In this document: positions 1 through 64,000 of the stretch, one piece after another
Layout of the letters: each line of letters begins with the position of its first letter
Position numbering within the stretch: position 1 is the first letter of the stretch
Assembly (NCBI GenBank): GCA_902587755.1
Contig: CACIMN010000002.1
Span: 62,001 to 126,000, forward strand
Origin: an uncultured Pelagibacteraceae bacterium
GTDB taxonomy: Bacteria > Pseudomonadota > Alphaproteobacteria > Pelagibacterales > Pelagibacteraceae
Length of the DNA: 64,000 bases
Direction of reading: 5' to 3'
Position numbers and translations under genes: made by a program
Notes under the pieces: generated by a model
Databases searched by the model: none
The model's input: only the letters and a program-made list of their open reading frames with translations
Told to the model about the DNA's origin: nothing

Positions 1-945
1 TTAAAAAAATCTTTAACTAACTTTATATCTTTTAATTCTTCTGAAGTGATCAAGCAATCAATAAAAATTCTATTACTTTATTCAGTTTTAACTTTATCAA
101 TATTTATTATTTTAAACATTTTAGGCATAAGATCGTTTAATTCATTAAATTTAGCAATGACTCTTATATCATCAGGTGGGTTTCTCCCTGTGAATGATCT
201 TTCATCAATTTTAGTAAATGATATACAAGTAATTATTTTTTCTCTTTTAATGTTAATTTCTTTTTTTAGTATTTTTTTTACCTATAATTTAATTTTTTTG
301 AGAAACAAAAATATAAATTTTTTTTATGAGGATATTCATTTATTTTTATACTTTATTGTAGTTGTAAGTATTTTTTTTATTTTTTTTAGTTATGATGCTA
401 ATTTTACCTACAGCTTTTTATCATTAGTAAGCAGTATTTCAAATATAGGTGTTTCTCTTGAAGTTAATCAAAGTAACTTAAACTTTATATACATTTTGCT
501 TGTGATTGTTGGTGGATCTTTTTTTTCTACAAGTTCAGGTTTGAGATTTTTAAAAATTTATTCCTTAACAAAATATTCATTTAATCAAATACTTTCTTAT
601 AGTAGACCAAAGAATGTTTTTATGAATAAACTTGTGTTTTCTAAAATTAATTTTGATAGTAAAGACATAAATAAATATTTTTTAACAACATTGGTATTTA
701 TAATTTCATTTTTTTGTTTAACTATTTTATTATCGTTATCGAATATTGATTTTGAGCATTCTTTTAAGTTATCTTTATTAACCTTAATGAACACTGTTAA
801 TTCTTCTGCTTACGGCTTATCAGATTTTGACTTCCAAAATTTGCACTTTATAACTAAATATTTTCTCATATTTTTTATGATAATCGGTAGGGTTGAACTT
901 TTATCTTTATTATTAATAGTTAAAAAATTCTTTTTTAAAAATTAA
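1..945 (+). CDS. trkH: TrkH-family potassium uptake protein, 5'-truncated by window edge
   Basis: Integral membrane subunit that moves K+ (with H+ or Na+) across the inner membrane, normally gated by the NAD-binding protein TrkA. The frame is open from base 1 and the GTG at 46 is internal, so the gene starts before the window and only about 314 C-terminal residues are present (family about 480). Visible are many hydrophobic segments and degenerate pore-loop motifs, SSGGFLPV, SSISNIGVSL and a final NSSAYGL, each with the glycine expected in the selectivity filter, plus the GGSFFSTSSGLRFLK stretch typical of TrkH. No trkA is seen in the visible part. KtrB or TrkG naming cannot be excluded. Confidence 0.82.
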   Translation, partial: LKKSLTNFISFNSSEVIKQSIKILLLYSVLTLSIFIILNILGIRSFNSLNLAMTLISSGGFLPVNDLSSILVNDIQVIIFSLLMLISFFSIFFTYNLIFLRNKNINFFYEDIHLFLYFIVVVSIFFIFFSYDANFTYSFLSLVSSISNIGVSLEVNQSNLNFIYILLVIVGGSFFSTSSGLRFLKIYSLTKYSFNQILSYSRPKNVFMNKLVFSKINFDSKDINKYFLTTLVFIISFFCLTILLSLSNIDFEHSFKLSLLTLMNTVNSSAYGLSDFDFQNLHFITKYFLIFFMIIGRVELLSLLLIVKKFFFKN

Positions 946-971
946 TATAGTATTATATATATTTAAATTTT

Positions 972-1048
972 GCGCCCTTAGCTCAGCTGGATAGAGCATC
1001 GGTTTTCTAAACCGAGGGTCGTAGGTTCGAATCCTTCAGGGCGCGCCA
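972..1048 (+). tRNA. tRNA-Arg (anticodon TCT)
   Basis: A full cloverleaf can be drawn. Acceptor stem GCGCCCT pairs with AGGGCGC, the D arm is AGCTCAGCTGGATAGAGC, the anticodon stem TCGGT/ACCGA encloses loop TTTCTAA with anticodon TCT, and the T arm holds GGTTCGAATCC. Discriminator G is followed by an encoded CCA (1046-1048). It reads AGA, the main arginine codon in these genes. It stands alone between trkH and aapJ. Confidence 0.97.
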
Positions 1049-1185
1049 TTTCTTACATATTTGCCAATATATTTTAGCAAATTTTGCTTGACTGGAATTA
1101 TTCTAAATCATTTTTAGAAATTAATTTTTCTTGAAGAGTATTTTCTTCCATGCTTAAATTAAGAATATTCAAAAGTAATTTTGAA

Positions 1186-1203
1186 TTATTTGTTAACAAA
1201 TAA
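1186..1203. promoter_or_regulatory. 18-bp perfect palindrome upstream of aapJ
   Basis: TTATTTGTTAACAAATAA is its own reverse complement and ends ten bases before the Shine-Dalgarno-like AGGAAG (1214-1219) of aapJ. The rest of the 1049-1224 gap shows no gene. The position suits an operator for a dimeric regulator or a very short RNA hairpin. A palindrome of this size can occur by chance in such A+T-rich DNA, so function is inferred from position only. Confidence 0.35.
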
Positions 1204-1224
1204 AAATAACATAAAGGAAGAATA

Positions 1225-2265
1225 ATGTTTAAATACTTAAAACAATTAACTTCTTTAGTTGCTATGGTTGCTGTGTTGTTTACATTCACAACAGAAACAA
1301 TGGCTGCTAAAAAATCTAAAACACTTAAAAACACCCAAAAGAAGGGTTTTGTAAGATGTGGGGTATCTCAAGGTCTTCCAGGATTTTCTAATGCTGATGC
1401 TGCAGGAAATTGGACTGGTGTTGATGTTGATGTATGTAGAGCTGTAGCTGCTGCAGTATTAGGTGATGCAAACAAAGTTAAGTTTACACCACTAAGTGCA
1501 AAAGAAAGATTTACTGCTCTAACTTCTAATGAGATTGATATCTTATCAAGAAACACAACTTGGACTCTTTCTAGGGATGCTGACATCGGACTTACTTTCG
1601 TTGGTGTAAACTTTTACGACGGTCAAGGTTTTATGGTTAGAAAAAATTCAGGAATATCATCTGTAAATGACTTTAAAAATGGTGTTTCTGCTTGTACTAA
1701 CCTTGGAACAACTACTGAGCTTAATATGAGAGATTTCTTTAATTCAAAAGGAATCAAATATGAGCCTGTTACTTTCGAAAAAGCTGACGAAGTTGTTGCA
1801 GCATACGATGCTGGTAGATGTGATACTTATACAACCGACAAATCTGGTTTAGCTGCTCAAAGAATTAAATTGAGTAGTCCAGACGATCATATGGTTTTAC
1901 CTGAAACTATTTCAAAAGAGCCTTTAGGCCCTGTTGTACGTCAAGGTGATTCTGTTTGGGAAGACATCGTAAGATGGTCTTTAAACACTATGATCGAAGC
2001 TGAAGAGTATGGTGTTACTTCTGCTAATGCAGATTCAATGAAGACTTCTGATAATCCAGCTGTTAAAAGACTTGTTGGTGCAGAAGGTGAATTGGGAGCT
2101 GCTTTAGGTTTAGATAATGATTGGAGTTTAAGAATTATCAAGCAAGTTGGTAACTACGGTGAAAGCTATAAAAGAAATATCGCTGACACTGGAATTCTAC
2201 CTGACAGAGGTCCAAATCAATTATGGACAAAAGGTGGAATTTTATACGTACCACCAGCAAGATAA
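1225..2265 (+). CDS. aapJ: AapJ, general L-amino-acid ABC transporter substrate-binding protein
   Basis: Periplasmic receptor that captures a broad range of L-amino acids for the Aap (YhdWXYZ) importer. The 346-residue product has a signal peptide (about residues 1-27, hydrophobic core LVAMVAVLFTFT, cleavage near TMA) and the family start VRCGVSQGLPGFS, followed by a family 3 solute-binding fold (GVDVDVCRAVAAAVLG). Length matches AapJ of other alphaproteobacteria. ATG at 1225 is preceded by AGGAAG. First gene of aapJQMP. A terminator hairpin directly follows, so it is probably made in excess over the permease. SAR11 cells depend heavily on imported amino acids. Confidence 0.95.
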   Translation: MFKYLKQLTSLVAMVAVLFTFTTETMAAKKSKTLKNTQKKGFVRCGVSQGLPGFSNADAAGNWTGVDVDVCRAVAAAVLGDANKVKFTPLSAKERFTALTSNEIDILSRNTTWTLSRDADIGLTFVGVNFYDGQGFMVRKNSGISSVNDFKNGVSACTNLGTTTELNMRDFFNSKGIKYEPVTFEKADEVVAAYDAGRCDTYTTDKSGLAAQRIKLSSPDDHMVLPETISKEPLGPVVRQGDSVWEDIVRWSLNTMIEAEEYGVTSANADSMKTSDNPAVKRLVGAEGELGAALGLDNDWSLRIIKQVGNYGESYKRNIADTGILPDRGPNQLWTKGGILYVPPAR

Positions 2266-2289
2266 TTTATATCTTTAAATAAAACTTAA

Positions 2290-2320
2290 AAAGGGCTAGA
2301 TTTTTCTAGCCCTTTTTTTT
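2290..2320 (+). terminator. Intrinsic terminator between aapJ and aapQ
   Basis: An 11-bp perfect stem (AAAGGGCTAGA / TCTAGCCCTTT) with a TTTT loop runs straight into a T tract. aapQ starts 17 bp later on the same strand without an obvious promoter, so this probably acts as a leaky terminator that lowers permease mRNA relative to aapJ. Confidence 0.88.
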
Positions 2321-2337
2321 ATAAGTCTTGAAATATC

Positions 2338-3483
2338 GTGAATATTAAAAAAATATTACCCCAATTACTTACACTTCTAGCTGTAATTTTAATATTTGGT
2401 TTTTTTTCATATAACGCTCAAGTCAATATGGAAAATAGGGGTATAACCTTTGGGTATGGTTTTTTATCTCAAGAGTCTTCTTTTGATGTTCAGTTTTCTT
2501 TAATTGAATATGATGGTTCCCACTCTTATTTTAGAGCTTATTTAGTAGGATTATTAAATACTATATTAGTTTCAGTTATTGGAATTTTTTTTGCAACAAT
2601 TATTGGTGTTGTAGTAGGGATTGCAAGATTATCTAATAACTATCTTATTAATAGAACTGCAGCTGTTTACGTAGAATTTTTTAGAAACATCCCTTTATTA
2701 TTACAAATATTTTTCTGGTATTTTGCTGCTCTAAGAGCACTTCCGTTACCTCAAGATACAGAGCCCATGTTTGGAGTTTTTTTTCTTACCATAAAAGGAT
2801 TTTTTGTTCCTGCTTTTGTTTGGAATAATTTAGATATTTTTATTTATTCAATAATTGCTGCAATAATAACAATTATTTTTGTTAGAATTTACGCTAGAAA
2901 AAAACAAGAAAATGAAGGTATACAAACACCAGTATTATCAATTTCAATTGGATTGCTAATAATATTACCATTTTTAAGTTTTTTATTTGGTGGTGTTGAT
3001 GCATCAGTTGAAGTGCCTGTTATTAAACAATTATCTCAATCTGGTTTTACATATGAGGGTGGCATAAAGTTACCACCTGAATTAATTTCACTTGCATTAG
3101 CTTTATCATTATACACAGCGACCTTCATTGCTGAATGCGTAAGAGCGGGAGTACAAGGTGTAAGCAAAGGTCAAAAGGAGGCGGCAGCATCCATAGGATT
3201 AACTCCAAATCAAGTTCTTAAATTAGTTGTGATGCCCCAAGCTTTAAGGATAATAATACCTCCTACAACTAATCAGTATTTAAACTTAACTAAAAATTCA
3301 TCACTTGCAGCTGCTATAGCTTATCCAGATTTAGTTCTTGTATTTGCTGGAACAGCACTAATGCAGACAGGTAGAGCAATAGAAATTGTCTCTATAACAA
3401 TGTTAACTTATTTATCACTAAGTATATCAATTTCAATATTCATGAATTGGTATAATAAAAAAATAGCTATTAAAGAAAAATAA
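2338..3483 (+). CDS. aapQ: AapQ, general L-amino-acid ABC transporter permease
   Basis: One of the two inner-membrane subunits of the Aap importer (HisM/HisQ-type). The 381-residue sequence has an N-terminal membrane anchor, a permease segment (NTILVSVIGIFFATIIGVVV), a long insertion between membrane spans that is characteristic of AapQ, and a C-terminal EAA loop with KEAAASIGLTPNQVLKLVV and MPQALRIIIPP for docking to the ATPase. The start is GTG at 2338. No in-frame ATG or strong ribosome-binding site lies close by, so the start is slightly uncertain. The stop codon overlaps the ATG of aapM (TAATG). Confidence 0.93.
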   Translation: MNIKKILPQLLTLLAVILIFGFFSYNAQVNMENRGITFGYGFLSQESSFDVQFSLIEYDGSHSYFRAYLVGLLNTILVSVIGIFFATIIGVVVGIARLSNNYLINRTAAVYVEFFRNIPLLLQIFFWYFAALRALPLPQDTEPMFGVFFLTIKGFFVPAFVWNNLDIFIYSIIAAIITIIFVRIYARKKQENEGIQTPVLSISIGLLIILPFLSFLFGGVDASVEVPVIKQLSQSGFTYEGGIKLPPELISLALALSLYTATFIAECVRAGVQGVSKGQKEAAASIGLTPNQVLKLVVMPQALRIIIPPTTNQYLNLTKNSSLAAAIAYPDLVLVFAGTALMQTGRAIEIVSITMLTYLSLSISISIFMNWYNKKIAIKEK

Positions 3484-4925
3484 TGAATAAATTGAATTTT
3501 TTACAACCAGATAAAAATAATCTTAATACTTATTTATATACAGGGGTAATTTTAGTTGCATTTAGTATATTTATAGTTTTTTTAAATTCTTTTTTTAATA
3601 AAGATATAGTTTCATTTTTACCTGGACCTATCAGTTTCTTTTTACCGCTAATTTTAGGATTTATAGGATTACATTTAATTAGAATTGATTATTCAGGCTT
3701 AAGGTTTTTAGACTCAATTAATAAAAATATTAATACAAATAATTTTAATGCTTTTTTATCATTAATAATTGTGTTCGTAGTTATCAAATCATTACCACCA
3801 TTATTAAGTTGGTTTATTATAGATGCTAACATTGCAGGAGATTCAAAAGATGTTTGTACAGGTAGTGGAGCTTGTTGGACATATATTAAAATTTGGTTTA
3901 ACAGATTTATGTATGGGATGTATCCAAATCCAGAACAGTGGCGTATCAACTTATCATTCATCGCTCTAGCATTTCTAGGTACTATTGGTTTCTTTGCTAC
4001 TGAAAAGTTCAAAAAATATTTAACGCTTTATTATGTAGTTGTTTATCCATTGATTGCGTTTTTCTTTATTTTCTTTTTTATATCTGGAGGTCCAATATTT
4101 TTTGACTTCTCGTATGGTATTATTGCAGCTGTAATTTCAATTATAATAGGATTTTTTATTCCTTCAAAATTTAAAATGTACTATTTTATTATAGTTCCGA
4201 TCACACTTTACATATTATTAAAATATGTATTTTTTTACGAAGAACTTATTGAACTTGGTAAATTAGAAGCATTAGAGTGGGTAGAGACAGGCGCTTGGGG
4301 AGGTTTGTCTTTAACATTTATTGTTTCATTTTTTTGTTTGATTTTTTGTTTTCCTATCGGCTTATTTTTATCTCTTGGAAGAAGATCAGATTTTCCAATA
4401 ATTAAGTATATTTCAATAGGAATGATTGAATTTTGGAGAGGTGTCCCATTGATTACAGTATTATTTATGTCCTCAGTAATGTTTCCAATGTTTTTACCTG
4501 AGGATATGTTTATTGATAAATTAGTCAGAGTAATTATTGCAATCTCATTATTTGAAGCTGCTTATGTTGCAGAAGTCATCAGAGGTGGTTTGCAAGCATT
4601 ACCAAGAGGCCAATATGATGCTGCTAAATCTTTAGGAATGGGTTATTGGAAAATGCATATTTTGGTGATTTTACCTCAAGCATTAAAACTTGTAATACCT
4701 GGTATTGCCAATACCTTTTTAGCACTTGTAAAAGATACTCCTTTAATATTTGTTGTAGGACTTTTAGAAATTGTTGGAATGTTAAATCTTGCTAAAACCA
4801 ACCCAGAGTGGTTAGGTTTTGCAATGGAAGGTTATGTATTTGCTTCAGTACTATTTTTTATTATTTGCTATGCAATGAGTAAATATAGTTATAATTTAGA
4901 ACAAAAATATAAAACGGAAAGATAA
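3483..4925 (+). CDS. aapM: AapM, general L-amino-acid ABC transporter permease
   Basis: Second permease of the Aap system, larger than AapQ as usual (480 residues). It has extra N-terminal membrane spans, a Cys-containing hydrophilic loop ([14 protein letters not shown], about residues 119-132) seen in the family, and a C-terminal EAA motif ([19 protein letters not shown] then [11 protein letters not shown]). It overlaps aapQ and aapP by one base each (TAATG junctions), indicating translational coupling. It should pair with AapQ to form the channel in the inner membrane. Confidence 0.93.
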
Positions 4926-5659
4926 TGTCAGATAAAATAATTCAGATTACAGAGATGAATAAGTGGTTTGGTGATTTCCAAGTATTAAAAAATATTAATT
5001 TAGAAGTCGAGAAGAATAAAAAAATTGTTGTTTGTGGACCCTCTGGATCAGGTAAATCAACATTAATTAGATGTATAAACAGACTTGAAGAACACCAACA
5101 AGGTTCAATTATAGTTGATGGAAATGAATTAACAGAGGACACCAAAGATATAGAAAAAATTAGAGCTGAAGTTGGAATGGTATTTCAGCAATTTAACTTA
5201 TTTCCTCATTTATCTATTCTAGATAACTGCACTTTAGCGCCAATTTGGGTAAAAAAAATGCCAAAAAAAGATGCAGAAGATTTAGCTCTTCAGCACTTAG
5301 AAAAAGTACAAATTGCAGATCAGGCTAATAAATATCCAGGACAACTTTCTGGCGGTCAACAACAACGATGTGCAATTGCTAGAGCGTTATGTATGGAGCC
5401 AAAAATTATGTTATTTGATGAACCAACATCAGCTCTTGACCCAGAAATGATTAAAGAAGTTTTAGATGCAATGGTTAATTTAGCAAAAGCAGGAATGACA
5501 ATGATTGTAGTGACTCATGAGATGGGTTTTGCAAAAGAGGTTGCTGATGAGGTTATTTTTATGGATGAGGGTATGATAGTTGAAAGAGCTGAAACTAAGG
5601 AGTTTTTTGCAAACCCGAAGAGTGATAGAACCAAGCTATTTTTAAGTCAAATCCTTTAA
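4925..5659 (+). CDS. aapP: AapP, general L-amino-acid ABC transporter ATPase
   Basis: ATP-hydrolysing subunit that powers the AapQM permease from the cytoplasmic face. It is a 244-residue polar amino-acid ABC ATPase with Walker [10 protein letters not shown] (residues 38-46), Q-loop [10 protein letters not shown], signature QLSGGQQQR, Walker [15 protein letters not shown] and switch histidine in VTHEMGFA. Last gene of the operon. No clear terminator follows. The 5660-5848 gap to the next gene holds only A+T-rich sequence and a lone TTGACA (5733-5738) without a convincing -10 partner. Confidence 0.95.
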
Positions 5660-5832
5660 AAAATATAACTACTATAAGGCATAATTTAAGATTTAAACAA
5701 TCTAAATAAGTCAATTTTTATTCAAGTAATACTTGACAGTATTTTGATTATTTCAAATTTCTTACAAAAAAAAATAAATTTTTCTATTGCAGTAACATTA
5801 ATAAATAGGTTGAATGAGCTTTATAAAATTTA

Positions 5833-5850
5833 ATTAAGAGGGGTCTTAAT
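5833..5850 (+). promoter_or_regulatory. Hairpin presenting the ribosome-binding site of the XRE regulator
   Basis: ATTAAGA (5833-5839) and TCTTAAT (5844-5850) are perfect inverted repeats separated by GGGG. The GAGGGG Shine-Dalgarno-like run forms the loop, and the 3' arm includes the first two bases of the ATG at 5849. The dyad could be an autoregulatory operator at the DNA level or a translational control hairpin at the RNA level. The related element at 6222-6240 strengthens the case that it is functional. Confidence 0.45.
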
Positions 5851-6220
5851 GGAAGATAATTTCAATAAACACTTAGGCAACAAGCTTAAGCTAAGAAGAT
5901 TAGCTTTAGGTTTAACACAGACTAAAGTAGCAAAAGCAATTAATGTAACATTTCAACAAATTCAAAAGTATGAGAAAGGGACTAACGGTGTAAGTTCGAT
6001 AAGATTACTTCAACTTGCAAATTATTTAAAAGTTCCAATTAATTATTTCTTTGAAGATTTTTCAGAATATTTAGTTAATTTAGAAAAATCACAGGAAGGT
6101 CACATGAATGTTAATTATAATTTTTTAGTAAAATTATATTCAGAACTTAATGCTGATCAAAAATTAAAATTTAATAAATCGTTACAAATTTCAGGTTCAG
6201 GAATTTCAAAAGCAGTTTAA
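5849..6220 (+). CDS. XRE/Cro-CI family transcriptional regulator
   Basis: Small cytoplasmic DNA-binding protein of 123 residues. An HTH_3 domain covers about residues 12-66 (LKLRRLALGLTQTKVAKAI, FQQIQKYEKGTNGVSS, LLQLANYLKVPINYFFE), with the pattern of alphaproteobacterial XRE regulators. The C-terminal half has no recognised ligand domain. The gene is alone between aapP and two tRNA genes on the other strand, so its targets are not evident. Its 5' end sits in a hairpin and its 3' flank carries a complementary copy, suggesting self-control. Confidence 0.88.
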   Translation: MEDNFNKHLGNKLKLRRLALGLTQTKVAKAINVTFQQIQKYEKGTNGVSSIRLLQLANYLKVPINYFFEDFSEYLVNLEKSQEGHMNVNYNFLVKLYSELNADQKLKFNKSLQISGSGISKAV

Positions 6221-6221
6221 T

Positions 6222-6240
6222 TAAAATTTAATTAAGACCC
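6222..6240. repeat. 3'-flank copy of the leader element of the XRE regulator
   Basis: Bases 6222-6237 (TAAAATTTAATTAAGA) repeat bases 5824-5839 exactly, so the regulator gene is bracketed by a 16-bp direct repeat. In addition 6231-6240 (ATTAAGACCC) is the exact reverse complement of 5841-5850 (GGGTCTTAAT), which covers part of the ribosome-binding site and start codon. The mRNA 3' end could therefore pair with its own translation start. Sequence identity is observed, function is inferred. Confidence 0.4.
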
Positions 6241-6281
6241 TAGTAGACTTTAATACAAAATTTATTTTAACATTTTATTTC

Positions 6282-6357
6282 TGGCTCCTCGGGCAGGACT
6301 CGAACCTGCGACCAATTGATTAACAGTCAACTGCTCTACCAACTGAGCTACCGAGGA
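6282..6357 (-). tRNA. tRNA-Asn (anticodon GTT)
   Basis: The minus strand folds into a cloverleaf. Acceptor TCCTCGG/CCGAGGA, D arm AGCTCAGTTGGTAGAGC, anticodon stem GTTGA/TCAAT around loop CTGTTAA (anticodon GTT), T arm CAGGTTCGAGTCCTG, discriminator G and encoded CCA (6284-6282). It decodes both asparagine codons. tRNA-Cys lies 49 bp upstream on the same strand. Confidence 0.97.
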
Positions 6358-6406
6358 ATGTAAAAAGCCAACTTACTTTTTTTTATAACTAAAACAAGAA
6401 TTTTTT

Positions 6407-6480
6407 TGGAGGCAACGCCCGGAATCGAACCGGGATACAAGGATTTGCAATCCTCTGCGTAACCATTCCGCCACGTTGCC
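6407..6480 (-). tRNA. tRNA-Cys (anticodon GCA)
   Basis: Minus-strand cloverleaf with acceptor GGCAACG/CGTTGCC, anticodon stem GAGGA/TCCTT around loop TTGCAAA (anticodon GCA), T arm CCGGTTCGATTCCGG, discriminator T and encoded CCA. It is probably co-transcribed with tRNA-Asn downstream. The 6481-6604 gap before valS must hold the divergent promoters, but no clear consensus is seen. Confidence 0.97.
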
Positions 6481-6604
6481 ATCTTATTTTTAACTAATAG
6501 CTACAGATGCCTTTTTATAATAAATTTTTTCTATTAGTCTATTAAATAACGATTCAAATTGATTATTGTTAATTTAGATTATTAAATTATAAACTTTAAA
6601 ATCA

Positions 6605-9232
6605 ATGAGTAGCGAGAAATATATACATTCTGATGTAGAAAATAGAATTTATTCTTATTGGGAAAAAAATGGTCTTTTTAAACCTAGAGAAAATTCAAAA
6701 AAATTCTCAATTGTAATTCCTCCACCAAATGTAACTGGCAGTTTGCATATGGGTCATGCTCTTAATAATTCTATTCAAGATTTATTAATTCGTTATCACA
6801 GAATGAATAATTATGAAACATTATGGCAACCAGGTACAGACCATGCTGGTATAGCCACCCAAGCTTTAGTCGAGAAAAAATTAACTTCAGAAAAAATTGA
6901 TAAAAATGAAATTGGAAGAGAAAAATTTATTGAAAAAGTTTGGGAATGGAAAGATCAATATGGCGACATAATAATAAATCAGTTAAAAAAACTAGGTTGT
7001 TCCTGTGATTGGTCAAGAAATGCTTTCACTATGGATGAAAATTTATCAAAGTCTGTAATCAAGGTTTTTGTGGATCTATATAATAAAGGACTTATTTATA
7101 AAGATAAGAAATTAGTCAATTGGGATACAGTTCTAAAAACAGCTATTTCAGACCTAGAAGTAGATCAAAGAGAGGTAAATTCTAAAATTTATTTCATTAG
7201 ATATCCAATAGATGGGACTGAAGAATTTATTACAATTGCAACAACAAGACCTGAAACGATGTTAGGTGATACAGCAATTGCTGTTAATCCAAAAGATGAA
7301 AGATTTAAATCTTTTGTTGGTAAAACAGTTACTATCCCAATTGTTGGAAGAAAAATTAAAATTATTGAAGATGATTATGCAGATCCTGAACAAGGAACTG
7401 GAGCATTAAAAATAACTCCAGCTCATGATTTTAATGACTATGAAGTTGGGCAAAGAAACAATCTTGATATTATAAATATTTTTACTGAAGCAGGTAAAAT
7501 AAATAAAAATGCTCCACAAACTTATGTAGGTCTTGATAGGTCTGAAGCTAGAAAAAAAATTTTAAAAGAACTTAAAGAAAAAGAATTTTTTGTAAAAGAG
7601 GAGAATATAAAAAATAAAGTTCCTTTTGGAGATAGATCTAATTCAATAATTGAACCTTTCTTAACAGAACAATGGTTTGCTGATGCAGGTAAATTATCTG
7701 TTAAAGCTAAAGAAGTTGTTAATTCAAAAAAGACAAATTTCTTTCCTGAGAATTGGTCAAAAACTTATTTTCAATGGATGAATAATATTGAGCCATGGTG
7801 TATTTCAAGACAACTTTGGTGGGGCCATCAAATACCTGCCTGGTATGGTCCAGATAAAAAAATTTTTGTTGCAGAAAATGAAGATAATGCAAAACAACAA
7901 GCAAAAAAACATTACGGTAAAGATATTGAATTAAATCGTGATCCAGATGTTTTAGACACTTGGTTCTCATCTGGCTTATGGCCTTTTGCTACACTTGGTT
8001 GGCCAGATGATAAAAAATATGTAGATAAATTTTATCCAACATCAGTATTAGTTACAGGTTTTGATATTATATTTTTTTGGGTAGCTAGGATGATTATGTT
8101 TGGAACTGAATTTTTAAACAAAGAACCTTTTAAGGATATTTATGTTCATGCGTTAGTTAGAGATGAAAAGGGGCAGAAAATGTCTAAATCGAAAGGAAAT
8201 GTAATTGATCCTTTAGATTTAATTGAAAAATATAGTGCAGATGCCCTTAGATTTACTTTGTTGTCAATGGCTTCACCAGGAACTGATGTTAAGCTTTCTG
8301 AGGATAGAGTTAAAGGTTATAGAAATTTTTTAAATAAATTATGGAATGCAAATAATTTTTTAATTACTAATGAATGTGATTTTAAAGATATAGAAAAAGT
8401 TCCTAGTTTAAATTTAAATATTAACAAATGGATTTATTCAGAACTTATTGAAACTAAGACTAAAATAGAAAAAAACCTTGAAGATTATAGATTTGATGAA
8501 GCAGCTAAAAATGCTTATCAATTTGCATGGCATTCTTATTGTGATTGGTATTTAGAGCTATCTAAAACTATACTTTTTTCAGATGATGAAAAAGCTAAAG
8601 CAGAGGTTAAAAAAGTTTCATCCTTTGTATTCAAACAAATTTTAATTTTGCTACATCCTTTTATTCCTTTTGTTACTGAAGAAATTTGGCTTAAAAATAA
8701 ATTTGATAATGACGGTAGTGATTATTTGATGCTTAAAAATTGGTTATCTGGAGAAATAAACAAGGATAGTAGCACCGAACAGGTTGAAAATATCATTAAC
8801 ATTATTTCAGAGATTAGATCATTTAAAAATGAGCTAAATGTAAGCCCAGGCTCATTTATTGATGTATCAATAAGCAATATTAATAAAAATCAAAAAGACT
8901 TTATTAATACAAATGAAATTATTTTAAAAAAACTAGGAAGAATAAACAGCATATTAGATAAGGATTTAGATAAACCAGCTGCGACAATGGTTGTTTCTGG
9001 TGATTTGTTTAAGATTTATTTTGATAAAGATGTTGATTTAAAATTAATAAAAGAAAATTTAACAAATAAACAAAGTAGATTAGAGCAAGAGATGAATAAA
9101 ATATCTCAAAGATTAGAGAATAAAAGTTTTGTAGACCGAGCTCCAAAAGAGATTGTTGAACAAGAAAAAAATAATTATAATAATTTAAAGAATGATATTG
9201 AGAAAATATCAGTAACAATAAAGGGTATATAA
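6605..9232 (+). CDS. valS: Valyl-tRNA synthetase
   Basis: Class I synthetase that charges tRNA-Val and edits mischarged threonine. The 875-residue protein shows the ATP-binding HMGH motif (residues 48-51 in GSLHMGHAL), the ValS-typical [10 protein letters not shown], the editing-domain [17 protein letters not shown], and KMSKS (about 525-529 in [13 protein letters not shown]). A charged C-terminal coiled coil (about the last 65 residues) matches the ValS tRNA-binding tail. ATG at 6605 has no strong ribosome-binding site but agrees with the family N-terminus. It overlaps ilvD by one base (TAATG). Confidence 0.97.
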
Positions 9233-10950
9233 TGGCTAAATTTAATAAAAAGAAACTTCCAAGCAGACACACATCATTAGGGGCAGATAGAGCCCCACAC
9301 AGATCGTTTTATTATGCCATGGGGGAAACCGAGAAAGATGTGGCAAAACCCTTTGTTGGTGTGGTTTCTACATGGAATGAGGCAGCTCCTTGTAATATTG
9401 CGCTAATGAGACAAGCTCAATCAGTTAAAAAGGGAGTTAGAGCAAATGGTGGAACTCCGAGGGAATTTTGTACAATTACTGTAACTGACGGTATTGCAAT
9501 GGGTCATGAGGGAATGAAATCTTCATTGATATCTAGGGAAGTAATCGCTGACTCTGCCGAACTTACGGTTAGAGGTCATTGTTATGATGCTTTAGTTGGT
9601 ATTGCTGGATGTGATAAATCTTTACCAGGTCTAATGATGTCTATGGTTAGATTGAATGTACCAAGTGTATTTATATATGGTGGTTCAATTCTTCCAGGAA
9701 GATACAAAGGTAAAGACGTAACAGTTGTAGATGTATTTGAGGCGGTTGGAAAACATTCAACAGGTCAAATGTCTGCTGCAGAACTTAGAAAATTAGAATT
9801 AGTTGCTTGTCCTACTGCAGGTGCTTGTGGAGGTCAATTTACTGCAAATACAATGGCATGTGTATCTGAAGCAATTGGATTAGCATTACCTTATTCAGCA
9901 GGAACACCAGCTCCATATGAAGAAAGAGATAAATACGCAAAAGCTAGTGGTAAAACAGTTATGAACCTTTTGAAAAAAGGAATTAAACCAAGAGATATTG
10001 TTACAAGAAAAGCTTTAGAAAACGCTGCAACAGTTGTTGCTGCAACTGGTGGATCAACAAATGCAGGACTACATTTACCTGCTATTGCAAATGAAGCAGG
10101 AATTAAATTTGATTTAATGGATGTTGCTAAAATTTTTAAAAGAACACCTTATCTTGCAGATTTAAAACCAGGTGGAAAATATGTTGCAAAAGATATGTGG
10201 TTAGCAGGTGGTGTTCCAATGTTATTAAAAACTTTATATGAAGGCGGATATATTCATGGTGACTGCATGACTGTTACTGGAAAAACTATGAAGGAAAATT
10301 TAAAAGGAATTAAATTTAATCCAAAACAAAAAGTAATGAGATCTTATAAAAATCCGTTATCACCAACAGGAGGTGTTGTTGGATTAAAAGGAAACTTAGC
10401 ACCGGAAGGAGCAATTGTTAAAGTTGCTGGACTTAAAAAATTACAATTTACCGGTAAAGCAAGATGCTTTGAAAATGAGGAAAGTGCAATGAAAGCTGTT
10501 CAAAGCAAAAAGTATAATGATGGTGATGTAATTATAATTAGATACGAAGGACCTGTTGGAGGTCCAGGTATGAGAGAAATGTTATCTACAACAAGTGCAA
10601 TCTACGGACAGGGAAAAGGAGAGAAAGTAGCCCTTATTACAGACGGTAGGTTCTCTGGAGCAACAAGAGGCTTTTGTGTGGGTCACGTGGGCCCTGAGGC
10701 CGCTCTAGGGGGTCCTATAGGCCTTTTACGAACTGGAGATATAATTGATATCGATGCCAAAAAAGGAACGATTAATGTAAGACTTTCTAAAAAAGAAATG
10801 GCAGCAAGAAAAAGAAAATGGAAAGCTAGAAAATCAGATTTTGGATCAGGTACGTTATGGAAATATGCACAAACAGTTGGACCAGCATATTTAGGTGCTC
10901 CAACACATCCGGGTAAGAAAAAAGAAGTTAAGGATTATTCAGAGATTTAA
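9232..10950 (+). CDS. ilvD: Dihydroxy-acid dehydratase
   Basis: Fe-S enzyme that dehydrates 2,3-dihydroxy-isovalerate and the corresponding methylvalerate to 2-oxo acids in valine, isoleucine and leucine synthesis. It has 572 residues, the normal length. Conserved motifs are [19 protein letters not shown] and [14 protein letters not shown], whose cysteines would hold the cluster, and the C-terminal [18 protein letters not shown]. It lies between valS and manC with one-base overlaps at both ends, so valine synthesis and valine charging genes are adjacent and probably co-transcribed. Confidence 0.97.
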
Positions 10951-12155
10951 TGAAAATTCGTCCAGTTATTTTATGTGGAGGTGCTGGAACTCGACTTTGG
11001 CCAAATTCTAAAAATCATCAAGCAAAACAGTTTATTGATTTTGGTAATTGGACTTTGCTTGGAAAAACACTTGAGAGAACAAAAGCATCAATTTACGACT
11101 CTCCAATCATTAGCACTAATAAGAAATACTTAAGCAAAGTAAAACAGCATTTAAGAAAAAACAAAATAAACAAATATAAAATTGTTGTAGAGCCAGCTAA
11201 AAGAAATACATCACCAGCTATATTAAGCACTGCTTTAATTAAAGATATTCCAGATAATCAGCCCTTAATGTTTTTTACAGCAGATCATTTAATTGAAAAG
11301 ATGAGTATTTTTAACAAGGCAATAAATAAAAATAAATCAAACCTTAATGAAGAAAATATATTTGTTTTTGGAATTAAACCTAAATCTCCAACTAGTGATT
11401 ATGGTTATTTTTTAACCAAAAAAATCAAAGGAAATATTAATAAAGTAACAAGATTTGTTGAAAAACCAAAAGAAGCTAAAGCAAAACAAATCATAAAGAA
11501 TAAAGGTTATTGGAATTCAGGAATGTTTTATCTTCGAAAAGACTCCATTATTAATAACTTTAAAAAATATCAGCCTAAAACTTATAGAAATTGTGTAAAT
11601 GCAGTTAATAAAGCAAAATATAAAGCTAATACATATTATCTAAACAAAGCTTCATTTATAAAAGCAACCGCCAAATCTTTTGATTATGCAATTTTAGAGA
11701 AAACCAAACAAATTAATGCTATCAAACTAGATATTCCTTGGTCAGATCTTGGTAGTTGGAAAGAAATTTTGAAGATGTATGACAAAAATAAAAATAAATA
11801 TATTAAGAAAACAAATGTGTATTACCGTCCATGGGGTAGGTATACCAATCTATTTGAGGGCAAAGAGTTTCTAATTAAAGAGTTATACGTAAAACCAAAA
11901 GGCATTTTAAGTTTACAAAAACACCATCATCGAGCTGAACATTGGTTAGTCACACAAGGAAATGCAAAAATAACTCTTAATAAAGATATTGTAATTAAAA
12001 AGGCAGGTGAAGATATATTCATTCCATTAGAAGCAATCCATAGAGTTCAAAATCCAGGAAAAAAACCTGTTAAAATTGTCGAAGCTCAAATCGGTTCAAT
12101 TTTAAAAGAAACTGACATTGTAAGATACCAAGACGTTTACGGTAGAGTAAAATAA
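10950..12155 (+). CDS. manC: Mannose-1-phosphate guanylyltransferase / mannose-6-phosphate isomerase
   Basis: Makes GDP-mannose from mannose-1-phosphate and GTP for surface polysaccharide or glycolipid synthesis. The nucleotidyltransferase domain opens with GGAGTRLWP (residues 10-18) and has RFVEKPKEAKA further on. The C-terminal cupin has KHHHRAEHWLVTQGNA and DIFIPLEAIHRVQNPG, as in type II phosphomannose isomerases (XanB/AlgA/ManC). At 401 residues it is shorter than the usual 460-480, mainly through compaction of the middle. No other GDP-sugar genes are nearby. Confidence 0.92.
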   Translation: MKIRPVILCGGAGTRLWPNSKNHQAKQFIDFGNWTLLGKTLERTKASIYDSPIISTNKKYLSKVKQHLRKNKINKYKIVVEPAKRNTSPAILSTALIKDIPDNQPLMFFTADHLIEKMSIFNKAINKNKSNLNEENIFVFGIKPKSPTSDYGYFLTKKIKGNINKVTRFVEKPKEAKAKQIIKNKGYWNSGMFYLRKDSIINNFKKYQPKTYRNCVNAVNKAKYKANTYYLNKASFIKATAKSFDYAILEKTKQINAIKLDIPWSDLGSWKEILKMYDKNKNKYIKKTNVYYRPWGRYTNLFEGKEFLIKELYVKPKGILSLQKHHHRAEHWLVTQGNAKITLNKDIVIKKAGEDIFIPLEAIHRVQNPGKKPVKIVEAQIGSILKETDIVRYQDVYGRVK

Positions 12156-12162
12156 ATAATTA

Positions 12163-13005
12163 ATGGACACCACAGTCTTTTTTGTAATTCTATTAGCAAC
12201 TATTATGCATGCCATTTGGAATGCGATGGTTAAACATCATCCAGATAAAGCGATTGCAGTTCTAGCTATTGTTTTAGGCCACATTCCTTTAGCTTTAATT
12301 TGTATTTTTTATTTTCCTTTACCTGGAAAAGAGTCGCTACCGTATATAATTGCAAGCGTATTAGCTCATCAAGGTTATCAATGGTATATGCTGAATTCTT
12401 ACAAGGTAGGTGACTACACTAATGTCTATCCAATATTCAGAGGCTTTGGTCCTTTATTGGCTACATTGATCTCCATAATTTTTCTTGGTGTAGTATTTAA
12501 AATACCTACCCTAGTTTCAATATTGTTAATCTGTGTAGGAATAATGTTTCTTGGATTATTTGGTTCAAAAAATCAAAATCAAATTGAAATAATTAAATAC
12601 TCACTGCTTACTGGATCATTTATAGGTCTTTATTCATTGATTGATGGATACGGAGCAAGAGTAAGTACATCAGCAATTTCCTATATTAGTTTTTCCTTTT
12701 TATTTAGTGCTTTAGTTTTTCCTATCATTTTAAAACTAAATAAACATGAGAATATTTTTTCAAAGGTTTTTAAATATGCAAAAATGATATTTTGGGCAGG
12801 AGGATCTATATCTTTTATTATTTACGTAATTGTTGTTTGGGGTTTCACAAAGGCTCCAATTCCTCTAGTTGCAGCTCTAAGAGAAACGAGTATTTTTTTC
12901 TCAATATTTATTGGCTATTTCTTCTTAAAAGAAACTATCAATCTTAAAAAAATTATATCGATTGTGCTTATAGTTATTGGGGTGATTGGGATTAAGCTAT
13001 TTTAA
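12163..13005 (+). CDS. EamA/DMT-superfamily transporter
   Basis: Inner-membrane protein of 280 residues with about ten predicted membrane spans arranged as two EamA-like halves. The first half has MHAIWNAMVKHHPDKA and YPIFRGFGPLLATLIS. The second half has VAALRETSIFFSIFIGYFFLKE, the usual DMT second-repeat signature. The substrate cannot be told from sequence. Candidates for the family include amino acids, nucleobases and other small metabolites. It starts seven bases after manC, so it is probably the last gene of the valS-ilvD-manC unit. Confidence 0.82.
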   Translation: MDTTVFFVILLATIMHAIWNAMVKHHPDKAIAVLAIVLGHIPLALICIFYFPLPGKESLPYIIASVLAHQGYQWYMLNSYKVGDYTNVYPIFRGFGPLLATLISIIFLGVVFKIPTLVSILLICVGIMFLGLFGSKNQNQIEIIKYSLLTGSFIGLYSLIDGYGARVSTSAISYISFSFLFSALVFPIILKLNKHENIFSKVFKYAKMIFWAGGSISFIIYVIVVWGFTKAPIPLVAALRETSIFFSIFIGYFFLKETINLKKIISIVLIVIGVIGIKLF

Positions 13006-13131
13006 ATATAGTTGAATAATTTAAGAATAATTATTGTATTCAAAAGCAACAGCATTTTAGGGGCAATGGTAAATTAACTTAATTGTAATATTAGATAAAT
13101 ATTTTTGTAATTAAACTTATCTAAAGTTTGC

Positions 13132-13233
13132 TAACAAAATTTATAGTTAAATAATAAATTATTCTTCTCGTATTTATTTTAAATTTTGTTAATTAACTAC
13201 TTTCTCTCTTTTCATGATTGAGAAGAGAGAAAG
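13132..13233 (+). other. Structured intergenic segment, possible non-coding RNA
   Basis: The 13006-13246 gap holds no gene but two strong inverted repeats. TAACAAAATTTA (13132-13143) pairs perfectly with TAAATTTTGTTA (13180-13191). A 15-bp hairpin spans 13200-13233: CTTTCTCTCTT pairs with AAGAGAGAAAG and the stem continues through one G-U pair to a TGAT loop. The G-U pair only forms in RNA from the plus strand. No T tract follows, so it does not look like a simple terminator. Confidence 0.3.
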
Positions 13234-13246
13234 ACGAATTCAGATA

Positions 13247-13456
13247 TTAATTATTTACAGATGCTGAGCTTTCACTAGCTTGTTTCTTAGCTATTTTTTT
13301 TGCTCTTTTTTCAGCAGCTTTTTTTTCTAAACTTGCAATTTTTATATTAATTTTAGATAATTTTTTTTCTTTTAAACTTATCTTATTTTTAAGTTTATCT
13401 ATTGATTTGATAAATTTCTTTTTTCTTTTTTCATTTTTCTTGAGTTTTTTACTCAT
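13247..13456 (-). CDS. Small lysine-rich hypothetical protein
   Basis: A 69-residue product dominated by Lys, Glu and Ala (MSKKLKKNEKRKKKFIK at the start, KKAAEKRAKKIAKKQ near the end), likely one long charged helix or coiled coil. I do not recognise a family. A strong GGGGG ribosome-binding site lies just upstream of the ATG on the minus strand (plus-strand CCCCC at 13463-13467), which supports real translation. The very basic character would suit nucleic-acid or ribosome binding, but that is a guess. Confidence 0.6.
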   Translation of the reverse strand: MSKKLKKNEKRKKKFIKSIDKLKNKISLKEKKLSKINIKIASLEKKAAEKRAKKIAKKQASESSASVNN

Positions 13457-13546
13457 GACAACCCCCTACAGTAAATTTAAAAAACAATCATATTTAAATT
13501 AAATATATAAGTAAAATAATTTTTTGTTAAATTATGTTATTTAAAA

Positions 13547-14431
13547 TTATAGTAAAAAATTTACTTTTTTATCTGAAAATTCAATATCAATCTGCTTATG
13601 ACATCCAAAATTGTCCCCATCAATCTGAACGGGAATTTCAAAATTATTACCATCAATATGAATATTTTTTGAGTAAGTAGTGATAACAGATTTGTTTTTC
13701 GATAAATCTCCATAAATAATAATTAAAATTATATAATATATTAGTTTTAATCTTGTTAAATCTTTGAACACGTAAGTTACCAATCTATCATCAAAAATAT
13801 CTGACTTATTTATCTTATGATGACCAGCATAATACCTTGTATTAGATGACAATATCCAATCAGCCTGATGTTTTTGACCGTCAAAGAAAACATTAAGTTT
13901 ATTATTATTCATAAATAAAAAATGTTGAAATCCTTTTAAACCAAAAATTATCTTTCCTAGTATTTTTTTTATACGCGTATCAATAGAGTGAACAATTTTA
14001 GCATCCCAACCAATACCAGCCATTAAAAAAAAATAATTTTCATTTATTTTTATAAGATTAGATTGTTTATAATTATTTGATGTTAAAACACTGCAAACAT
14101 CATTTACTTTTTTGGTTATAGATAACTCTGCTTGAAGTAAATTGGCAGTCCCAGCCGGTATATACCCAATTGCAAAATTTTCATTAAAATCAAAGTCATT
14201 TTTGATTAATTCATTGATAGCAAATGATACTGATCCATCACCACCAGCAACTATCAATCTATCATAATTTTTATTTTTAAATTCAAGAAATATTTTTTTT
14301 GCCTCTTCTTCAGATTTAGTTTTGAAAAAATCAACAGTATTATTGATCTTTAATTTTTCATAAATTTTATTTACTAATTTTACTTTTTTCCCTGATGATG
14401 AATTGAGATTATATATTAAACAATAATGCAT
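13547..14431 (-). CDS. Diacylglycerol/lipid kinase family protein
   Basis: Likely phosphorylates diacylglycerol or a related lipid with ATP at the membrane. The 294-residue protein has the DAGK catalytic motif VAGGDGSVSFAINEL (GGDGS at residues 63-67) and the second conserved block IGYIPAGTANLLQAEL of the YegS/DgkB-like family. It diverges from plcP-agt, with a Pho-box-like repeat between them pointing toward this gene. A role in returning PlcP-generated diacylglycerol to phosphatidate is plausible. Sphingosine-kinase-like specificities cannot be excluded. Confidence 0.85.
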   Translation of the reverse strand: MHYCLIYNLNSSSGKKVKLVNKIYEKLKINNTVDFFKTKSEEEAKKIFLEFKNKNYDRLIVAGGDGSVSFAINELIKNDFDFNENFAIGYIPAGTANLLQAELSITKKVNDVCSVLTSNNYKQSNLIKINENYFFLMAGIGWDAKIVHSIDTRIKKILGKIIFGLKGFQHFLFMNNNKLNVFFDGQKHQADWILSSNTRYYAGHHKINKSDIFDDRLVTYVFKDLTRLKLIYYIILIIIYGDLSKNKSVITTYSKNIHIDGNNFEIPVQIDGDNFGCHKQIDIEFSDKKVNFLL

Positions 14432-14498
14432 AATTTTTTCGTAATTAAATTTTAATAAATCCTTAACATTTCAATGAAATAAGAAATAGATGATTCGA

Positions 14499-14516
14499 GT
14501 TACAGTTGTGTTACAA
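14499..14516 (-). promoter_or_regulatory. Pho-box-like site between the lipid kinase gene and plcP
   Basis: The plus strand reads GTTACAGTTGTGTTACAA, so the minus strand holds two TGTAAC-containing heptamers 11 bp apart, the spacing of PhoB half-sites. Orientation and distance (68 bp before the kinase ATG, only 14 bp before the plcP ATG) suit activation of the kinase gene. plcP may be served by the same site only if its transcript is nearly leaderless. It resembles the site upstream of pstS at 18256-18273. Confidence 0.55.
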
Positions 14517-14530
14517 AAAAGGTTTTTTTA

Positions 14531-15337
14531 ATGGCCCCACTATTAAAATATAAGAGTATATTCATATCTGATGTACATCTTGGTACTAAAGGTTGTCAAG
14601 CAAACAAGCTTCTAGAATTTTTCAAAAATTCAAGATCTGAAAATCTTTATTTGGTTGGAGACATCATCGATGTTTGGGCTATGCAAAAGAGTTTCTATTG
14701 GCCTCAAGAGCACAATGATGTCATTCAAAAAATATTAAGAAAAGCAAGGCACGGAACAAAAGTATTTTACATTATTGGTAATCATGACGAGGTGTTTAGA
14801 AAATTTATCCCAATGCACTTGGGTGATATTAAAATTGTAAATAGAGTTATTCATGAAACACAGTTAGGAAAAAAATATCTAGTTGTTCATGGTGATGCTT
14901 GGGACGGAGTAATGAAACATGCAAAATGGCTATCTAAATTAGGAGCTATTGCATATGAATTATTACTTAAAATTAATATTATTATAAATTTCTTTAGAAA
15001 GTTGAGAGGTAAAGACTATTGGTCTTTGGCAAAATTTTTAAAATATAAGGTAAAAAATGCTGTCAAATATATAGGTGAATATGAAAACACACTTTCAAAA
15101 TATGCAAAAAGAAAAAAATTTGATGGAATAATCTGTGGTCACATCCATCACGCTGAAAATTTAAACCTTGATGGTGTGAATTATTTAAATTGTGGTGATT
15201 GGGTTGAGTCTTGTACAGCATTAACAGAAAAATATGATGGAACTTTTGAGATAATTTATTGGGATAAAAAAAGAAAAGAATATATTTCAGAAAATATTGA
15301 TAAAGACAAGTTCACTTCTTTCAAAAAAGCATCCTAA
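14531..15337 (+). CDS. plcP: PlcP-type phospholipase C (metallophosphoesterase)
   Basis: Predicted to hydrolyse phosphatidylcholine or phosphatidylethanolamine into diacylglycerol and a phospho-headgroup during phosphate starvation. The 268-residue protein has a binuclear metallophosphatase core: SDVHLG (13-18), GDIIDVW (43-49), GNHDE (83-87), HGD (120-122) and CGHIHHAE near residue 200. It belongs to the LpxH-like COG2908 group, often labelled UDP-2,3-diacylglucosamine hydrolase. The glycosyltransferase three bases downstream and the pho/pst genes after it make PlcP the better call. There is no signal peptide, so it acts at the cytoplasmic membrane face. Confidence 0.8.
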   Translation: MAPLLKYKSIFISDVHLGTKGCQANKLLEFFKNSRSENLYLVGDIIDVWAMQKSFYWPQEHNDVIQKILRKARHGTKVFYIIGNHDEVFRKFIPMHLGDIKIVNRVIHETQLGKKYLVVHGDAWDGVMKHAKWLSKLGAIAYELLLKINIIINFFRKLRGKDYWSLAKFLKYKVKNAVKYIGEYENTLSKYAKRKKFDGIICGHIHHAENLNLDGVNYLNCGDWVESCTALTEKYDGTFEIIYWDKKRKEYISENIDKDKFTSFKKAS

Positions 15338-15340
15338 AAA

Positions 15341-16348
15341 ATGAAAATATTAATAGTTACTGATGCTTATTACCCACAAGTTAATGGTGTAGTAAGAACT
15401 CTCCATCAAACAGGTGAAATACTTAAATCACAAGGTCACACTATTGAATATATTACACCTCAACAATTTCTGACTGTACCTATGCCTAAATATAATGAAA
15501 TTAGATTATCTTTGAATGTTTGGCCTCGTGTAAGTAATTTAATCAATTCAATTAAACCTGATGCAATACACATTGCAACAGAAGGGCCTCTTGGTTTTAT
15601 GGCAAGAAGACATTGTATTAAAAAAGGTTTAAAGTTTACAACGAGTTTTCATACAAGATTTGATAAATATATGAAACTTTATATGCCTATCATTCCAGCT
15701 AAATGGTCAGAGAAATTTTTATGCAATTTTCATAATAAAGCTGAAAGAATTTTAGTGACAACAGAATCTATGCGTGAGGAGCTAATTGCATTAGGTGTTG
15801 ATAATAATAAAATGGTTACATGGACTAGGGGAGGTAATCATGGTGCGTTTAAAAATCCCATTAAGAGAGACTTACCTTATAAAAGACCTATATGGATATA
15901 TGTTGGTAGGATTGCAGTTGAAAAAAATATTAAAGCATTTTTAGATCTCGATCTTGAAGGTACTAAAGTTATTATTGGAAAAGGTCCAGATTTGAACAAT
16001 TTGAAAAAAAAATTTCCAAATGATATTTTTTTAGGAGAAAAGACTAATGGAGAATTAGCATCTCATTTTGCATCATCAGACGTTTTTGTTTTTCCTAGTA
16101 AAACTGATACATTTGGTATTGTTGTTTTGGAATCATTAAATTGTGGTACACCAGTTGCAGCTTATCCAGTGCCAGGACCTAAAGATATATTAGGTGGAAC
16201 TAATATTGATACTTTAGATGATGATTTGAAGGCTTCTGCTTTAAAAGCTTTGAAGGTAAGTCGCCAAGATTGTCTTAATTTTGCAAAAAAATATTCATGG
16301 GAAGAAACAGCAAAAATATTTTTTGAAAATATTTCACCTAATTATTAA
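15341..16348 (+). CDS. agt: Agt-type diacylglycerol glycosyltransferase (GT4)
   Basis: Predicted to transfer glucose or glucuronic acid to diacylglycerol, giving phosphorus-free glycolipids that replace phospholipids. It is a 335-residue GT4 protein with an N-terminal acceptor domain starting YYPQVNGVVRTLHQTGEIL, and a donor domain with WIYVGRIAVEKN and FPSKTDTFGIVVLESLNCG, containing the E-x7-E-type motif. It follows plcP by three bases, matching the PlcP-Agt pair known from marine alphaproteobacteria, where SAR11 makes monoglucosyl- and glucuronosyl-diacylglycerol when phosphate-starved. Sugar specificity is not readable here. Confidence 0.8.
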   Translation: MKILIVTDAYYPQVNGVVRTLHQTGEILKSQGHTIEYITPQQFLTVPMPKYNEIRLSLNVWPRVSNLINSIKPDAIHIATEGPLGFMARRHCIKKGLKFTTSFHTRFDKYMKLYMPIIPAKWSEKFLCNFHNKAERILVTTESMREELIALGVDNNKMVTWTRGGNHGAFKNPIKRDLPYKRPIWIYVGRIAVEKNIKAFLDLDLEGTKVIIGKGPDLNNLKKKFPNDIFLGEKTNGELASHFASSDVFVFPSKTDTFGIVVLESLNCGTPVAAYPVPGPKDILGGTNIDTLDDDLKASALKALKVSRQDCLNFAKKYSWEETAKIFFENISPNY

Positions 16349-16382
16349 AGACAATATTCATTACATTTGTTAAAACATATCC

Positions 16383-17531
16383 ATGTTTTGGACAGAGTTG
16401 ATACTCATAGTTGTAATAATTATTTTATTATATTTTTTATTTAAAAAAAATATTAAGCCAGAAAATACAGCTCCAGTTGTAAATAAGACCAATAAAGATG
16501 ATTTAGGAAAGAGAGTAATTATTGAAGAATTAGAAGATCAATTTTTTGCTTTAGATAAATATAACTTAATCAAATATCTTAACAAAAGTGCAAAACAACG
16601 TTTTGGCGAAAACTTAATTGATAAAAATATTTCAAGTGTAATAAGAGATACAAAATTATTAGAAACAATTGATGAAGCTATTAAGGACCAAACCACAAAA
16701 AATGTTAATGTAGAAATCAATTTACCATCTTATCAGCTTTACAAAATTTACGTTATTCCTGGTCCTACTCATTTGTTTCCAGAAATAGACTCGGTTGTAT
16801 TATTTCTAAAAGATTTTACAGAAATAACAAAAGCACAAAAATTAAAAACTGATTTTGTTGCTAATGTGAGTCACGAATTAAGAACACCTTTAGTTTCAAT
16901 TAAAGGCTCTTTAGATACTATTCTTGGACCAGCTTCAAAAGACCAAGAGGGTCAAAAAAAATTTATGTCTATCATGTCTGATCAAGTATTGAGAATGGAA
17001 AACTTAATCAATGATTTATTGATTTTAAGCAGAATTGAGCTTGAAGAACACATTAAACCAAATAAAATCATTAATCTAAATGATATTTTTAAAAATATTA
17101 AAAGTAACTTTGAATTAATTCTTAAAAAAAAGAAAATTAATTTACATCTTGAACTTATTGAACCAACTTTAGTTTTTGGTGATAATGATAAATTGTTAAC
17201 TGTATTTTCAAATTTAATTGATAATTCAATTAAATATTCTCAAGGTGGAAAAAATATATATGTCAAAAGTCAAAATAGTGAAGGTAAATTAATTGGTAAA
17301 AATATTGTCATTAGTATTAAAGATGAAGGGATTGGAATACCTCAACAGTTAATTCCAAGAATAACTGAAAGATTTTTTAGAGTAGATACAGAAAAAAGTA
17401 AAAAAGTTGGTGGCACAGGTTTAGGTTTAGCTATCATGAAACATATTATATCTCAACACAGAGGTGATTACGAGATTCTTAGTAAACTTAATGAAGGTAC
17501 TGAAATTAAAATATATCTTCCAACAAAATAA
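16383..17531 (+). CDS. phoR: PhoR, phosphate-regulon sensor histidine kinase
   Basis: Membrane-bound kinase that phosphorylates PhoB when phosphate is scarce, under control of the Pst complex and PhoU. The 382 residues contain one N-terminal membrane span (about 1-21), a PAS-like region (about 55-140), HisKA with NVSHELRTPL (His164), and HATPase_c with NLIDNSIKYS, IKDEGIGIP and GGTGLGLAIMK. It has a single N-terminal span and no periplasmic sensor, as in PhoR. It follows agt by 34 bp and probably shares its transcript. Confidence 0.93.
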   Translation: MFWTELILIVVIIILLYFLFKKNIKPENTAPVVNKTNKDDLGKRVIIEELEDQFFALDKYNLIKYLNKSAKQRFGENLIDKNISSVIRDTKLLETIDEAIKDQTTKNVNVEINLPSYQLYKIYVIPGPTHLFPEIDSVVLFLKDFTEITKAQKLKTDFVANVSHELRTPLVSIKGSLDTILGPASKDQEGQKKFMSIMSDQVLRMENLINDLLILSRIELEEHIKPNKIINLNDIFKNIKSNFELILKKKKINLHLELIEPTLVFGDNDKLLTVFSNLIDNSIKYSQGGKNIYVKSQNSEGKLIGKNIVISIKDEGIGIPQQLIPRITERFFRVDTEKSKKVGGTGLGLAIMKHIISQHRGDYEILSKLNEGTEIKIYLPTK

Positions 17532-17625
17532 TTAATTTAAAAAGTTGTTTAAAATTAACTCTTATTCGATCAATATTTAACAAATCTTTTGTTGATTCGT
17601 ATCCTATTTTAATTAAATTTTTAAT

Positions 17626-18234
17626 ATGATTAAGGTATTGCATAGTATTTTAATTATCTTATTTGTTTTTATGTCGATGATTACTAAAAGTATATCATCG
17701 GATATATCTACAATTCTAAGGAATCAACAATTAACTGTATTCGATATTGGTGTTTTTAGATTACAAGAAGATTTAAAAAGCACTTATCCTGAAATTAAAA
17801 AACATAAAGATGTCCCATATGAAGATATTTACATGGATGTTCTTACTTCATATCGAAACAATTCAGTAGATCTAATTATTTCAATTCCCGTAAATGAAAA
17901 TTTAAAAAAAGAAAACTACATGTCAGATTCATTTAGATGTCGAAATATATTTAATTCTGTCAGAGATCATTTACTAAGAAATGAAAATATGAGTAATTAT
18001 AGATTTACTATGGCAACAAGTTATTTAACATCTATATTTTCAACTCCAAGTAGTTGGCCCAAATGGCGTTATGATCAAAGTGTTCTTGAGGAATTAGTTA
18101 ATCTCGTGAAATTGGAAGTTATTTTAAGGCCTACAACAGAACTTGCTTTTAAGGACAATGTTAATCCAGTTTCATGCAAAGGTGGTTTGGAAACCGAAAA
18201 AAATGAGATTATTATCTCAATGAAATACAACTAA
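17626..18234 (+). CDS. Exported protein of unknown function between phoR and pstS
   Basis: A 202-residue product with a clear N-terminal signal or anchor (hydrophobic VLHSILIILFVFMSMI, residues about 4-19). The remainder is soluble, with two cysteines (in SFRCRNIF and PVSCKGGL) that could form a disulfide. I do not recognise a family. It sits in a 94-bp to 105-bp spaced slot between phoR and pstS, so a periplasmic role in phosphate acquisition is possible but not shown. A short inverted repeat AACAAA-TCT-TTTGTT lies upstream at 17579-17593. Confidence 0.75.
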   Translation: MIKVLHSILIILFVFMSMITKSISSDISTILRNQQLTVFDIGVFRLQEDLKSTYPEIKKHKDVPYEDIYMDVLTSYRNNSVDLIISIPVNENLKKENYMSDSFRCRNIFNSVRDHLLRNENMSNYRFTMATSYLTSIFSTPSSWPKWRYDQSVLEELVNLVKLEVILRPTTELAFKDNVNPVSCKGGLETEKNEIIISMKYN

Positions 18235-18244
18235 AAAGTTACCT

Positions 18245-18273
18245 TTTTAACAAAACTGTAACAATTCTGTAAT
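18245..18273 (+). promoter_or_regulatory. Pho box upstream of pstS
   Basis: CTGTAACAATTCTGTAAT (18256-18273) contains two CTGTAAC/CTGTAAT heptamers exactly 11 bp apart, close to the CTGTCAT direct repeats bound by PhoB. A weaker third unit, TTTTAAC at 18245-18251, keeps the 11-bp phase. It lies 67 bp before the likely pstS ATG, a suitable distance for PhoB-dependent activation of the pst operon. Confidence 0.75.
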
Positions 18274-18339
18274 ATTAAAGATTCAATAAATTTATACGAG
18301 TCTGAAATCTTTTAATTAATAATGAAAGGATTAAAGATA

Positions 18340-19371
18340 ATGAAAAAACTAACTATAATAATTGCTTCGCTTGTTGCTTTAACAATTGCGACAGTTGCTC
18401 AAGCAAGAGATCAAATTAAAATAGTTGGTTCATCTACAGTATTCCCTTACGCGACTGTTGTTGCTGAAAGATTCGGTGGTTCAGGATTTAAAACTCCTGT
18501 AATCGAGTCGACTGGTACTGGTGGAGGAGCTAAACTATTCTGTGCTGGTGTTGGTGAGCAACATCCAGATATTACGAATGCATCAAGAGCCATGAAAGAT
18601 AAAGAAAAAGCTCTATGTAAAAAAAATGGAGTTAATGAAATCGTTGAGATCGTTATTGGTAATGACGGTATTACATTAGCTTATAGTAAAGATGCAAAAC
18701 CAATTAATTTTACTAAAGAGCAATTATATTTAGCATTAGCTGCACATACAGTTGTTGATGGTAAATTAGTTCCAAATATTTATAAAACTTGGGACCAAAT
18801 TGATCCAAGTCTACCTAAACAGAAAATTTCTGTAATGATCCCTCCAGGAACTTCTGGAACAAGAGATGCTTGGAATTCTTTGGTAATGAAAAAAGGTATG
18901 ACTAAAGAAGCTAAAGCTCTTTATAAAGCTGGTTATGAGGCTGGAAATAAAAAATACAAAAAACCTCAAAAACTTTATAGAGAAGATGGTGCTGCTATTG
19001 AAGTTGGTGAAAACGATAGTTTAATCATTCAAAAATTAGTACAAGATAAAGACATGTTTGGTTTCTTTGGATTTAGTTATTTCTTAGCTGCTAAAGACAA
19101 ATTGCAAGCTGCTAGCATTGATGGTGGTCAACCATCTCTTGCGAGTATTCAAGACTACAGTTATGCAGTTGCAAGACCATTATTTTTCTATGTGAAAAAA
19201 GCTCACGTTGGTGTAATCCCTGGATTACATGAATTTGTAAAAGAGTTCACTACAACTAAAGCTATAGGTAAAAATGGCTATTTGGCTGATATTGGTTTAG
19301 TACCATTAGATAAGAAGTTGTACAAGACAACTAGAACTAATGCGAAAGATCTTGTTGCAATGGCTGACTAA
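18340..19371 (+). CDS. pstS: PstS, periplasmic phosphate-binding protein
   Basis: Captures inorganic phosphate with high affinity and delivers it to PstCA. I place the start at ATG 18340 (343 residues), because AAAGGA (18325-18330) sits at a good distance and the signal peptide MKKLTIIIASLVALTIATV begins there. An in-frame ATG at 18322 would add six residues. Phosphate-contact motifs are VGSSTVFPY near the mature N-terminus and IPPGTSGTRDAW around the middle. It follows a Pho box and is followed by a terminator hairpin, so it should be strongly made under phosphate stress. Confidence 0.95.
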   Translation: MKKLTIIIASLVALTIATVAQARDQIKIVGSSTVFPYATVVAERFGGSGFKTPVIESTGTGGGAKLFCAGVGEQHPDITNASRAMKDKEKALCKKNGVNEIVEIVIGNDGITLAYSKDAKPINFTKEQLYLALAAHTVVDGKLVPNIYKTWDQIDPSLPKQKISVMIPPGTSGTRDAWNSLVMKKGMTKEAKALYKAGYEAGNKKYKKPQKLYREDGAAIEVGENDSLIIQKLVQDKDMFGFFGFSYFLAAKDKLQAASIDGGQPSLASIQDYSYAVARPLFFYVKKAHVGVIPGLHEFVKEFTTTKAIGKNGYLADIGLVPLDKKLYKTTRTNAKDLVAMAD

Positions 19372-19395
19372 TAAAGCTGGTTAACAAATAAAGAT

Positions 19396-19425
19396 AAGGG
19401 GTCTTTTTAGACCCCTTTTTTTTTT
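19396..19425 (+). terminator. Intrinsic terminator between pstS and pstC
   Basis: A 9-bp perfect stem AAGGGGTCT/AGACCCCTT with TTTT loop is followed by a run of T residues to 19425. pstC begins 33 bp later, so partial read-through is expected. The design matches those after aapJ and ugpB. Confidence 0.9.
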
Positions 19426-19458
19426 AAGAAAGTGTAAAGTAAAACATTAGGAGATTCT

Positions 19459-20844
19459 TTGAACTTAGTTATATTCATCTTTATTGTACTTCTTGGTTTT
19501 ACTAGTTACTATTTTGGAAGAAAAAAAGCCTACTCAATTCAAGCAACAAATACTAGATTAACAGCACTTCCACAATTTTATGGGTATTATTTAGCAATAT
19601 GGTGCGCAATACCCGCTTTTATTATTTATTCTTTATGGGCAATATTTGAGCCGAGTATAGTTAAGTTAATAATTTTAAGTGATTATAGCAATCAAGGATA
19701 TCTTGATGACGAACTAAATCTAATTTATGAAAAAACTAAATCATTATCTCGTGGTCAGTTTAGTGGAGAAATTACTACTTATCTTGAAACATCTGCAGAA
19801 AAATATTTAAATCTTCGATCTATAGCCCAAAACTCTAAAGTTGTTTTAATTTTGGCAATAATTATAGCTTCTATAGTTTATGGTTATAAAAGAATTTCTT
19901 CAAACAACAGAACAAGAGAACCGGTTGAAAAATTTTTAAATGCTGTTTTATTTACAGCTTCTTTGGCAGCTATATTAACAACTATTGGAATTGTTTTTTC
20001 ATTAATATTTCAAACTATCGATTTTTTTAAAGTAATTCCCTTGTTTGATTTTATTTTTGGAACTCATTGGTATCCAGCTAAAGCATTTGTGAGAGATGCT
20101 TCTGAGCCTTTGGATCCATCAATGTATTCTGATACATTTGGGGCTGTACCAATTTTTGCCGGAACATTTTTTATAGCATTAATTGCAATGTGTGTTGCTA
20201 TACCAATTGGATTGATGAGTGGAATTTATTTAGCTGAATACGCTTCAACCAAAGTAAGACAATATGCAAAACCTTTAATTGAAATTTTAGCAGGCATACC
20301 AACTGTAGTTTATGGTTTTTTTGCAGCTTTAACAGTTGGACCATTCCTTAAAGATATAGGAACGGCAATGGGATTAGAAGTATCTGCAGAGAGTGCTCTA
20401 GCTGCAGGGGGTGTAATGGGGATAATGATTATTCCGTTTATATCTAGTTTGAGTGATGACGTAATTACTAGTGTTCCTCAAAGTTTAAGAGATGGTAGTT
20501 ATGCAATGGGGGCTACTAAATCAGAAACAATAAAAAAAGTTATTTTTCCAGCAGCATTACCAGGAATTGTTGGTTCTATCTTGCTAGGTGTTTCCAGAGC
20601 TGTTGGAGAAACAATGATTGTAGTTATGGCTTCAGGCCTTGCAGCCAACTTAACATTTAACCCTTTAGAATCTACTTCAACTATCACTGCTCAAATTGTC
20701 GTAATATTAATTGGAGATCAGGCCTTTGGAGATCCTAAAACCCAGGCAGCATTTGCACTAGGTATGACATTGTTTTTGGTAACACTTAGTTTAAATATTT
20801 TTGCATTAAGAGTTGTTAAAAAATATAGGGAAAAATATGAATAA
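19459..20844 (+). CDS. pstC: PstC, phosphate ABC transporter permease
   Basis: Inner-membrane permease subunit pairing with PstA. It has 461 residues, longer than the E. coli protein because of an N-terminal extension with extra spans and a periplasmic segment, as commonly seen in alphaproteobacteria. The core shows PIFAGTFFIALIAMCVAIPI, AGIPTVVYGFFA and the EAA region RDGSYAMGATKSETIKKVI. The start is TTG at 19459 with TAGGAGA (19448-19454) as ribosome-binding site. Confidence 0.93.
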   Translation: MNLVIFIFIVLLGFTSYYFGRKKAYSIQATNTRLTALPQFYGYYLAIWCAIPAFIIYSLWAIFEPSIVKLIILSDYSNQGYLDDELNLIYEKTKSLSRGQFSGEITTYLETSAEKYLNLRSIAQNSKVVLILAIIIASIVYGYKRISSNNRTREPVEKFLNAVLFTASLAAILTTIGIVFSLIFQTIDFFKVIPLFDFIFGTHWYPAKAFVRDASEPLDPSMYSDTFGAVPIFAGTFFIALIAMCVAIPIGLMSGIYLAEYASTKVRQYAKPLIEILAGIPTVVYGFFAALTVGPFLKDIGTAMGLEVSAESALAAGGVMGIMIIPFISSLSDDVITSVPQSLRDGSYAMGATKSETIKKVIFPAALPGIVGSILLGVSRAVGETMIVVMASGLAANLTFNPLESTSTITAQIVVILIGDQAFGDPKTQAAFALGMTLFLVTLSLNIFALRVVKKYREKYE

Positions 20845-22105
20845 AAATAAAGAAAAACTCCTAAATTCTAGATATAGGGCCGAAAAAAGATTTCAATTTT
20901 ACGGGAAAAGCGCAATTTTTTTAGCTCTATTATTTTTAACAATTTTTATTTTTAAAATCTTTTCTACTGGCTATACAGCGTTTCAGAAAACTTGGTTGAT
21001 TGTACCAGTCACCTTTGATGCTGAAACCATGTACCTTGACGAAAATCCTTCTAAAGAAGACTTAGAGGATGCAGATTATTTTGATCTAGCTTTACAAACA
21101 ATGTTTAATTTAGATAAAAGTGCCTCAGAAAAACAACAAAATGATCTGAAGAGAATGGTCTCTTACTTTTTTGAAAGAGAGATTAAAAGGGAGCTTTTAA
21201 ATGACCCTTCATTAATTGGAAAAACAAAAGATGTTTACTTAACTGCTTCAGATGATTTAGATCAAGTATTTAAAGGCAATTATCCAAGGGATTTACCCGA
21301 AGATCAAAGAAGAGTTACAGATTATCAATTAAAGATTTTTGATCAACTTGTAGAACAGGGAAGAGTTGAAAGTAAATTCAATTTAAGTTTTTTTACATAC
21401 CCAGATTCAAGAGAGGCTGAATTAGCTGGTATAGCAAGCTCATTTATGGGATCGATTTTTTCTATTTTAGTTTGTTTAGTTATTGCATTTCCTGTTGCAG
21501 TGCTAGCAGCTATTTATTTAGAGGAATTTGCACCAAAAAATAGATTTACTGATTTTATTGAGGTAAATATAAATAACTTAGCAGCTGTTCCATCAATTGT
21601 TTTTGGTCTTTTGGGACTAGGTATTTTGCTGGCTGTATTTCAGTTACCTAGATCAACACCTCTAGTTGGTGGAATAACTTTATCGTTGATGACATTGCCA
21701 ACAATAATTATTGCCTGTAGAGCATCTTTAAAAGCAGTTCCTCCAAGTATAAGAGAGGCTGCACTTGCAATGGGCGCTAGTAAAATGCAAACTACAATGC
21801 ATCATACAGTGCCATTATCTATGCCAGGAACTTTATCAGGTACAATTATTGGCTTGGCTCAAGCTTTAGGTGAAACTGCACCTTTGATATTGATTGGTAT
21901 GGTAGCTTTTGTAAATACAATTCCAGGATCTCCTTTAGATCCAGCTGCAAGTTTGCCTGTACAAATTTATATATGGGCAGAGAGTGCTGAAAGAGGATTT
22001 GTCGAGAAAGTTTCTGCTTGTATTATGGTCCTATTGGGATTTTTAATCATAATGAATTTGTTTGCACAAATAATTAGACATAAATTTGAAAAAAAATGGA
22101 GTTAA
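20837..22105 (+). CDS. pstA: PstA, phosphate ABC transporter permease
   Basis: Second permease of the phosphate importer. I choose ATG 20837 (422 residues), which has AGGGA five bases upstream and overlaps pstC by eight bases. An upstream in-frame TTG at 20813 has no such support. The protein has one N-terminal span, a long periplasmic insertion (about residues 55-200) and a C-terminal permease core with [15 protein letters not shown] and [19 protein letters not shown]. The DUF3333-type extended N-terminus is typical of alphaproteobacterial PstA. Confidence 0.93.
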
Positions 22106-22106
22106 G

Positions 22107-22862
22107 ATGATAAAGATAAATTCAAAAAATGTAGATGTTTTCTATGGAAAGAAACAAGCTCTATTCAATATAAACTTAGATATTGAAGAAAATCAGGTTA
22201 CAGCACTAATTGGTCCTTCAGGTTGTGGTAAATCTACTTTTTTAAGATGTCTTAATAGAATGAATGATGTGATTGATATATGCAGAGTTAAAGGTCAGAT
22301 TATTATCAATGATTTTGATATCAATGACAAGAGTTGTGATGTAGTTAGATTAAGAGAAAAAATTGGTATGGTTTTTCAAAAACCAAATCCTTTTCCTAAA
22401 ACTATTTATGAAAACATTTCTTATGGCCCAACAATTCATGGCATGGCTCAATCAAAAAATGAAATGGATGAAATAGTTGAAAATAGCTTAAAAAAAGCAG
22501 CGTTATGGGAAGAGGTCAAAGATAGACTTCATGAACCAGGAACTGGTTTGTCTGGTGGACAACAACAAAGATTATGCATAGCAAGGGCTATTTCAGTTAA
22601 ACCTGAAGTTATTCTTATGGACGAGCCTTGTTCTGCTTTAGATCCTATTGCTACAGCTCAAATAGAAGAACTAATTGATGAGTTAAAAAAAGACCATACT
22701 ATTATAATAGTTACTCATTCAATGGCTCAAGCAGCAAGAGTATCCCAAAACACAGGCTTTTTTCATTTGGGAGAATTGATAGAACATGGTTCTACTGATA
22801 AAATATTTAAGAATCCTGAAAATAAAAGAACTCAGGATTATATTACAGGGAGGTTTGGATAA
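22107..22862 (+). CDS. pstB: PstB, phosphate ABC transporter ATPase
   Basis: ATPase driving PstCA. I place the start at ATG 22107 (251 residues), one base after the pstA stop and preceded by TGGAG. The in-frame ATG at 22086 would start within pstA and has no ribosome-binding site. It has Walker [10 protein letters not shown] (36-44), Q-loop [11 protein letters not shown] typical of PstB, signature [15 protein letters not shown], Walker [13 protein letters not shown] and the switch [12 protein letters not shown]. Its stop overlaps the phoU ATG. Confidence 0.96.
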
Positions 22863-23569
22863 TGGTTGAAGCACCACACACGGTTAAGTCTTACGAGGAA
22901 GAACTTAAAAATTTAAATAGTAATATAATTAAAATGGGTGGTTTTTGCGAGGAGTCATTAGGCAAGGCTATTCAAGCCATTACCACAAGAAATAGTGATA
23001 ATGCGGAAGCTGTTATAAAAGATGACGAAAAAATAGATAAGTTTGAAACTTTAATAGAGCAACAGGTGGTAAATCTAATTGCTTTAAGACAACCAATGGC
23101 AATAGATTTAAGAGAAACTGTAACCGCATTGAAAATTTCATCTGATTTAGAACGAATAGGTGATTTGGCAAAGAATATTTCAAAAAGAACATTATTATTA
23201 AATGAAAATTTACCAAAAAATTTGACCGAAGCTTTGGTAAGAGTTTCTTCTAATGTTCAAAAACAACTCAAATCTATTTTGGATGCATATTTAGATAGGT
23301 CATCTGCTATGGCTATAAATGTCTGGGAAGGTGATGAACAAATAGATGATTTAACAAATTTATGTATGCAAGAAGTAATAAAATATTTGAAGGAAGACGA
23401 AAAAAATCTAGATGATGGTACTCATTTATTATTTGTTACTAAAAATATTGAACGTATCGGTGATCACACAACAAACGTTGCAGAGCAGGTATATTATTTA
23501 GTTACAGGAGAGTATTTAGAAGGAGATCGTCCAAAAGGAACAGAGCCAATAGTAACAGGAGAAAAGTAA
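22862..23569 (+). CDS. phoU: PhoU, phosphate signalling regulator
   Basis: Cytoplasmic peripheral protein linking Pst to PhoR and suppressing the Pho response when phosphate is ample. The 235 residues form the usual two-repeat helical PhoU fold, each repeat with the metal-binding E/D-x3-D pattern, seen in TALKISSDLERIGDLAKNI and TKNIERIGDHTTNVAEQVY. It overlaps pstB by one base and is followed by phoB after three bases. Confidence 0.96.
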   Translation: MVEAPHTVKSYEEELKNLNSNIIKMGGFCEESLGKAIQAITTRNSDNAEAVIKDDEKIDKFETLIEQQVVNLIALRQPMAIDLRETVTALKISSDLERIGDLAKNISKRTLLLNENLPKNLTEALVRVSSNVQKQLKSILDAYLDRSSAMAINVWEGDEQIDDLTNLCMQEVIKYLKEDEKNLDDGTHLLFVTKNIERIGDHTTNVAEQVYYLVTGEYLEGDRPKGTEPIVTGEK

Positions 23570-23572
23570 TAA

Positions 23573-24256
23573 ATGTCTGCTCACGTGTTTATTGCTGAAG
23601 ATGAAACTTCAATAGTAACGCTGCTAAAATATAATCTTGAAAAAGAAGGTCACAAAGTAAGCTATTCCGAAAATGGTGAAGATGCACTTAAACAAATCAA
23701 AGATAAGCATCCTGACTTAATATTAATGGATTGGATGTTGCCAGATTTGTCAGGTGTTGAAATATGTAAGAATTTAAAAAAAGACAAAAAGTATAACGAC
23801 ATACCTGTAATAATGTTGACAGCAAAAGGTGAGGAAGAGGACAAATTAAGAGCTTTTGATACAGGTGCAGATGATTATGTAACAAAGCCATTTAGTCAAA
23901 AAGAACTTAATGCAAGAATTAAATCACTACTTAGAAGATCAAAACCACAATCATCTGCAGATGTTGTTGAGTTTACAGATCTAAAAATAGATAGAATAAC
24001 AAAAAGAGTTTATAGAAATAATGTTGAAATAAATTTAGGTCCTACAGAATTTAAATTATTAGATTTTTTTATCAAAAATCCAAAAAGAGTATATTCACGA
24101 GAACAACTATTAAACAATGTTTGGGGTGAAAATATTTATGTAGAGTCTAGAACAGTCGATGTACATATTAGAAGATTAAGACAAGCAATTAATATAGATA
24201 AAACCAAACCATTAATTAGAACTGTAAGATCAGCAGGTTATTCATTAGAATCTTGA
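23573..24256 (+). CDS. phoB: PhoB, phosphate-regulon response regulator
   Basis: OmpR-type regulator that binds Pho boxes when phosphorylated by PhoR. The 227 residues have a receiver domain with acidic cluster AEDE (8-11), phosphoacceptor Asp53 in LILMDWMLPD and conserved Lys in YVTKPFSQKEL. A winged-helix output domain follows with GPTEFKLLDFF, VYSREQLL and SRTVDVHIRRLRQAI. It ends the pst operon. Its last 19 bases overlap the 3' end of the convergent sixA. Confidence 0.96.
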   Translation: MSAHVFIAEDETSIVTLLKYNLEKEGHKVSYSENGEDALKQIKDKHPDLILMDWMLPDLSGVEICKNLKKDKKYNDIPVIMLTAKGEEEDKLRAFDTGADDYVTKPFSQKELNARIKSLLRRSKPQSSADVVEFTDLKIDRITKRVYRNNVEINLGPTEFKLLDFFIKNPKRVYSREQLLNNVWGENIYVESRTVDVHIRRLRQAINIDKTKPLIRTVRSAGYSLES

Positions 24257-24762
24257 AGGTCTTTAGGTCTCATAAATTCCTTAATTAAACCACTTCCATC
24301 TAATTTATTCCATTCATTAAAATCAAAATAAATTTTTGCAAAAGCTGATGTTGGAAATTTATAGTTTAATAACTTAAAATGATTGTTGTTATGATTTTTT
24401 GTCAGTGATCGTACTAGATTTCTAACAGCAGGCTCGTGGTTAATTAAAAGCACAGATTTAAATTTTTTAGGTGTTTTTTTTATTATATCTATAATTTTAT
24501 CTTCACTTGATAGGTATAATTTTTTTGAAGAAATAATTTTTTTTGGTTTTTCTATTTTTTTTAATAAAATTTTTAACGTTTTCTTTGTTCTTTTTGATGA
24601 TGAAAGTAATATGTAATCAAACTTATATTTTTTTTTAACAAAAAATTCACAAATCTTTTTTGCATTTTTCTTGCCACGCTTACTTAAAGGTCTTTCATGA
24701 TCCTCAAGATTTGGATGGTCCCAGCTAGATTTTGCATGACGCATAACGTATAATTTGAGCAT
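24238..24762 (-). CDS. sixA: SixA-like histidine phosphatase
   Basis: Small branch-1 histidine phosphatase (RHG family) that may dephosphorylate phosphohistidine on signalling proteins. I place the start at ATG 24762 (174 residues, MLKLYVMRHAKSSW), which puts the catalytic RHA motif at residues 8-10 as in SixA. The frame stays open for 31 more codons into ppk but without support. Other family motifs are HERPLSKRGKKNA and VLLINHEPAVRNLV. It is convergent with phoB and diverges from ppk only 13 bp away. A role in the Pho phosphorelay is not shown. Confidence 0.85.
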   Translation of the reverse strand: MLKLYVMRHAKSSWDHPNLEDHERPLSKRGKKNAKKICEFFVKKKYKFDYILLSSSKRTKKTLKILLKKIEKPKKIISSKKLYLSSEDKIIDIIKKTPKKFKSVLLINHEPAVRNLVRSLTKNHNNNHFKLLNYKFPTSAFAKIYFDFNEWNKLDGSGLIKEFMRPKDLQDSNE

Positions 24763-24775
24763 AAAGTTTAAATAT

Positions 24776-26926
24776 ATGACTGCATTAAAAAAACAAGATA
24801 AAGAAATACTTAGATCTAAATACATAAATAGAGAATTGTCTTGGCTCAAATTCAACGACAGAGTTCTTCTAGAAGCCCAAAATATTGAAAACCCACTTTA
24901 TGAAAGAATTAAATTTTTATCTATAGCTGGATCAAATTTAGATGAATTCTTTATGGTACGTGTCGCGGGTTTATATAGTCAAATCAAGCAAGAGGTAGAT
25001 TCTCTTAGCTCTGATGGTCTTACTCCTGATGAACAAATGAGTGAAGTTATTTTGGAAACAAATAATCTTCTTAATAAACAAAATAAAATATATAGAGATT
25101 TAATTCTTCAATTAAAAAAAGCAAATATAAGTATAGTTAAACCTGAAAATTTAAGTAAATCGGATCAAAAAAGATTATTTAAAATTTTTAATGAAGAAAT
25201 TTACCCTCTGCTAACACCATCGGCAATAGACCCAGCTCATCCCTTTCCATTTATTGCAAATCAAGGAAGAGCATTAGTTATGAGATTAAATAAGAAAAAT
25301 AAAAAAAGAGTTTTAAATGCAATAATAGTAATTCCAAAAGCTTTATCAAGATTTATTGAAATAGATGGAAATAAAAGTTTTAAAAAATTTTTAATTATTG
25401 ATGATGTTATAAGTTTTTTTGCTTCTGAAATATTTCCTGATCATGATTTAGATAAAAAAATGTTATTTAGAGTTATAAGAGATAGTGATGTAGAAATTCA
25501 AGAGGAGGCTGAAGATTTAGTAAGATCTTTTGAATTGGCTTTAAAAAGAAGAAGAACAGGTGACATCGTACGTTTAGAAATTTTAAAAAATAGTAATAAT
25601 GACTTAATTAAGTTTATAACCAATAAGTTAAACGTAAAATCTGAATACATCTATGAAATTGAAGGCATTGTTGGAATTCAAGATATCGACCAAGTTTGTA
25701 AAATTAAAAATTCTAAATTAAGATTTAAAAATTTTAATCCCAGAGAGGTTGAGAGATTAAAGGAATTTAATAATAATTTTTTTGATACTATAAAAAAAAA
25801 GGATTTAATAGTTCATCACCCTTTTGAAACATTTGATGCTGTCGTTGAGTTTTTAAATCAAGCTGCATATGATAAAAAAGTTATAGCAATTAAACAAACT
25901 CTATACAGAACAACGTTAGACTCTCCAATTGTTAAAGCCTTAATAACAGCAGCTGAAAATGGAAAGACAGTAACCGCTTTAATAGAGATCAAAGCAAGAT
26001 TTGATGAAGAAGCAAACATTCAACTTTCAAGAAGTTTAGAAAAGGCAGGAATTCAAATAGTTTATGGTTTTGCAAAATATAAAACACATGCAAAATCATC
26101 TTTAATATTAAGAAAAGAGCAGGGAAAAATTCAAACTTATATACATCTGGGAACTGGTAATTATCACCCAGTTAATGCAAAAATTTATACTGACTTATCT
26201 TTATTTAGCTCTGATAAAAAAATAGCAACTGATGTAGAAAAATTTTTTAATTATGTAACTGGTTATTCAAAACCACGAAATCTTAGTAAAATATCTATAT
26301 CACCAATTAATCTTAGGGAAACTTTGAACAAATGTATTGCTAACGAGATAGCAAATGTCAAAAAAGGTAAAAAAGGTGAAATATGGGCCAAAATGAATTC
26401 CTTAGTAGATCCAGTGATAATTGATAAATTTTACGAAGCTTCAAATGCTGGAGTAAAGATATTATTATTTGTAAGAGGTGTTTGTTGTTTAAGACCTGGA
26501 GTTAAAGATAAATCTGAAAATATAATAGTTAAAAGCATGATTGGAAGATTTTTGGAACACTCAAGAATTTATTGTTTTTCAAATGGAAAAACAATGCCTA
26601 GTAGAGATGCAAAAGTTTTTATTTCATCAGCAGATTTAATGCCAAGAAATTTAAATCGAAGAGTTGAACTTCTAGTTCCAATTGAAAACCAAACAGTCCA
26701 TGAACAAGTTCTTGATCAAATTATGTTAGCTAATTATTTAGATAAAAAACAAAGTTGGGAACTCGATGCTAGTGGAAATTATAAAAAAATAAAATATAGT
26801 GAAAATGATTCTTTTTCAGCCCATGATTATTTTATGAATAATCCTAGTTTATCTGGAAGAGGTAAAGCTAAATTAAAAATGAAACCGAAAAAATTAAACT
26901 TAAGATTAATTAAAAGTGGAAATTAA
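24776..26926 (+). CDS. ppk1: Polyphosphate kinase 1
   Basis: Reversibly polymerises the gamma phosphate of ATP into polyphosphate. I take ATG 24776 (716 residues), since the protein then begins like other Ppk1 enzymes. An in-frame TTG at 24755 would overlap sixA. Motifs are the N domain YINRELSWLKFNDRVL, SNLDEFFMVRVAG, IKQTLYRTTLDSPI, YKTHAKSSLILR with the autophosphorylated His438 (E. coli His435), and HLGTGNYHPVNAKIYTD. It overlaps ppx by 11 bases, giving a synthesis and degradation pair. Confidence 0.96.
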   Translation: MTALKKQDKEILRSKYINRELSWLKFNDRVLLEAQNIENPLYERIKFLSIAGSNLDEFFMVRVAGLYSQIKQEVDSLSSDGLTPDEQMSEVILETNNLLNKQNKIYRDLILQLKKANISIVKPENLSKSDQKRLFKIFNEEIYPLLTPSAIDPAHPFPFIANQGRALVMRLNKKNKKRVLNAIIVIPKALSRFIEIDGNKSFKKFLIIDDVISFFASEIFPDHDLDKKMLFRVIRDSDVEIQEEAEDLVRSFELALKRRRTGDIVRLEILKNSNNDLIKFITNKLNVKSEYIYEIEGIVGIQDIDQVCKIKNSKLRFKNFNPREVERLKEFNNNFFDTIKKKDLIVHHPFETFDAVVEFLNQAAYDKKVIAIKQTLYRTTLDSPIVKALITAAENGKTVTALIEIKARFDEEANIQLSRSLEKAGIQIVYGFAKYKTHAKSSLILRKEQGKIQTYIHLGTGNYHPVNAKIYTDLSLFSSDKKIATDVEKFFNYVTGYSKPRNLSKISISPINLRETLNKCIANEIANVKKGKKGEIWAKMNSLVDPVIIDKFYEASNAGVKILLFVRGVCCLRPGVKDKSENIIVKSMIGRFLEHSRIYCFSNGKTMPSRDAKVFISSADLMPRNLNRRVELLVPIENQTVHEQVLDQIMLANYLDKKQSWELDASGNYKKIKYSENDSFSAHDYFMNNPSLSGRGKAKLKMKPKKLNLRLIKSGN

Positions 26927-28427
26927 AGTTTTTAAAAATAAACAAAATTTAAAATTAAAACCTGCTAAATTAGCAGTTATTGATATAGGATCTAATTCTA
27001 TTAGGATGCTAATTTATGAAGATTTTAGCTCTTCTCGTGTGCCATTTTTCAATGAAAAAGCTGTTTGTGAACTTGGTAAAAATTTAGATAAATCAAGAAA
27101 ACTTCATAAGTCTGGTGTTGATTATGCTCAAAAAGTATTGAAGAGATTTTCAGAGATTTTAAATGTTTCTAAAATTGTTAATTTAAAAATAATAGCAACT
27201 GCTGTTTTAAGAGAAGCAACTGATGCAAAACCATTTGTTGAATATGTAGAAAATCTTTTTAAGAAAAAAATAGAAATCTTAAGTGGTGAGGAAGAAGCAA
27301 TTTGTTCAGCAGAAGGTGTTAAAATTGGATTTGATAATGTAGATGGGTTAGTTGCTGATCTTGGTGGAGGTAGTTTAGAACTAGCTCGAGTTGAAAATGG
27401 TTTGATCACTAATAAAACATCTTTACCCTTAGGTGTTTTAAGATTAATAAATAATCCAATTGTAAAAAAGAGAAACCTTTCCAAATATATAAAAAAACTT
27501 TTCAAAGACGAGAAATGGTTATCTAAAAAAAAATTTGAAAAACTATATTTAGTTGGTGGAACATGGAGAGCTTTATTTAAACTTCATTTGTTTCAAAATA
27601 AACACCCTGTCCACATAATTCATCAGTATTCGGTAAATTATGAAACTATATCATCATTTTTAGAAAAAATTGCATCTTTCAATAAAGCAAAACTAAAAAC
27701 AGTTGAATATATATCTAAATCTAGAACACCTTATCTACCATACAGCGCTATAATATTAGATGAGATCATGAATGTAACAAATCCAAAAAACATAATATGT
27801 TCTATAAGCGGAATTAGAGAGGGATCTCTAGCAAAAGATTACTTTAAAAATATTGATAACTCTCAAGTTTTTGAGAAATCATTAGAATATATTTCTAAGA
27901 AAAGAGGTGATTTGGGATTAACTTACAAAAAATATCATGAATTTATCAAACCTGTATTTGAGGGTAATGAACATTTTAATGAAAAATTACTTAATTTGGC
28001 TTGTGTTTTAAGTCATATGGATTGGGGACTTGGTGCTTTTCAAAAGGCAGAATTAGTTTTTCAAGAAACATTAAATACCCCTTTATTGAGACTTTCACAT
28101 AAAGAAAGAATTCAAATAGCTCTTTCATGTTATTGGAGGTACTGCAGCATTAAATACAACCCTAAAATAGAATATTTGACATTTTTAAATAATAATGAAA
28201 TTTTTTCTAGTAAACAAGTTGGTGCAGCCTTAAGATTTGCTCACTCACTTACATCTATTTCAACTATCTTCTTAGAGGAATTTAAATTGTATAAAAGAGG
28301 TAACTCTGTATTTTTAAAAATTCCAGCACAACATCAAGAAATAATTTCTAAACAAGTTACAAAAAGATTTAAAGCTCTTGCACGAGAATTATTTTTAGAA
28401 CCAAGAGTATTATATTCAAATAGTTAA
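26916..28427 (+). CDS. ppx: Exopolyphosphatase / Ppx-GppA phosphatase
   Basis: Hydrolyses terminal phosphate from polyphosphate and, in some members, pppGpp. The 503 residues have an actin-like ATPase fold with VIDIGSNSIRMLIYED near the N-terminus and LVADLGGGSLELARVENG. A C-terminal HD-like helical region contains LACVLSHMDWGLG. The GTG at 26916 lies inside ppk, giving tight coupling. Length is typical of Ppx rather than the shorter single-domain GppA proteins. Confidence 0.92.
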   Translation: MEIKVFKNKQNLKLKPAKLAVIDIGSNSIRMLIYEDFSSSRVPFFNEKAVCELGKNLDKSRKLHKSGVDYAQKVLKRFSEILNVSKIVNLKIIATAVLREATDAKPFVEYVENLFKKKIEILSGEEEAICSAEGVKIGFDNVDGLVADLGGGSLELARVENGLITNKTSLPLGVLRLINNPIVKKRNLSKYIKKLFKDEKWLSKKKFEKLYLVGGTWRALFKLHLFQNKHPVHIIHQYSVNYETISSFLEKIASFNKAKLKTVEYISKSRTPYLPYSAIILDEIMNVTNPKNIICSISGIREGSLAKDYFKNIDNSQVFEKSLEYISKKRGDLGLTYKKYHEFIKPVFEGNEHFNEKLLNLACVLSHMDWGLGAFQKAELVFQETLNTPLLRLSHKERIQIALSCYWRYCSIKYNPKIEYLTFLNNNEIFSSKQVGAALRFAHSLTSISTIFLEEFKLYKRGNSVFLKIPAQHQEIISKQVTKRFKALARELFLEPRVLYSNS

Positions 28428-28571
28428 ACTCTTTAAAAAAAACACAACTATTAGTTTAATAATAGTTTCTTTGTAATAAATTTTTAATAAAAAATAAATA
28501 TTTCATTCATTTTTATTTTATAAATAAATTATAAAATATTTAAATTTTTAATTATCAATCCACCCCTTAAT

Positions 28572-28600
28572 ATACGCTCGATTAATTTTATCGGGCGTAT
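28572..28600 (+). terminator. Probable terminator downstream of ppx
   Basis: ATACGCTCGAT (28572-28582) pairs with ATCGGGCGTAT (28590-28600) around loop TAATTTT, with a U-G pair that only forms in plus-strand RNA. A T-rich run follows. It closes the agt/pst/ppk/ppx side and faces the convergent aquaporin gene. The rest of the 28428-28621 gap is plain A+T-rich sequence. Confidence 0.65.
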
Positions 28601-28621
28601 TTATTATAACTTTAAAATTTT

Positions 28622-29281
28622 TTAATTTTTTTTTAAGAATAATTTTTTTGCAATAAAAACAGCAATTAACATACCAATTAATTCAGCAACTATATAAAAA
28701 GGAGTGTTTAAATAACTTATACCAGTAAAAGACTCTGTGAATGTTCTTGCTATTGCTACAGCAGGATTTGCAAAGGATGTTGATGAAGTAAACCAATAAC
28801 CAGCTGTAATATATAACCCAACAGATGCAGCTACGGTAATTTTACCTGACTTCATGGATCCAAAAATAATGATTATTAGTCCTAAAGTAGCAATAATTTC
28901 TGATACAAAAATGTAGATACCATCTCTTGATTTTGTCGATAATTCAAAAATCTGATGTTCAAAAAAGAAATTAGCTAAAGCCACACCTAACAAACATCCT
29001 AGGATCTGAGCTGAAATATAAAAGGGTAGAAGACGTTTTTTTAACTTTCCTGTAATTGTCATAGCAATACTTACAAATGGATTGAAATGAGCCCCAGACA
29101 CATCAGCAAAAACAGTTATTAGCACAAACAATCCAGCTCCAGTTGCTATAGTATTTGCAATTAGCATTACCGCTGTATCATTGGTAAGATTTTCTGCCAT
29201 TAAACCTGACCCAACTATGATCATTACTAGAAAGCAACTTCCAATAAATTCTGAAAGAAAATATTTTTTTTTATTTTTCAT
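28622..29281 (-). CDS. MIP-family aquaglyceroporin, AqpS-like, probable arsenite channel
   Basis: Channel protein of 219 residues with six membrane spans. The two half-helix motifs are HFNPFVSIA (NPF instead of NPA) and SFANPAVAIARTFTESF (intact NPA). The second block resembles alphaproteobacterial aquaglyceroporins found in arsenic operons, such as Sinorhizobium AqpS, which releases arsenite down its gradient. It overlaps arsC by 11 bases, supporting that role. Glycerol or water conduction is an alternative, and a glycerol-phosphate gene set lies nearby. Confidence 0.85.
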   Translation of the reverse strand: MKNKKKYFLSEFIGSCFLVMIIVGSGLMAENLTNDTAVMLIANTIATGAGLFVLITVFADVSGAHFNPFVSIAMTITGKLKKRLLPFYISAQILGCLLGVALANFFFEHQIFELSTKSRDGIYIFVSEIIATLGLIIIIFGSMKSGKITVAASVGLYITAGYWFTSSTSFANPAVAIARTFTESFTGISYLNTPFYIVAELIGMLIAVFIAKKLFLKKN

Positions 29282-29702
29282 CTAGCCAATCTTTAATTTT
29301 ATTGCTTATAATATTAAAAGTGTTTCTAATGATTATTTGCTTTTCTTCGTTATTTGCAGTTTGAAGTTTAGCCACTGGATCGTCTATATTCCAGTGTATA
29401 ATTTGGTTTTTATCAGGCCAAATAGGACATACCTCATTATTTGCGTTATTACATACTGTTATTACATGATCCATTTTTATTTCATTATTTATAAACTCTT
29501 CAAAGTTTTTAGAACTATAATTAGTTAGATCATAATTTTTATTTTTCTCTAAAAAACTTCTAACATCAATATTAATTGTTCCAGATGGATTACTACCAGC
29601 ACTAAAAGCTTTAAATTTATTTGAGTATTCATTATTGATAATACTCTCAGCTATAATGCTTCTTGCTGAATTTCCTGTGCATACAAATAAAATATTTTTC
29701 AT
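29271..29702 (-). CDS. arsC: Arsenate reductase, low-molecular-weight phosphatase type
   Basis: Reduces arsenate to arsenite in the cytoplasm. The 143 residues have the LMW-PTP P-loop VCTGNSARS near the N-terminus and the second redox pair region VITVCNNANNEVCPIWP, which distinguishes thioredoxin-coupled ArsC from true tyrosine phosphatases. It is flanked by a small membrane gene (one-base overlap) and the AqpS-like channel. Position next to the high-affinity phosphate importer makes sense, since Pst systems admit some arsenate. Confidence 0.92.
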   Translation of the reverse strand: MKNILFVCTGNSARSIIAESIINNEYSNKFKAFSAGSNPSGTINIDVRSFLEKNKNYDLTNYSSKNFEEFINNEIKMDHVITVCNNANNEVCPIWPDKNQIIHWNIDDPVAKLQTANNEEKQIIIRNTFNIISNKIKDWLDEK

Positions 29703-29926
29703 TAAAAAATAATTTTATAAATTCCGATTACAAATAATGGAATTTGTAATCCAAAGTTAGTTAAAATGGCCTTATCCTTTAATAAGAAACCTGAAATTGT
29801 CCATCCAACAACACCAAGCCCATGAAAATAAATATTCAGCGGGTAAATATTAAGATTTGTAAGTAAAATACCTGTTAACACTAAAAGTGTACTGATCCAC
29901 TTAAGATATTTTTTTAAAAATGACAT
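29702..29926 (-). CDS. Small membrane protein, first gene of the arsenic operon
   Basis: A 74-residue protein with two or three hydrophobic spans (WISTLLVLTGILLTNL, YFHGLGVVGWTISGFLL, FGLQIPLFVIGIYKIIF). I do not recognise a named family. Its stop overlaps the arsC start (TAATG on the minus strand), so it is probably translated with arsC and the channel. Its first codons (MSFLKK) and upstream region are duplicated 8,053 bp away beside phyH, where only a relic of the start remains. Confidence 0.75.
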   Translation of the reverse strand: MSFLKKYLKWISTLLVLTGILLTNLNIYPLNIYFHGLGVVGWTISGFLLKDKAILTNFGLQIPLFVIGIYKIIF

Positions 29927-30036
29927 TCAAAATTTATATGAATGTTTTGTTAAAGATTTATTACAATAAACTTTAATGTGATTTAATTTTATTGAAGTTC
30001 AAAGATAGAAACATAATGTTTCATTTTAGGGAATGG
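29909..30036. repeat. Left copy of the 128-bp direct repeat flanking the glp/ugp island
   Basis: Aligns without gaps to 37962-38089 with 16 mismatches in 128 positions by hand. The core 29951-30022 has only three. Read on the minus strand it contains a phyH tail relic, an intergenic spacer and the true start of the small membrane gene. Offset between copies is 8,053 bp. No terminal inverted repeats or transposase are seen. Confidence 0.85.
29989..30036 (-). pseudogene. Relic of the C-terminal end of phyH
   Basis: On the minus strand this segment reads FPKMKHYVSIFELQ and a stop, against PLPKRKHYVSIYELQKN at the end of the intact phyH (38036-38917). It is a 3' fragment of about 14 codons without start, ribosome-binding site or upstream body. 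It lies in frame just beyond the TGA of glpD, as expected if an insertion cut phyH's old neighbour junction. Confidence 0.75.
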
Positions 30037-30039
30037 AAA

Positions 30040-31191
30040 TCAAAAAAGCTTCTTTTTGTGTGTCCATGGACCTTTTTTTGTCTTAGGTAAAAACCTTTTT
30101 AGATCAACAAGAACTTTTTCGGACAATTTTCTGTAGGTGGTAAGTTTTCCTCCATAGATATTCAATAAAGGCAATTTTTTAATAATTTTTAGATCAAAAA
30201 CATAATCCCTTGTAACTTTTGAAGCTGAATTAAAGTCTTCAATTAAAGGTCGTATTCCTGAATAAGTATCTACGATGTCCTTTGTTCTGATTTGTTTTTT
30301 TAAGTAATTGTTTACTGAATTAATTAAATAGCTAATTTCTTTTTTAGATATCCCTTTATTTTCTGGTGATTTCACTTCCACTTCAGTTGTTCCAATTAAA
30401 GAAAACTTCCCTTTATAAGGTAACACAAATATTATTCTTTTATCTGTATTTTGAAATGTGAATGCAACGTTTTCTTTGTACAATTTTTTTGTAATGATAT
30501 GACTTCCCTTAACCAGTCTTATTTTTTTCTTAGATTTTATTTTTATATTTTTATTTAAAGTTTCATTTATCCATGGTCCAGATGCATTGATTAAAACTTT
30601 TGATTTTATTTTTTTTCCATTTTGAAGACTAATGACCCACTCATTATTAATAATTTCAGCTTTTTTAACTTTGTTATATTCTAGTATTTTAGCGTTGTTT
30701 CTTTTTGCATCTTGAGCGTTTAACTTTGTTAATTTTTTATCATCAATTTGAATGTCAAAATATTGAAAACCAGTTTTATATTTTTCTTTAAGAATATTTG
30801 AATATTTTTTTGTAAGATCAAATTTTTTTGATTTTGGTATATTGCTTTTGCCACCTAAATTGTCGTACAAAAACAAACCAAATTTAATTAACCAGGCTGG
30901 TCGAATTTTATCTGCATAAGGAATTATAAAAGGAATCGGTTTGGAAATATGTTTAGCAATTTTATAAACAATTTCTCTTTCTTTGAGAGATTCTCTAACT
31001 AATTTGAATTCATAATTTTCTAAATAACGAAGACCACCATGTACTAATTTCGTCGACCAAGATGAGGTTGCTCCTCCAATCTCACCTTTGTCAGCTAAAC
31101 AAACTGATAAACCTCTACCTGCAGCATCCCTCGCAATACCTGCGCCGTTTATACCGCCGCCTATTATGAATAAATCAAAAATTTTAGACAT
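30040..31191 (-). CDS. glpD: Glycerol-3-phosphate dehydrogenase, FAD-dependent, C-terminally short
   Basis: Oxidises glycerol-3-phosphate to dihydroxyacetone phosphate at the membrane, passing electrons to quinone. The N-terminus has the FAD-binding IIGGGINGAGIARDAAGRG, then GGATSSWSTKLVHGGLRYLE, and later TYSGIRPLIEDF and NIYGGKLTTYRKLSEKV. It stops at 383 residues, just after GPWTHKKKLF. Canonical GlpD continues for about 120 residues with a helical DAO_C domain. The stop lies four bases from the repeat boundary, suggesting truncation during island capture. Whether it is active is uncertain. Confidence 0.85.
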   Translation of the reverse strand: MSKIFDLFIIGGGINGAGIARDAAGRGLSVCLADKGEIGGATSSWSTKLVHGGLRYLENYEFKLVRESLKEREIVYKIAKHISKPIPFIIPYADKIRPAWLIKFGLFLYDNLGGKSNIPKSKKFDLTKKYSNILKEKYKTGFQYFDIQIDDKKLTKLNAQDAKRNNAKILEYNKVKKAEIINNEWVISLQNGKKIKSKVLINASGPWINETLNKNIKIKSKKKIRLVKGSHIITKKLYKENVAFTFQNTDKRIIFVLPYKGKFSLIGTTEVEVKSPENKGISKKEISYLINSVNNYLKKQIRTKDIVDTYSGIRPLIEDFNSASKVTRDYVFDLKIIKKLPLLNIYGGKLTTYRKLSEKVLVDLKRFLPKTKKGPWTHKKKLF

Positions 31192-31247
31192 TTAAATCAT
31201 GATTTTTTAAAAATATACAACCTCTTTTAGAAATTTAAAATTTTTAA

Positions 31248-31269
31248 ATGAAATTATTTACAATTTCAT
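31248..31269. promoter_or_regulatory. Dyad in the glpD-ugpB divergent promoter region
   Basis: ATGAAATT-ATTTAC-AATTTCAT is an 8-bp perfect inverted repeat with a 6-bp spacer, located between the divergent starts of glpD (31191) and ugpB (31336). The layout suits an operator shared by both units. No convincing Pho box is visible in this 144-bp gap, so the module may answer to a substrate-sensing repressor instead. The responsible regulator is not in the window. Confidence 0.35.
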
Positions 31270-31335
31270 AATACCTTAACATTAATTAATTATTAATAAA
31301 AAATAAAATAAACTAAACTTAACAGAAGGATAGAT

Positions 31336-32643
31336 ATGAAAAAAATACTTAGTGTTTTAACAATTCTATTTACTTTCTCTTTTACATCACACAGTTATTC
31401 AAAAACAGAAATTCATTGGTGGTACGGAAACAGTGGTTTTCTTGGTGATGTAATTATTGAAATTGCAAATAGATTTAACGCTTCACAAGATCAATATACG
31501 GTCATTCCTACAGGAAAAGGAAGTTATGAAGATAACATGGCGGCAACTATTGCTGCATTTAGAGCAGGAGACCAACCACACTATTCACAGGTTTATGATG
31601 CTGGTGCTGCAATAATGGTAGCGCAAGTAAAAAATGGTGTTGTCATCGGTTTTGAAGAAATGGCAGAGAAATATGGCATTGATGTAGATGCTGACAATTA
31701 TATTCCAGGCATTAAAAATTTCTATGCAGACTCTGATGGAAAAATGATTGGTGTGCCTTTCAATAGCTCAACTTGTTTGATGTATGCAAACATGGACATA
31801 TTGAAAAAAGTAGGAATTGAGTCAGTTCCAAAAACTTATGAAGAGTTTGAGGCTATAGCTCCAAAAATTAAAGCTGCCGGATACATACCTTTAGTTCAAA
31901 GTCACTTTCCTTGGATATGGACAGAAAATTTCTTTTCAAGACATAATCTACTTATGACTGATGGAAACAATGGTTACGATGCTGTTCCAACAAAAACTTT
32001 ATTTGCTGAAACAGATGCATTTGTAATGCATTGGAAAAAAGTCAAGGAATGGTATGAAAAAGGCTTTTATGGATATAAAGGAAGAGCGTGGGGAGATAAC
32101 CAAGCTCCATTTATAGCTGGTGAAGCTGCATTTTGGTTTGGTTCAGCTGCTTCGTTCGGTGGAATGAAAGGTGTTGTACCTAACTTTACAGTAAACCATA
32201 TTCCTTACTGGGATTCTGTAACTGGTGGTAAAGAGTATCCAACGTTTATCGGAGGTGCTGCTAACTGGATCTTAAATGGTCATACTGAGGAAGAGTACAA
32301 AGGACTTGCTAAATTTATAGAATTTATGGGTTCTCCAGAGATGGATCTGTATTATCACAATATGACTGGTTACTCTGCAGTAACTAAAGGTGGAATAGAG
32401 TTAGCTGAAACTATAAATTTCTATAGAGCTTCTCCATATCATAAAGCAGTTGGTGAACAATTAAGCTTAGAAGGTTCGACTATTCCTGGTGGATATAGAG
32501 CTGGTAATTGGCCACAAATTCGTGAAGTAATTTACGAAAATGTTGAGCCAATGTTAAACGGCAAAATATCAATCGAAAAAGGATTGCAGAACATGGATAA
32601 AGGTGCAGCTAAATTGTTAAAACAATTCGCTAAAACTTTATAA
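31336..32643 (+). CDS. ugpB: UgpB, glycerol-3-phosphate-binding protein
   Basis: Periplasmic receptor for sn-glycerol-3-phosphate and glycerophosphodiesters such as glycerophosphocholine. The 435 residues have a signal peptide (ILSVLTILFTFSFTSHSYS) and the UgpB motifs IHWWYGNSG, YDAGAAIMVAQVKNGVV and the C-terminal WPQIREVIYENVEPML. AGAAGGAT precedes the ATG at 31336. First gene of the importer operon and followed by a terminator hairpin. It diverges from glpD. Confidence 0.93.
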   Translation: MKKILSVLTILFTFSFTSHSYSKTEIHWWYGNSGFLGDVIIEIANRFNASQDQYTVIPTGKGSYEDNMAATIAAFRAGDQPHYSQVYDAGAAIMVAQVKNGVVIGFEEMAEKYGIDVDADNYIPGIKNFYADSDGKMIGVPFNSSTCLMYANMDILKKVGIESVPKTYEEFEAIAPKIKAAGYIPLVQSHFPWIWTENFFSRHNLLMTDGNNGYDAVPTKTLFAETDAFVMHWKKVKEWYEKGFYGYKGRAWGDNQAPFIAGEAAFWFGSAASFGGMKGVVPNFTVNHIPYWDSVTGGKEYPTFIGGAANWILNGHTEEEYKGLAKFIEFMGSPEMDLYYHNMTGYSAVTKGGIELAETINFYRASPYHKAVGEQLSLEGSTIPGGYRAGNWPQIREVIYENVEPMLNGKISIEKGLQNMDKGAAKLLKQFAKTL

Positions 32644-32655
32644 TTAATAATTTAA

Positions 32656-32690
32656 ATAAGGAGGGTGTTGATTTACCCTCCTTATTTTTT
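32656..32690 (+). terminator. Intrinsic terminator between ugpB and ugpA
   Basis: ATAAGGAGGGT (32656-32666) pairs perfectly with ACCCTCCTTAT (32675-32685) around an 8-base loop and is followed by a T run. ugpA starts 11 bp further on, so partial read-through must supply the permease genes. Confidence 0.88.
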
Positions 32691-32701
32691 ATTTTACTTA
32701 T

Positions 32702-33580
32702 ATGAAAAAAGTCCAATTTAAATCTAGCTATTCACAATATTTATTCTTAGCACCACAGTTAGGAATTTTATTAATTTTTTTATATTGGCCAATCATACAA
32801 ACCTTCAGAGATGCATTTACAATGCAAGATGCTTTTGGATTTGGAGCGACGTTTGTATGGTTTGATAATTTTTTATTTATTTTTGATGATCCAGCTTATT
32901 TTATAGCTTTCAAATTTACTATTATTTATAGTTTTGCAATTACATTAATTACCGGCTCAATCGGTTTGCTGCTTGCCGTTCAGGCCAATAATGTAATACA
33001 TGGTAAAAGCACTTACAAAACACTTTTAATTTGGCCTTATGCAATTGCGCCTGCGGTTGTAGGTGTAATGGCAAATTATTTTTTTAGTGAAAGATTTGGG
33101 CTCCTTTATCATTTATTTCACGAACTTTGGGGTTTCAATTGGTACGAGAGTGTTTTTGACTCGTATATTTATGTAATAATAGCTGGTTCTTGGAAACAAA
33201 TCAGTGCTAATTTTATTTTCTTCTTGGCAGGTCTTCAAGCTATACAAAAATCTGTAATTGAAGCATCAATGATTGATTGTAAAAATAGTTTTAGAAGATT
33301 TTGGACAATTACATTCCCATTATTAATGCCAACTACATTCTTCTTAATAATTATTAATATAACCTATGCTTTCTTTGATACATTTGGAATTATTGATACT
33401 ACAACGATAGGTGCTCCTTCAGGTGAAACAAGAACTCTAGTTTATAAAGCCTACATGGATGGATTTAGAGGATTAGATTTAGGAAGTGCTGGAGCTCAAT
33501 CAATAATGATGATGTTGATTGTATTAGTAATTACAATTTTTCAATTTAGATATATCGAAGGGAAAATACATTATAATTAA
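32702..33580 (+). CDS. ugpA: UgpA, glycerol-3-phosphate ABC transporter permease
   Basis: Inner-membrane permease of the carbohydrate-uptake-1 type. It has 292 residues with six spans, starting YLFLAPQLGILLIFLYWPI as in UgpA, and an EAA loop KSVIEASMIDCKNSFRRFWTI followed by TFPLLMPTTFF. Its stop overlaps the next ATG (TAATGA). The partner is one or both of the UgpE-like permeases that follow. Confidence 0.92.
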   Translation: MKKVQFKSSYSQYLFLAPQLGILLIFLYWPIIQTFRDAFTMQDAFGFGATFVWFDNFLFIFDDPAYFIAFKFTIIYSFAITLITGSIGLLLAVQANNVIHGKSTYKTLLIWPYAIAPAVVGVMANYFFSERFGLLYHLFHELWGFNWYESVFDSYIYVIIAGSWKQISANFIFFLAGLQAIQKSVIEASMIDCKNSFRRFWTITFPLLMPTTFFLIIINITYAFFDTFGIIDTTTIGAPSGETRTLVYKAYMDGFRGLDLGSAGAQSIMMMLIVLVITIFQFRYIEGKIHYN

Positions 33581-34401
33581 TGACTAGATTTATCACATCA
33601 AGTTTTTCACATTTAATTTTAATCATTGGAATACTTATCATGGTACTTCCTGTGTGGATGATTTTTGCTAGCTCAACGCACACAAGTTCAATGATTAATA
33701 TGAATGGTCTCCAAATGTTTTTAGGAGATAGCTTTTATGAAAATTACTTACGGGTTTTATTATATCAGGGTGGTTTCTTTAAAGAGATAACAGCATTAAA
33801 AATGTTTTTTAATAGTTTTTTAATGGCTACGGGAGTTGCAATTCTATCCGTTGTCACATCTTTAATGGCTGCCTACGCATTGGTTTATTATAGAATAAAA
33901 CATGCAACATTATTGTTTTGGATAATTTTTATCACGATATTAGTACCACTAGAGTTAAGAATTTTTCCTACTTATTCAGTAATGGCTGAACTTAATTTAG
34001 TAAATTCTTACTTTGGATTAATAGTTCCAATTTCAGCATCAGCTATAGCAACATTATTCTTTCGACAATTTTATAAAACTGTTCCAGATGAATTACTTGA
34101 GTCTGCAAAACTTGATGGGGCAAATACCTGGAGATTTTTTGTTGATTTTTTAATTCCTTTGTCAAAAACGATGATTGTAGCGATGTTAATATTTATGTTT
34201 GTTTTTGGTTACAATCAGTACTTATGGCCGCTATTGGTAACAACTTCAGAACAATATTGGACAGTGGTTATGGGATTAAAAATGATGTCGGGTTCTATTG
34301 TTCATCGTTTTGCTTTTGTGATGATGTCTATGGTTCCACCAATTTTAATTATAATTGTGTTGCAGAAACATTTTATTAAGGGGGTTTTTCAAGATAAATG
34401 A
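33580..34401 (+). CDS. ugpE: UgpE-like permease, first copy
   Basis: Second permease type of the Ugp importer, 273 residues, six spans. It begins with LILIIGILIMVLPVWMIFAS and has the EAA loop PDELLESAKLDGANTWRFFVDFL followed by PLSKTMIVAMLI, split here to show key positions. It is closely related to the next gene. The two share the SSTH/SSSH loop, VPLELRIFPTY/VPLEVRIFPSY and the EAA region. It overlaps the second copy by four bases (ATGA). Confidence 0.88.
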   Translation: MTRFITSSFSHLILIIGILIMVLPVWMIFASSTHTSSMINMNGLQMFLGDSFYENYLRVLLYQGGFFKEITALKMFFNSFLMATGVAILSVVTSLMAAYALVYYRIKHATLLFWIIFITILVPLELRIFPTYSVMAELNLVNSYFGLIVPISASAIATLFFRQFYKTVPDELLESAKLDGANTWRFFVDFLIPLSKTMIVAMLIFMFVFGYNQYLWPLLVTTSEQYWTVVMGLKMMSGSIVHRFAFVMMSMVPPILIIIVLQKHFIKGVFQDK

Positions 34402-35249
34402 AAATTAAACCACTTCAAATAATTGCTCATATTATTTTAATATTAGGGGTATTGTTAATGGTAGTTCCTATTTGGATATCTTTTGCAAGTTCTTCACATG
34501 ACTCTGTAACTATACTGACGGAAGGTATGAAGTTTCATATAGGTGATCAGCTAGCAAGAAACTATAACGAAGTTTTAAATGAAAAAGGTGGTTGGTCAGA
34601 AGAAGTGACTGCTGCAAAAATGTTTATTAATAGTTTTATAATGGCATTAGGGATTGCAACACTTAAAGTAGTTATTTCTGCAATGTCAGCATATGCTTTG
34701 GTTTATTATAGATTTAAATTAGCTGTACCAATTTTTTGGTTAATCTTTATTACTCTACTTGTTCCTTTGGAGGTAAGAATTTTTCCAAGCTATAAAATTG
34801 TATCTGATTTAGGTTTAACAAATTCATACACAGGCCTTATTCTTCCGTTAGTTGCTTCAGCTACAGCAACTTTTTTCTTCAGACAATTTTACAAAACAAT
34901 TCCAGATGAACTTTTGGAGTCGGCAAAATTAGATGGAGCAAATGCTTGGAGTTTTTTCATAGATTTCTTGGTACCACTATCAAAAACTATGATAGCAGCA
35001 ATGTTTATCTTTATGTTCGTATATGGATATAGCCAATATTTATGGCCGCTAATAATGACAACTGCAGAAGAATATTGGACTGTTGTAATGGGAATGAAAA
35101 TTATTTACACAGAAAGCTATGAAGGAGTTGCTTTGCCAAGAACAGCAGAAAGATTTGCATATATAATTTTATCAATGATCCCACCAGTTTTAGTGGTAGT
35201 ATTTTTACAAAAATGGTTCATAAAAGGATTAATTCAAACGGAGAAATAA
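34398..35249 (+). CDS. ugpE: UgpE-like permease, second copy
   Basis: Tandem paralogue of the preceding gene, 283 residues, starting with HIILILGVLLMVVPIWISFAS and having PDELLESAKLDGANAW in the EAA loop. Compared with the first copy it carries a short insertion near the C-terminus (YTESYEGVALPRTAERFAYI). Standard Ugp operons have a single ugpE, so this importer may assemble as UgpA with alternative partners. One base separates it from ugpC, so all are translated together. Confidence 0.88.
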   Translation: MKIKPLQIIAHIILILGVLLMVVPIWISFASSSHDSVTILTEGMKFHIGDQLARNYNEVLNEKGGWSEEVTAAKMFINSFIMALGIATLKVVISAMSAYALVYYRFKLAVPIFWLIFITLLVPLEVRIFPSYKIVSDLGLTNSYTGLILPLVASATATFFFRQFYKTIPDELLESAKLDGANAWSFFIDFLVPLSKTMIAAMFIFMFVYGYSQYLWPLIMTTAEEYWTVVMGMKIIYTESYEGVALPRTAERFAYIILSMIPPVLVVVFLQKWFIKGLIQTEK

Positions 35250-36302
35250 ATGAGTTTTTTAGATTTAAAAAATGTGACTAAGATTTATCCAAACGGAACT
35301 AAGGCTGTTCACGAAACTTCATTAAGTGTAGATGAAGGAGAGTTTATGGTTTTTGTAGGACCAAGTGGATGTGGAAAATCAACTTTATTAAGAATGGTTG
35401 CAGGTTTAGAGGACATTACAGAGGGTGATATTAATCTTGATGGAAAATTAATTAATGAAGTTGATCCATCTGAGAGAGATGTAGCAATGGTGTTTCAGAA
35501 CTATGCATTATACCCACATATGAATGTGTATAATAATTTGGCTTATGGTTTAAAAAACAGAGGAATTGATAAAGAAACAATTGAGCAAAAAGTAAATGAT
35601 GCAGCTAAACTGTTACAAATTTCAGATTATTTACAGAGAAAACCTTCAATGTTATCTGGAGGTCAAAGACAAAGGGTTGCTATGGGAAGAGCAATTGTAA
35701 GAAATCCAAAAATATTCTTATTTGATGAACCTCTTTCAAACTTAGATGCAAAATTAAGAATTCAGATGAGACTTGAAATTAAAAAACTTCAACAAAAGGT
35801 TGGAGTAACAAGTATATTTGTTACACATGATCAAGTTGAGGCCATGACACTTGCTGACAGATTGGCAGTAATTAATAATGGAATTATTGAACAGCTTGGA
35901 ACTCCTATTGAGATATATGATAATCCAAAATCTTTATTTGTTGCTGGTTTTATTGGTTCACCTCAAATGAATTTTTTAAATGGTAATTTAAAAAATAAAA
36001 CATTATCTGCAGAAGGTTTTGAAATTAAAGATGTTAATACTGACTTTGAGGGTGAGGTTACATTAGGAATAAGACCTGAGCATTTAGTACAATCTGAGAG
36101 TGGTTTAATTAATTTAACAGTAGACTTAGTGGAACAGCTTGGTTCGGATAATATTGTTTATGGTCAATTGAAAAATAAAAAAGACTTTTGTTATAGGTGT
36201 CCAGGAAATCAAACTGTTGAAAAAGGTTCTAATTTAAGAGTAAATATGGAGAACAATAAATATTATATTTTTGATAAAAGTACTGGCAAAAGAGTTAATT
36301 AA
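35250..36302 (+). CDS. ugpC: UgpC, glycerol-3-phosphate ABC transporter ATPase
   Basis: MalK-type ATPase of 350 residues. The nucleotide-binding domain has Walker [10 protein letters not shown] (about 39-47), Q-loop VFQNYALYPHM, signature MLSGGQRQRVAMGRA, Walker B IFLFDEPLSNLDAKLR and switch VTHDQVEAMTLA. A C-terminal regulatory OB-type domain starts around residue 240 (IGSPQMNFLNG, LGIRPEHL). Position after the permeases and before ugpQ supports the Ugp assignment over other sugar importers. Confidence 0.92.
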   Translation: MSFLDLKNVTKIYPNGTKAVHETSLSVDEGEFMVFVGPSGCGKSTLLRMVAGLEDITEGDINLDGKLINEVDPSERDVAMVFQNYALYPHMNVYNNLAYGLKNRGIDKETIEQKVNDAAKLLQISDYLQRKPSMLSGGQRQRVAMGRAIVRNPKIFLFDEPLSNLDAKLRIQMRLEIKKLQQKVGVTSIFVTHDQVEAMTLADRLAVINNGIIEQLGTPIEIYDNPKSLFVAGFIGSPQMNFLNGNLKNKTLSAEGFEIKDVNTDFEGEVTLGIRPEHLVQSESGLINLTVDLVEQLGSDNIVYGQLKNKKDFCYRCPGNQTVEKGSNLRVNMENNKYYIFDKSTGKRVN

Positions 36303-36304
36303 AT

Positions 36305-37225
36305 TTGATTTTAAGTAAACCAAATCATATAAAAATTTATGGTCATCGAGGAGCTAGAGGTGATCTTCCTGAAAATACTTTAGAGAGTTTCAAATATTTA
36401 TTTGATAATAATTTTAGTGGATTAGAAGTAGATATTTTATTTTCTAAAGATTCGGTGCCAGTAATTACCCATGATTTTTTCTTAGACAGAGATCAGACTA
36501 AAGACTTAGATGGTAATTGGATAGAAGATGAATATATGAAAATTAATAGTAAAACTTATAAAGAATTATTAAATTATGATATAGGAGCTGTTAATAAATT
36601 ATCTAGTTATGGCAGAAGATTTTTAAATCAAAAAAGTTTAGAAAACCAGAGAATACCAAATTTAAACAAATTATTTAAATTATTAAAATCTTATGAAACT
36701 GAAGATTTAATAATTAATTTAGAATTTAAGTCTAGTCCATTAATTAGCAATCTAGTTCCTGAACCTATTGAGATTGTAAAACTTGTAAAGCAAGAAATAG
36801 AAGTCTCTAATTTAAGCGATCGAATTTTAGTTTCTTCCTTTGATTGGAGAGTTTTAAAAGAATTTAAATTACAATTACCAAAAATTTCTAGAGGTTATTT
36901 ATCAACACAACAAGAATTAAAAAAAACAAGGAAAAATATTTATGAAAATTCACCTTGGATGGGGTTTATTCCATTTTTTAATAACAGTGAAATTCCAGAA
37001 GTTATAAATAATTTAGGTGGAATTGCTTGGCATCCTTTTTACAAAGATATAAAAAAAAAAAATATTGAAGAAGCACACAATCATGGACTAGTGGTAAATA
37101 CTTGGACTGTAAATAGAGAAAGCGACATGATGCGGATGATTGAATATGGTGTAGATGGAATATTTACAGATTATCCTCTAAGGCTGAAAGAACTTTGTGA
37201 AAAAGAAAATAAAAAATGGTTTTAG
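36305..37225 (+). CDS. ugpQ: Glycerophosphodiester phosphodiesterase
   Basis: Cleaves imported glycerophosphodiesters into glycerol-3-phosphate and an alcohol (choline, ethanolamine, glycerol). The 306-residue GDPD (TIM-barrel) protein has the catalytic HRGARGDLPENTLESF (about 14-29), the metal ligands EVDILFSKD and HDFFLDRDQT, and C-terminal NTWTVNRESDMMRMI with GVDGIFTDYP. There is no signal peptide, so it acts in the cytoplasm like UgpQ. The TTG at 36305 lies two bases after ugpC. It provides substrate for GlpD. Confidence 0.92.
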   Translation: MILSKPNHIKIYGHRGARGDLPENTLESFKYLFDNNFSGLEVDILFSKDSVPVITHDFFLDRDQTKDLDGNWIEDEYMKINSKTYKELLNYDIGAVNKLSSYGRRFLNQKSLENQRIPNLNKLFKLLKSYETEDLIINLEFKSSPLISNLVPEPIEIVKLVKQEIEVSNLSDRILVSSFDWRVLKEFKLQLPKISRGYLSTQQELKKTRKNIYENSPWMGFIPFFNNSEIPEVINNLGGIAWHPFYKDIKKKNIEEAHNHGLVVNTWTVNRESDMMRMIEYGVDGIFTDYPLRLKELCEKENKKWF

Positions 37226-37234
37226 TATATTTTA

Positions 37235-37945
37235 ATGGATTTAAACATAGTTAATAATGAGGAAAAGTTTTTAGCAGGTAAACTTGAAGGTTACACTTTA
37301 AAAGGTGCTGAAAATAAATTTGACAACAAAGGAAACCCTATATCATTTCCAGGCTGCACAATAATTTGCAATATTCCTATTAATACCGATTTATCTAATC
37401 AAATTATTAGTTTCCAAAAAAAAATAGAAAATTTTAATCCTAAAAAAACTTATTTCTATTTACCTCCATCTAGTTTTCATATGACATTATTTGATTGTTG
37501 TAATTTAAATACAAAAAACACCAATTATTGGCCATCCGATATAGATCCTGATATGGATTATAAAGATATAGCTGTTGAATTAAATAAAAAAATTGAAAAT
37601 TATAATTTTCCAAAACAATTTAATCTTAAACTAAAAACTTTTTTTGGTGGTTATAGTATTATTTTAGTACCCTTTTCTGAAAAGGATGAAAAAATTCTAA
37701 GAAATTGTAGAGATGAACTTAGTAGCTTGTTAAAAATTAAATTTGAAAATCATCAAAGATATACTTTCCATATTACTTTAGCTTATATTTTGAGACAACT
37801 TAATGAGACTGAAATAAAAAACTTAATTGAATTTAATAAACAACTATCCTCTGACTTTAATAAAAAATTTCCAAAAATTACTTTCAAAAAACCTGAAATG
37901 TGTACTTTTAAAGATATGCTGGAGTTTAAAAGTATTAATTCTTAA
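37235..37945 (+). CDS. 2H phosphoesterase-like protein (DUF1868-like)
   Basis: A 236-residue cytoplasmic protein with two HxT motifs, SSFHMTLFDCC (about residues 86-96) and YTFHITLAYI (about 183-192), the hallmark of the 2H phosphoesterase superfamily that includes LigT and cyclic phosphodiesterases. Overall it resembles the DUF1868 group. It starts nine bases after ugpQ, inside the operon. A link with cyclic glycerol phosphates or related phosphodiesters is a reasonable idea but is not established. Confidence 0.75.
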   Translation: MDLNIVNNEEKFLAGKLEGYTLKGAENKFDNKGNPISFPGCTIICNIPINTDLSNQIISFQKKIENFNPKKTYFYLPPSSFHMTLFDCCNLNTKNTNYWPSDIDPDMDYKDIAVELNKKIENYNFPKQFNLKLKTFFGGYSIILVPFSEKDEKILRNCRDELSSLLKIKFENHQRYTFHITLAYILRQLNETEIKNLIEFNKQLSSDFNKKFPKITFKKPEMCTFKDMLEFKSINS

Positions 37946-37979
37946 AGCCTGTAATAGTTTTTTTTTTTAGAAATGACAT
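37941..37979 (-). pseudogene. Relic of the 5' end of the small membrane gene
   Basis: On the minus strand, ATG at 37979 begins MSFLKK exactly like the intact gene at 29926, then diverges to KNYYRL and a stop at 37941. Only the first six codons (37962-37979) lie in the repeat. It is what remains of an ancestral gene start that once followed phyH directly. Confidence 0.65.
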
Positions 37980-38089
37980 TTGATTTTTATATAAATGTAA
38001 TTTTAAAGATTTATTACAATAAACTTTAATGTGATTTAATTTTTTTGAAGTTCATAGATAGAAACGTAATGTTTCCTCTTAGGCAGTGG
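37962..38089. repeat. Right copy of the 128-bp direct repeat flanking the glp/ugp island
   Basis: Matches 29909-30036. It covers the last 18 codons of intact phyH including the stop (38036-38089), its 56-bp downstream spacer, and a relic start of the small membrane gene. Conservation of the non-coding spacer is as high as that of the coding part, which speaks for a shared DNA ancestry rather than protein-level constraint. Confidence 0.85.
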
Positions 38090-38917
38090 GATAATGGTTG
38101 GAACTTTAGTCAATCTTGGTTTTATTGATTTATTTCCTACAATTATATTTTTGTCATAATTTTCCAAATCAACCTCAGGATGAGGATTTCCATCATTGAT
38201 TAATGGCCACGCATCACAAGCTCTATAACCAAATAAAATTAAGGGTCTTGAGTTATTCATTTGATTGTGTCCAGACCCATGAACTGATCTACAATGAAAA
38301 AATACTACTGTTCCTGCTGTGCCAGTTATAGAAACACTATCTTTAGTTCCTATTTTATTTTTTTTAGTGTCTATTTTTCCAACAAAATAATTTTCTTTGC
38401 TGTGGTGGCTGTACAATTTCTTTTTGTGTGAATTCTTTATTATTTTAAGTGGCCCATTTTTCTCGTAGCAATCATCTAAATATATACCAACTGTAATTAA
38501 ATCATCGTTCGTATGAGGGTAAAAAGCCCAATCTTGGTGCCATCCAATTTCACTGCCTTTTTTCTTATTTGGAAGCTTAAAATTTAATTTACCTAGATGA
38601 AATCTTACTGTTCCACCTAATAATTTTTTAGCTATGGATATAATTCTTTTATCTCTAGATAATTCATAGAAAACTTTATGCCTGTTCTGAGGATTATTTA
38701 GTCTTAGAATTTCTTTATTTTTTGGAGAACCTGAATTGTAGACAAAATGGTAATTATCATAAGACTGAGTTCCATTTACACCATTACCTTTTTTTCTTTT
38801 TTTTTCTTTTGAAATTACTTCATTAACAATTTTATTAATTTTATTTATCTTTGTTTGAGAAATTAGATTTTCTTTAACTAGAAAGCCATTTTTTTTAAAT
38901 AAATTCAAATCATTCAT
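38036..38917 (-). CDS. Phytanoyl-CoA dioxygenase (PhyH) family oxygenase
   Basis: Fe(II)/2-oxoglutarate-dependent oxygenase of 293 residues. It has the iron-binding HQD in IGWHQDWAFYPH and distal histidine in RSVHGSGHN, with the 2-oxoglutarate arginine in RPLILFGYR. PhyH proteins act on varied substrates (lipids, ectoine, phosphonates), so the reaction is unknown. It lacks a signal peptide. It is the last of a minus-strand series from znuA through peroxiredoxin. Its 3' end is the source of the repeat that brackets the glp/ugp island. Confidence 0.85.
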   Translation of the reverse strand: MNDLNLFKKNGFLVKENLISQTKINKINKIVNEVISKEKKRKKGNGVNGTQSYDNYHFVYNSGSPKNKEILRLNNPQNRHKVFYELSRDKRIISIAKKLLGGTVRFHLGKLNFKLPNKKKGSEIGWHQDWAFYPHTNDDLITVGIYLDDCYEKNGPLKIIKNSHKKKLYSHHSKENYFVGKIDTKKNKIGTKDSVSITGTAGTVVFFHCRSVHGSGHNQMNNSRPLILFGYRACDAWPLINDGNPHPEVDLENYDKNIIVGNKSIKPRLTKVPTIIPLPKRKHYVSIYELQKN

Positions 38918-39003
38918 AAATGCAGATTATAAATAAAAATAAATCTTCTTATAAAAAAATACAATGTTTAATTAAATTATTAATAAAATTTAGTAATTTT
39001 AAA

Positions 39004-39597
39004 TTATTTTTTTAATGCATCTTCAAGATAATCCAATCTATCTTGACCCCAAAAAATCTCATTATTTAAGACATATGAAGGAGCACCAAATACATGGTTA
39101 TTAACTGCATCTTTTGAATTTTTTTGGTACTCAATGTTTACTTCGTCAGTTAAAGCTAACTTTTTCATTTCCTCAAAATTTAAATTTAATTTTTCACAAA
39201 TTTCCCGAAGTATTTTGTGATCTGAAAGATCTTTATCCATAGACCATAAATATTTTAAACACTCATTTCCAAAATGAAGTTTATTTCCCATTTTATTTGA
39301 GGCGATTACAAATTTTGCTGGCAAATGTGGATCACTAGGTGGAAAAAATTTTGGCTGTTTAATAATTGGCAAACCTAATTTATTTGAAATTCTCTCCATT
39401 TCCAAAAGTCTGTACTTTTGTCTTGCAGGGTGTCTTTTAGGAACTGGTAATCCTCCGGTATTTGGAAAAATTTCACCAACTAAATCAAGTGGTTTTTCTA
39501 TTACTTCTAAATTATATTGACTTACTATTTTTGTAAATCTATCAGCACCTAAGTAAGTAAATGGAGACAAGACACTAAAATAATATTCAATTTTCAT
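39004..39597 (-). CDS. 2-hydroxychromene-2-carboxylate isomerase-like (DsbA/GSTK fold) protein
   Basis: A 197-residue thioredoxin-like protein with the HCCA-isomerase start YYFSVLSPFTYLGADRF, helix insert with PFFPPSDP-like KFFPPSDPHLPAKF, and C-terminal NHVFGAPSYVLNNEIFWGQDR with the cis-Pro in GAPSYV. The catalytic position is Ser (VLSP) rather than Cys, as in glutathione-dependent isomerases. The aromatic pathway genes that give the family its name are absent here, so the true substrate is open. Seven bases separate it from the peroxiredoxin upstream. Confidence 0.85.
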   Translation of the reverse strand: MKIEYYFSVLSPFTYLGADRFTKIVSQYNLEVIEKPLDLVGEIFPNTGGLPVPKRHPARQKYRLLEMERISNKLGLPIIKQPKFFPPSDPHLPAKFVIASNKMGNKLHFGNECLKYLWSMDKDLSDHKILREICEKLNLNFEEMKKLALTDEVNIEYQKNSKDAVNNHVFGAPSYVLNNEIFWGQDRLDYLEDALKK

Positions 39598-39604
39598 TAT
39601 TTAT

Positions 39605-40144
39605 TTAATTAAGTGCAAACTGCTTAATTTTTTCAAATTCAAAATGATCTGCAATGTCCTTTTTAGCATAATAAACATCTTGAACTACACCATCCTCATT
39701 AATTAGAACGTCGGTCACAGCTATATCTAAATGACCTTTTATTCTTGTAGGAATATATCCTTTCATCATAGCAGGAATAATTTTATGTGCTTTAAACAAA
39801 ATTGCGTTTAGTGTTTTACTCACTGATCTCTCAATTTCATATTTTTGAAAATATTCAAAATTTTCATCTGCTAATACTGTGAATGGTAAATTCTTATGCT
39901 TATCCATATATGATTTTAAATTATCTACTGGTGAATGAAATATTCCAACATGCGTAAAATTATTTCCAAGTTCACCAAATCTCTTATTAATTTCATTAAG
40001 TCTTAGGTTGCAGAAGCTACAACCTGCGATTCTATAAAAAGTTAATAAGACTTTTTTCCCTAAGGTCTGAGATAAATTAAATGAGTTACCATTCTGATCT
40101 GGAAGTGTAATTTCCTCTAATTTATCACCAGTGCTAATTTTCAT
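39605..40144 (-). CDS. AhpC/TSA-type peroxiredoxin-like protein
   Basis: A 179-residue thioredoxin-fold protein, likely reducing peroxides in the cytoplasm. It has LLTFYRIAGCSFCNLRLNEI, with a C-x-x-C pair at the active site, and FTVLADENFEYFQKYEI of the AhpC/TSA core. A C-x-x-C instead of a single peroxidatic Cys makes a thiol-disulfide reductase role possible. It is followed closely by the HCCA-isomerase-like gene, so the two may share a redox or glutathione-related job. Confidence 0.82.
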   Translation of the reverse strand: MKISTGDKLEEITLPDQNGNSFNLSQTLGKKVLLTFYRIAGCSFCNLRLNEINKRFGELGNNFTHVGIFHSPVDNLKSYMDKHKNLPFTVLADENFEYFQKYEIERSVSKTLNAILFKAHKIIPAMMKGYIPTRIKGHLDIAVTDVLINEDGVVQDVYYAKKDIADHFEFEKIKQFALN

Positions 40145-40176
40145 ATTCTACAATATATAGAAATATGAATGCTTTG

Positions 40177-41235
40177 TTAACAACCTTTAAACGAAGCAGA
40201 CATATTTCTAATTAAATTGAAATACAAGTCTTTTCCTGGGTCTAAAGTCGCTCCTAATGGGTCAACTACACCGGTTTTAATATTCATATCTTTTGCAACT
40301 GCTTTAATGATATCAGGGTTGAATTGAGGTTCAGAAAATACACAAGCAACTTTATCGTGTTCAATTATCTCTCTGATTTCTGCTAGTTGTTCTGCTCCAG
40401 GCATTACATCTGTATTAACAGTAAAAGCACCTAATATATTTACATTAAATCTTTTCTCAAAATACTGATAAGCATCATGGAATACAATTGAAGCAACACT
40501 GCTACTTAAATCAGTCATTACATCAATTGTAAGTTTATCGATTTCTTGTAAAGCTTTAGCTAAATTACTTTTATATTTAGCTTCATTTTTAGGATCATTT
40601 TCAATTAAATGTTCTGCCATTTCATTTAACATAGCTTTTGCATTAATTGGGTCCAACCAAATGTGTGGATCGAATTCACCATGAGCATGTCCATCATGAT
40701 CGTCATGTCCGTGGTCGTCATGATCATCCTCTTTTTTACCATGATCGTCATGATCGTGGTCGTGATCATCTTCTTTTTTACCATGGTCATCATGTCCATG
40801 ATCGTCATGATCATCTTCTTTTTTACCGTGATCGTCATGTCCATGATCGTCATGATCATGTTCGTCAAAAATATTTCTTTCTCTAAATTTTAGTACCTGT
40901 AATCCTTTAGTATCCATCAATTCAATTTTTTCTGCTTTCTTAGCAATTGAACTCAATGGTTTTTCTAAAAAACTCTCTAAATCTTCACCAACCCAGAATA
41001 TTAGATCTGCATTTTGAAGCATTTTTGCGTGCGAAGGTTTCATTGCAAATCCGTGTGGAGAAGCATATCCATCAACTATTAAGTCAGGTTTAGCAATACC
41101 ATTCATTAAGTAACTAGCTAATGAATGAATTGGTTTAATAGAAGCAACTACTTTTATTTCTGCATTTGCTGGTGTAAAGAATGTTAGAATTGATAATATT
41201 GAGAATATAAGTGGTATTTTTTTAATATTTTTCAT
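40177..41235 (-). CDS. znuA: ZnuA, zinc-binding periplasmic protein
   Basis: Periplasmic receptor for Zn2+ of the Znu importer. The 352 residues start with a signal peptide (IPLIFSILSILTFFTPANA) and show zinc ligands in DGYASPHGFAMKPSHAK, FDPHIWLDP and VFHDAYQYFEKR. A 60-residue loop is made of His/Asp repeats (about residues 125-185) expected to collect zinc. It ends with a Cys, as often seen with an internal disulfide. It diverges from znuCB-zur over two Zur-like boxes. Confidence 0.95.
   Translation of the reverse strand: MKNIKKIPLIFSILSILTFFTPANAEIKVVASIKPIHSLASYLMNGIAKPDLIVDGYASPHGFAMKPSHAKMLQNADLIFWVGEDLESFLEKPLSSIAKKAEKIELMDTKGLQVLKFRERNIFDEHDHDDHGHDDHGKKEDDHDDHGHDDHGKKEDDHDHDHDDHGKKEDDHDDHGHDDHDGHAHGEFDPHIWLDPINAKAMLNEMAEHLIENDPKNEAKYKSNLAKALQEIDKLTIDVMTDLSSSVASIVFHDAYQYFEKRFNVNILGAFTVNTDVMPGAEQLAEIREIIEHDKVACVFSEPQFNPDIIKAVAKDMNIKTGVVDPLGATLDPGKDLYFNLIRNMSASFKGC
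40681..40866 (-). repeat. In-frame tandem repeat coding the His/Asp-rich loop of ZnuA
   Basis: About 3.5 units of 15 codons (DHDDHGHDDHGKKED and shorter variants, 42 or 45 bp) are visible, with GATCGTCATG-like words recurring on the plus strand. Units differ by whole codons, so the frame is kept. Such repeats expand and contract readily and should vary between strains. Confidence 0.9.
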
Positions 41236-41255
41236 AATAAGTAATTTAATTGGTT

Positions 41256-41288
41256 GTTATAATATAACGTTATGTAATAATATAACAT
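41256..41288. promoter_or_regulatory. Two Zur-box-like palindromes in the znuA-znuC promoter region
   Basis: GTTATAATATAAC (41256-41268) is a perfect palindrome. ATGTAATAATATAACAT (41272-41288) is a 17-bp palindrome with one mismatch. Both match the TGTTATA-x-TATAACA form of alphaproteobacterial Zur sites. They lie in the 71-bp gap between the divergent znuA and znuC starts, and zur itself is the third gene of the znuC unit, so zinc-dependent repression of both sides with feedback is expected. Confidence 0.82.
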
Positions 41289-41306
41289 TTATAAGTCAAG
41301 CAATAT

Positions 41307-42053
41307 ATGAGCTCAGAAAATAGTACATTAGTAAAATTAAATAACGCTGGTTTTAAACAAAATGATAAATGGCTAGTGGAAGGCGTTTCATTAACTGTTG
41401 AAAAGGGAAAAATCGTTACCCTTATTGGACCTAATGGATCTGGAAAAAGTACTACCGCAAAAATTGCATTGGGAATTTACAAAAACATAGAAGGAAGTGT
41501 TGAGAAATACACAAATAAAGTTGGATATGTTCCTCAAAAAATATCTATTGATTGGACCTTACCTTTAAGAGTTTATGATTTTATGCTTCTAACTGAAAAT
41601 ATTAAAGATGAGGCAATTGATGAAGCACTTACATTAACAGGTGTTATCCATCTTAAGAATAAAAATTTAGGAAATTTATCAGGTGGTGAATTTCAAAGAG
41701 TTTTAATTGCAAGAGCTATTTCAAAAAAACCTGAATTATTAGTTCTTGATGAACCTGTTCAAGGAGTTGATTATACTGGTGAGATTGCTTTGTATGAATT
41801 AATAAAAAGAATTTCTGATACACTAAATTGTGGAATTCTATTAATCTCTCATGATCTACATACAGTTATGACCGCAACTGATCATGTGGTTTGTTTAAAT
41901 GGTCACGTATGTTGCTCTGGATCACCAATGGATGTTGCTAAAAATAATGAATATAAAACCTTATTTGGTGAACAAGCATCTCAAATTCTTTCTGTATATG
42001 AACATAAACATGATCACGTTCATTCAGACAAAGGTGAAATAAAGAAAAATTAA
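41307..42053 (+). CDS. znuC: ZnuC, zinc ABC transporter ATPase
   Basis: ATPase of the zinc importer, 248 residues. It has Walker A GPNGSGKST (about 40-48), signature NLSGGEFQRVLIARA, Walker B LLVLDEPVQGVD and switch ISHDLHTVMTATDHVVC. The C-terminal His-containing tail EHKHDHVHSD is common in ZnuC. It lies directly downstream of the Zur-like boxes and zero bases before znuB. Confidence 0.95.
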   Translation: MSSENSTLVKLNNAGFKQNDKWLVEGVSLTVEKGKIVTLIGPNGSGKSTTAKIALGIYKNIEGSVEKYTNKVGYVPQKISIDWTLPLRVYDFMLLTENIKDEAIDEALTLTGVIHLKNKNLGNLSGGEFQRVLIARAISKKPELLVLDEPVQGVDYTGEIALYELIKRISDTLNCGILLISHDLHTVMTATDHVVCLNGHVCCSGSPMDVAKNNEYKTLFGEQASQILSVYEHKHDHVHSDKGEIKKN

Positions 42054-42857
42054 ATGTTTGATGATTTTTTTATAAGAGCACTAATTGCAGGCTTAGGTAT
42101 AGCCCTAGTAACAGGGCCTCTTGGTTGTTTTGTTGTTTGGAGAAGATTATCTTACTTTGGTGATACATTAGCTCATTCAGCACTTCTTGGTGTAACAATG
42201 GCATATACTTTAGATTTAAGTATAGCTATTTCAGTGTTTTTAATTTCTTCAGTAATTGCATTAATCCTAATTCAACTACAGAAAAAAACTAATTTACCTG
42301 GGGACGCTTTGCTTGGTCTATTAGCTCACTCTTCTTTAGCTGTCGGATTAGTAGTAATAGGTTTTTTAGCCTTTATTCGTTTTGATATTATGGGACTTTT
42401 ATTTGGCGATATATTAGCCGTAACAACTGATGATTTGATAATTATTTGGACTGGAGGAGCTTTAATTTTATTAGTTCTTAAATTGATTTGGAAACCGTTG
42501 TTTGCGTCTACAGTTAATTATGAATTAGCAGAAGCAGAAGGATTAAACCCTGATAGAGCAAAAGCTATTTTTACAATTCTTATGGCTGCTGTGATAGCAA
42601 TATCAATTAAAATGGTAGGGTTATTACTAATTACAGGTATGCTAATTATACCAGCGGCTATGGCTAGAAATATTTCAGATAGTCCTCAAAAAATGGTAAT
42701 ATTTTCAATTATTGGTGGATTACTGTCTGTTGTATTGGGTTTATATTCTTCATTAGAATTTAATACATCTTCAGGACCATCAATAATAGCTGCCTCGTTA
42801 GTACTATTCATAATTTCTTTATTTAAAATAAAACAATCGATTAAATTGAAAAACTGA
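42054..42857 (+). CDS. znuB: ZnuB, zinc ABC transporter permease
   Basis: Inner-membrane permease of 267 residues, ABC-3 family, with seven to eight spans. Motifs include GPLGCFVVWRRLSYFGDTLAH, shown in part as GDTLAHSALLGVTMAY, and EAEGLNPDRAKAIFTILMA plus LITGMLIIPAAMARNIS. It abuts znuC and is followed by zur after 24 bases. Confidence 0.94.
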   Translation: MFDDFFIRALIAGLGIALVTGPLGCFVVWRRLSYFGDTLAHSALLGVTMAYTLDLSIAISVFLISSVIALILIQLQKKTNLPGDALLGLLAHSSLAVGLVVIGFLAFIRFDIMGLLFGDILAVTTDDLIIIWTGGALILLVLKLIWKPLFASTVNYELAEAEGLNPDRAKAIFTILMAAVIAISIKMVGLLLITGMLIIPAAMARNISDSPQKMVIFSIIGGLLSVVLGLYSSLEFNTSSGPSIIAASLVLFIISLFKIKQSIKLKN

Positions 42858-42881
42858 TAACATATTGATAAAAATTTAAAG

Positions 42882-43280
42882 ATGCAAAAAGAACTTAACC
42901 TTTCCAAAAATCAAAAAATTATTTTTGACCTAATTGATAAATCTGGTGGACCAATGAAAGCTTATTCAATCCTTTTTAATGTTCAAAAAAAAGGAATTAA
43001 AGCGCCTTTACAAGTTTACAGGGCATTAGATAAATTAGTTGAAATAGGAAAAATTCATAAGATTGAAAGCAGAAATGCTTTTATAGCTTGTCAAAATTCA
43101 AGCTGTCAGGTTTCTAAAGCGACAGCTTTTTCAATTTGTGAAAGTTGTGAAAATGTATCAGAAATAAGTAATTCAAAACTTTCAAAATATTTATCTAATT
43201 TTTCAGATGACTCTGGAATGAAATATAGCAAGTATAATTTAGAATTTTTTGGTTTATGTAAAAAATGTAAATCAAAATAA
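42882..43280 (+). CDS. zur: Zur, zinc-responsive Fur-family repressor
   Basis: Represses zinc uptake genes when zinc is sufficient. The 132 residues have a winged-helix domain (MKAYSILFNVQKKGIKAP, VYRALDKLVEIGKIHKIE) and two Cys pairs, CESC and CKKC, for structural zinc, with an additional C-x4-C earlier. Context (znuCB upstream, Zur-like boxes) makes Zur more likely than Fur. Its stop overlaps the start of the dehydrogenase gene (TAATG). Confidence 0.9.
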   Translation: MQKELNLSKNQKIIFDLIDKSGGPMKAYSILFNVQKKGIKAPLQVYRALDKLVEIGKIHKIESRNAFIACQNSSCQVSKATAFSICESCENVSEISNSKLSKYLSNFSDDSGMKYSKYNLEFFGLCKKCKSK

Positions 43281-44278
43281 TGAGCACAGTTTCATTAACT
43301 TTAGACGAAATATTTGAACTAGCTAAAAAAACACTTTTAGCTAACGGTTGTGATGATGAAACAGCATCAATACTATCAGACTTGATTAGAAATGCTGAAC
43401 GAGATGGCTCGGTATCACATGGTCTATTTAGATTACCAGCATATGTAACAGGTCTTAAAGGTGAAAAGATTAATGGTAAGGGTAAACCTGAAGTTAAAAA
43501 AATATCTCCATCAGTAATTAAAGTTGAAGGAAATAATTGCTTAGCACCTGTTGTATTAAATAAAGGATTACCAGAATTAGCTAAAGCTGCAAAAGAAAAT
43601 GGTGTTGCAGTATTAGCAATAAATAATTCACATCATATGGCTGCTATGTGGCCTGAAACAGAAAAATTAGCAGAGGAAGGTTTAGTTGCATTTGCTTGTA
43701 CATCTTACAAGCCTGCAGTTGCACCTGCAGGTGCTATTAAACCATTATTTGGAACGAACCCAATTTCATTTGCTTGGCCACGTCCAGGTAAAACACCAGT
43801 TGTTTATGATATGGCAACTGCTTCAATGGCAATGGGAGAAGTTCAAGTTGCTAAAAGAGAAGGGCATAAAGTTCCACTTGGAACTGGTTTAACTAAAGAT
43901 GGTAAAGAAACAACTGATCCAGGTGAAATTGCTGATGGTGGAGTTTTATTACCTTTTGGTGGTTACAAGGGATCTGCAATTGCAATGATGGTTGAATTAA
44001 TGGCAGGTGCATTAGTTGGAGATAATTTTAGTTTTGAAACTGCTGCCAAAGATAATAATGATGGTGGTCCTCCAAGTGGTGGTGAATTTATTCTTGCCAT
44101 TAACCCAGATAAAACCTCAGGAACTAATTGGCAAAAACATGCTGATGATTTTTTTGAAAAAATGAAATCAATGGGCGAAGTAAGATTACCTGGAGAAAGA
44201 CGTCACAAGAATAGAATGGATACTGGTCCAAGAAAAATTAACGAAGAATTAGTAAATAAAATTAAATCTCTAAGCTAA
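43280..44278 (+). CDS. Malate/L-lactate dehydrogenase (Ldh2) family oxidoreductase
   Basis: NAD(P)-dependent 2-oxo-acid reductase of the Ldh2/DpkA family, 332 residues. Motifs are RDGSVSHGLFRLPAYV, NNSHHMAAMWPETE with the catalytic His, FGTNPISFAWPR and PFGGYKGSAIAMMVELM. Possible activities in the family include malate, lactate, ureidoglycolate or piperideine-2-carboxylate reduction, and the sequence does not decide. Its link to zur (one-base overlap) seems positional. Its 3' end overlaps convergent xthA by nine bases. Confidence 0.85.
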   Translation: MSTVSLTLDEIFELAKKTLLANGCDDETASILSDLIRNAERDGSVSHGLFRLPAYVTGLKGEKINGKGKPEVKKISPSVIKVEGNNCLAPVVLNKGLPELAKAAKENGVAVLAINNSHHMAAMWPETEKLAEEGLVAFACTSYKPAVAPAGAIKPLFGTNPISFAWPRPGKTPVVYDMATASMAMGEVQVAKREGHKVPLGTGLTKDGKETTDPGEIADGGVLLPFGGYKGSAIAMMVELMAGALVGDNFSFETAAKDNNDGGPPSGGEFILAINPDKTSGTNWQKHADDFFEKMKSMGEVRLPGERRHKNRMDTGPRKINEELVNKIKSLS

Positions 44279-45046
44279 ATTAATCTCAATTGGAGTGTGA
44301 TCAGAAGGCTTTTCTCTTCCACGTGGATCTTTATTAATATTGATATCTTTAATTTGATTAATTATAGAATTTGAAACTAAAAAATGATCAATCCTCATGC
44401 CATTATTTTTTTGCCATGCACCTCTCATATAATCCCAAAATGTATATCCTTCTTTATCCTCATAAAAATGTCTGTAGACGTCATTAAAACCAAGATTAAT
44501 CATTTCTCTAAATTTTTTTCTTATTTCAAGTCTGTATAAAGCATCGTCTTCGAAACTTTTAACATTATAAACATCTTCTGCTGAAGGTATAATATTGAAA
44601 TCACCAGCTAAAATAATATTTAAATTTTTTTTAGATAAAATTTTTAATTGTTTTGTTAATTGATTAAGCCAATCTTTTTTATAATCGTATTTTTCAGTAT
44701 CTACAGGATTACCATTAGGGGTGTAAATATTTATTAATTGTATATTTTTTTTCTTATGTTCAAATTCAGCTGAAATTATTCTTGATTGTTTTAACTTATC
44801 CTTAATTAAATCTGTTTTGACATTTTTTAATTTATTTTTAGATATAATTGCTACACCATTATAACTTTTTTGACCAAATACATGACTTTCATAGTCCATT
44901 GATGAAAAATCATCATATGGAAAATTAACATCTTCAGTTTTGATTTCCTGCATCATTAAAATATCAGGTTTATATTTTAATAAATAGCTTTTGATATTTT
45001 CAATTCTTGCTCTTACCGAGTTTACATTCCAAGATGAAATGAGCAT
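44270..45046 (-). CDS. xthA: Exodeoxyribonuclease III
   Basis: Apurinic/apyrimidinic endonuclease and 3'-5' exonuclease for base-excision repair. I place the start at ATG 45046 (258 residues, MLISSWNVNSVRARI), as all ExoIII proteins begin with this block. The frame is open ten codons further inside erpA without support. Motifs are LMMQEIKTED, GDFNIIPSAEDVYN, RIDHFLVS and KPSDHTPIEI with the catalytic His. The start overlaps the erpA stop (TAATG on the minus strand). Confidence 0.94.
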   Translation of the reverse strand: MLISSWNVNSVRARIENIKSYLLKYKPDILMMQEIKTEDVNFPYDDFSSMDYESHVFGQKSYNGVAIISKNKLKNVKTDLIKDKLKQSRIISAEFEHKKKNIQLINIYTPNGNPVDTEKYDYKKDWLNQLTKQLKILSKKNLNIILAGDFNIIPSAEDVYNVKSFEDDALYRLEIRKKFREMINLGFNDVYRHFYEDKEGYTFWDYMRGAWQKNNGMRIDHFLVSNSIINQIKDININKDPRGREKPSDHTPIEINLA

Positions 45047-45363
45047 TAAAGTGAAAAAGATACTCCACAACCACATGAAGATTTGGTTTGTGGATTATAA
45101 ATTTTGAATTGTTCACCTATAAGTTCAGACACATAATCAACCTTAGATCCTTTAAGCAAATCAGCTGAAGTTTTATCAATTAAAATATTTTGATAATTTA
45201 AATCATCATCTTGTTTTGATTTATCAAATGTAAATTCATATTGAAAACCAGAACATCCTCCACCTTTGATAGCGATTCTGAAGAATGATCCTTTGTCTTT
45301 TTTTGATAACAAATTATCTATTTGTTTTAACGCTTTATCCGTAAATTTAATTTCTTTAATCAT
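45046..45363 (-). CDS. erpA: ErpA/IscA-type iron-sulfur cluster carrier
   Basis: A-type carrier of 105 residues delivering Fe-S clusters to target enzymes. The three conserved cysteines are present: GGGCSGFQYEFTF near residue 35 and SCGCGVSF at the end. It lies in the usual alphaproteobacterial position between dgt and xthA, divergent from dgt. The distinction between ErpA and IscA/SufA relies on this context. Confidence 0.92.
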   Translation of the reverse strand: MIKEIKFTDKALKQIDNLLSKKDKGSFFRIAIKGGGCSGFQYEFTFDKSKQDDDLNYQNILIDKTSADLLKGSKVDYVSELIGEQFKIYNPQTKSSCGCGVSFSL

Positions 45364-45413
45364 GTTTGAACACTGATATTACTAATATAATACTTAATTA
45401 TTTAAATTAAAGG

Positions 45414-46532
45414 ATGAAAAAAGACACTTTGTTAGGAGTATTTAAAAGTAAAGGCAGACTTATTAAAGAAGCTAATTCAAAATACAGATCTCCTTTTCAA
45501 CGCGACAGAGATCGAATAATCCACAGCGCATCATTTAGAAGATTAAAGCATAAAACCCAAGTATTTGTTAATACAGAAGGCGATCATTTTAGAACAAGGA
45601 TTACTCATTCAATTGAAGTTGCTCAAATAGCAAGATCAATTGCAAAATATCTAAAATTAAATGAAGATTTAGCTGAAACCTTAAGTCTTGCTCATGACTT
45701 AGGTCATACTCCCTTTGGCCACGCAGGAGAGGATGCTTTAGATGAATGTATGCAAAATTATGGAGGTTTCGATCATAATCTTCAGACACTAAGAATTGTA
45801 ATGTTTTTAGAAAATAAATATTTCAAATTTGATGGACTAAATTTAACTCTTGAAACTTTAGAAGGACTTTTAAAACATAACGGACCAGTAGAGAATCTAA
45901 GCATGATCAACGAACTCATTGGATCAAAAGTTTTCAAAAATAAGATTAATTTTAATACGTATCCATCATTAGAAGCTCAAATATCAGCTATATCAGATGA
46001 TATTGCATATAATAATCATGATATTCAAGATGGAATTAAAGCAGACCTATTTAAACTTGAAGAATTAGTTGAATTAGATTTTTTTAAAGAAATTTATCAA
46101 AAATATAAAAAAAAAATTAATAAAAAAAATTATAAAATTGCTATTTATCAAATCATCAGAGATTCAATAGATATTATGATTAGAGATTTACTAAGTAATA
46201 CAGAAAAAAATATTAAAAAATTTAAAATTAAGTCATTAAATGACGTGTCAAAATCAAATCAATTAATAGTTTCTTTTTCAGATAAAATACAAAATTCAGA
46301 ACAAAAAATCAGATCATTTTTAAGACATAGAATGTATGACAATAAATTGGTGCTTAATAAGAATCAAAGAGGTAAAATGATAATTAAGAAATTATTTAAA
46401 ATAATTAAATCAAATCCTAGAAAATTTCTTACTAAAGAGCAATTGACTAAAGACAAATATAGAGCTATTTCAGATTTTATCTCTGGTATGACAGACAGAT
46501 ACGCAATTAACCTTTATAACGATAATAAATGA
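45414..46532 (+). CDS. dgt: Deoxyguanosinetriphosphate triphosphohydrolase-like protein
   Basis: HD-domain dNTP triphosphohydrolase of 372 residues. N-terminal RSPFQRDRDRIIHSASFRRL, metal-binding THSIEVAQIARS and the HD motif HDLGHTPFGHAGE (His94-Asp95) are typical of the dGTPase type 2 proteins. It controls nucleotide pools or removes modified dNTPs. Its TGA overlaps the argS start by four bases (ATGA). Confidence 0.94.
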   Translation: MKKDTLLGVFKSKGRLIKEANSKYRSPFQRDRDRIIHSASFRRLKHKTQVFVNTEGDHFRTRITHSIEVAQIARSIAKYLKLNEDLAETLSLAHDLGHTPFGHAGEDALDECMQNYGGFDHNLQTLRIVMFLENKYFKFDGLNLTLETLEGLLKHNGPVENLSMINELIGSKVFKNKINFNTYPSLEAQISAISDDIAYNNHDIQDGIKADLFKLEELVELDFFKEIYQKYKKKINKKNYKIAIYQIIRDSIDIMIRDLLSNTEKNIKKFKIKSLNDVSKSNQLIVSFSDKIQNSEQKIRSFLRHRMYDNKLVLNKNQRGKMIIKKLFKIIKSNPRKFLTKEQLTKDKYRAISDFISGMTDRYAINLYNDNK

Positions 46533-48262
46533 ATATTTTTGAATTATATCTAGAAAAAATTAAATTTATTATTGTTGAGCTTAGTAAAAAAAATCAACTT
46601 ATCGTTCCAGAAAGTTTCAATGGTATTAATGCGGAAATACCGCCTCCAAAATTTGATTGTGATATTTCAACTAATGTTGCAATGGTTTTATCCAAACTAA
46701 ATAAAACTTCTCCAATACAATTAGCAGAAAAACTCGCACCTGAAATCAAAAATAGCGATGATCAAATAGACAATATATCCGTTGCTAAACCTGGTTTCAT
46801 AAATATTAAATTTAAGCCATCTTTTTGGTCAAACTTTATTAAAGAAATTATTGATAATGCCAAGAAATTTGGAATTAATGAGAAAGAGAAAAAAAATAAT
46901 TATTTAGTTGAATTCGTATCAGCTAATCCTACAGGACCTTTGCATGTTGGTCACTGTAGAGGAGCTATTTTAGGCGATGTCATATCTAATGTGTTAATAT
47001 TTAATAAGCATAAAGTTACAAAAGAGTATTATGTAAATGATTATGGTAATCAAATTATAAATTTTACAAAATCTGTATATTTTAGAATTAGAGAAGTAAA
47101 GTTTAACGAAACTTTTCCACAAGATAATCCTGATTTGTATCCAGGAGATTATTTAGTCGATTTTGCTAAAAATATAGTTTCAGATAATTCAGATCTAAAT
47201 TTTGATAATTATGATCAAATAAGCGATAGGTTAACAGCTTTATCTATAGAACAGGCGCTGCTTTTAATTAAAAAGAACCTTAAGAGTTTAGGAATTGACC
47301 ACGATAATTTTGTTAGTGAAAAAAGCATTGTTTCAAACAAAGAAGTAGAAAGTGTAATAAAATTTTTAGAAAAAAATAAATTTGTTTATAAAGGAAAAAT
47401 TAAAGCTCCAGCTGGAGAAGACGATAAAAACTGGGTAGAACGAGAACAGTTACTTTTTAAATCTACTGATTTTGGTGATGATAAAGATAGAGCATTGCAA
47501 AAATCAGATGGAGCATGGACTTATTTTGCAAGCGATGTTGCATACCATAAAAATAAAGTAGATCGTAAATTTGATTATTTAATAAATATCCTTGGAGCAG
47601 ATCATGCTGGTTACATCAAAAGAATTTCATCCTCAGTTGAAGCTTTATCAGGAAAAAAAGATAAACTAATTTGTAAAATTAGTCAGCTTGTAAAATTAAT
47701 TAAAGATAACAAACCATTTAAGATGTCTAAAAGAAAAGGTGACTACATTACGGTTGATGATTTAATTAAAGAAGTTGGAAAAGATGCAACTAGGTTTATC
47801 ATGCTCAACAGAAGTAGTGATGTTGAATTAGATTTTGATTTTGATGCTGTAAAAGAAAAATCAAAAGATAATCCGTTATATTATGTTCAATATTGTTATG
47901 CAAGAATCTCATCTGTCTTTAGACATATTGATAAAGATTTAAATTCAAACATTGAATTAGATGATTTTAGTTTTGAATATTCAAATGATGAAATCAAAAT
48001 TTTAAAAAAGATTTCAGAATGGCCTAAATGTATTGATGCAGCTAGTTCAAAATTAGAACCGCATAGAATACCTGTTTATTTATATGATCTTGCCTCAGAA
48101 TTTCACTCTTATTGGAATCTTGGTAAAAAAAACCCAGAAAAAAGATTTATTAATGATCAAAAAACAGTTTCACCAGATAAATTAATTTTTTTGAAAGCAA
48201 TATCTAACGTTGTAAAATCAGGAATGGATATAGTTGGCGTAGATACACCAGATAAAATGTAA
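46529..48262 (+). CDS. argS: Arginyl-tRNA synthetase
   Basis: Charges tRNA-Arg. The 577-residue class I enzyme has the N-terminal Arg additional domain, SANPTGPLHVGHCRGAILGD with HVGH at residues 139-142, YVNDYGNQI, and the KMSK-type FKMSKRKGDYITVDDL. A C-terminal anticodon-binding DALR domain (LYDLASEFHSYWN) closes it. It overlaps dgt upstream and the next ATG downstream by one base (TAATG). Confidence 0.96.
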   Translation: MNIFELYLEKIKFIIVELSKKNQLIVPESFNGINAEIPPPKFDCDISTNVAMVLSKLNKTSPIQLAEKLAPEIKNSDDQIDNISVAKPGFINIKFKPSFWSNFIKEIIDNAKKFGINEKEKKNNYLVEFVSANPTGPLHVGHCRGAILGDVISNVLIFNKHKVTKEYYVNDYGNQIINFTKSVYFRIREVKFNETFPQDNPDLYPGDYLVDFAKNIVSDNSDLNFDNYDQISDRLTALSIEQALLLIKKNLKSLGIDHDNFVSEKSIVSNKEVESVIKFLEKNKFVYKGKIKAPAGEDDKNWVEREQLLFKSTDFGDDKDRALQKSDGAWTYFASDVAYHKNKVDRKFDYLINILGADHAGYIKRISSSVEALSGKKDKLICKISQLVKLIKDNKPFKMSKRKGDYITVDDLIKEVGKDATRFIMLNRSSDVELDFDFDAVKEKSKDNPLYYVQYCYARISSVFRHIDKDLNSNIELDDFSFEYSNDEIKILKKISEWPKCIDAASSKLEPHRIPVYLYDLASEFHSYWNLGKKNPEKRFINDQKTVSPDKLIFLKAISNVVKSGMDIVGVDTPDKM

Positions 48263-48522
48263 TGTTAAAAGAAATTAAGTATTTAATCTTTATTGTTGTA
48301 ATTGCTTTATTTATTTTTTTGACTGGTAGATATTATTTTTCAGATGAAAATAAGAAAAAATCATACAGATCTTATAAAAATAATGATGAAAAAATTAAAT
48401 TATATTCAAAAAATCTACCTGTTTTGGAAAATGACACGCAAAATGTAATAGAATACGTTAAGCAAACAAACAAAAAAAAGAAAAAAAAGTTTAACTTTTG
48501 GAAACTTTTAGAGAATGATTAA
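48262..48522 (+). CDS. Small membrane-anchored protein in the place of a SPOR protein
   Basis: An 86-residue product with one N-terminal span (YLIFIVVIALFIFLTGRYYF) and a Lys-rich hydrophilic remainder ending KKKKKFNFWKLLEND. In many alphaproteobacteria the gene between argS and nagZ encodes a longer septal SPOR-domain protein. No SPOR domain is present here, so this looks like a reduced version that keeps only the anchor and linker. It overlaps argS by one base and nagZ by eight. Function is not known. Confidence 0.72.
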   Translation: MLKEIKYLIFIVVIALFIFLTGRYYFSDENKKKSYRSYKNNDEKIKLYSKNLPVLENDTQNVIEYVKQTNKKKKKKFNFWKLLEND

Positions 48523-49465
48523 GAATAGAAGAGCTTTTATTGTTGGTTTAAAATCATCAAAATTATCAAACAAAGAGATTACTTTTTTAAATAAATATAA
48601 ACCATGGGGAGTTATTTTATTTTCAAGAAACATAAGTTCAATTGAACAAACTAAAAAATTAACTGATAAAATAAAAAAGATATTTAAAGATAAAAAATAC
48701 CCAATACTAATTGATCAAGAAGGTGGCCGAGTAAATCGATTAAGTAAAATTATCTCATTTGACAATTTAACCTCTGAATATTTTGGCAATTTATTCACAA
48801 AAGATAAGAAAAAATTTAATATTATTTATAAATTATTTATCGATAAGACTTCGTATTTACTTAAATCAATTGGTATTAATATAAATACTGTTCCTGTTTT
48901 AGACCTTCGTGTTAAAGGAGCTAGCAATATTATTGGTGATAGGTCTTTTTCAAAAAATAAAAAAAATGTCTCTAAAATTGGAGATATTTGTATTAATAAT
49001 TTTCACGAAAATTCTATTGGAACTGTGATGAAGCATATACCAGGGCATGGATTAGCCAAGGTAGATAGTCATAAATTTACTCCTATAGTTACTAAAAACT
49101 TAAATTATTTGAATAAAAATGATTTTTTTCCATTCAAGAAAAAGCAAAGCTATTTTGCAATGACAGCACATGTAATATATCGAAATATAGATAAGTTAAA
49201 TACAGCTACACACTCTAAAAAAATTATAAATTTAATTAGAAAAAAAATTGGTTTTAAAAACATTTTAATTTCAGATGATTTATCAATGAAAAGTTTAAAA
49301 GATGATTTAAAAACTAATACTATTAAAACGTTTAGTGCAGGTTGTAATCTTGCACTTCATTGTAATGGCAAATTGTCTGAAATGAAGGTGGTTGGCGATA
49401 ATTCACCAAAGGTTAATAATTTTATTATAAAAAAAACATCGCTATTTTATAAAATTTTAAGTTAA
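48515..49465 (+). CDS. nagZ: Beta-N-acetylhexosaminidase NagZ (GH3)
   Basis: Removes N-acetylglucosamine from muropeptides during peptidoglycan recycling in the cytoplasm. The 316 residues have WGVILFSRNISS, LIDQEGGRVNRL, the GH3 NagZ motif KHIPGHGLAKVDSH (from about residue 173) containing the catalytic His-Asp pair, and ILISDDLSMKSL with the nucleophile Asp. It is smaller than most (about 340) but complete. Confidence 0.93.
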   Translation: MIKNRRAFIVGLKSSKLSNKEITFLNKYKPWGVILFSRNISSIEQTKKLTDKIKKIFKDKKYPILIDQEGGRVNRLSKIISFDNLTSEYFGNLFTKDKKKFNIIYKLFIDKTSYLLKSIGININTVPVLDLRVKGASNIIGDRSFSKNKKNVSKIGDICINNFHENSIGTVMKHIPGHGLAKVDSHKFTPIVTKNLNYLNKNDFFPFKKKQSYFAMTAHVIYRNIDKLNTATHSKKIINLIRKKIGFKNILISDDLSMKSLKDDLKTNTIKTFSAGCNLALHCNGKLSEMKVVGDNSPKVNNFIIKKTSLFYKILS

Positions 49466-49474
49466 TATCTGAGC

Positions 49475-50218
49475 ATGACTATTTCTGATTCTGCATTATT
49501 TAATGTTGATATTAATAATTATAATGGCCCTCTAGACGTCCTTTTAGATTTAGCCAAAGCTCAAAAGGTAGATCTTGAAGAGATATCAATTACTAAATTA
49601 GCAGATCAGTTTCACGATTATATTACAAAAGAAAAAGATTTAAATTTAGAAATTGCGTCAGAATATTTATTAATGGCAACTTGGTTAGCTTATTTAAAAT
49701 CTAAATTATTACTTCCAGGAACACCTGAAGAAGAATTTAAAGTTCAAGAAGTTGCTGAAAAATTAAAATTACAACTTAAAAAACTAGAATTGATAAGATT
49801 GCTTTCTGAACAAATGTTAAAAAGAAAAAGATTAGGAAGAGAAATTCGATCAAGAGGAATGAAAGGAAATATAAGATCTATTTATAGCACAGAATATAAT
49901 TTAAGTTTATTTGAACTACTTAAGTCATACTCAACAATTATAATGACCAAAGATTTTCAAAAAATGAATATTCCAAAATTACCTGTCTTTACTGCAGAGG
50001 ATGGAATTAAAACTATAAGAGAGTTTTTTGGTAAATTAATTGATTGGAAAAAATTAGATGATTTAATTCCTAAAAATTTTAAAAATGGTTCAAAATATAA
50101 ACGCACTGGAAAAGCAGGAATTTTCGCAGGTTCATTAGAATTAGTTAAAGAAGGAAACCTGACTATGAAACAAGATAAATTATTTGATGATATTTATGTG
50201 AAGGAAAATAATGATTAA
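49475..50218 (+). CDS. scpA: ScpA, segregation and condensation protein A
   Basis: Kleisin subunit that bridges Smc heads with ScpB for chromosome condensation. The 247 residues have the N-terminal YNGPLDVLLDLAKAQKVDLEEI block and YLLMATWLAYLKSKLLLP, then a linker and a C-terminal winged helix. ATG 49475 follows nagZ by nine bases. It overlaps scpB by eight bases. Confidence 0.93.
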   Translation: MTISDSALFNVDINNYNGPLDVLLDLAKAQKVDLEEISITKLADQFHDYITKEKDLNLEIASEYLLMATWLAYLKSKLLLPGTPEEEFKVQEVAEKLKLQLKKLELIRLLSEQMLKRKRLGREIRSRGMKGNIRSIYSTEYNLSLFELLKSYSTIIMTKDFQKMNIPKLPVFTAEDGIKTIREFFGKLIDWKKLDDLIPKNFKNGSKYKRTGKAGIFAGSLELVKEGNLTMKQDKLFDDIYVKENND

Positions 50219-50912
50219 AAAAGAAAAAATTGCAAAAGACAATATTGTTAAATTTCCATCCAAGCTAACTGATTTAGAAAAAGAGATTGAAGCAGTTATT
50301 TTTGCAGCTGCTGAACCATTAGATGTTGATACAATCGAAAGTAAAATAACGAAAAAAGGTAGTGTATCTAAATCATTAGAAAAGCTGCAGCAAGAATACT
50401 CTAAACGTGGAATTAATCTAGTTTGCATAAAAGAAAAGTGGTCCTTCAGAACCTCTCCTAATCTGTCAAATATTATGTCACAAGAAAGAACGGTTGAAAA
50501 AAAACTTTCTAGAGCTGCGGTGGAGACTTTGGCTATAATTGTATATCATCAGCCTGTTACTAGAGCAGAGATTGAAGAAATAAGAGGTGTTGCATTCGGA
50601 ACAAATACTCTTGAAATATTGATGGAGCTTAATTGGGTAAAACCGGGTGGTCGTAAAGATGTACCAGGTAGACCAATTCAGTATGTTACGACAGATGAAT
50701 TTTTAAGCCATTTTAATCTACAAAAATTATCTGATCTACCAACAATTGATGAATTAGGTGCTGCTGGATTAATTGACAGCACTAGTGTCGATAGTGCAAT
50801 TTTTGGAACTGGTAAATTCTACAAAGAAAAACAAGAAGAAAAAAAAGAGGATATTTATTCTAATATTGATGAGATGCTAAATAGTACTCTTGATACTGAA
50901 GAGAAAGATTAA
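50211..50912 (+). CDS. scpB: ScpB, segregation and condensation protein B
   Basis: Forms dimers of tandem winged-helix domains that bind ScpA in the Smc complex. The 233 residues contain LEKEIEAVIFAAAEPLDVD, SRAAVETLAIIVYHQPVTR and EIEEIRGVAFGTNTLEILMEL, the standard ScpB pattern, and a Glu-rich C-terminal tail. It sits between scpA and tatA as in other alphaproteobacteria. Confidence 0.94.
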   Translation: MIKKEKIAKDNIVKFPSKLTDLEKEIEAVIFAAAEPLDVDTIESKITKKGSVSKSLEKLQQEYSKRGINLVCIKEKWSFRTSPNLSNIMSQERTVEKKLSRAAVETLAIIVYHQPVTRAEIEEIRGVAFGTNTLEILMELNWVKPGGRKDVPGRPIQYVTTDEFLSHFNLQKLSDLPTIDELGAAGLIDSTSVDSAIFGTGKFYKEKQEEKKEDIYSNIDEMLNSTLDTEEKD

Positions 50913-50959
50913 CAAAAAAGTAACTTTTAAATTAATCGTAAAAAGGTTATAAGTTTTTT

Positions 50960-51160
50960 ATGAGCATAGGAATTTGGCAAATTGCAATCGTAGTTATATT
51001 AGTAGTCTTATTATTTGGGCGAGGTAAAATTTCTAGTCTGATGGGTGATGTAGCTAAGGGAATTAAAAGTTTTAAAAAAGGAATGGCGTCAGATGTTACT
51101 GACGATACAGAGCCAAAAAATATTTCCGACGAAAATAAAGACTCAGAAAAAAAAGATTAA
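50960..51160 (+). CDS. tatA: TatA, twin-arginine translocase subunit
   Basis: Pore-forming subunit exporting folded proteins. The 66 residues have a single N-terminal span ([18 protein letters not shown]) ending with the conserved [20 protein letters not shown] hinge and amphipathic helix, and an acidic-basic tail. ATG 50960 follows a short gap after scpB. Five bases separate it from tatB. Confidence 0.93.
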
Positions 51161-51165
51161 ATCAC

Positions 51166-51384
51166 ATGCCTACTATTGGTTGGTTTGAGATATTAATTGT
51201 TGTTGGTATTGCAATTGTTGTTCTTGGCCCAAAAGATTTTCCAATCATGTTAAAGAAAGCTGGTTCTTGGATAGGATCTGCTAAAAGATATGTAAGCAAC
51301 ATTCAAAATGAAGTTTCTAATTTAGAAATTGATGAAGAAAAAATTGATAAAGAAATAAAAAAAGAAACTAAAAAAGATGAGTAA
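51166..51384 (+). CDS. tatB: TatB, twin-arginine translocase subunit, very short
   Basis: Receptor partner of TatC. It has 72 residues, against 130-170 in most proteobacteria. The N-terminal MPTIGWFEILIVVGIAIVVL and GPKDFPIMLKKAGSWIGSAK hinge are those of TatB, with the E in WFE as expected. The C-terminal tail is almost missing. It overlaps tatC by eight bases. TatA-like function cannot be excluded but the order A-B-C and the hinge support TatB. Confidence 0.9.
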   Translation: MPTIGWFEILIVVGIAIVVLGPKDFPIMLKKAGSWIGSAKRYVSNIQNEVSNLEIDEEKIDKEIKKETKKDE

Positions 51385-52147
51385 TGAAGAAAATGAAGGT
51401 GGATTTGTTAGCCACCTAACAGAATTAAGAAAAAGATTAATACATAGTTTCGTATTTCTAATAATCTTTTTTGTAATTTGTTATATATTTGCGGAACATA
51501 TTTATGGTTTTTTAGTTGATCCATTTGCTCAAGCCGTAAAAGATGATGGATCTGACCGAAGGCTTATTTTTACAGCCTTACAAGAAACTTTTTTAACCTA
51601 TATAAAGGTATCTTTTTTCACTGCTTTTTTTGTGACTTGTCCATTTATTCTAATGCAAATATGGAAATTTATTGCACCAGGTTTATACAAACATGAAAAA
51701 GTTGCAATACTTCCGTACCTTGTATTAACACCAATACTTTTCTTTTTAGGGGGAATGCTTGTTTACTATTTGATAATGCCTCTGGCTATAAAATTCTTTT
51801 TATCTTTTGAAAGCACAGGGATGTCTACAAGTCTTCCAATTCAATTAGAGGCTAAGGTAAATGAATATTTATCACTTGTTATGAAGTTAATTTTTGCGTT
51901 TGGAATAAGTTTTCAATTACCTATAGTTTTAAGTTTATTAGCTAGAATAGGTGTTGTTGACAGTCAATTTCTAAAAGAAAGAAGGAAATATGTTGTAGTA
52001 ATTATATTTGCTGCTGCAGCATTACTAACACCACCAGATCCAATTACTCAAATTGGTTTAGCTATCCCATTATTAATTTTATATGAATTATCTATATTTT
52101 CAGTAAAATTTATAGAGAACAAAAAATTAGAAAAAACTGATGCATAA
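51377..52147 (+). CDS. tatC: TatC, twin-arginine translocase subunit
   Basis: Six-span inner-membrane protein that recognises twin-arginine signal peptides. The 256 residues include FVSHLTELRKRLIHSFVF at the N-terminus, with the conserved HLTELRKR, then QIWKFIAPGLYKHEK, and AAALLTPPDPITQIGLAIPL. It overlaps serS by eight bases. Confidence 0.95.
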   Translation: MSNEENEGGFVSHLTELRKRLIHSFVFLIIFFVICYIFAEHIYGFLVDPFAQAVKDDGSDRRLIFTALQETFLTYIKVSFFTAFFVTCPFILMQIWKFIAPGLYKHEKVAILPYLVLTPILFFLGGMLVYYLIMPLAIKFFLSFESTGMSTSLPIQLEAKVNEYLSLVMKLIFAFGISFQLPIVLSLLARIGVVDSQFLKERRKYVVVIIFAAAALLTPPDPITQIGLAIPLLILYELSIFSVKFIENKKLEKTDA

Positions 52148-53399
52148 TTTAAAAGAAATAAGAAAAGATTTTTCAAAATTTGAAAAAGATCTTGTAAAAC
52201 GCTCAGTAAAAATTGATTTTAATAATTTAAAAAAACTTGATGAGTTAAATAGAGATTTAATACAAAGGAAAGAAAATTTAGAAAAAGAAAAAAAAGATAT
52301 TTCAAAATCCAAAGATGAAAGTCTATTTAAAAAATCTAAAGAAATATCTATAGAATTAGAGAAGATTTCTGAACAACAAAAAAATACCAAAACTGAATTA
52401 GATAATATTTTATCAAGTATACCAAACATACCTCATCAAGATGTTCCAAATGGAATAGATGAAAATGACAATGTGGAAGTCCTAAAAGCTGGGAAAGTTC
52501 CTGAATTTGATTTTAAACCTAAATCTCATTACGAACTCGGCGAAAATTTAGGCATGCTAGATTTTGATCTTGCAACAAAAACAACAGGGTCAAGGTTTGT
52601 ATTTGTAAAAAAAGAGCTAGCATTATTGGAACGTGCTTTATCTAATTTTATGCTAGATACTCATATTATTCAAAATGGTTATCAAGAAATTTCACCTCCA
52701 TTAATAGCTTCTGATAATACTATGTATGGAACAGGCCAATTACCAAAATTTGAAAACGATCAATTTGAAATAAAGTTTGATCAAGGATCTGATAGAAAAT
52801 TTTTAATTCCAACTGCAGAAGTAATATTAACCAATATAGTTAAAGATAAAATCGTTAATCAAAAAGAATTACCTATGAGATTTGTTGCTTCAACTCCATG
52901 TTTTAGAAAAGAAGCTGGTAGTTATGGAAAAGATACAAAAGGAATGATTAGACAACATCAATTTTATAAAGTTGAGCTGGTAAGTATTGTTGAAAAAGAA
53001 AATTGTTTAGATGAATTAGAGCGAATGACTAATTGTGCAACAGATATTCTAGATAAGTTAAAGCTACCTTATAGAAAAATAATTTTATGCTCTGGTGATA
53101 TGGGTTTCAGTGCTGAAAAAACATATGATATCGAAGTATGGTTGCCATCAGAAAATAAGTATCGTGAGATATCATCATGCTCTTCTTGTTCAACATTTCA
53201 AGCGCAAAGAATGAAATCAAGATATAAAAATAAAAACAAAGAAACTGTTTTTGTTGGAACATTAAATGGCAGTGGTTTAGCTGTGGGTAGAACACTAATT
53301 GCTGTACTAGAAAACTATCAAAAAAAAGATGGTTCAATTATTATCCCTGAGGTACTGCGACCGTATATGAATAATTTGAAATCAATTTCAGCTAAATAA
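52140..53399 (+). CDS. serS: Seryl-tRNA synthetase
   Basis: Class II synthetase charging tRNA-Ser. The 419 residues begin with an antiparallel coiled-coil arm (about 25-105) that binds the long variable arm of the tRNA. Class II motif 2 is FRKEAGSYGKDTKG and motif 3 is GSGLAVGRTLIAVLENY. It ends the tat unit, and a 55-bp gap follows before yajC. Confidence 0.96.
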   Translation: MHNLKEIRKDFSKFEKDLVKRSVKIDFNNLKKLDELNRDLIQRKENLEKEKKDISKSKDESLFKKSKEISIELEKISEQQKNTKTELDNILSSIPNIPHQDVPNGIDENDNVEVLKAGKVPEFDFKPKSHYELGENLGMLDFDLATKTTGSRFVFVKKELALLERALSNFMLDTHIIQNGYQEISPPLIASDNTMYGTGQLPKFENDQFEIKFDQGSDRKFLIPTAEVILTNIVKDKIVNQKELPMRFVASTPCFRKEAGSYGKDTKGMIRQHQFYKVELVSIVEKENCLDELERMTNCATDILDKLKLPYRKIILCSGDMGFSAEKTYDIEVWLPSENKYREISSCSSCSTFQAQRMKSRYKNKNKETVFVGTLNGSGLAVGRTLIAVLENYQKKDGSIIIPEVLRPYMNNLKSISAK

Positions 53400-53454
53400 A
53401 GTTGTTTTAATTACACAGATAGTATAAGTATTCACATAATTTATAAGGAGATTT

Positions 53455-53748
53455 ATGGAAGGTTCAGGAATAGGACAATTTATACCGTTAATTTTAATTT
53501 TTGTTATTTTTTATTTTTTCTTAATCAGACCACAGCAAAAAAAAGTTAAAGAGCATAAAGCTATGGTTGAAAGCCTTAAAAGAGGTGACAGGGTTGTCAC
53601 TTCTGGTGGTATTACAGGTACAGTAGAGAGACTAATTGATAATGATAAAGTTGAAGTAGAAATTGCTGAAAATGTAAAAGTTGAGATAGTTAAATCTACT
53701 GGTATTCAAAGTCTTGTTAATACAAACACTCAAGAAGTTAAAAAATAA
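53455..53748 (+). CDS. yajC: YajC, preprotein translocase accessory protein
   Basis: Single-span protein of the SecDF-YajC complex. The 97 residues have FIPLILIFVIFYFFLIRPQQ followed by KKVKEHKAMVESLKRGDRVV and TSGGITGTVERLIDNDKVEVE, typical of YajC. AAGGAG precedes the ATG. A 16-bp palindrome (53741-53756) covers its end and stop. Confidence 0.95.
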   Translation: MEGSGIGQFIPLILIFVIFYFFLIRPQQKKVKEHKAMVESLKRGDRVVTSGGITGTVERLIDNDKVEVEIAENVKVEIVKSTGIQSLVNTNTQEVKK

Positions 53749-53762
53749 TTATTTTTAGTTAA

Positions 53763-55316
53763 GTGCTTTATTTCTCTAAGTTAAGAATTTTATTTGTAAC
53801 TCTCTTTTCAGTTCTTTTTATTTTAATTGCTTCCTCAAATCTTTTTAAGTTTGATGATAGTTTTTTTGATAAAAAAATTAATCTAGGATTAGACCTCCAA
53901 GGTGGATCCTATCTACTGCTTGAAATTGATAATGAACCTGTAATTGAACAAAAATTACAAAATCTAACAACAACAATCAGAAATTACTTCAAAGAGAAAA
54001 ATATTAAAATAAACAATATAAAAATAGATAATCAAAATATTTTTTTTAATGTAATAGATAATGATAAGCAATCTGTCTTAGATGTTTTTCAGGATGAAAA
54101 TAGTGATCTTAATCCTTATTACCCAAGATTTAAATCACATCAGTTAGAAATTGGAGATACAGGATTAAATTTTAAAGTTAATTTTTCAAGACAGGGTTTA
54201 ATTAAACTTAAGAACTCTTCTCAAGATCAAGCTATAGAAATAGTTAGAAGAAGGGTAGATGAGGTTGGTACTAATGAACCCAATATACTCAAAAGAGGGA
54301 ATAACAGAATTTTAGTTGAGCTTCCTGGATTAGATGATCCAATGAGAATAAAATCATTACTTGGTAAAACCGCAAATCTTACATTTCGTTTTGTAACAAA
54401 TGACGAAAATGATCGTTTTGGTGTTGAAAAGTTAAAATTTGAAAATGGTCTTGAAGAAGCCACAGTCAGTAAAAGAATAATTATAAGTGGTGAAAATTTA
54501 CTTGATGCTCAGCCAAAAATGGACACTCAAACTAATCAAACTATTGTTTCATTTACTTTAGATAGAGTAGGTGCAAAAAGGTTTGGTAAGGCAACTTCAA
54601 CTGGTATTGGAAAGCAATTAGCAATTGTTTTAGATGGCAAAATTATTAGTGCACCAGTAGTTAGAGACACTATTGCCAGTGGATCTGGTCAGATAAGTGG
54701 TGGTTTCACTTTTCAAACAGCAACTGATCTAGCTTTATTATTAAGATCAGGAGCGTTACCTGCACCACTAGAAATAATTGAAGAAAGAACAGTAGGCCCA
54801 GATCTTGGACAAGATTCAATTAATGCAGGAATGATTGCTTTAGCAATAGGATTTATTTTGGTTATAATTTTTATGTTCGTAAAATATAAAATTTTTGGAT
54901 TAATTACCAATGTAACATTGATAGTTAATTTATTTATTCTTTTGGGTGTTTTAACTTTATTTGAAGCTACTTTAACGTTGCCTGGTATTGCAGGTATTAT
55001 TCTGACCGTAGGTATGGCTGTTGATGCAAATGTTTTAATTTTTGAGAGGATTAAAGAAGAACTAAAAGATGAAACTAATAATATTATAGCTTTTGATGGT
55101 GGTTATACTAAATCAAGAACAGCAATTTTAGATGCTAATATTACCACATTATTAGCAGCAATTATTTTGTTTTTCATGGGCTCAGGTCCAGTCAAAGGTT
55201 TTGCTGTAACCTTAGGAGTTGGAATATTTACAACACTATTTTCAGTCTATTTCATAGCAAGATTGTTCACTAGTATTTATGTATCAAAAAATAAAGATAA
55301 GGAAAAATTAATATAA
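53763..55316 (+). CDS. secD: SecD, protein-export membrane protein
   Basis: Uses the proton gradient to help pull exported proteins through SecYEG. The 517 residues have a first span, a large periplasmic domain (NLGLDLQGGSYLLLEID near the start, RRRVDEVGTNEPNI) and five more spans with AGIILTVGMAVDANVLIFERI. The start is GTG at 53763, 14 bases after yajC. It overlaps secF by one base. Confidence 0.95.
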   Translation: MLYFSKLRILFVTLFSVLFILIASSNLFKFDDSFFDKKINLGLDLQGGSYLLLEIDNEPVIEQKLQNLTTTIRNYFKEKNIKINNIKIDNQNIFFNVIDNDKQSVLDVFQDENSDLNPYYPRFKSHQLEIGDTGLNFKVNFSRQGLIKLKNSSQDQAIEIVRRRVDEVGTNEPNILKRGNNRILVELPGLDDPMRIKSLLGKTANLTFRFVTNDENDRFGVEKLKFENGLEEATVSKRIIISGENLLDAQPKMDTQTNQTIVSFTLDRVGAKRFGKATSTGIGKQLAIVLDGKIISAPVVRDTIASGSGQISGGFTFQTATDLALLLRSGALPAPLEIIEERTVGPDLGQDSINAGMIALAIGFILVIIFMFVKYKIFGLITNVTLIVNLFILLGVLTLFEATLTLPGIAGIILTVGMAVDANVLIFERIKEELKDETNNIIAFDGGYTKSRTAILDANITTLLAAIILFFMGSGPVKGFAVTLGVGIFTTLFSVYFIARLFTSIYVSKNKDKEKLI

Positions 55317-56206
55317 TGATTGCCTTTAATAAATATTATAATCATTTTAATTTATTATCTTCAGCATTGATTGTTGTTTCATTATTATTATTAATATTCA
55401 AAGGACTTAATTTTGGTATAGACTTTAAAGGTGGAACATTAATTGAATTAAGAGCCTCAGACTCAAAAATAAATGTTAGTTCATTAAGAGATAGATTTAA
55501 CCAAATGGATTTGGGAGATGTTTCGGTTAAGAAATTTGGTAATGACACTGATTTTTTAGTTAAATTTGAAAATAAAGACAATAAGAAAAATATCATTGAA
55601 GAAATTAAAGTTAATTTAGATAAATCTTTTGGAAACAACTATGATTTTAGAAGAGTTGAAAATGTTGGCCCAAAAGTTAGTGCTGAGTTATTAAAATCAG
55701 GAGTAATAGCAATATCTTTGTCATTGGCATTAATGCTGATTTACATTTGGATTAGATTTGAATGGCAGTTTAGTCTAGGTGCAATTTTAGCTTTGTTCCA
55801 TGATGTTATTGTAACTCTAGGTGTTTTTTCATTATTTAGTTTGGAAATTAATTTATCAATTATAGCAGCAGTATTAACAATAGTTGGATATTCAATGAAT
55901 GATACTGTTGTAATTTTTGACCGTGTTAGAGAAAATCTTAGAAAATATTCTGATATTAAGATTTTTGAATTAACAAATATTTCAATTAATGAAACGTTAT
56001 CAAGAACTATAATTACATCTGCAACTACTTTACTAGCTTTATTAGCAATTTATTTTTTTGGTGGAGAAATATTAAAAGGATTTTCATTAGCAATGATACT
56101 TGGCGTTGTTTTCGGAACCTATTCATCCATTTATATAGCTAATACTGTTTTAGTTAGACTAAGAGTTTCACAAAAAACTGTACTTAGAGAAAACGATAAA
56201 AAATAA
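55316..56206 (+). CDS. secF: SecF, protein-export membrane protein
   Basis: Partner of SecD, 296 residues with six spans. Family motifs are FGIDFKGGTLIELRA in the periplasmic part, VGPKVSAELLKSGVIAI, and VGYSMNDTVVIFDRVRENL in the membrane part. It ends one base before the convergent membrane protein gene on the other strand, with no clear terminator between them. Confidence 0.95.
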   Translation: MIAFNKYYNHFNLLSSALIVVSLLLLIFKGLNFGIDFKGGTLIELRASDSKINVSSLRDRFNQMDLGDVSVKKFGNDTDFLVKFENKDNKKNIIEEIKVNLDKSFGNNYDFRRVENVGPKVSAELLKSGVIAISLSLALMLIYIWIRFEWQFSLGAILALFHDVIVTLGVFSLFSLEINLSIIAAVLTIVGYSMNDTVVIFDRVRENLRKYSDIKIFELTNISINETLSRTIITSATTLLALLAIYFFGGEILKGFSLAMILGVVFGTYSSIYIANTVLVRLRVSQKTVLRENDKK

Positions 56207-56207
56207 T

Positions 56208-56810
56208 TTAATATAAGTTTTGAGCTATTACCATTGTAAGTAACATTGGTAACGATAATAAAGTATTTGTTCTAGAGAAAAGCATAGCAGTTTTAGCTGA
56301 TTTTGCTTTTGTATCAGGGTCACTTTCTACAATTCCCAAAGCTCTTTTTTGATTTGGCCAAATAACAAACCAAACATTAAAAGCCATTATTATTCCTAGC
56401 CACATTCCAATACCAATTGCTGTATGTTTTGGTACACCTGAACCAATACTTAAAGTCATTGCATCATGAAGATATCCGTTTAGAAGAGCAAGAATTAGCC
56501 CAGAAAGAACAGTCAATGCAGCGGCCCATCTAAAATAAAATAATGCAGCTGGAGCAATTACTTTACCTATGGCAGGTTTTTGTTCATCTGGAATTTTTCC
56601 CATATTAGGAATTTGAACAAAATTAAAATACCACAATAGTCCAATCCACATAATTGCAACAATTACATGGATATATCTGAATAACCAGCTCCAGAATAAT
56701 GTATCTATAGCTATCCCATCATTTAAATAGAATAATCCTAAAAATAATAATATTGCTATAGCTATCGATGTGTGAACTGTTTTTGATAACGATGATAACA
56801 AATTGCTCAT
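56208..56810 (-). CDS. Membrane protein resembling the N-terminal domain of PuuD-type urate hydroxylase
   Basis: A 200-residue protein with about five spans. Conserved stretches are MWIGLLWYFNFVQIPNM, ALFYFRWAAALTVLSGL, FNVWFVIWPNQKRALG and FSRTNTLLSLPMLLTMV, with a similarity to the membrane domain of PuuD-like proteins (Urate_ox_N). The C-terminal cytochrome c domain of full PuuD is missing. Histidines in the spans (WLFRYIHVIVA, VPKHTAIG) could carry heme. Its role here is unknown. Confidence 0.7.
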   Translation of the reverse strand: MSNLLSSLSKTVHTSIAIAILLFLGLFYLNDGIAIDTLFWSWLFRYIHVIVAIMWIGLLWYFNFVQIPNMGKIPDEQKPAIGKVIAPAALFYFRWAAALTVLSGLILALLNGYLHDAMTLSIGSGVPKHTAIGIGMWLGIIMAFNVWFVIWPNQKRALGIVESDPDTKAKSAKTAMLFSRTNTLLSLPMLLTMVIAQNLY

Positions 56811-56858
56811 GATTCTATTAAATATACACTAATTTTTAAAAATTTTAAGTTTTAAAAT

Positions 56859-59711
56859 CTAATTTAAAAGAGGTTTTAAAAATTGACCTGTGTAGCTGTC
56901 TTTAACCTTACATACTTCCTCAGGTTTACCTTCGGCGACAATTTTACCACCTTTTACACCACCCTCTGGTCCCATGTCTACAATGTAATCTGCCGTTTTA
57001 ATTACATCTAAATTATGTTCAATGACAACTACTGTATTCCCAAGTTTTACAAACGTATGAAGAATCTCCAATAGTTTTTTAATATCATGTTGATGTAACC
57101 CTGTTGTTGGTTCATCTAATATATACATTGTTCTTCCAGTTGATCTCTTCGACAATTCTTTTGCTAATTTTATTCTCTGAGCCTCACCACCTGATAGTGT
57201 TGTTGCTTGTTGCCCAATTTTTATATAACCCAATCCAACCTTTTTTAAAGTTAGCAGTTTTGTTTTTATATTTGATATATTTTCAAAATACTCACAACCT
57301 TCATCAACAGACATATCTAAAACATCGGCAATACTTTTTCCTTTAAATTTTATTTCCAAAGTTTCTCTATTATACCTTGTTCCCTTGCACTCATCACATT
57401 GTATATAAACATCAGGTAAAAAATGCATTTCATATGTGATTACACCATCACCTTCGCAAGCTTCACATCTACCTCCTTTTACATTAAATGAAAATCTACC
57501 TGGTTTATATCCTCTTGTTTTGGATTCAGGCAAACTTGTAAACCAATCTCTAATAGGTCCAAAGGCTCCTGTGTATGTTGCTGGATTTGATCTAGGTGTT
57601 CTCCCAATAGGAGATTGGTCAATATCAATTACTTTATCAATTAATTCTACTCCTTTATAACCTTTAAATGATTTAGGTGCTTTTCGAGCTTTATTATTTA
57701 AAGTTAAATTTAAGGCGTGGAATAGTGTTTGTAATATTAGAGTAGATTTACCACTACCCGAGACACCAGTAACGCAGGTAAAAGTTCCGGTTGGAATTTT
57801 AAGATTAACATTATTTAAATTATTTCCACTTGCACCATTAATTTCAACAAATCTTCCATTTTTAGCCAAACGTCTTGACTTAGGTATTTCAATTATTTTT
57901 TTATTTGCGAGATACTGTCCAGTAATACTATTTTTATCTTTTTTAATTTCCTCATATGATCCTTGGGCTGTTATCTGGCCTCCATTGCTCCCAGCCTCAG
58001 GGCCTAGATCAATAATATGATCTGCATTCTCCATTGTCTCAGTATCATGCTCAACAACAATAACTGTATTACCAAGATCTCGTAATCTTTTTAATGCGTT
58101 AATTAGCTTTACGTTATCTTTTTGGTGCAATCCAATTGAAGGTTCATCTAAAACATATAATACACCTGTTAAACCAGATCCAATTTGTGAAGCTAATCTT
58201 ATTCTTTGAGCTTCACCACCTGATAAAGTTCCAGATTCTCTTGATAATGTTAAATAATCTAAACCAACGTTTAAAAGAAAATTTAATCTTTCATTTATTT
58301 CTTTTAAAACATGTTCAGCAATTTTAAATTGTCTTTTATCAAGATTATTTTCTAAATTTTTAAACCATTCTGCTGCATCTAAAATAGATTTTTTTGTTAC
58401 TTCACTAATATTAAGATCATTGATTTTAACACATAAAGCCTCTTCTTTTAATCTGTCACCATTACATGCTTCACATGCTGTATCAGATTGATATTCAGCA
58501 ATAGCTTCTCTTTTCCATTCGCTATCAGATTCTAAAAATCTTCGCTCAAGATTATTAATTACACCTTCAAAGGTTTTTTTGTAAGAATATTTTTCGTACC
58601 CATCATCATAATTAAATTTAATCTCATCCTCATCTGAACCATAAAGAATAATATCTTTAATTTTTTTGGGTAATTTTTTCCATTTTTCGTCTAAAGAAAA
58701 ACCATAATGTTTTGCTAAAGATGCTAAAGTTTGAGCATAGTATAATGTGGTTGATTTTGACCAAGGTTCAATTGCTCCATCAGCTAAACTTTTTCTTTCA
58801 TCAGGAACAACTAAATTTGGATCAACATTTAATTTCATTCCAATTCCCTCACACTCTTCGCAAGCTCCATAAGGGCTGTTAAATGAAAAAAGTCGCGGTT
58901 CAATTTCTTCAATTGTAAAACCACTTTCAGGACAAGCAAACTTTGTAGAGTAAATTAACTTTTCATTTTTTCTAAATTTTTGAGGAAGTGTTTCATCTTC
59001 ATATTCTACAAAAACTAAACCATTAGCTAAATTTACAGCTGTTTCAATACTTTCAGCTAATCTGTTTCCAAGTTTGGAATTTAAAACTATTCTATCGACT
59101 AAGATTGAGATATCATGTTTAAGTTTTTTATCTAGATTAGGTGATTTTTCTATATCATATAAAACATTATCAATTTTAATTTTTCTAAATCCTCTTCTCT
59201 TATAGCTTAAAATATCTTTTTTATATTCACCTTTACGACCTCTTACCACTGGAGCATAAATATATATTGTTGATTTTTTTGGTAATTTTTTAACTAAATC
59301 TACTATTTGAGTAATTGTTTGTGAGGTTATTGGTTTACCTGTAAACGGTGAGTAGGGGATACCAGCTCTAGCGTATAATACCCTCATGTAATCATATATT
59401 TCTGTTACAGTTGCAACAGTAGATCTTGGATTTTTAGAGGTATTTTTTTGTTCAATTGCAATAGCGGGACTTAATCCTTCAATTAAATCAACATTTGGTT
59501 TTTTCATTTTATCTAAAAATTGACGTGCATAGGCAGATAAACTCTCTACATACCTTCTCTGACCTTCTGCGTAGATAGTATCGAAAGCTAAAGATGATTT
59601 TCCTGAACCTGATAGACCCGTTATGACCACAAATTTGTCTTTTGGAATCTCTACAGTAACATTCTTCAAATTATGTTCCTTAGCACCCTTAATAACTATC
59701 TTTTTCATCAT
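56859..59711 (-). CDS. uvrA: UvrA, excinuclease ABC subunit A
   Basis: Damage-recognition ATPase of nucleotide-excision repair. The 950 residues have two ABC modules with Walker [13 protein letters not shown] and [10 protein letters not shown], and signatures [15 protein letters not shown] and [16 protein letters not shown]. Zinc-finger cysteines are [16 protein letters not shown]... in the second module. The first zinc site reads [15 protein letters not shown], with Ser at the second Cys position, a variation also known from other alphaproteobacteria. ATG 59711 is followed by a second ATG. It diverges from ssb. Confidence 0.95.
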
Positions 59712-59750
59712 AATTTTAGTTGCTTTGAGTTAATAAAATTAATATTCAGA

Positions 59751-59769
59751 AGAATTGTGGTATAATTCT
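59751..59769 (+). promoter_or_regulatory. ssb: Extended -10 promoter of ssb within a dyad
   Basis: TGGTATAAT (59758-59766) is a perfect extended -10 element, 33 bp before the ssb ATG. It is embedded in AGAATT-N7-AATTCT (59751-59769), an inverted repeat that could bind a regulator. It does not match the GTTC-N7-GTTC LexA site of many alphaproteobacteria. The gap 59712-59799 also serves the divergent uvrA. Confidence 0.5.
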
Positions 59770-59799
59770 AATTAACTAATTTAACAAATATTAAATATT

Positions 59800-60249
59800 A
59801 TGGCTGGAAGTTTAAATAAAGTACTATTAATTGGTCGTTTGGGCGCAGATCCTGAAATTAAGCAAATGGTAAATGGTAAAAGTGTTGCTAGATTGAGCCT
59901 TGCAACAAGCCAATCCTGGAAAGATAAAAATACAGGCGAAAGGAAAGAAAAAACAGAGTGGCACCGTGTAGTTGTATTTAATGAAGGTTTAGTAAATGTC
60001 GTTCAGCAATATTTAAAAAAAGGTGCTCAAGTTTATGTAGAGGGGCAACTCACAACAAGAAAATGGAAAGATGAGCAATCAGGACAAGATAAATTCTCAA
60101 CTGAAATAGTTATACAAGGATATAATTCTTCACTTACTATGTTGGGTGGAGGTAATTCTGGTGGTGGAATTCAAAATGACACAACTCAACAAAATAATAT
60201 TGAGGATACTTCTCAAGTGTCAGATATGGATGATGAAATTCCATTTTAA
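59800..60249 (+). CDS. ssb: Single-stranded DNA-binding protein
   Basis: Coats single-stranded DNA in replication and repair. The 149 residues have the OB-fold core [30 protein letters not shown] and [16 protein letters not shown], a short Gly/Gln-rich linker and the acidic tip DMDDEIPF that docks partner proteins. It diverges from uvrA and precedes gyrA by five bases. Confidence 0.96.
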
Positions 60250-60254
60250 TTTCT

Positions 60255-62834
60255 ATGAAAAATACTGAAGAGTTTAAAGATAAAAATATAAAATTAATCT
60301 CAATGCATGATGAGATGAGCTCATCATATCTTTCTTATGCAATGAGTGTAATTGTAAGTCGTGCACTTCCTGATGTGAGAGACGGATTAAAACCTGTTCA
60401 TAGAAGAATTTTATATGCAATGTACAAAGGTGGCTATGATTGGTCTAAACAATTCAGAAAATCTGCAAGAATTGTTGGAGATGTTATTGGTAAATATCAC
60501 CCACACGGTGATCAATCTGTTTATGATGCATTAGTCAGAATGGTACAAGATTTTTCTATGAGTCTACCTTTAATTCAGGGCCAAGGAAATTTTGGTTCTA
60601 TAGATGGTGATCCAGCAGCAGCGATGAGATATACTGAAACTCGTTTGTCAAAAGTTTCTCAGTATTTAATTGATGATATTGAAAAAAATACAATTTCTTT
60701 CAAAAGCAATTATGATGAAACAGAGAAAGAGCCCAGTGTTTTACCAGCACAATTTCCAAATTTATTGGTTAATGGAGCTGGTGGTATAGCAGTTGGTATG
60801 GCAACCAGTATACCTCCTCATAATTTAGGTGAAATTATAGATGGTACCTTAGCCTTAATTGACAATAAAGATATTAAAATTAAAGAGTTAATGAAACACA
60901 TTCCTGGCCCAGATTTTCCAACTGGAGGTGTTATTATTGGCAAAGACATAATTAAACAAGGATATAACAATGGAAGAGGATCCTTTAAAATTAGAGGTGA
61001 AATCTCAATTGAACAACAAAAAAATGGACGCGAAAGACTTGTAATAACTTCTATACCTTATCAAGTTAATAAATCTGTTTTAAACGAGAGGATTGCTCAA
61101 TTAGTAAGAGAAAAAAAAATTGAAGGAATAAGAGATATAAGAGACGAGTCTAACAGAGAAGGTATAAGAGTTGCTATAGATTTAAGAAACGGTGTAGAAC
61201 CAGAAACTATAAAGAGACAATTATATAAAAATACTCAGATAGAGAGTTCATTTGGTTTTAATACTTTAGCGATTGTTGAAGGAAAACCTCAAACTTGCAC
61301 ACTAAAAGATTTTTTATCTAATTTTTTAACTTTTAGAGAAGATGTAGTTATTAAGAAAACTAAGTTTGATCTTCAAAAAGCAGAGGAACGTGCTCACATA
61401 CTCATTGGATTATCAGTTTCAGTAGAAAATTTGGATAAAATAATAAAAATTATTCGATCATCTAAAACACCAGATGATGCTAAAGTATCAATTTTAAAAA
61501 CCAAATGGAAAATAAATAAATCACAAAAATTAATTTCTTTAGTAGAGGGAAAAAAAGTTAAAAACCTTTATTCTTTATCTGAACCACAGGTTTTAGCTAT
61601 TTTAGAATTAAAACTTCAAAAATTAACTGCATTAGGGATTAATGAAATCGAAGTTGAAATTAAAAAACTAGCTGAATTAATTACTAAATATAAGAAGATT
61701 ATATCATCAAAAAAAGAACTTTTGAGAGTAATTAGTCATGAATTAAAAAATATTAAAGAGAAATTTGCTATACCAAGAAGAACTAAAATTATAGATGCTG
61801 TTTTAAATTACGATATTGAAGAAACTATCCAAAAACAATCAGTAATAATTACAGTTACATTACAAGGATATATAAAAAGAGGCTCATTAGATGGAGTAAA
61901 AAAACAAAAAAGAGGTGGTAAGGGAAAATCAGGTATAACAACGAGGGATCAGGACTCTGTTGTACAAACATTATCTGTTAATACTCATACTTCAGTACTC
62001 TTCTTTTCCACGGAGGGTTTAGTTTATAAGATCAAAGCATGGAAAATTCCAGAGGGTTCATCATCTTCTAAAGGTAAATCTTTATTTAATATTTTACCTC
62101 TAAAGAGTCACCAAGCTATAAGTTCAATTATGCCAATGCCTGAAGATGAAACAGACTTAAAAAATTATCAAATAATTTTCGCTACAGCTCAAGGAAAAGT
62201 AAGAAAAAATAGTTTAGAGGATTTTTCATCAATTAATGCATCAGGAAAAATTGCAATGAAATTAGATAATAATGATAAAATTGTAGGTGTTAAAATTTGT
62301 AAAGATGATCAAGATGTAATTTTAAGTACAAAATTTGGAAAATGCATTAGATTTGAAGCCAAAAAGCTTAGAGTTTTTAAAGGCAGATCTTCTAAAGGAA
62401 TTAAAGGAATAGAGTTAGCATCAAATGATCAAATAGTATCTTTATCAGTTATTGATAATGATAAAATTAATAAAAACGGAAAGAAGTCAAAAGTCGAAAA
62501 ATCTGAATTAAAAGCAATAGAGAAATTTGTTTTATCAATTAGCGAGAATGGTTATGGTAAAAAAACCTCGCATAGAGACTACAGAGTTACTAACAGAGGT
62601 GGAAAAGGTATAATAGGAATAGTAAATTCACCAAGAAATGGAAATATTACTTCATCATTCCCTGTTTTTGAAGGTGATGAAATTTTAATTTCTACGAACA
62701 AAGGCAGGGTAATAAGAGTAGCTGTCAAAGAAATTAGAACTGCAGGCAGAAATACTCAAGGGGTTAGAATAATTAAGTTATCAGGAGAAGAAAAAGTTGT
62801 TTCAGCAATAAAAATTGATGATAATTTAATTTAA
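60255..62834 (+). CDS. gyrA: DNA gyrase subunit A
   Basis: Breaks and rejoins DNA to introduce negative supercoils with GyrB. The 859 residues have [38 protein letters not shown] and the catalytic Tyr126 in [11 protein letters not shown]. The C-terminal wrapping domain starts with the GyrA box [12 protein letters not shown], which separates it from ParC. A Lys-rich insert lies around residues 735-755. It overlaps coaD by one base (TAATG). Confidence 0.96.
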
Positions 62835-63328
62835 TGAATAAAATCGCAATTTATCCAGGAACATTTGATCCGATTACTTTTGGGCATATAGATGTCATAA
62901 AAAAATCATTAAAACTATTCGATAAAATAGTAGTAGGTGTTTCTGATGAAAGTAATAAAAATTATCTTTTCAGTTCTGATGAAAGAATAGAAATAGTCAA
63001 TAAAGCTTTATTTAAAGATTTAAGGTTAAATAAAAAAAAAATAAAAGTAGTTTCTTTTGGTTCCTTAACTACTGATTTATGCAAAAAGTATAAATCAAAC
63101 ATTATTTTAAGAGGATTAAGAGCTGTGTCTGATTTTGAATATGAATTTCAATTAGCTGGCATGAATAGAAAATTGAACCAAAACATAGAAACAATATTTT
63201 TAATGTCTGACGTGGAAAATCAAATTATTTCATCAAGGTTAGTAAAAGATATTGTTAAATTAAAAGGTGATATAAAAAAATTTACTACAAAAAGCACAAT
63301 TAAATCATTAAAAGATAAATATGAATAA
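62834..63328 (+). CDS. coaD: Phosphopantetheine adenylyltransferase
   Basis: Fourth step of coenzyme A synthesis, making dephospho-CoA. The 164 residues show the nucleotidyltransferase motif YPGTFDPITFGHIDVI with the (T/H)xGH signature, VVGVSDESNKNYLFSSDERI, NIILRGLRAVSDFEYEFQLA and ISSRLVKDIVKLKGD. It overlaps ppiB by eight bases. Confidence 0.96.
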   Translation: MNKIAIYPGTFDPITFGHIDVIKKSLKLFDKIVVGVSDESNKNYLFSSDERIEIVNKALFKDLRLNKKKIKVVSFGSLTTDLCKKYKSNIILRGLRAVSDFEYEFQLAGMNRKLNQNIETIFLMSDVENQIISSRLVKDIVKLKGDIKKFTTKSTIKSLKDKYE

Positions 63329-63881
63329 GTTTTTTATTAAATTATTTTTTTTGTTTTTTTTAATTAATAATCAATCAATAGCTGAGGAGAATATAATGAT
63401 ATTAAAGTTAAAAGACGGTGATGTTAAAATCGAATTGTTTGAGGATGTAGCACCAAAGCATGTAAAAAGAATTAAGGAATTAGCGAATAGTGGCAAATAT
63501 GACAATGTTGTTTTTCATAGAGTTATTGATGGCTTTATGGCTCAAACAGGTGATGTAAAATTTGGAAATTCAGAGTCTAAAGAGTTTGATCTTACACGAG
63601 CAGGAATGGGTGGTTCAGATTTCCCAGATTTAGAACAAGAATTCAATAGCCTACCACATGATAGAGGAACCTTATCTATGGCAAGAGCTCAAGATCCAAA
63701 TAGTGCAAACAGTCAATTTTTTATTTGTTTTCAACCAGCTCCATTTTTAGATAGACAATATACAGTCTTTGGAAAAGTGATCGAAGGAATGGAATTTGTT
63801 GATAAAATAAAAAGAGGAGATCAAAATAATAATGGTGCTGTAACTGATCCAGATAAGATTATTAGTTTCAAATCTCAATAA
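63321..63881 (+). CDS. ppiB: Cyclophilin-type peptidyl-prolyl isomerase, with a possible second internal start
   Basis: Catalyses cis-trans isomerisation of prolyl bonds. The 186-residue form from ATG 63321 has a signal peptide (FFIKLFFLFFLINNQSIAEE), so it would be periplasmic. The cyclophilin core includes VVFHRVIDGFMAQTGD, SMARAQDPNSANSQFFICF and RQYTVFGKVIEGMEFVD. A second in-frame ATG at 63396 has an ideal GAGGAG site and would give a 161-residue cytoplasmic form. Many alphaproteobacteria have two adjacent cyclophilin genes at this place. Only one is present here. Confidence 0.94.
   Translation: MNKFFIKLFFLFFLINNQSIAEENIMILKLKDGDVKIELFEDVAPKHVKRIKELANSGKYDNVVFHRVIDGFMAQTGDVKFGNSESKEFDLTRAGMGGSDFPDLEQEFNSLPHDRGTLSMARAQDPNSANSQFFICFQPAPFLDRQYTVFGKVIEGMEFVDKIKRGDQNNNGAVTDPDKIISFKSQ
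63384..63398 (+). promoter_or_regulatory. Internal ribosome-binding site and start codon in ppiB
   Basis: GAGGAG (63384-63389) lies six bases before the in-frame ATG at 63396, just after the signal-peptide coding part. The upstream ATG at 63321 lies within coaD, with no comparable site. The internal start would remove exactly the export signal. Confidence 0.5.
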
Positions 63882-63889
63882 ATTTTTTA

Positions 63890-64000
63890 ATGGCATTAAA
63901 AAAGTTTGCCTTTAACGTATTAAAAAAAGACAAATTTGCTAGGTGTGGAATAATTGAAACACATCGAGGAAATATACATACACCTGCATTTATGCCTGTT
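63890..64000 (+). CDS. tgt: Queuine tRNA-ribosyltransferase, 3'-truncated by window edge
   Basis: The frame from ATG 63890 encodes 37 residues before the window ends, MALKKFAFNVLKKDKFARCG then IIETHRGNIHTPAFMPV. The block GxIxTxRGxIxTPxFMPV is the conserved N-terminus of bacterial Tgt, which exchanges guanine for queuine precursors in tRNA anticodons. It starts eight bases after the ppiB stop. Most of the gene lies outside. Confidence 0.85.
   Translation, partial: MALKKFAFNVLKKDKFARCGIIETHRGNIHTPAFMPV

Follow-up and report, generated by a model that had tools for sequence, protein, structure and literature searches.

The locus and its duplicated junction

SAR11 is an abundant ocean bacterium. 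The window, by which we mean the whole 64,000-nucleotide stretch of DNA that was analysed, contains an island of eight genes, serving the use of lipid fragments that contain phosphorus, placed between a small membrane gene and a gene for a phyH family dioxygenase. All eight were assigned, and the content given in the original prediction (glpD, ugpB, ugpA, ugpE, a second ugpE, ugpC, ugpQ and a 2H gene) is correct:

29702-29926, minus strand: small membrane gene, left neighbour (Pfam DUF6552)
30040-31191, minus strand: glpD, glycerol-3-phosphate dehydrogenase (383 aa)
31336-32643, plus strand: ugpB-like solute-binding protein
32702-33580, plus strand: ugpA-like permease (25.4 bits, just under the 26.4-bit cut-off)
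33580-34401, plus strand: ugpE-like permease 1
34398-35249, plus strand: ugpE-like permease 2
35250-36302, plus strand: ugpC ATP-binding protein
36305-37225, plus strand: glycerophosphodiester phosphodiesterase, ugpQ-like, TTG start
37235-37945, plus strand: 2H phosphodiesterase
38036-38917, minus strand: phyH family dioxygenase, right neighbour (stop codon 38036-38038)

The neighbouring genes had been called arsenic genes. An arsC-like protein and a MIP channel are present, but the arsenic label is weaker than claimed: the former belongs to the LMWPc family and reaches 71 bits vs a curated arsenate reductase cut-off of 174, and the channel beside the site, of the MIP family, falls under the NCBIfam cut-offs. 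The composition of the island is ordinary (GC 29.6% vs 29.0%; tetranucleotide deviation exceeds that of the island at 76 of 113 window positions) and thus gives no hint of a donor outside SAR11. No Rfam family was found at the site (28000-40000), and with PADLOC the 2H, ugpQ and small genes matched no defence family.

The island is bracketed by a direct repeat, whose two copies form an ungapped alignment of 128 bp with 16 mismatches, as originally predicted; the core of 72 bp with three mismatches described at that time is consistent with our alignment. We confirmed that this repeat is genuine and well beyond chance similarity, since the local alignment score of the pair is 176 and 500 first-order Markov resamplings of both flanks gave a mean of 27.4 (sd 3.2) and a maximum of 40. 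The similarity is therefore not that of A+T-rich background, which the original prediction had named as the outcome speaking against it. Repeat positions 42-82 form the longest stretch of identity (41 bp), and the parts are distributed as follows:

29909-30036, no strand: left copy of the 128-bp junction repeat (intact small-gene start, spacer, relic of phyH end)
29950-29990, no strand: 41-bp core, left copy, identical to 38003-38043; contains an AT-rich hairpin
29991-30036, minus strand: relic of phyH 3' end, premature stop in frame (KHYVSIFELQ-stop)
37962-38089, no strand: right copy of the 128-bp junction repeat (small-gene start relic, spacer, intact phyH end)
37962-38002, minus strand: relic of small-gene 5' end
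38003-38043, no strand: 41-bp core, right copy

The relics are reciprocal, as had been noticed: each copy keeps one gene end intact and carries the remains of the other. The phyH-end relic differs from the nearest intact phyH end at 4-5 of 46 bases and the small-gene relic from the nearest intact start at 8 of 41 (a short deletion has shifted row L198 of the relic alignment, which inflates two natural distances). Between the copies, the parts outside the core differ at 9/41 and about 5-7/46 positions. Given 16 random mismatches, the chance of an exact run of at least 41 bp is 0.022; relative to the core, divergence is supported for the right relic (p 0.002), less so for the left (p 0.057), and for both pooled (p 0.005). 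Simple decay after duplication does not account for an exact core with diverged arms; either the copies must have exchanged sequence or the core must be constrained. As a possible source of the relic, weak right-junction matches in G074, G335, G100, G116, G013, G102, G194 and G169 (L204-L212) were considered and dropped, because, among the alignments listed, they are gapped and A+T-rich and lack island genes.

Occupied and empty sites among relatives

The junction and a possible circle were searched for in 399 genus genomes drawn from a larger group; two junction candidates were scored per genome, a design in which a second copy is detectable and a third is not. The full-length junction was found in 25 of the 399 genomes, eight with the island adjoining and 17 with a single copy and no island. 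In 16 of these 17 the small membrane gene is joined directly to phyH; in the other, L188 (G006), the contig ends there, just after the small-gene start. The 16 include the one-contig genome G106. The island is hence a strain-variable (flexible) genomic island, carried by some close relatives and missing from the same site in others. Island-free strains with phyH, one spacer and the small gene had been predicted, and the 17 genomes, with both neighbours visible in 16, bear this out; they also speak against relics in all relatives and an island ancestral everywhere.

In all seven carriers with a visible left junction (the window, L033, L034, L035, L036, L038 and L041), both copies lie on a single contig and show this reciprocal pattern of relics, so that the repeat is not an assembly artefact. 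The joins are identical in these 7/7 left junctions and in 13/13 right copies read, two of which probably duplicate the same genomes; the right-only carriers L037, L039, L040, L105, L175 and L181 end within the island or before the left junction. Comparison of these joins shows that the junctions had a single origin. Single-copy empty sites, together with double-copy carriers that contain relics, indicate that the 7.9-kb glpD-ugp-ugpQ-2H block was inserted and the junction duplicated. The proposal that phyH and the small gene were former neighbours, parted in this manner, is supported by the empty sites and by the different histories of island and flanks.

Over seven rows, nucleotide diversity (pi) is 0.0018 in the island, 0.0070 in the mip-arsC-small gene segment, 0.0116 in ppx and 0.041 in phyH. 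In a phyH tree, from which L191 (short contig) was excluded and where L175 and L181 are probably second rows for L105 and L037, carriers are interleaved with empty strains (6 changes, 3 of them forced); they are not randomly scattered, just 3-4 of 500 shuffles being equally clustered. About 300 bp into the right side of carrier L036, identity with the empty genome G074 becomes 98-100%, and along the left flank it is 71-99%, mostly 90-97%. This pattern shows a crossover inside phyH in L036. The alignments show a near-clonal island within recombinant flanks, and the island has in all probability spread through its homologous flanks.

The same cassette was surveyed in the best 80 of 116 loci. In 70 of the 80 it lies elsewhere than at the phyH/small-gene site, without flanking repeats; the flank-repeat score is at most 37 in 61/61 testable non-type-I loci and 174-181 in 6/6 type-I loci. 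In a second locus set, 10/10 other-site loci score at most 45. Type III cassettes are closest in the ugp genes and do not have the glpD 3' flank in common with the island; types IV and solo glpD do. Relatives have other phosphorus genes at this locus: PhoX, or an independent insertion of the cassette, placed between ppx and the MIP channel.

Origin of the insertion

As originally stated, there is no transposase or integrase, nor any recombinase, among the eight island genes. The genome (96% complete) has a single tyrosine recombinase gene (PF00589), about 51 kb from the island, and no tRNA gene lies within 23 kb of it (the window has three, the nearest at 6407-6480). An integrase-borne island (ICE, IME or tycheposon-like) does not match this locus, the recombinase gene being absent and the insertion not at a tRNA. 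No IS copies were found at the island ends among annotated genes, the 25 longest among 153 inverted pairs include none that links the island ends as terminal inverted repeats would, and the 128-bp target duplication is unlike the short duplication of a transposon.

The two joins probably lie here:

30030-30036, no strand: left join, glpD downstream / phyH end; place of a CCACTGC-type heptamer, now CCATTCC (putative)
37958-37968, no strand: right join, 2H downstream / small-gene start, within a T run (putative)

Judged from non-donor relatives, the left join would have had 5-8 bp, depending on the allele, common to both parents, and its present CCATTCC is two bases off the heptamer deduced for them; random position pairs share at least 7 bp at a frequency of 0.0017 and at least 5 bp at 0.013. 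The right join, placed in the same way, falls in the T run. Poly-T microhomology comes cheap in a 29% GC genome.

We favour, at somewhat better than even probability, microhomology-mediated capture with target duplication, followed by spread by homologous recombination. A 7.9-kb organophosphate cassette (glpD, ugpB, three permeases, ugpC, ugpQ and 2H), already circulating elsewhere in SAR11, would have come to lie between phyH and the small membrane gene through non-homologous joining, its glpD end being joined to the phyH 3' end at the short common sequence and its 2H end to the small-gene start within the T run. The two joins would be offset by about 128 bp, and this stagger would leave the junction on both sides and both neighbours intact. 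It may have come from fill-in of a staggered break or, alternatively, from a replication fork that switched to the cassette and returned 128 bp behind. Afterwards the functionless half of each copy would have decayed, and the combined haplotype would have increased and moved between strains by RecA-type homologous recombination via the flanks. Under capture, the true donor of the cassette is not among the sampled loci. We infer how the ends were joined, that selection took part and that the island helps in scavenging phosphorus. The exact core, which simple decay leaves unexplained, counts against this reading.

It is possible, though clearly less probable, that a circular or tandem donor with the cassette and a diverged junction integrated through a single crossover within the 41-bp core, the Campbell-type route originally proposed; the relic halves would then be donor alleles rather than decayed recipient DNA. 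The insert does lie between duplicates of a segment of which empty strains have just one, the exact core with differing outer sides is as expected around a single crossover, and the right relic is distant from all intact starts observed, which would suit a foreign allele. However, the exact circle-junction pattern was absent from the 399 genomes and from viral contigs, phage and plasmid records held no copy of the block beyond ATPase/permease-level matches (coverage at most 10%), and no intact allele like either relic occurs among the 17 empty sites and the carriers' intact halves. The short sequence common to the parents at the joins fits end-joining or template switching, for which no circle is needed. 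Moreover, a donor circle with the 128-bp junction would itself need the same two illegitimate joins first. As to the suggestion that the repeat could still release the island as a circle, excision is plausible because of the 41-bp exact run, but no excision product was found.

An assembly in two steps seems unlikely. A donor would first have had the cassette joined to a small-gene start beside phyH, making the right junction the older one; phyH-side homology and an illegitimate join on the glpD side would then have brought it into an intact strain, a second step which we take to be homology-facilitated illegitimate recombination. Such a route is economical in that homology serves one end and microhomology the other, and the right relic has diverged more than the left (9/41 vs 5/46), as for an older join, but this difference is not significant (p 0.24) and no donor-type locus without a left copy turned up; the sequences of the right-only carriers stop too early.

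We regard as very improbable a site-specific element using the core palindrome as attachment site, with a recombinase acting in trans (e.g. a host Xer protein). As DNA, the core inverted repeat is more stably folded than its shuffles (-3.7 kcal/mol, z -2.3), and at up to 3 mismatches its genome has it at the two repeats and nowhere else; folded as RNA, the right copy does not surpass shuffled sequences (z -0.86). Against such an element, the palindrome is not preserved in many empty strains, the sole tyrosine recombinase gene lies far outside the island, no tRNA is near and the cassette occurs at other sites without any repeat. An island ancestral at the site and lost from empty strains by recombination between the repeats is hardly tenable: a crossover in the core could re-create the intact phyH-small gene junction and leave no scar, but the relics, present in both copies, reveal an earlier intact junction, the phyH and flanks of empty strains (identity 86-98%) are more diverged than the near-clonal island, and 0/16 empty strains tested are carrier-like on both flanks.

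Known SAR11 islands and phosphorus supply

Phosphate-related flexible genomic islands of HIMB59 were described as strain-variable cassettes near ppk, ppx, SixA and a glycerol uptake facilitator (PMC10734472). The window likewise has ppk, ppx, a SixA-like frame and the MIP channel beside the site; the order differs in HIMB59, and the accessible part of that report mentions neither a ugp operon nor a duplicated junction (PMC10734472). The phnCDE-ubiE operon, which according to the available text entered Pelagibacter through non-homologous recombination (PMC12416821), likewise serves organic-phosphorus transport and was gained recently by SAR11 cells where relatives have nothing; it adjoins tyrosine recombinases and tRNA genes, whereas neither was found near our island. 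Glycerophospholipid and glycerol-3-phosphate transport and metabolism genes were reported in Undatipelagibacter, a coastal member of the Pelagibacteraceae, where sweeps were suggested to stabilise acquired genes (PMC12636525); the functions are those of the island, and insertion junctions are not described in the part of that source available. Replacement flexible genomic islands are exchanged by homologous recombination (PMC4033161, in its accessible part). Like them, our island spread via homologous flanks without mobility genes; unlike them, it is at its site either present or simply missing, and we read the original insertion as non-homologous. In the open-licence literature, no description of this insertion was found by title or abstract start, and nothing on SAR11 and microhomology by title.

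It is rather doubtful that the island is an enzyme-free reversible cassette, which RecA exchange in the 41-bp core would excise without scar and reinsert into strains with an intact junction. In that event the core would be kept exact by use, the relic arms would travel with the cassette, and one illegitimate insertion would have made its own attachment site. If capture with target duplication is the true origin, a duplicated junction would have added genes between two neighbours and broken neither.

Streamlined ocean bacteria often gain nutrient cassettes, but a first entry that involves no mobility genes can seldom be observed. At this locus, sequenced single cells show the site when empty, the two joins, the duplication of the target, the probable decay of the target copies and the recombinational spread that followed. 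Since the locus holds other phosphorus genes in relatives, the site bears on how SAR11 adjusts to phosphorus supply.

The repeated junction and its empty sites

At the two ends of the ~7.9-kb island we found, as the original prediction had proposed, two copies of a 128-bp sequence in direct orientation, aligned with 16 mismatches and no gap. The alignment score of 176 lies well above the maximum of 40 reached in 500 Markov resamplings of the flanks. The features concerned are the following.

29909-30036, left repeat copy: the small membrane gene (DUF6552) has its start intact, and the phyH end survives as a relic at the close of the copy
29950-29990 and 38003-38043, the 41-bp exact core of the two copies
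29950-29976 and 38003-38029, AT-rich hairpin, one within each core
30040-31191, glpD
33580-35249, two ugpE-like permease genes side by side
36305-37225, ugpQ
37962-38089, right repeat copy: the small-gene start survives as a relic at the opening, and the phyH end is intact
40177-42857, znuA-znuC-znuB

The reciprocal pattern of relics described for the window is indeed there, and the same relics occur in all carriers read, that is, genomes with the island at this junction. Between the copies lie glpD, ugpB, ugpA, the two ugpE-like genes, ugpC, ugpQ and a 2H phosphodiesterase gene; their family assignments suggest that the cassette serves to import and degrade glycerophosphodiesters and glycerol-3-phosphate. 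The adjacent ugpE-like genes share 66% DNA identity over 300 bp, and the transporter therefore has three permease genes. GlpD has 383 residues, and its match to the full glycerol-3-phosphate dehydrogenase model, which is 508 positions long, covers only positions 1-392; since its full-length relatives mostly have 383-398 residues too, the short form seems normal here.

The right junction was used as query against 399 congeneric genomes. At E 1e-6 or better, 66 of them gave a match of some kind, and 25 contained the full-length junction. Of the 25, eight are carriers (G000, G112, G146, G196, G262, G298, G305 and G337), and the other 17 show a single junction without the island. At 16 of these 17 sites the small gene and phyH flank the junction on opposite sides, within ~1.5 kb, which is the island-free arrangement, joined by one spacer, that had been predicted; in the remaining one, G006, only a few bases of the small gene precede the contig end. 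Five empty genomes have a glpD of the island family at another place (G006, G065, G106, G235 and G278), and in G106, a genome in one contig, ugp genes are found ~8 kb from it. In three other genomes (L200-L202, from G400, G022 and G197) a response-regulator gene directly adjoins phyH and the mip-arsC-small gene set is absent.

The cassette at other sites and the joins

Named genome contigs were scanned with the 2H protein, and the best 80 of 116 loci were taken, all Pelagibacteraceae by title, or Pelagibacter. The window arrangement was observed in 10 of these 80; in the other 70 the cassette lies elsewhere: between TauD-family and aldehyde dehydrogenase genes, where it lacks glpD; next to a gene for uracil-DNA glycosylase; or in the gap that separates ppx from the MIP channel gene. 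Both ends are in view at 67 of the best 80 loci, and the flanking repeat is present at all six window-type loci (scores 174-181) and absent at all 61 others (scores 25-37). A second set of 13 loci gave three window-type loci at 174-181, on the same contigs as three of the first set, and 10 others without the repeat (scores 32-45). The ppx-mip cassette (L058, L061, L063 and similar loci) has the same glpD-ugp-2H content, belongs to another SAR11 lineage and lacks flanking repeats; relative to the same mip-arsC pair, it lies on the opposite side.

Compared with other cassettes, the window-type ugpQ has ~60-70% protein and 70-72% DNA identity, below its neighbours ugpC and 2H (mostly 79-95% and 88-92% DNA identity), so it looks like a gene replaced within the operon.

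All carriers read have the same joins and the same two relics; this covers 7 left copies and 13 right copies, two of the right ones probably being repeats of one genome. The sequence 3' of glpD is TAGATTTCCACTGC or close variants at solo glpD loci and TAATTTCCACTGT with variants in type IV cassettes; phyH ends, on phyH's own strand, contain CCACTGCC, CCACTCCC and variants. In the window-type left join, TGATTTCCATTCCCTAAA, the glpD flank and phyH sequence lie to either side of the shared stretch, and two bases of that stretch are now altered. Depending on the allele, 5 to 8 bases are common to the glpD flank and the phyH end; for one such pair of loci, random position pairs share at least 7 bases at a frequency of 0.0017 and at least 5 at 0.013. 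At the right join, the conserved cassette tail GCCTGTAAYAGTTTTT passes into the small-gene start inside a T run. Type III cassettes, which together with type II come nearest in most ugp genes, have a different glpD flank, which is why we name no donor.

Proposed capture of the cassette

On the favoured reading, the cassette would have been captured once by non-homologous joining with a 128-bp stagger; the useless halves of the copies would then have decayed, and homologous recombination would have spread the cassette. The right relic is 8 of 41 bases off the nearest intact allele and the left one 4-5 of 46. Of 20 carrier copies, 19 have a core equal to a common natural allele, and the remaining copy is one base off; the cores of natural alleles differ by as many as 4 bases, or by 8 in a row that is out of register. 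The difference between arms and core exceeds what a single decay rate would produce (p = 0.002 in the right copy, 0.057 in the left and 0.005 pooled), and a 41-bp exact run has a chance of 0.022 given 16 random mismatches. This contrast speaks against plain decay since one duplication, and for copy-copy exchange via the core, a crossover in the core at integration, or a constraint on the core. A genome-wide search that allowed up to 3 mismatches across the 23-base centre of the core hairpin located it only at these two places.

The main rival to non-homologous capture is Campbell-type integration of a circular or donor DNA sharing the junction, as first proposed, and the exact core with diverged arms is the strongest point in its favour. 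The 17 empty sites bear out the insertion with junction duplication, whereas for this particular route no circle junction was found in the 399 genomes or in viral contigs. Scanning viral contigs with the 2H protein gave no relative either, and among the matches listed, phage and plasmid records cover at most 10% of the block, at 66-71% identity, and none has a coverage of 80%. None of the eight island genes encodes a transposase or integrase, as had been stated; the genome (96% complete) has a single PF00589 gene, ~51 kb away, the nearest tRNA gene is at 6407-6480, and none of the 25 longest of 153 inverted pairs links the island ends.

Spread between strains and possible benefit

Nucleotide diversity among seven carriers is lowest in the island (0.0018), higher in mip-arsC-small gene (0.0070) and ppx (0.0116), and highest in phyH beyond the repeat (0.041); identity to the window is close to 100% all the way from ppx to the right end of the island and drops at phyH. 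The phyH tree (13 carrier and 16 empty rows) has six changes of carrier/empty label, at least three of them forced by well-supported branches, but carriers cluster on it more than in 496-497 of 500 shuffles. The carrier L036 is 89-93% identical to the empty genome G074 over the 300 bp next to the right repeat, then 98-100%, and its left flank 71-99%, mostly 90-97%; a similar switch with a shorter tract was observed between L038 and G116. The diversity contrast, the interleaved tree and these tracts indicate that homologous exchange transferred the cassette, together with its junctions, to other strain backgrounds, the crossovers lying inside phyH. The low diversity of the island is likely due to a selective sweep. 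In znuA-znuC-znuB, several carriers are 76-83% identical to the window and others 92-98%, and this would be a second exchange spot near the island.

The neighbourhood contains ppk, ppx and a response regulator, and in the empty relative L114 a PhoX phosphatase gene occupies the ppx-mip gap. On this basis, and by parallel with phosphorus islands described in published work (PMC10734472, PMC12636525, PMC12416821), the cassette may benefit its carriers under phosphorus shortage.
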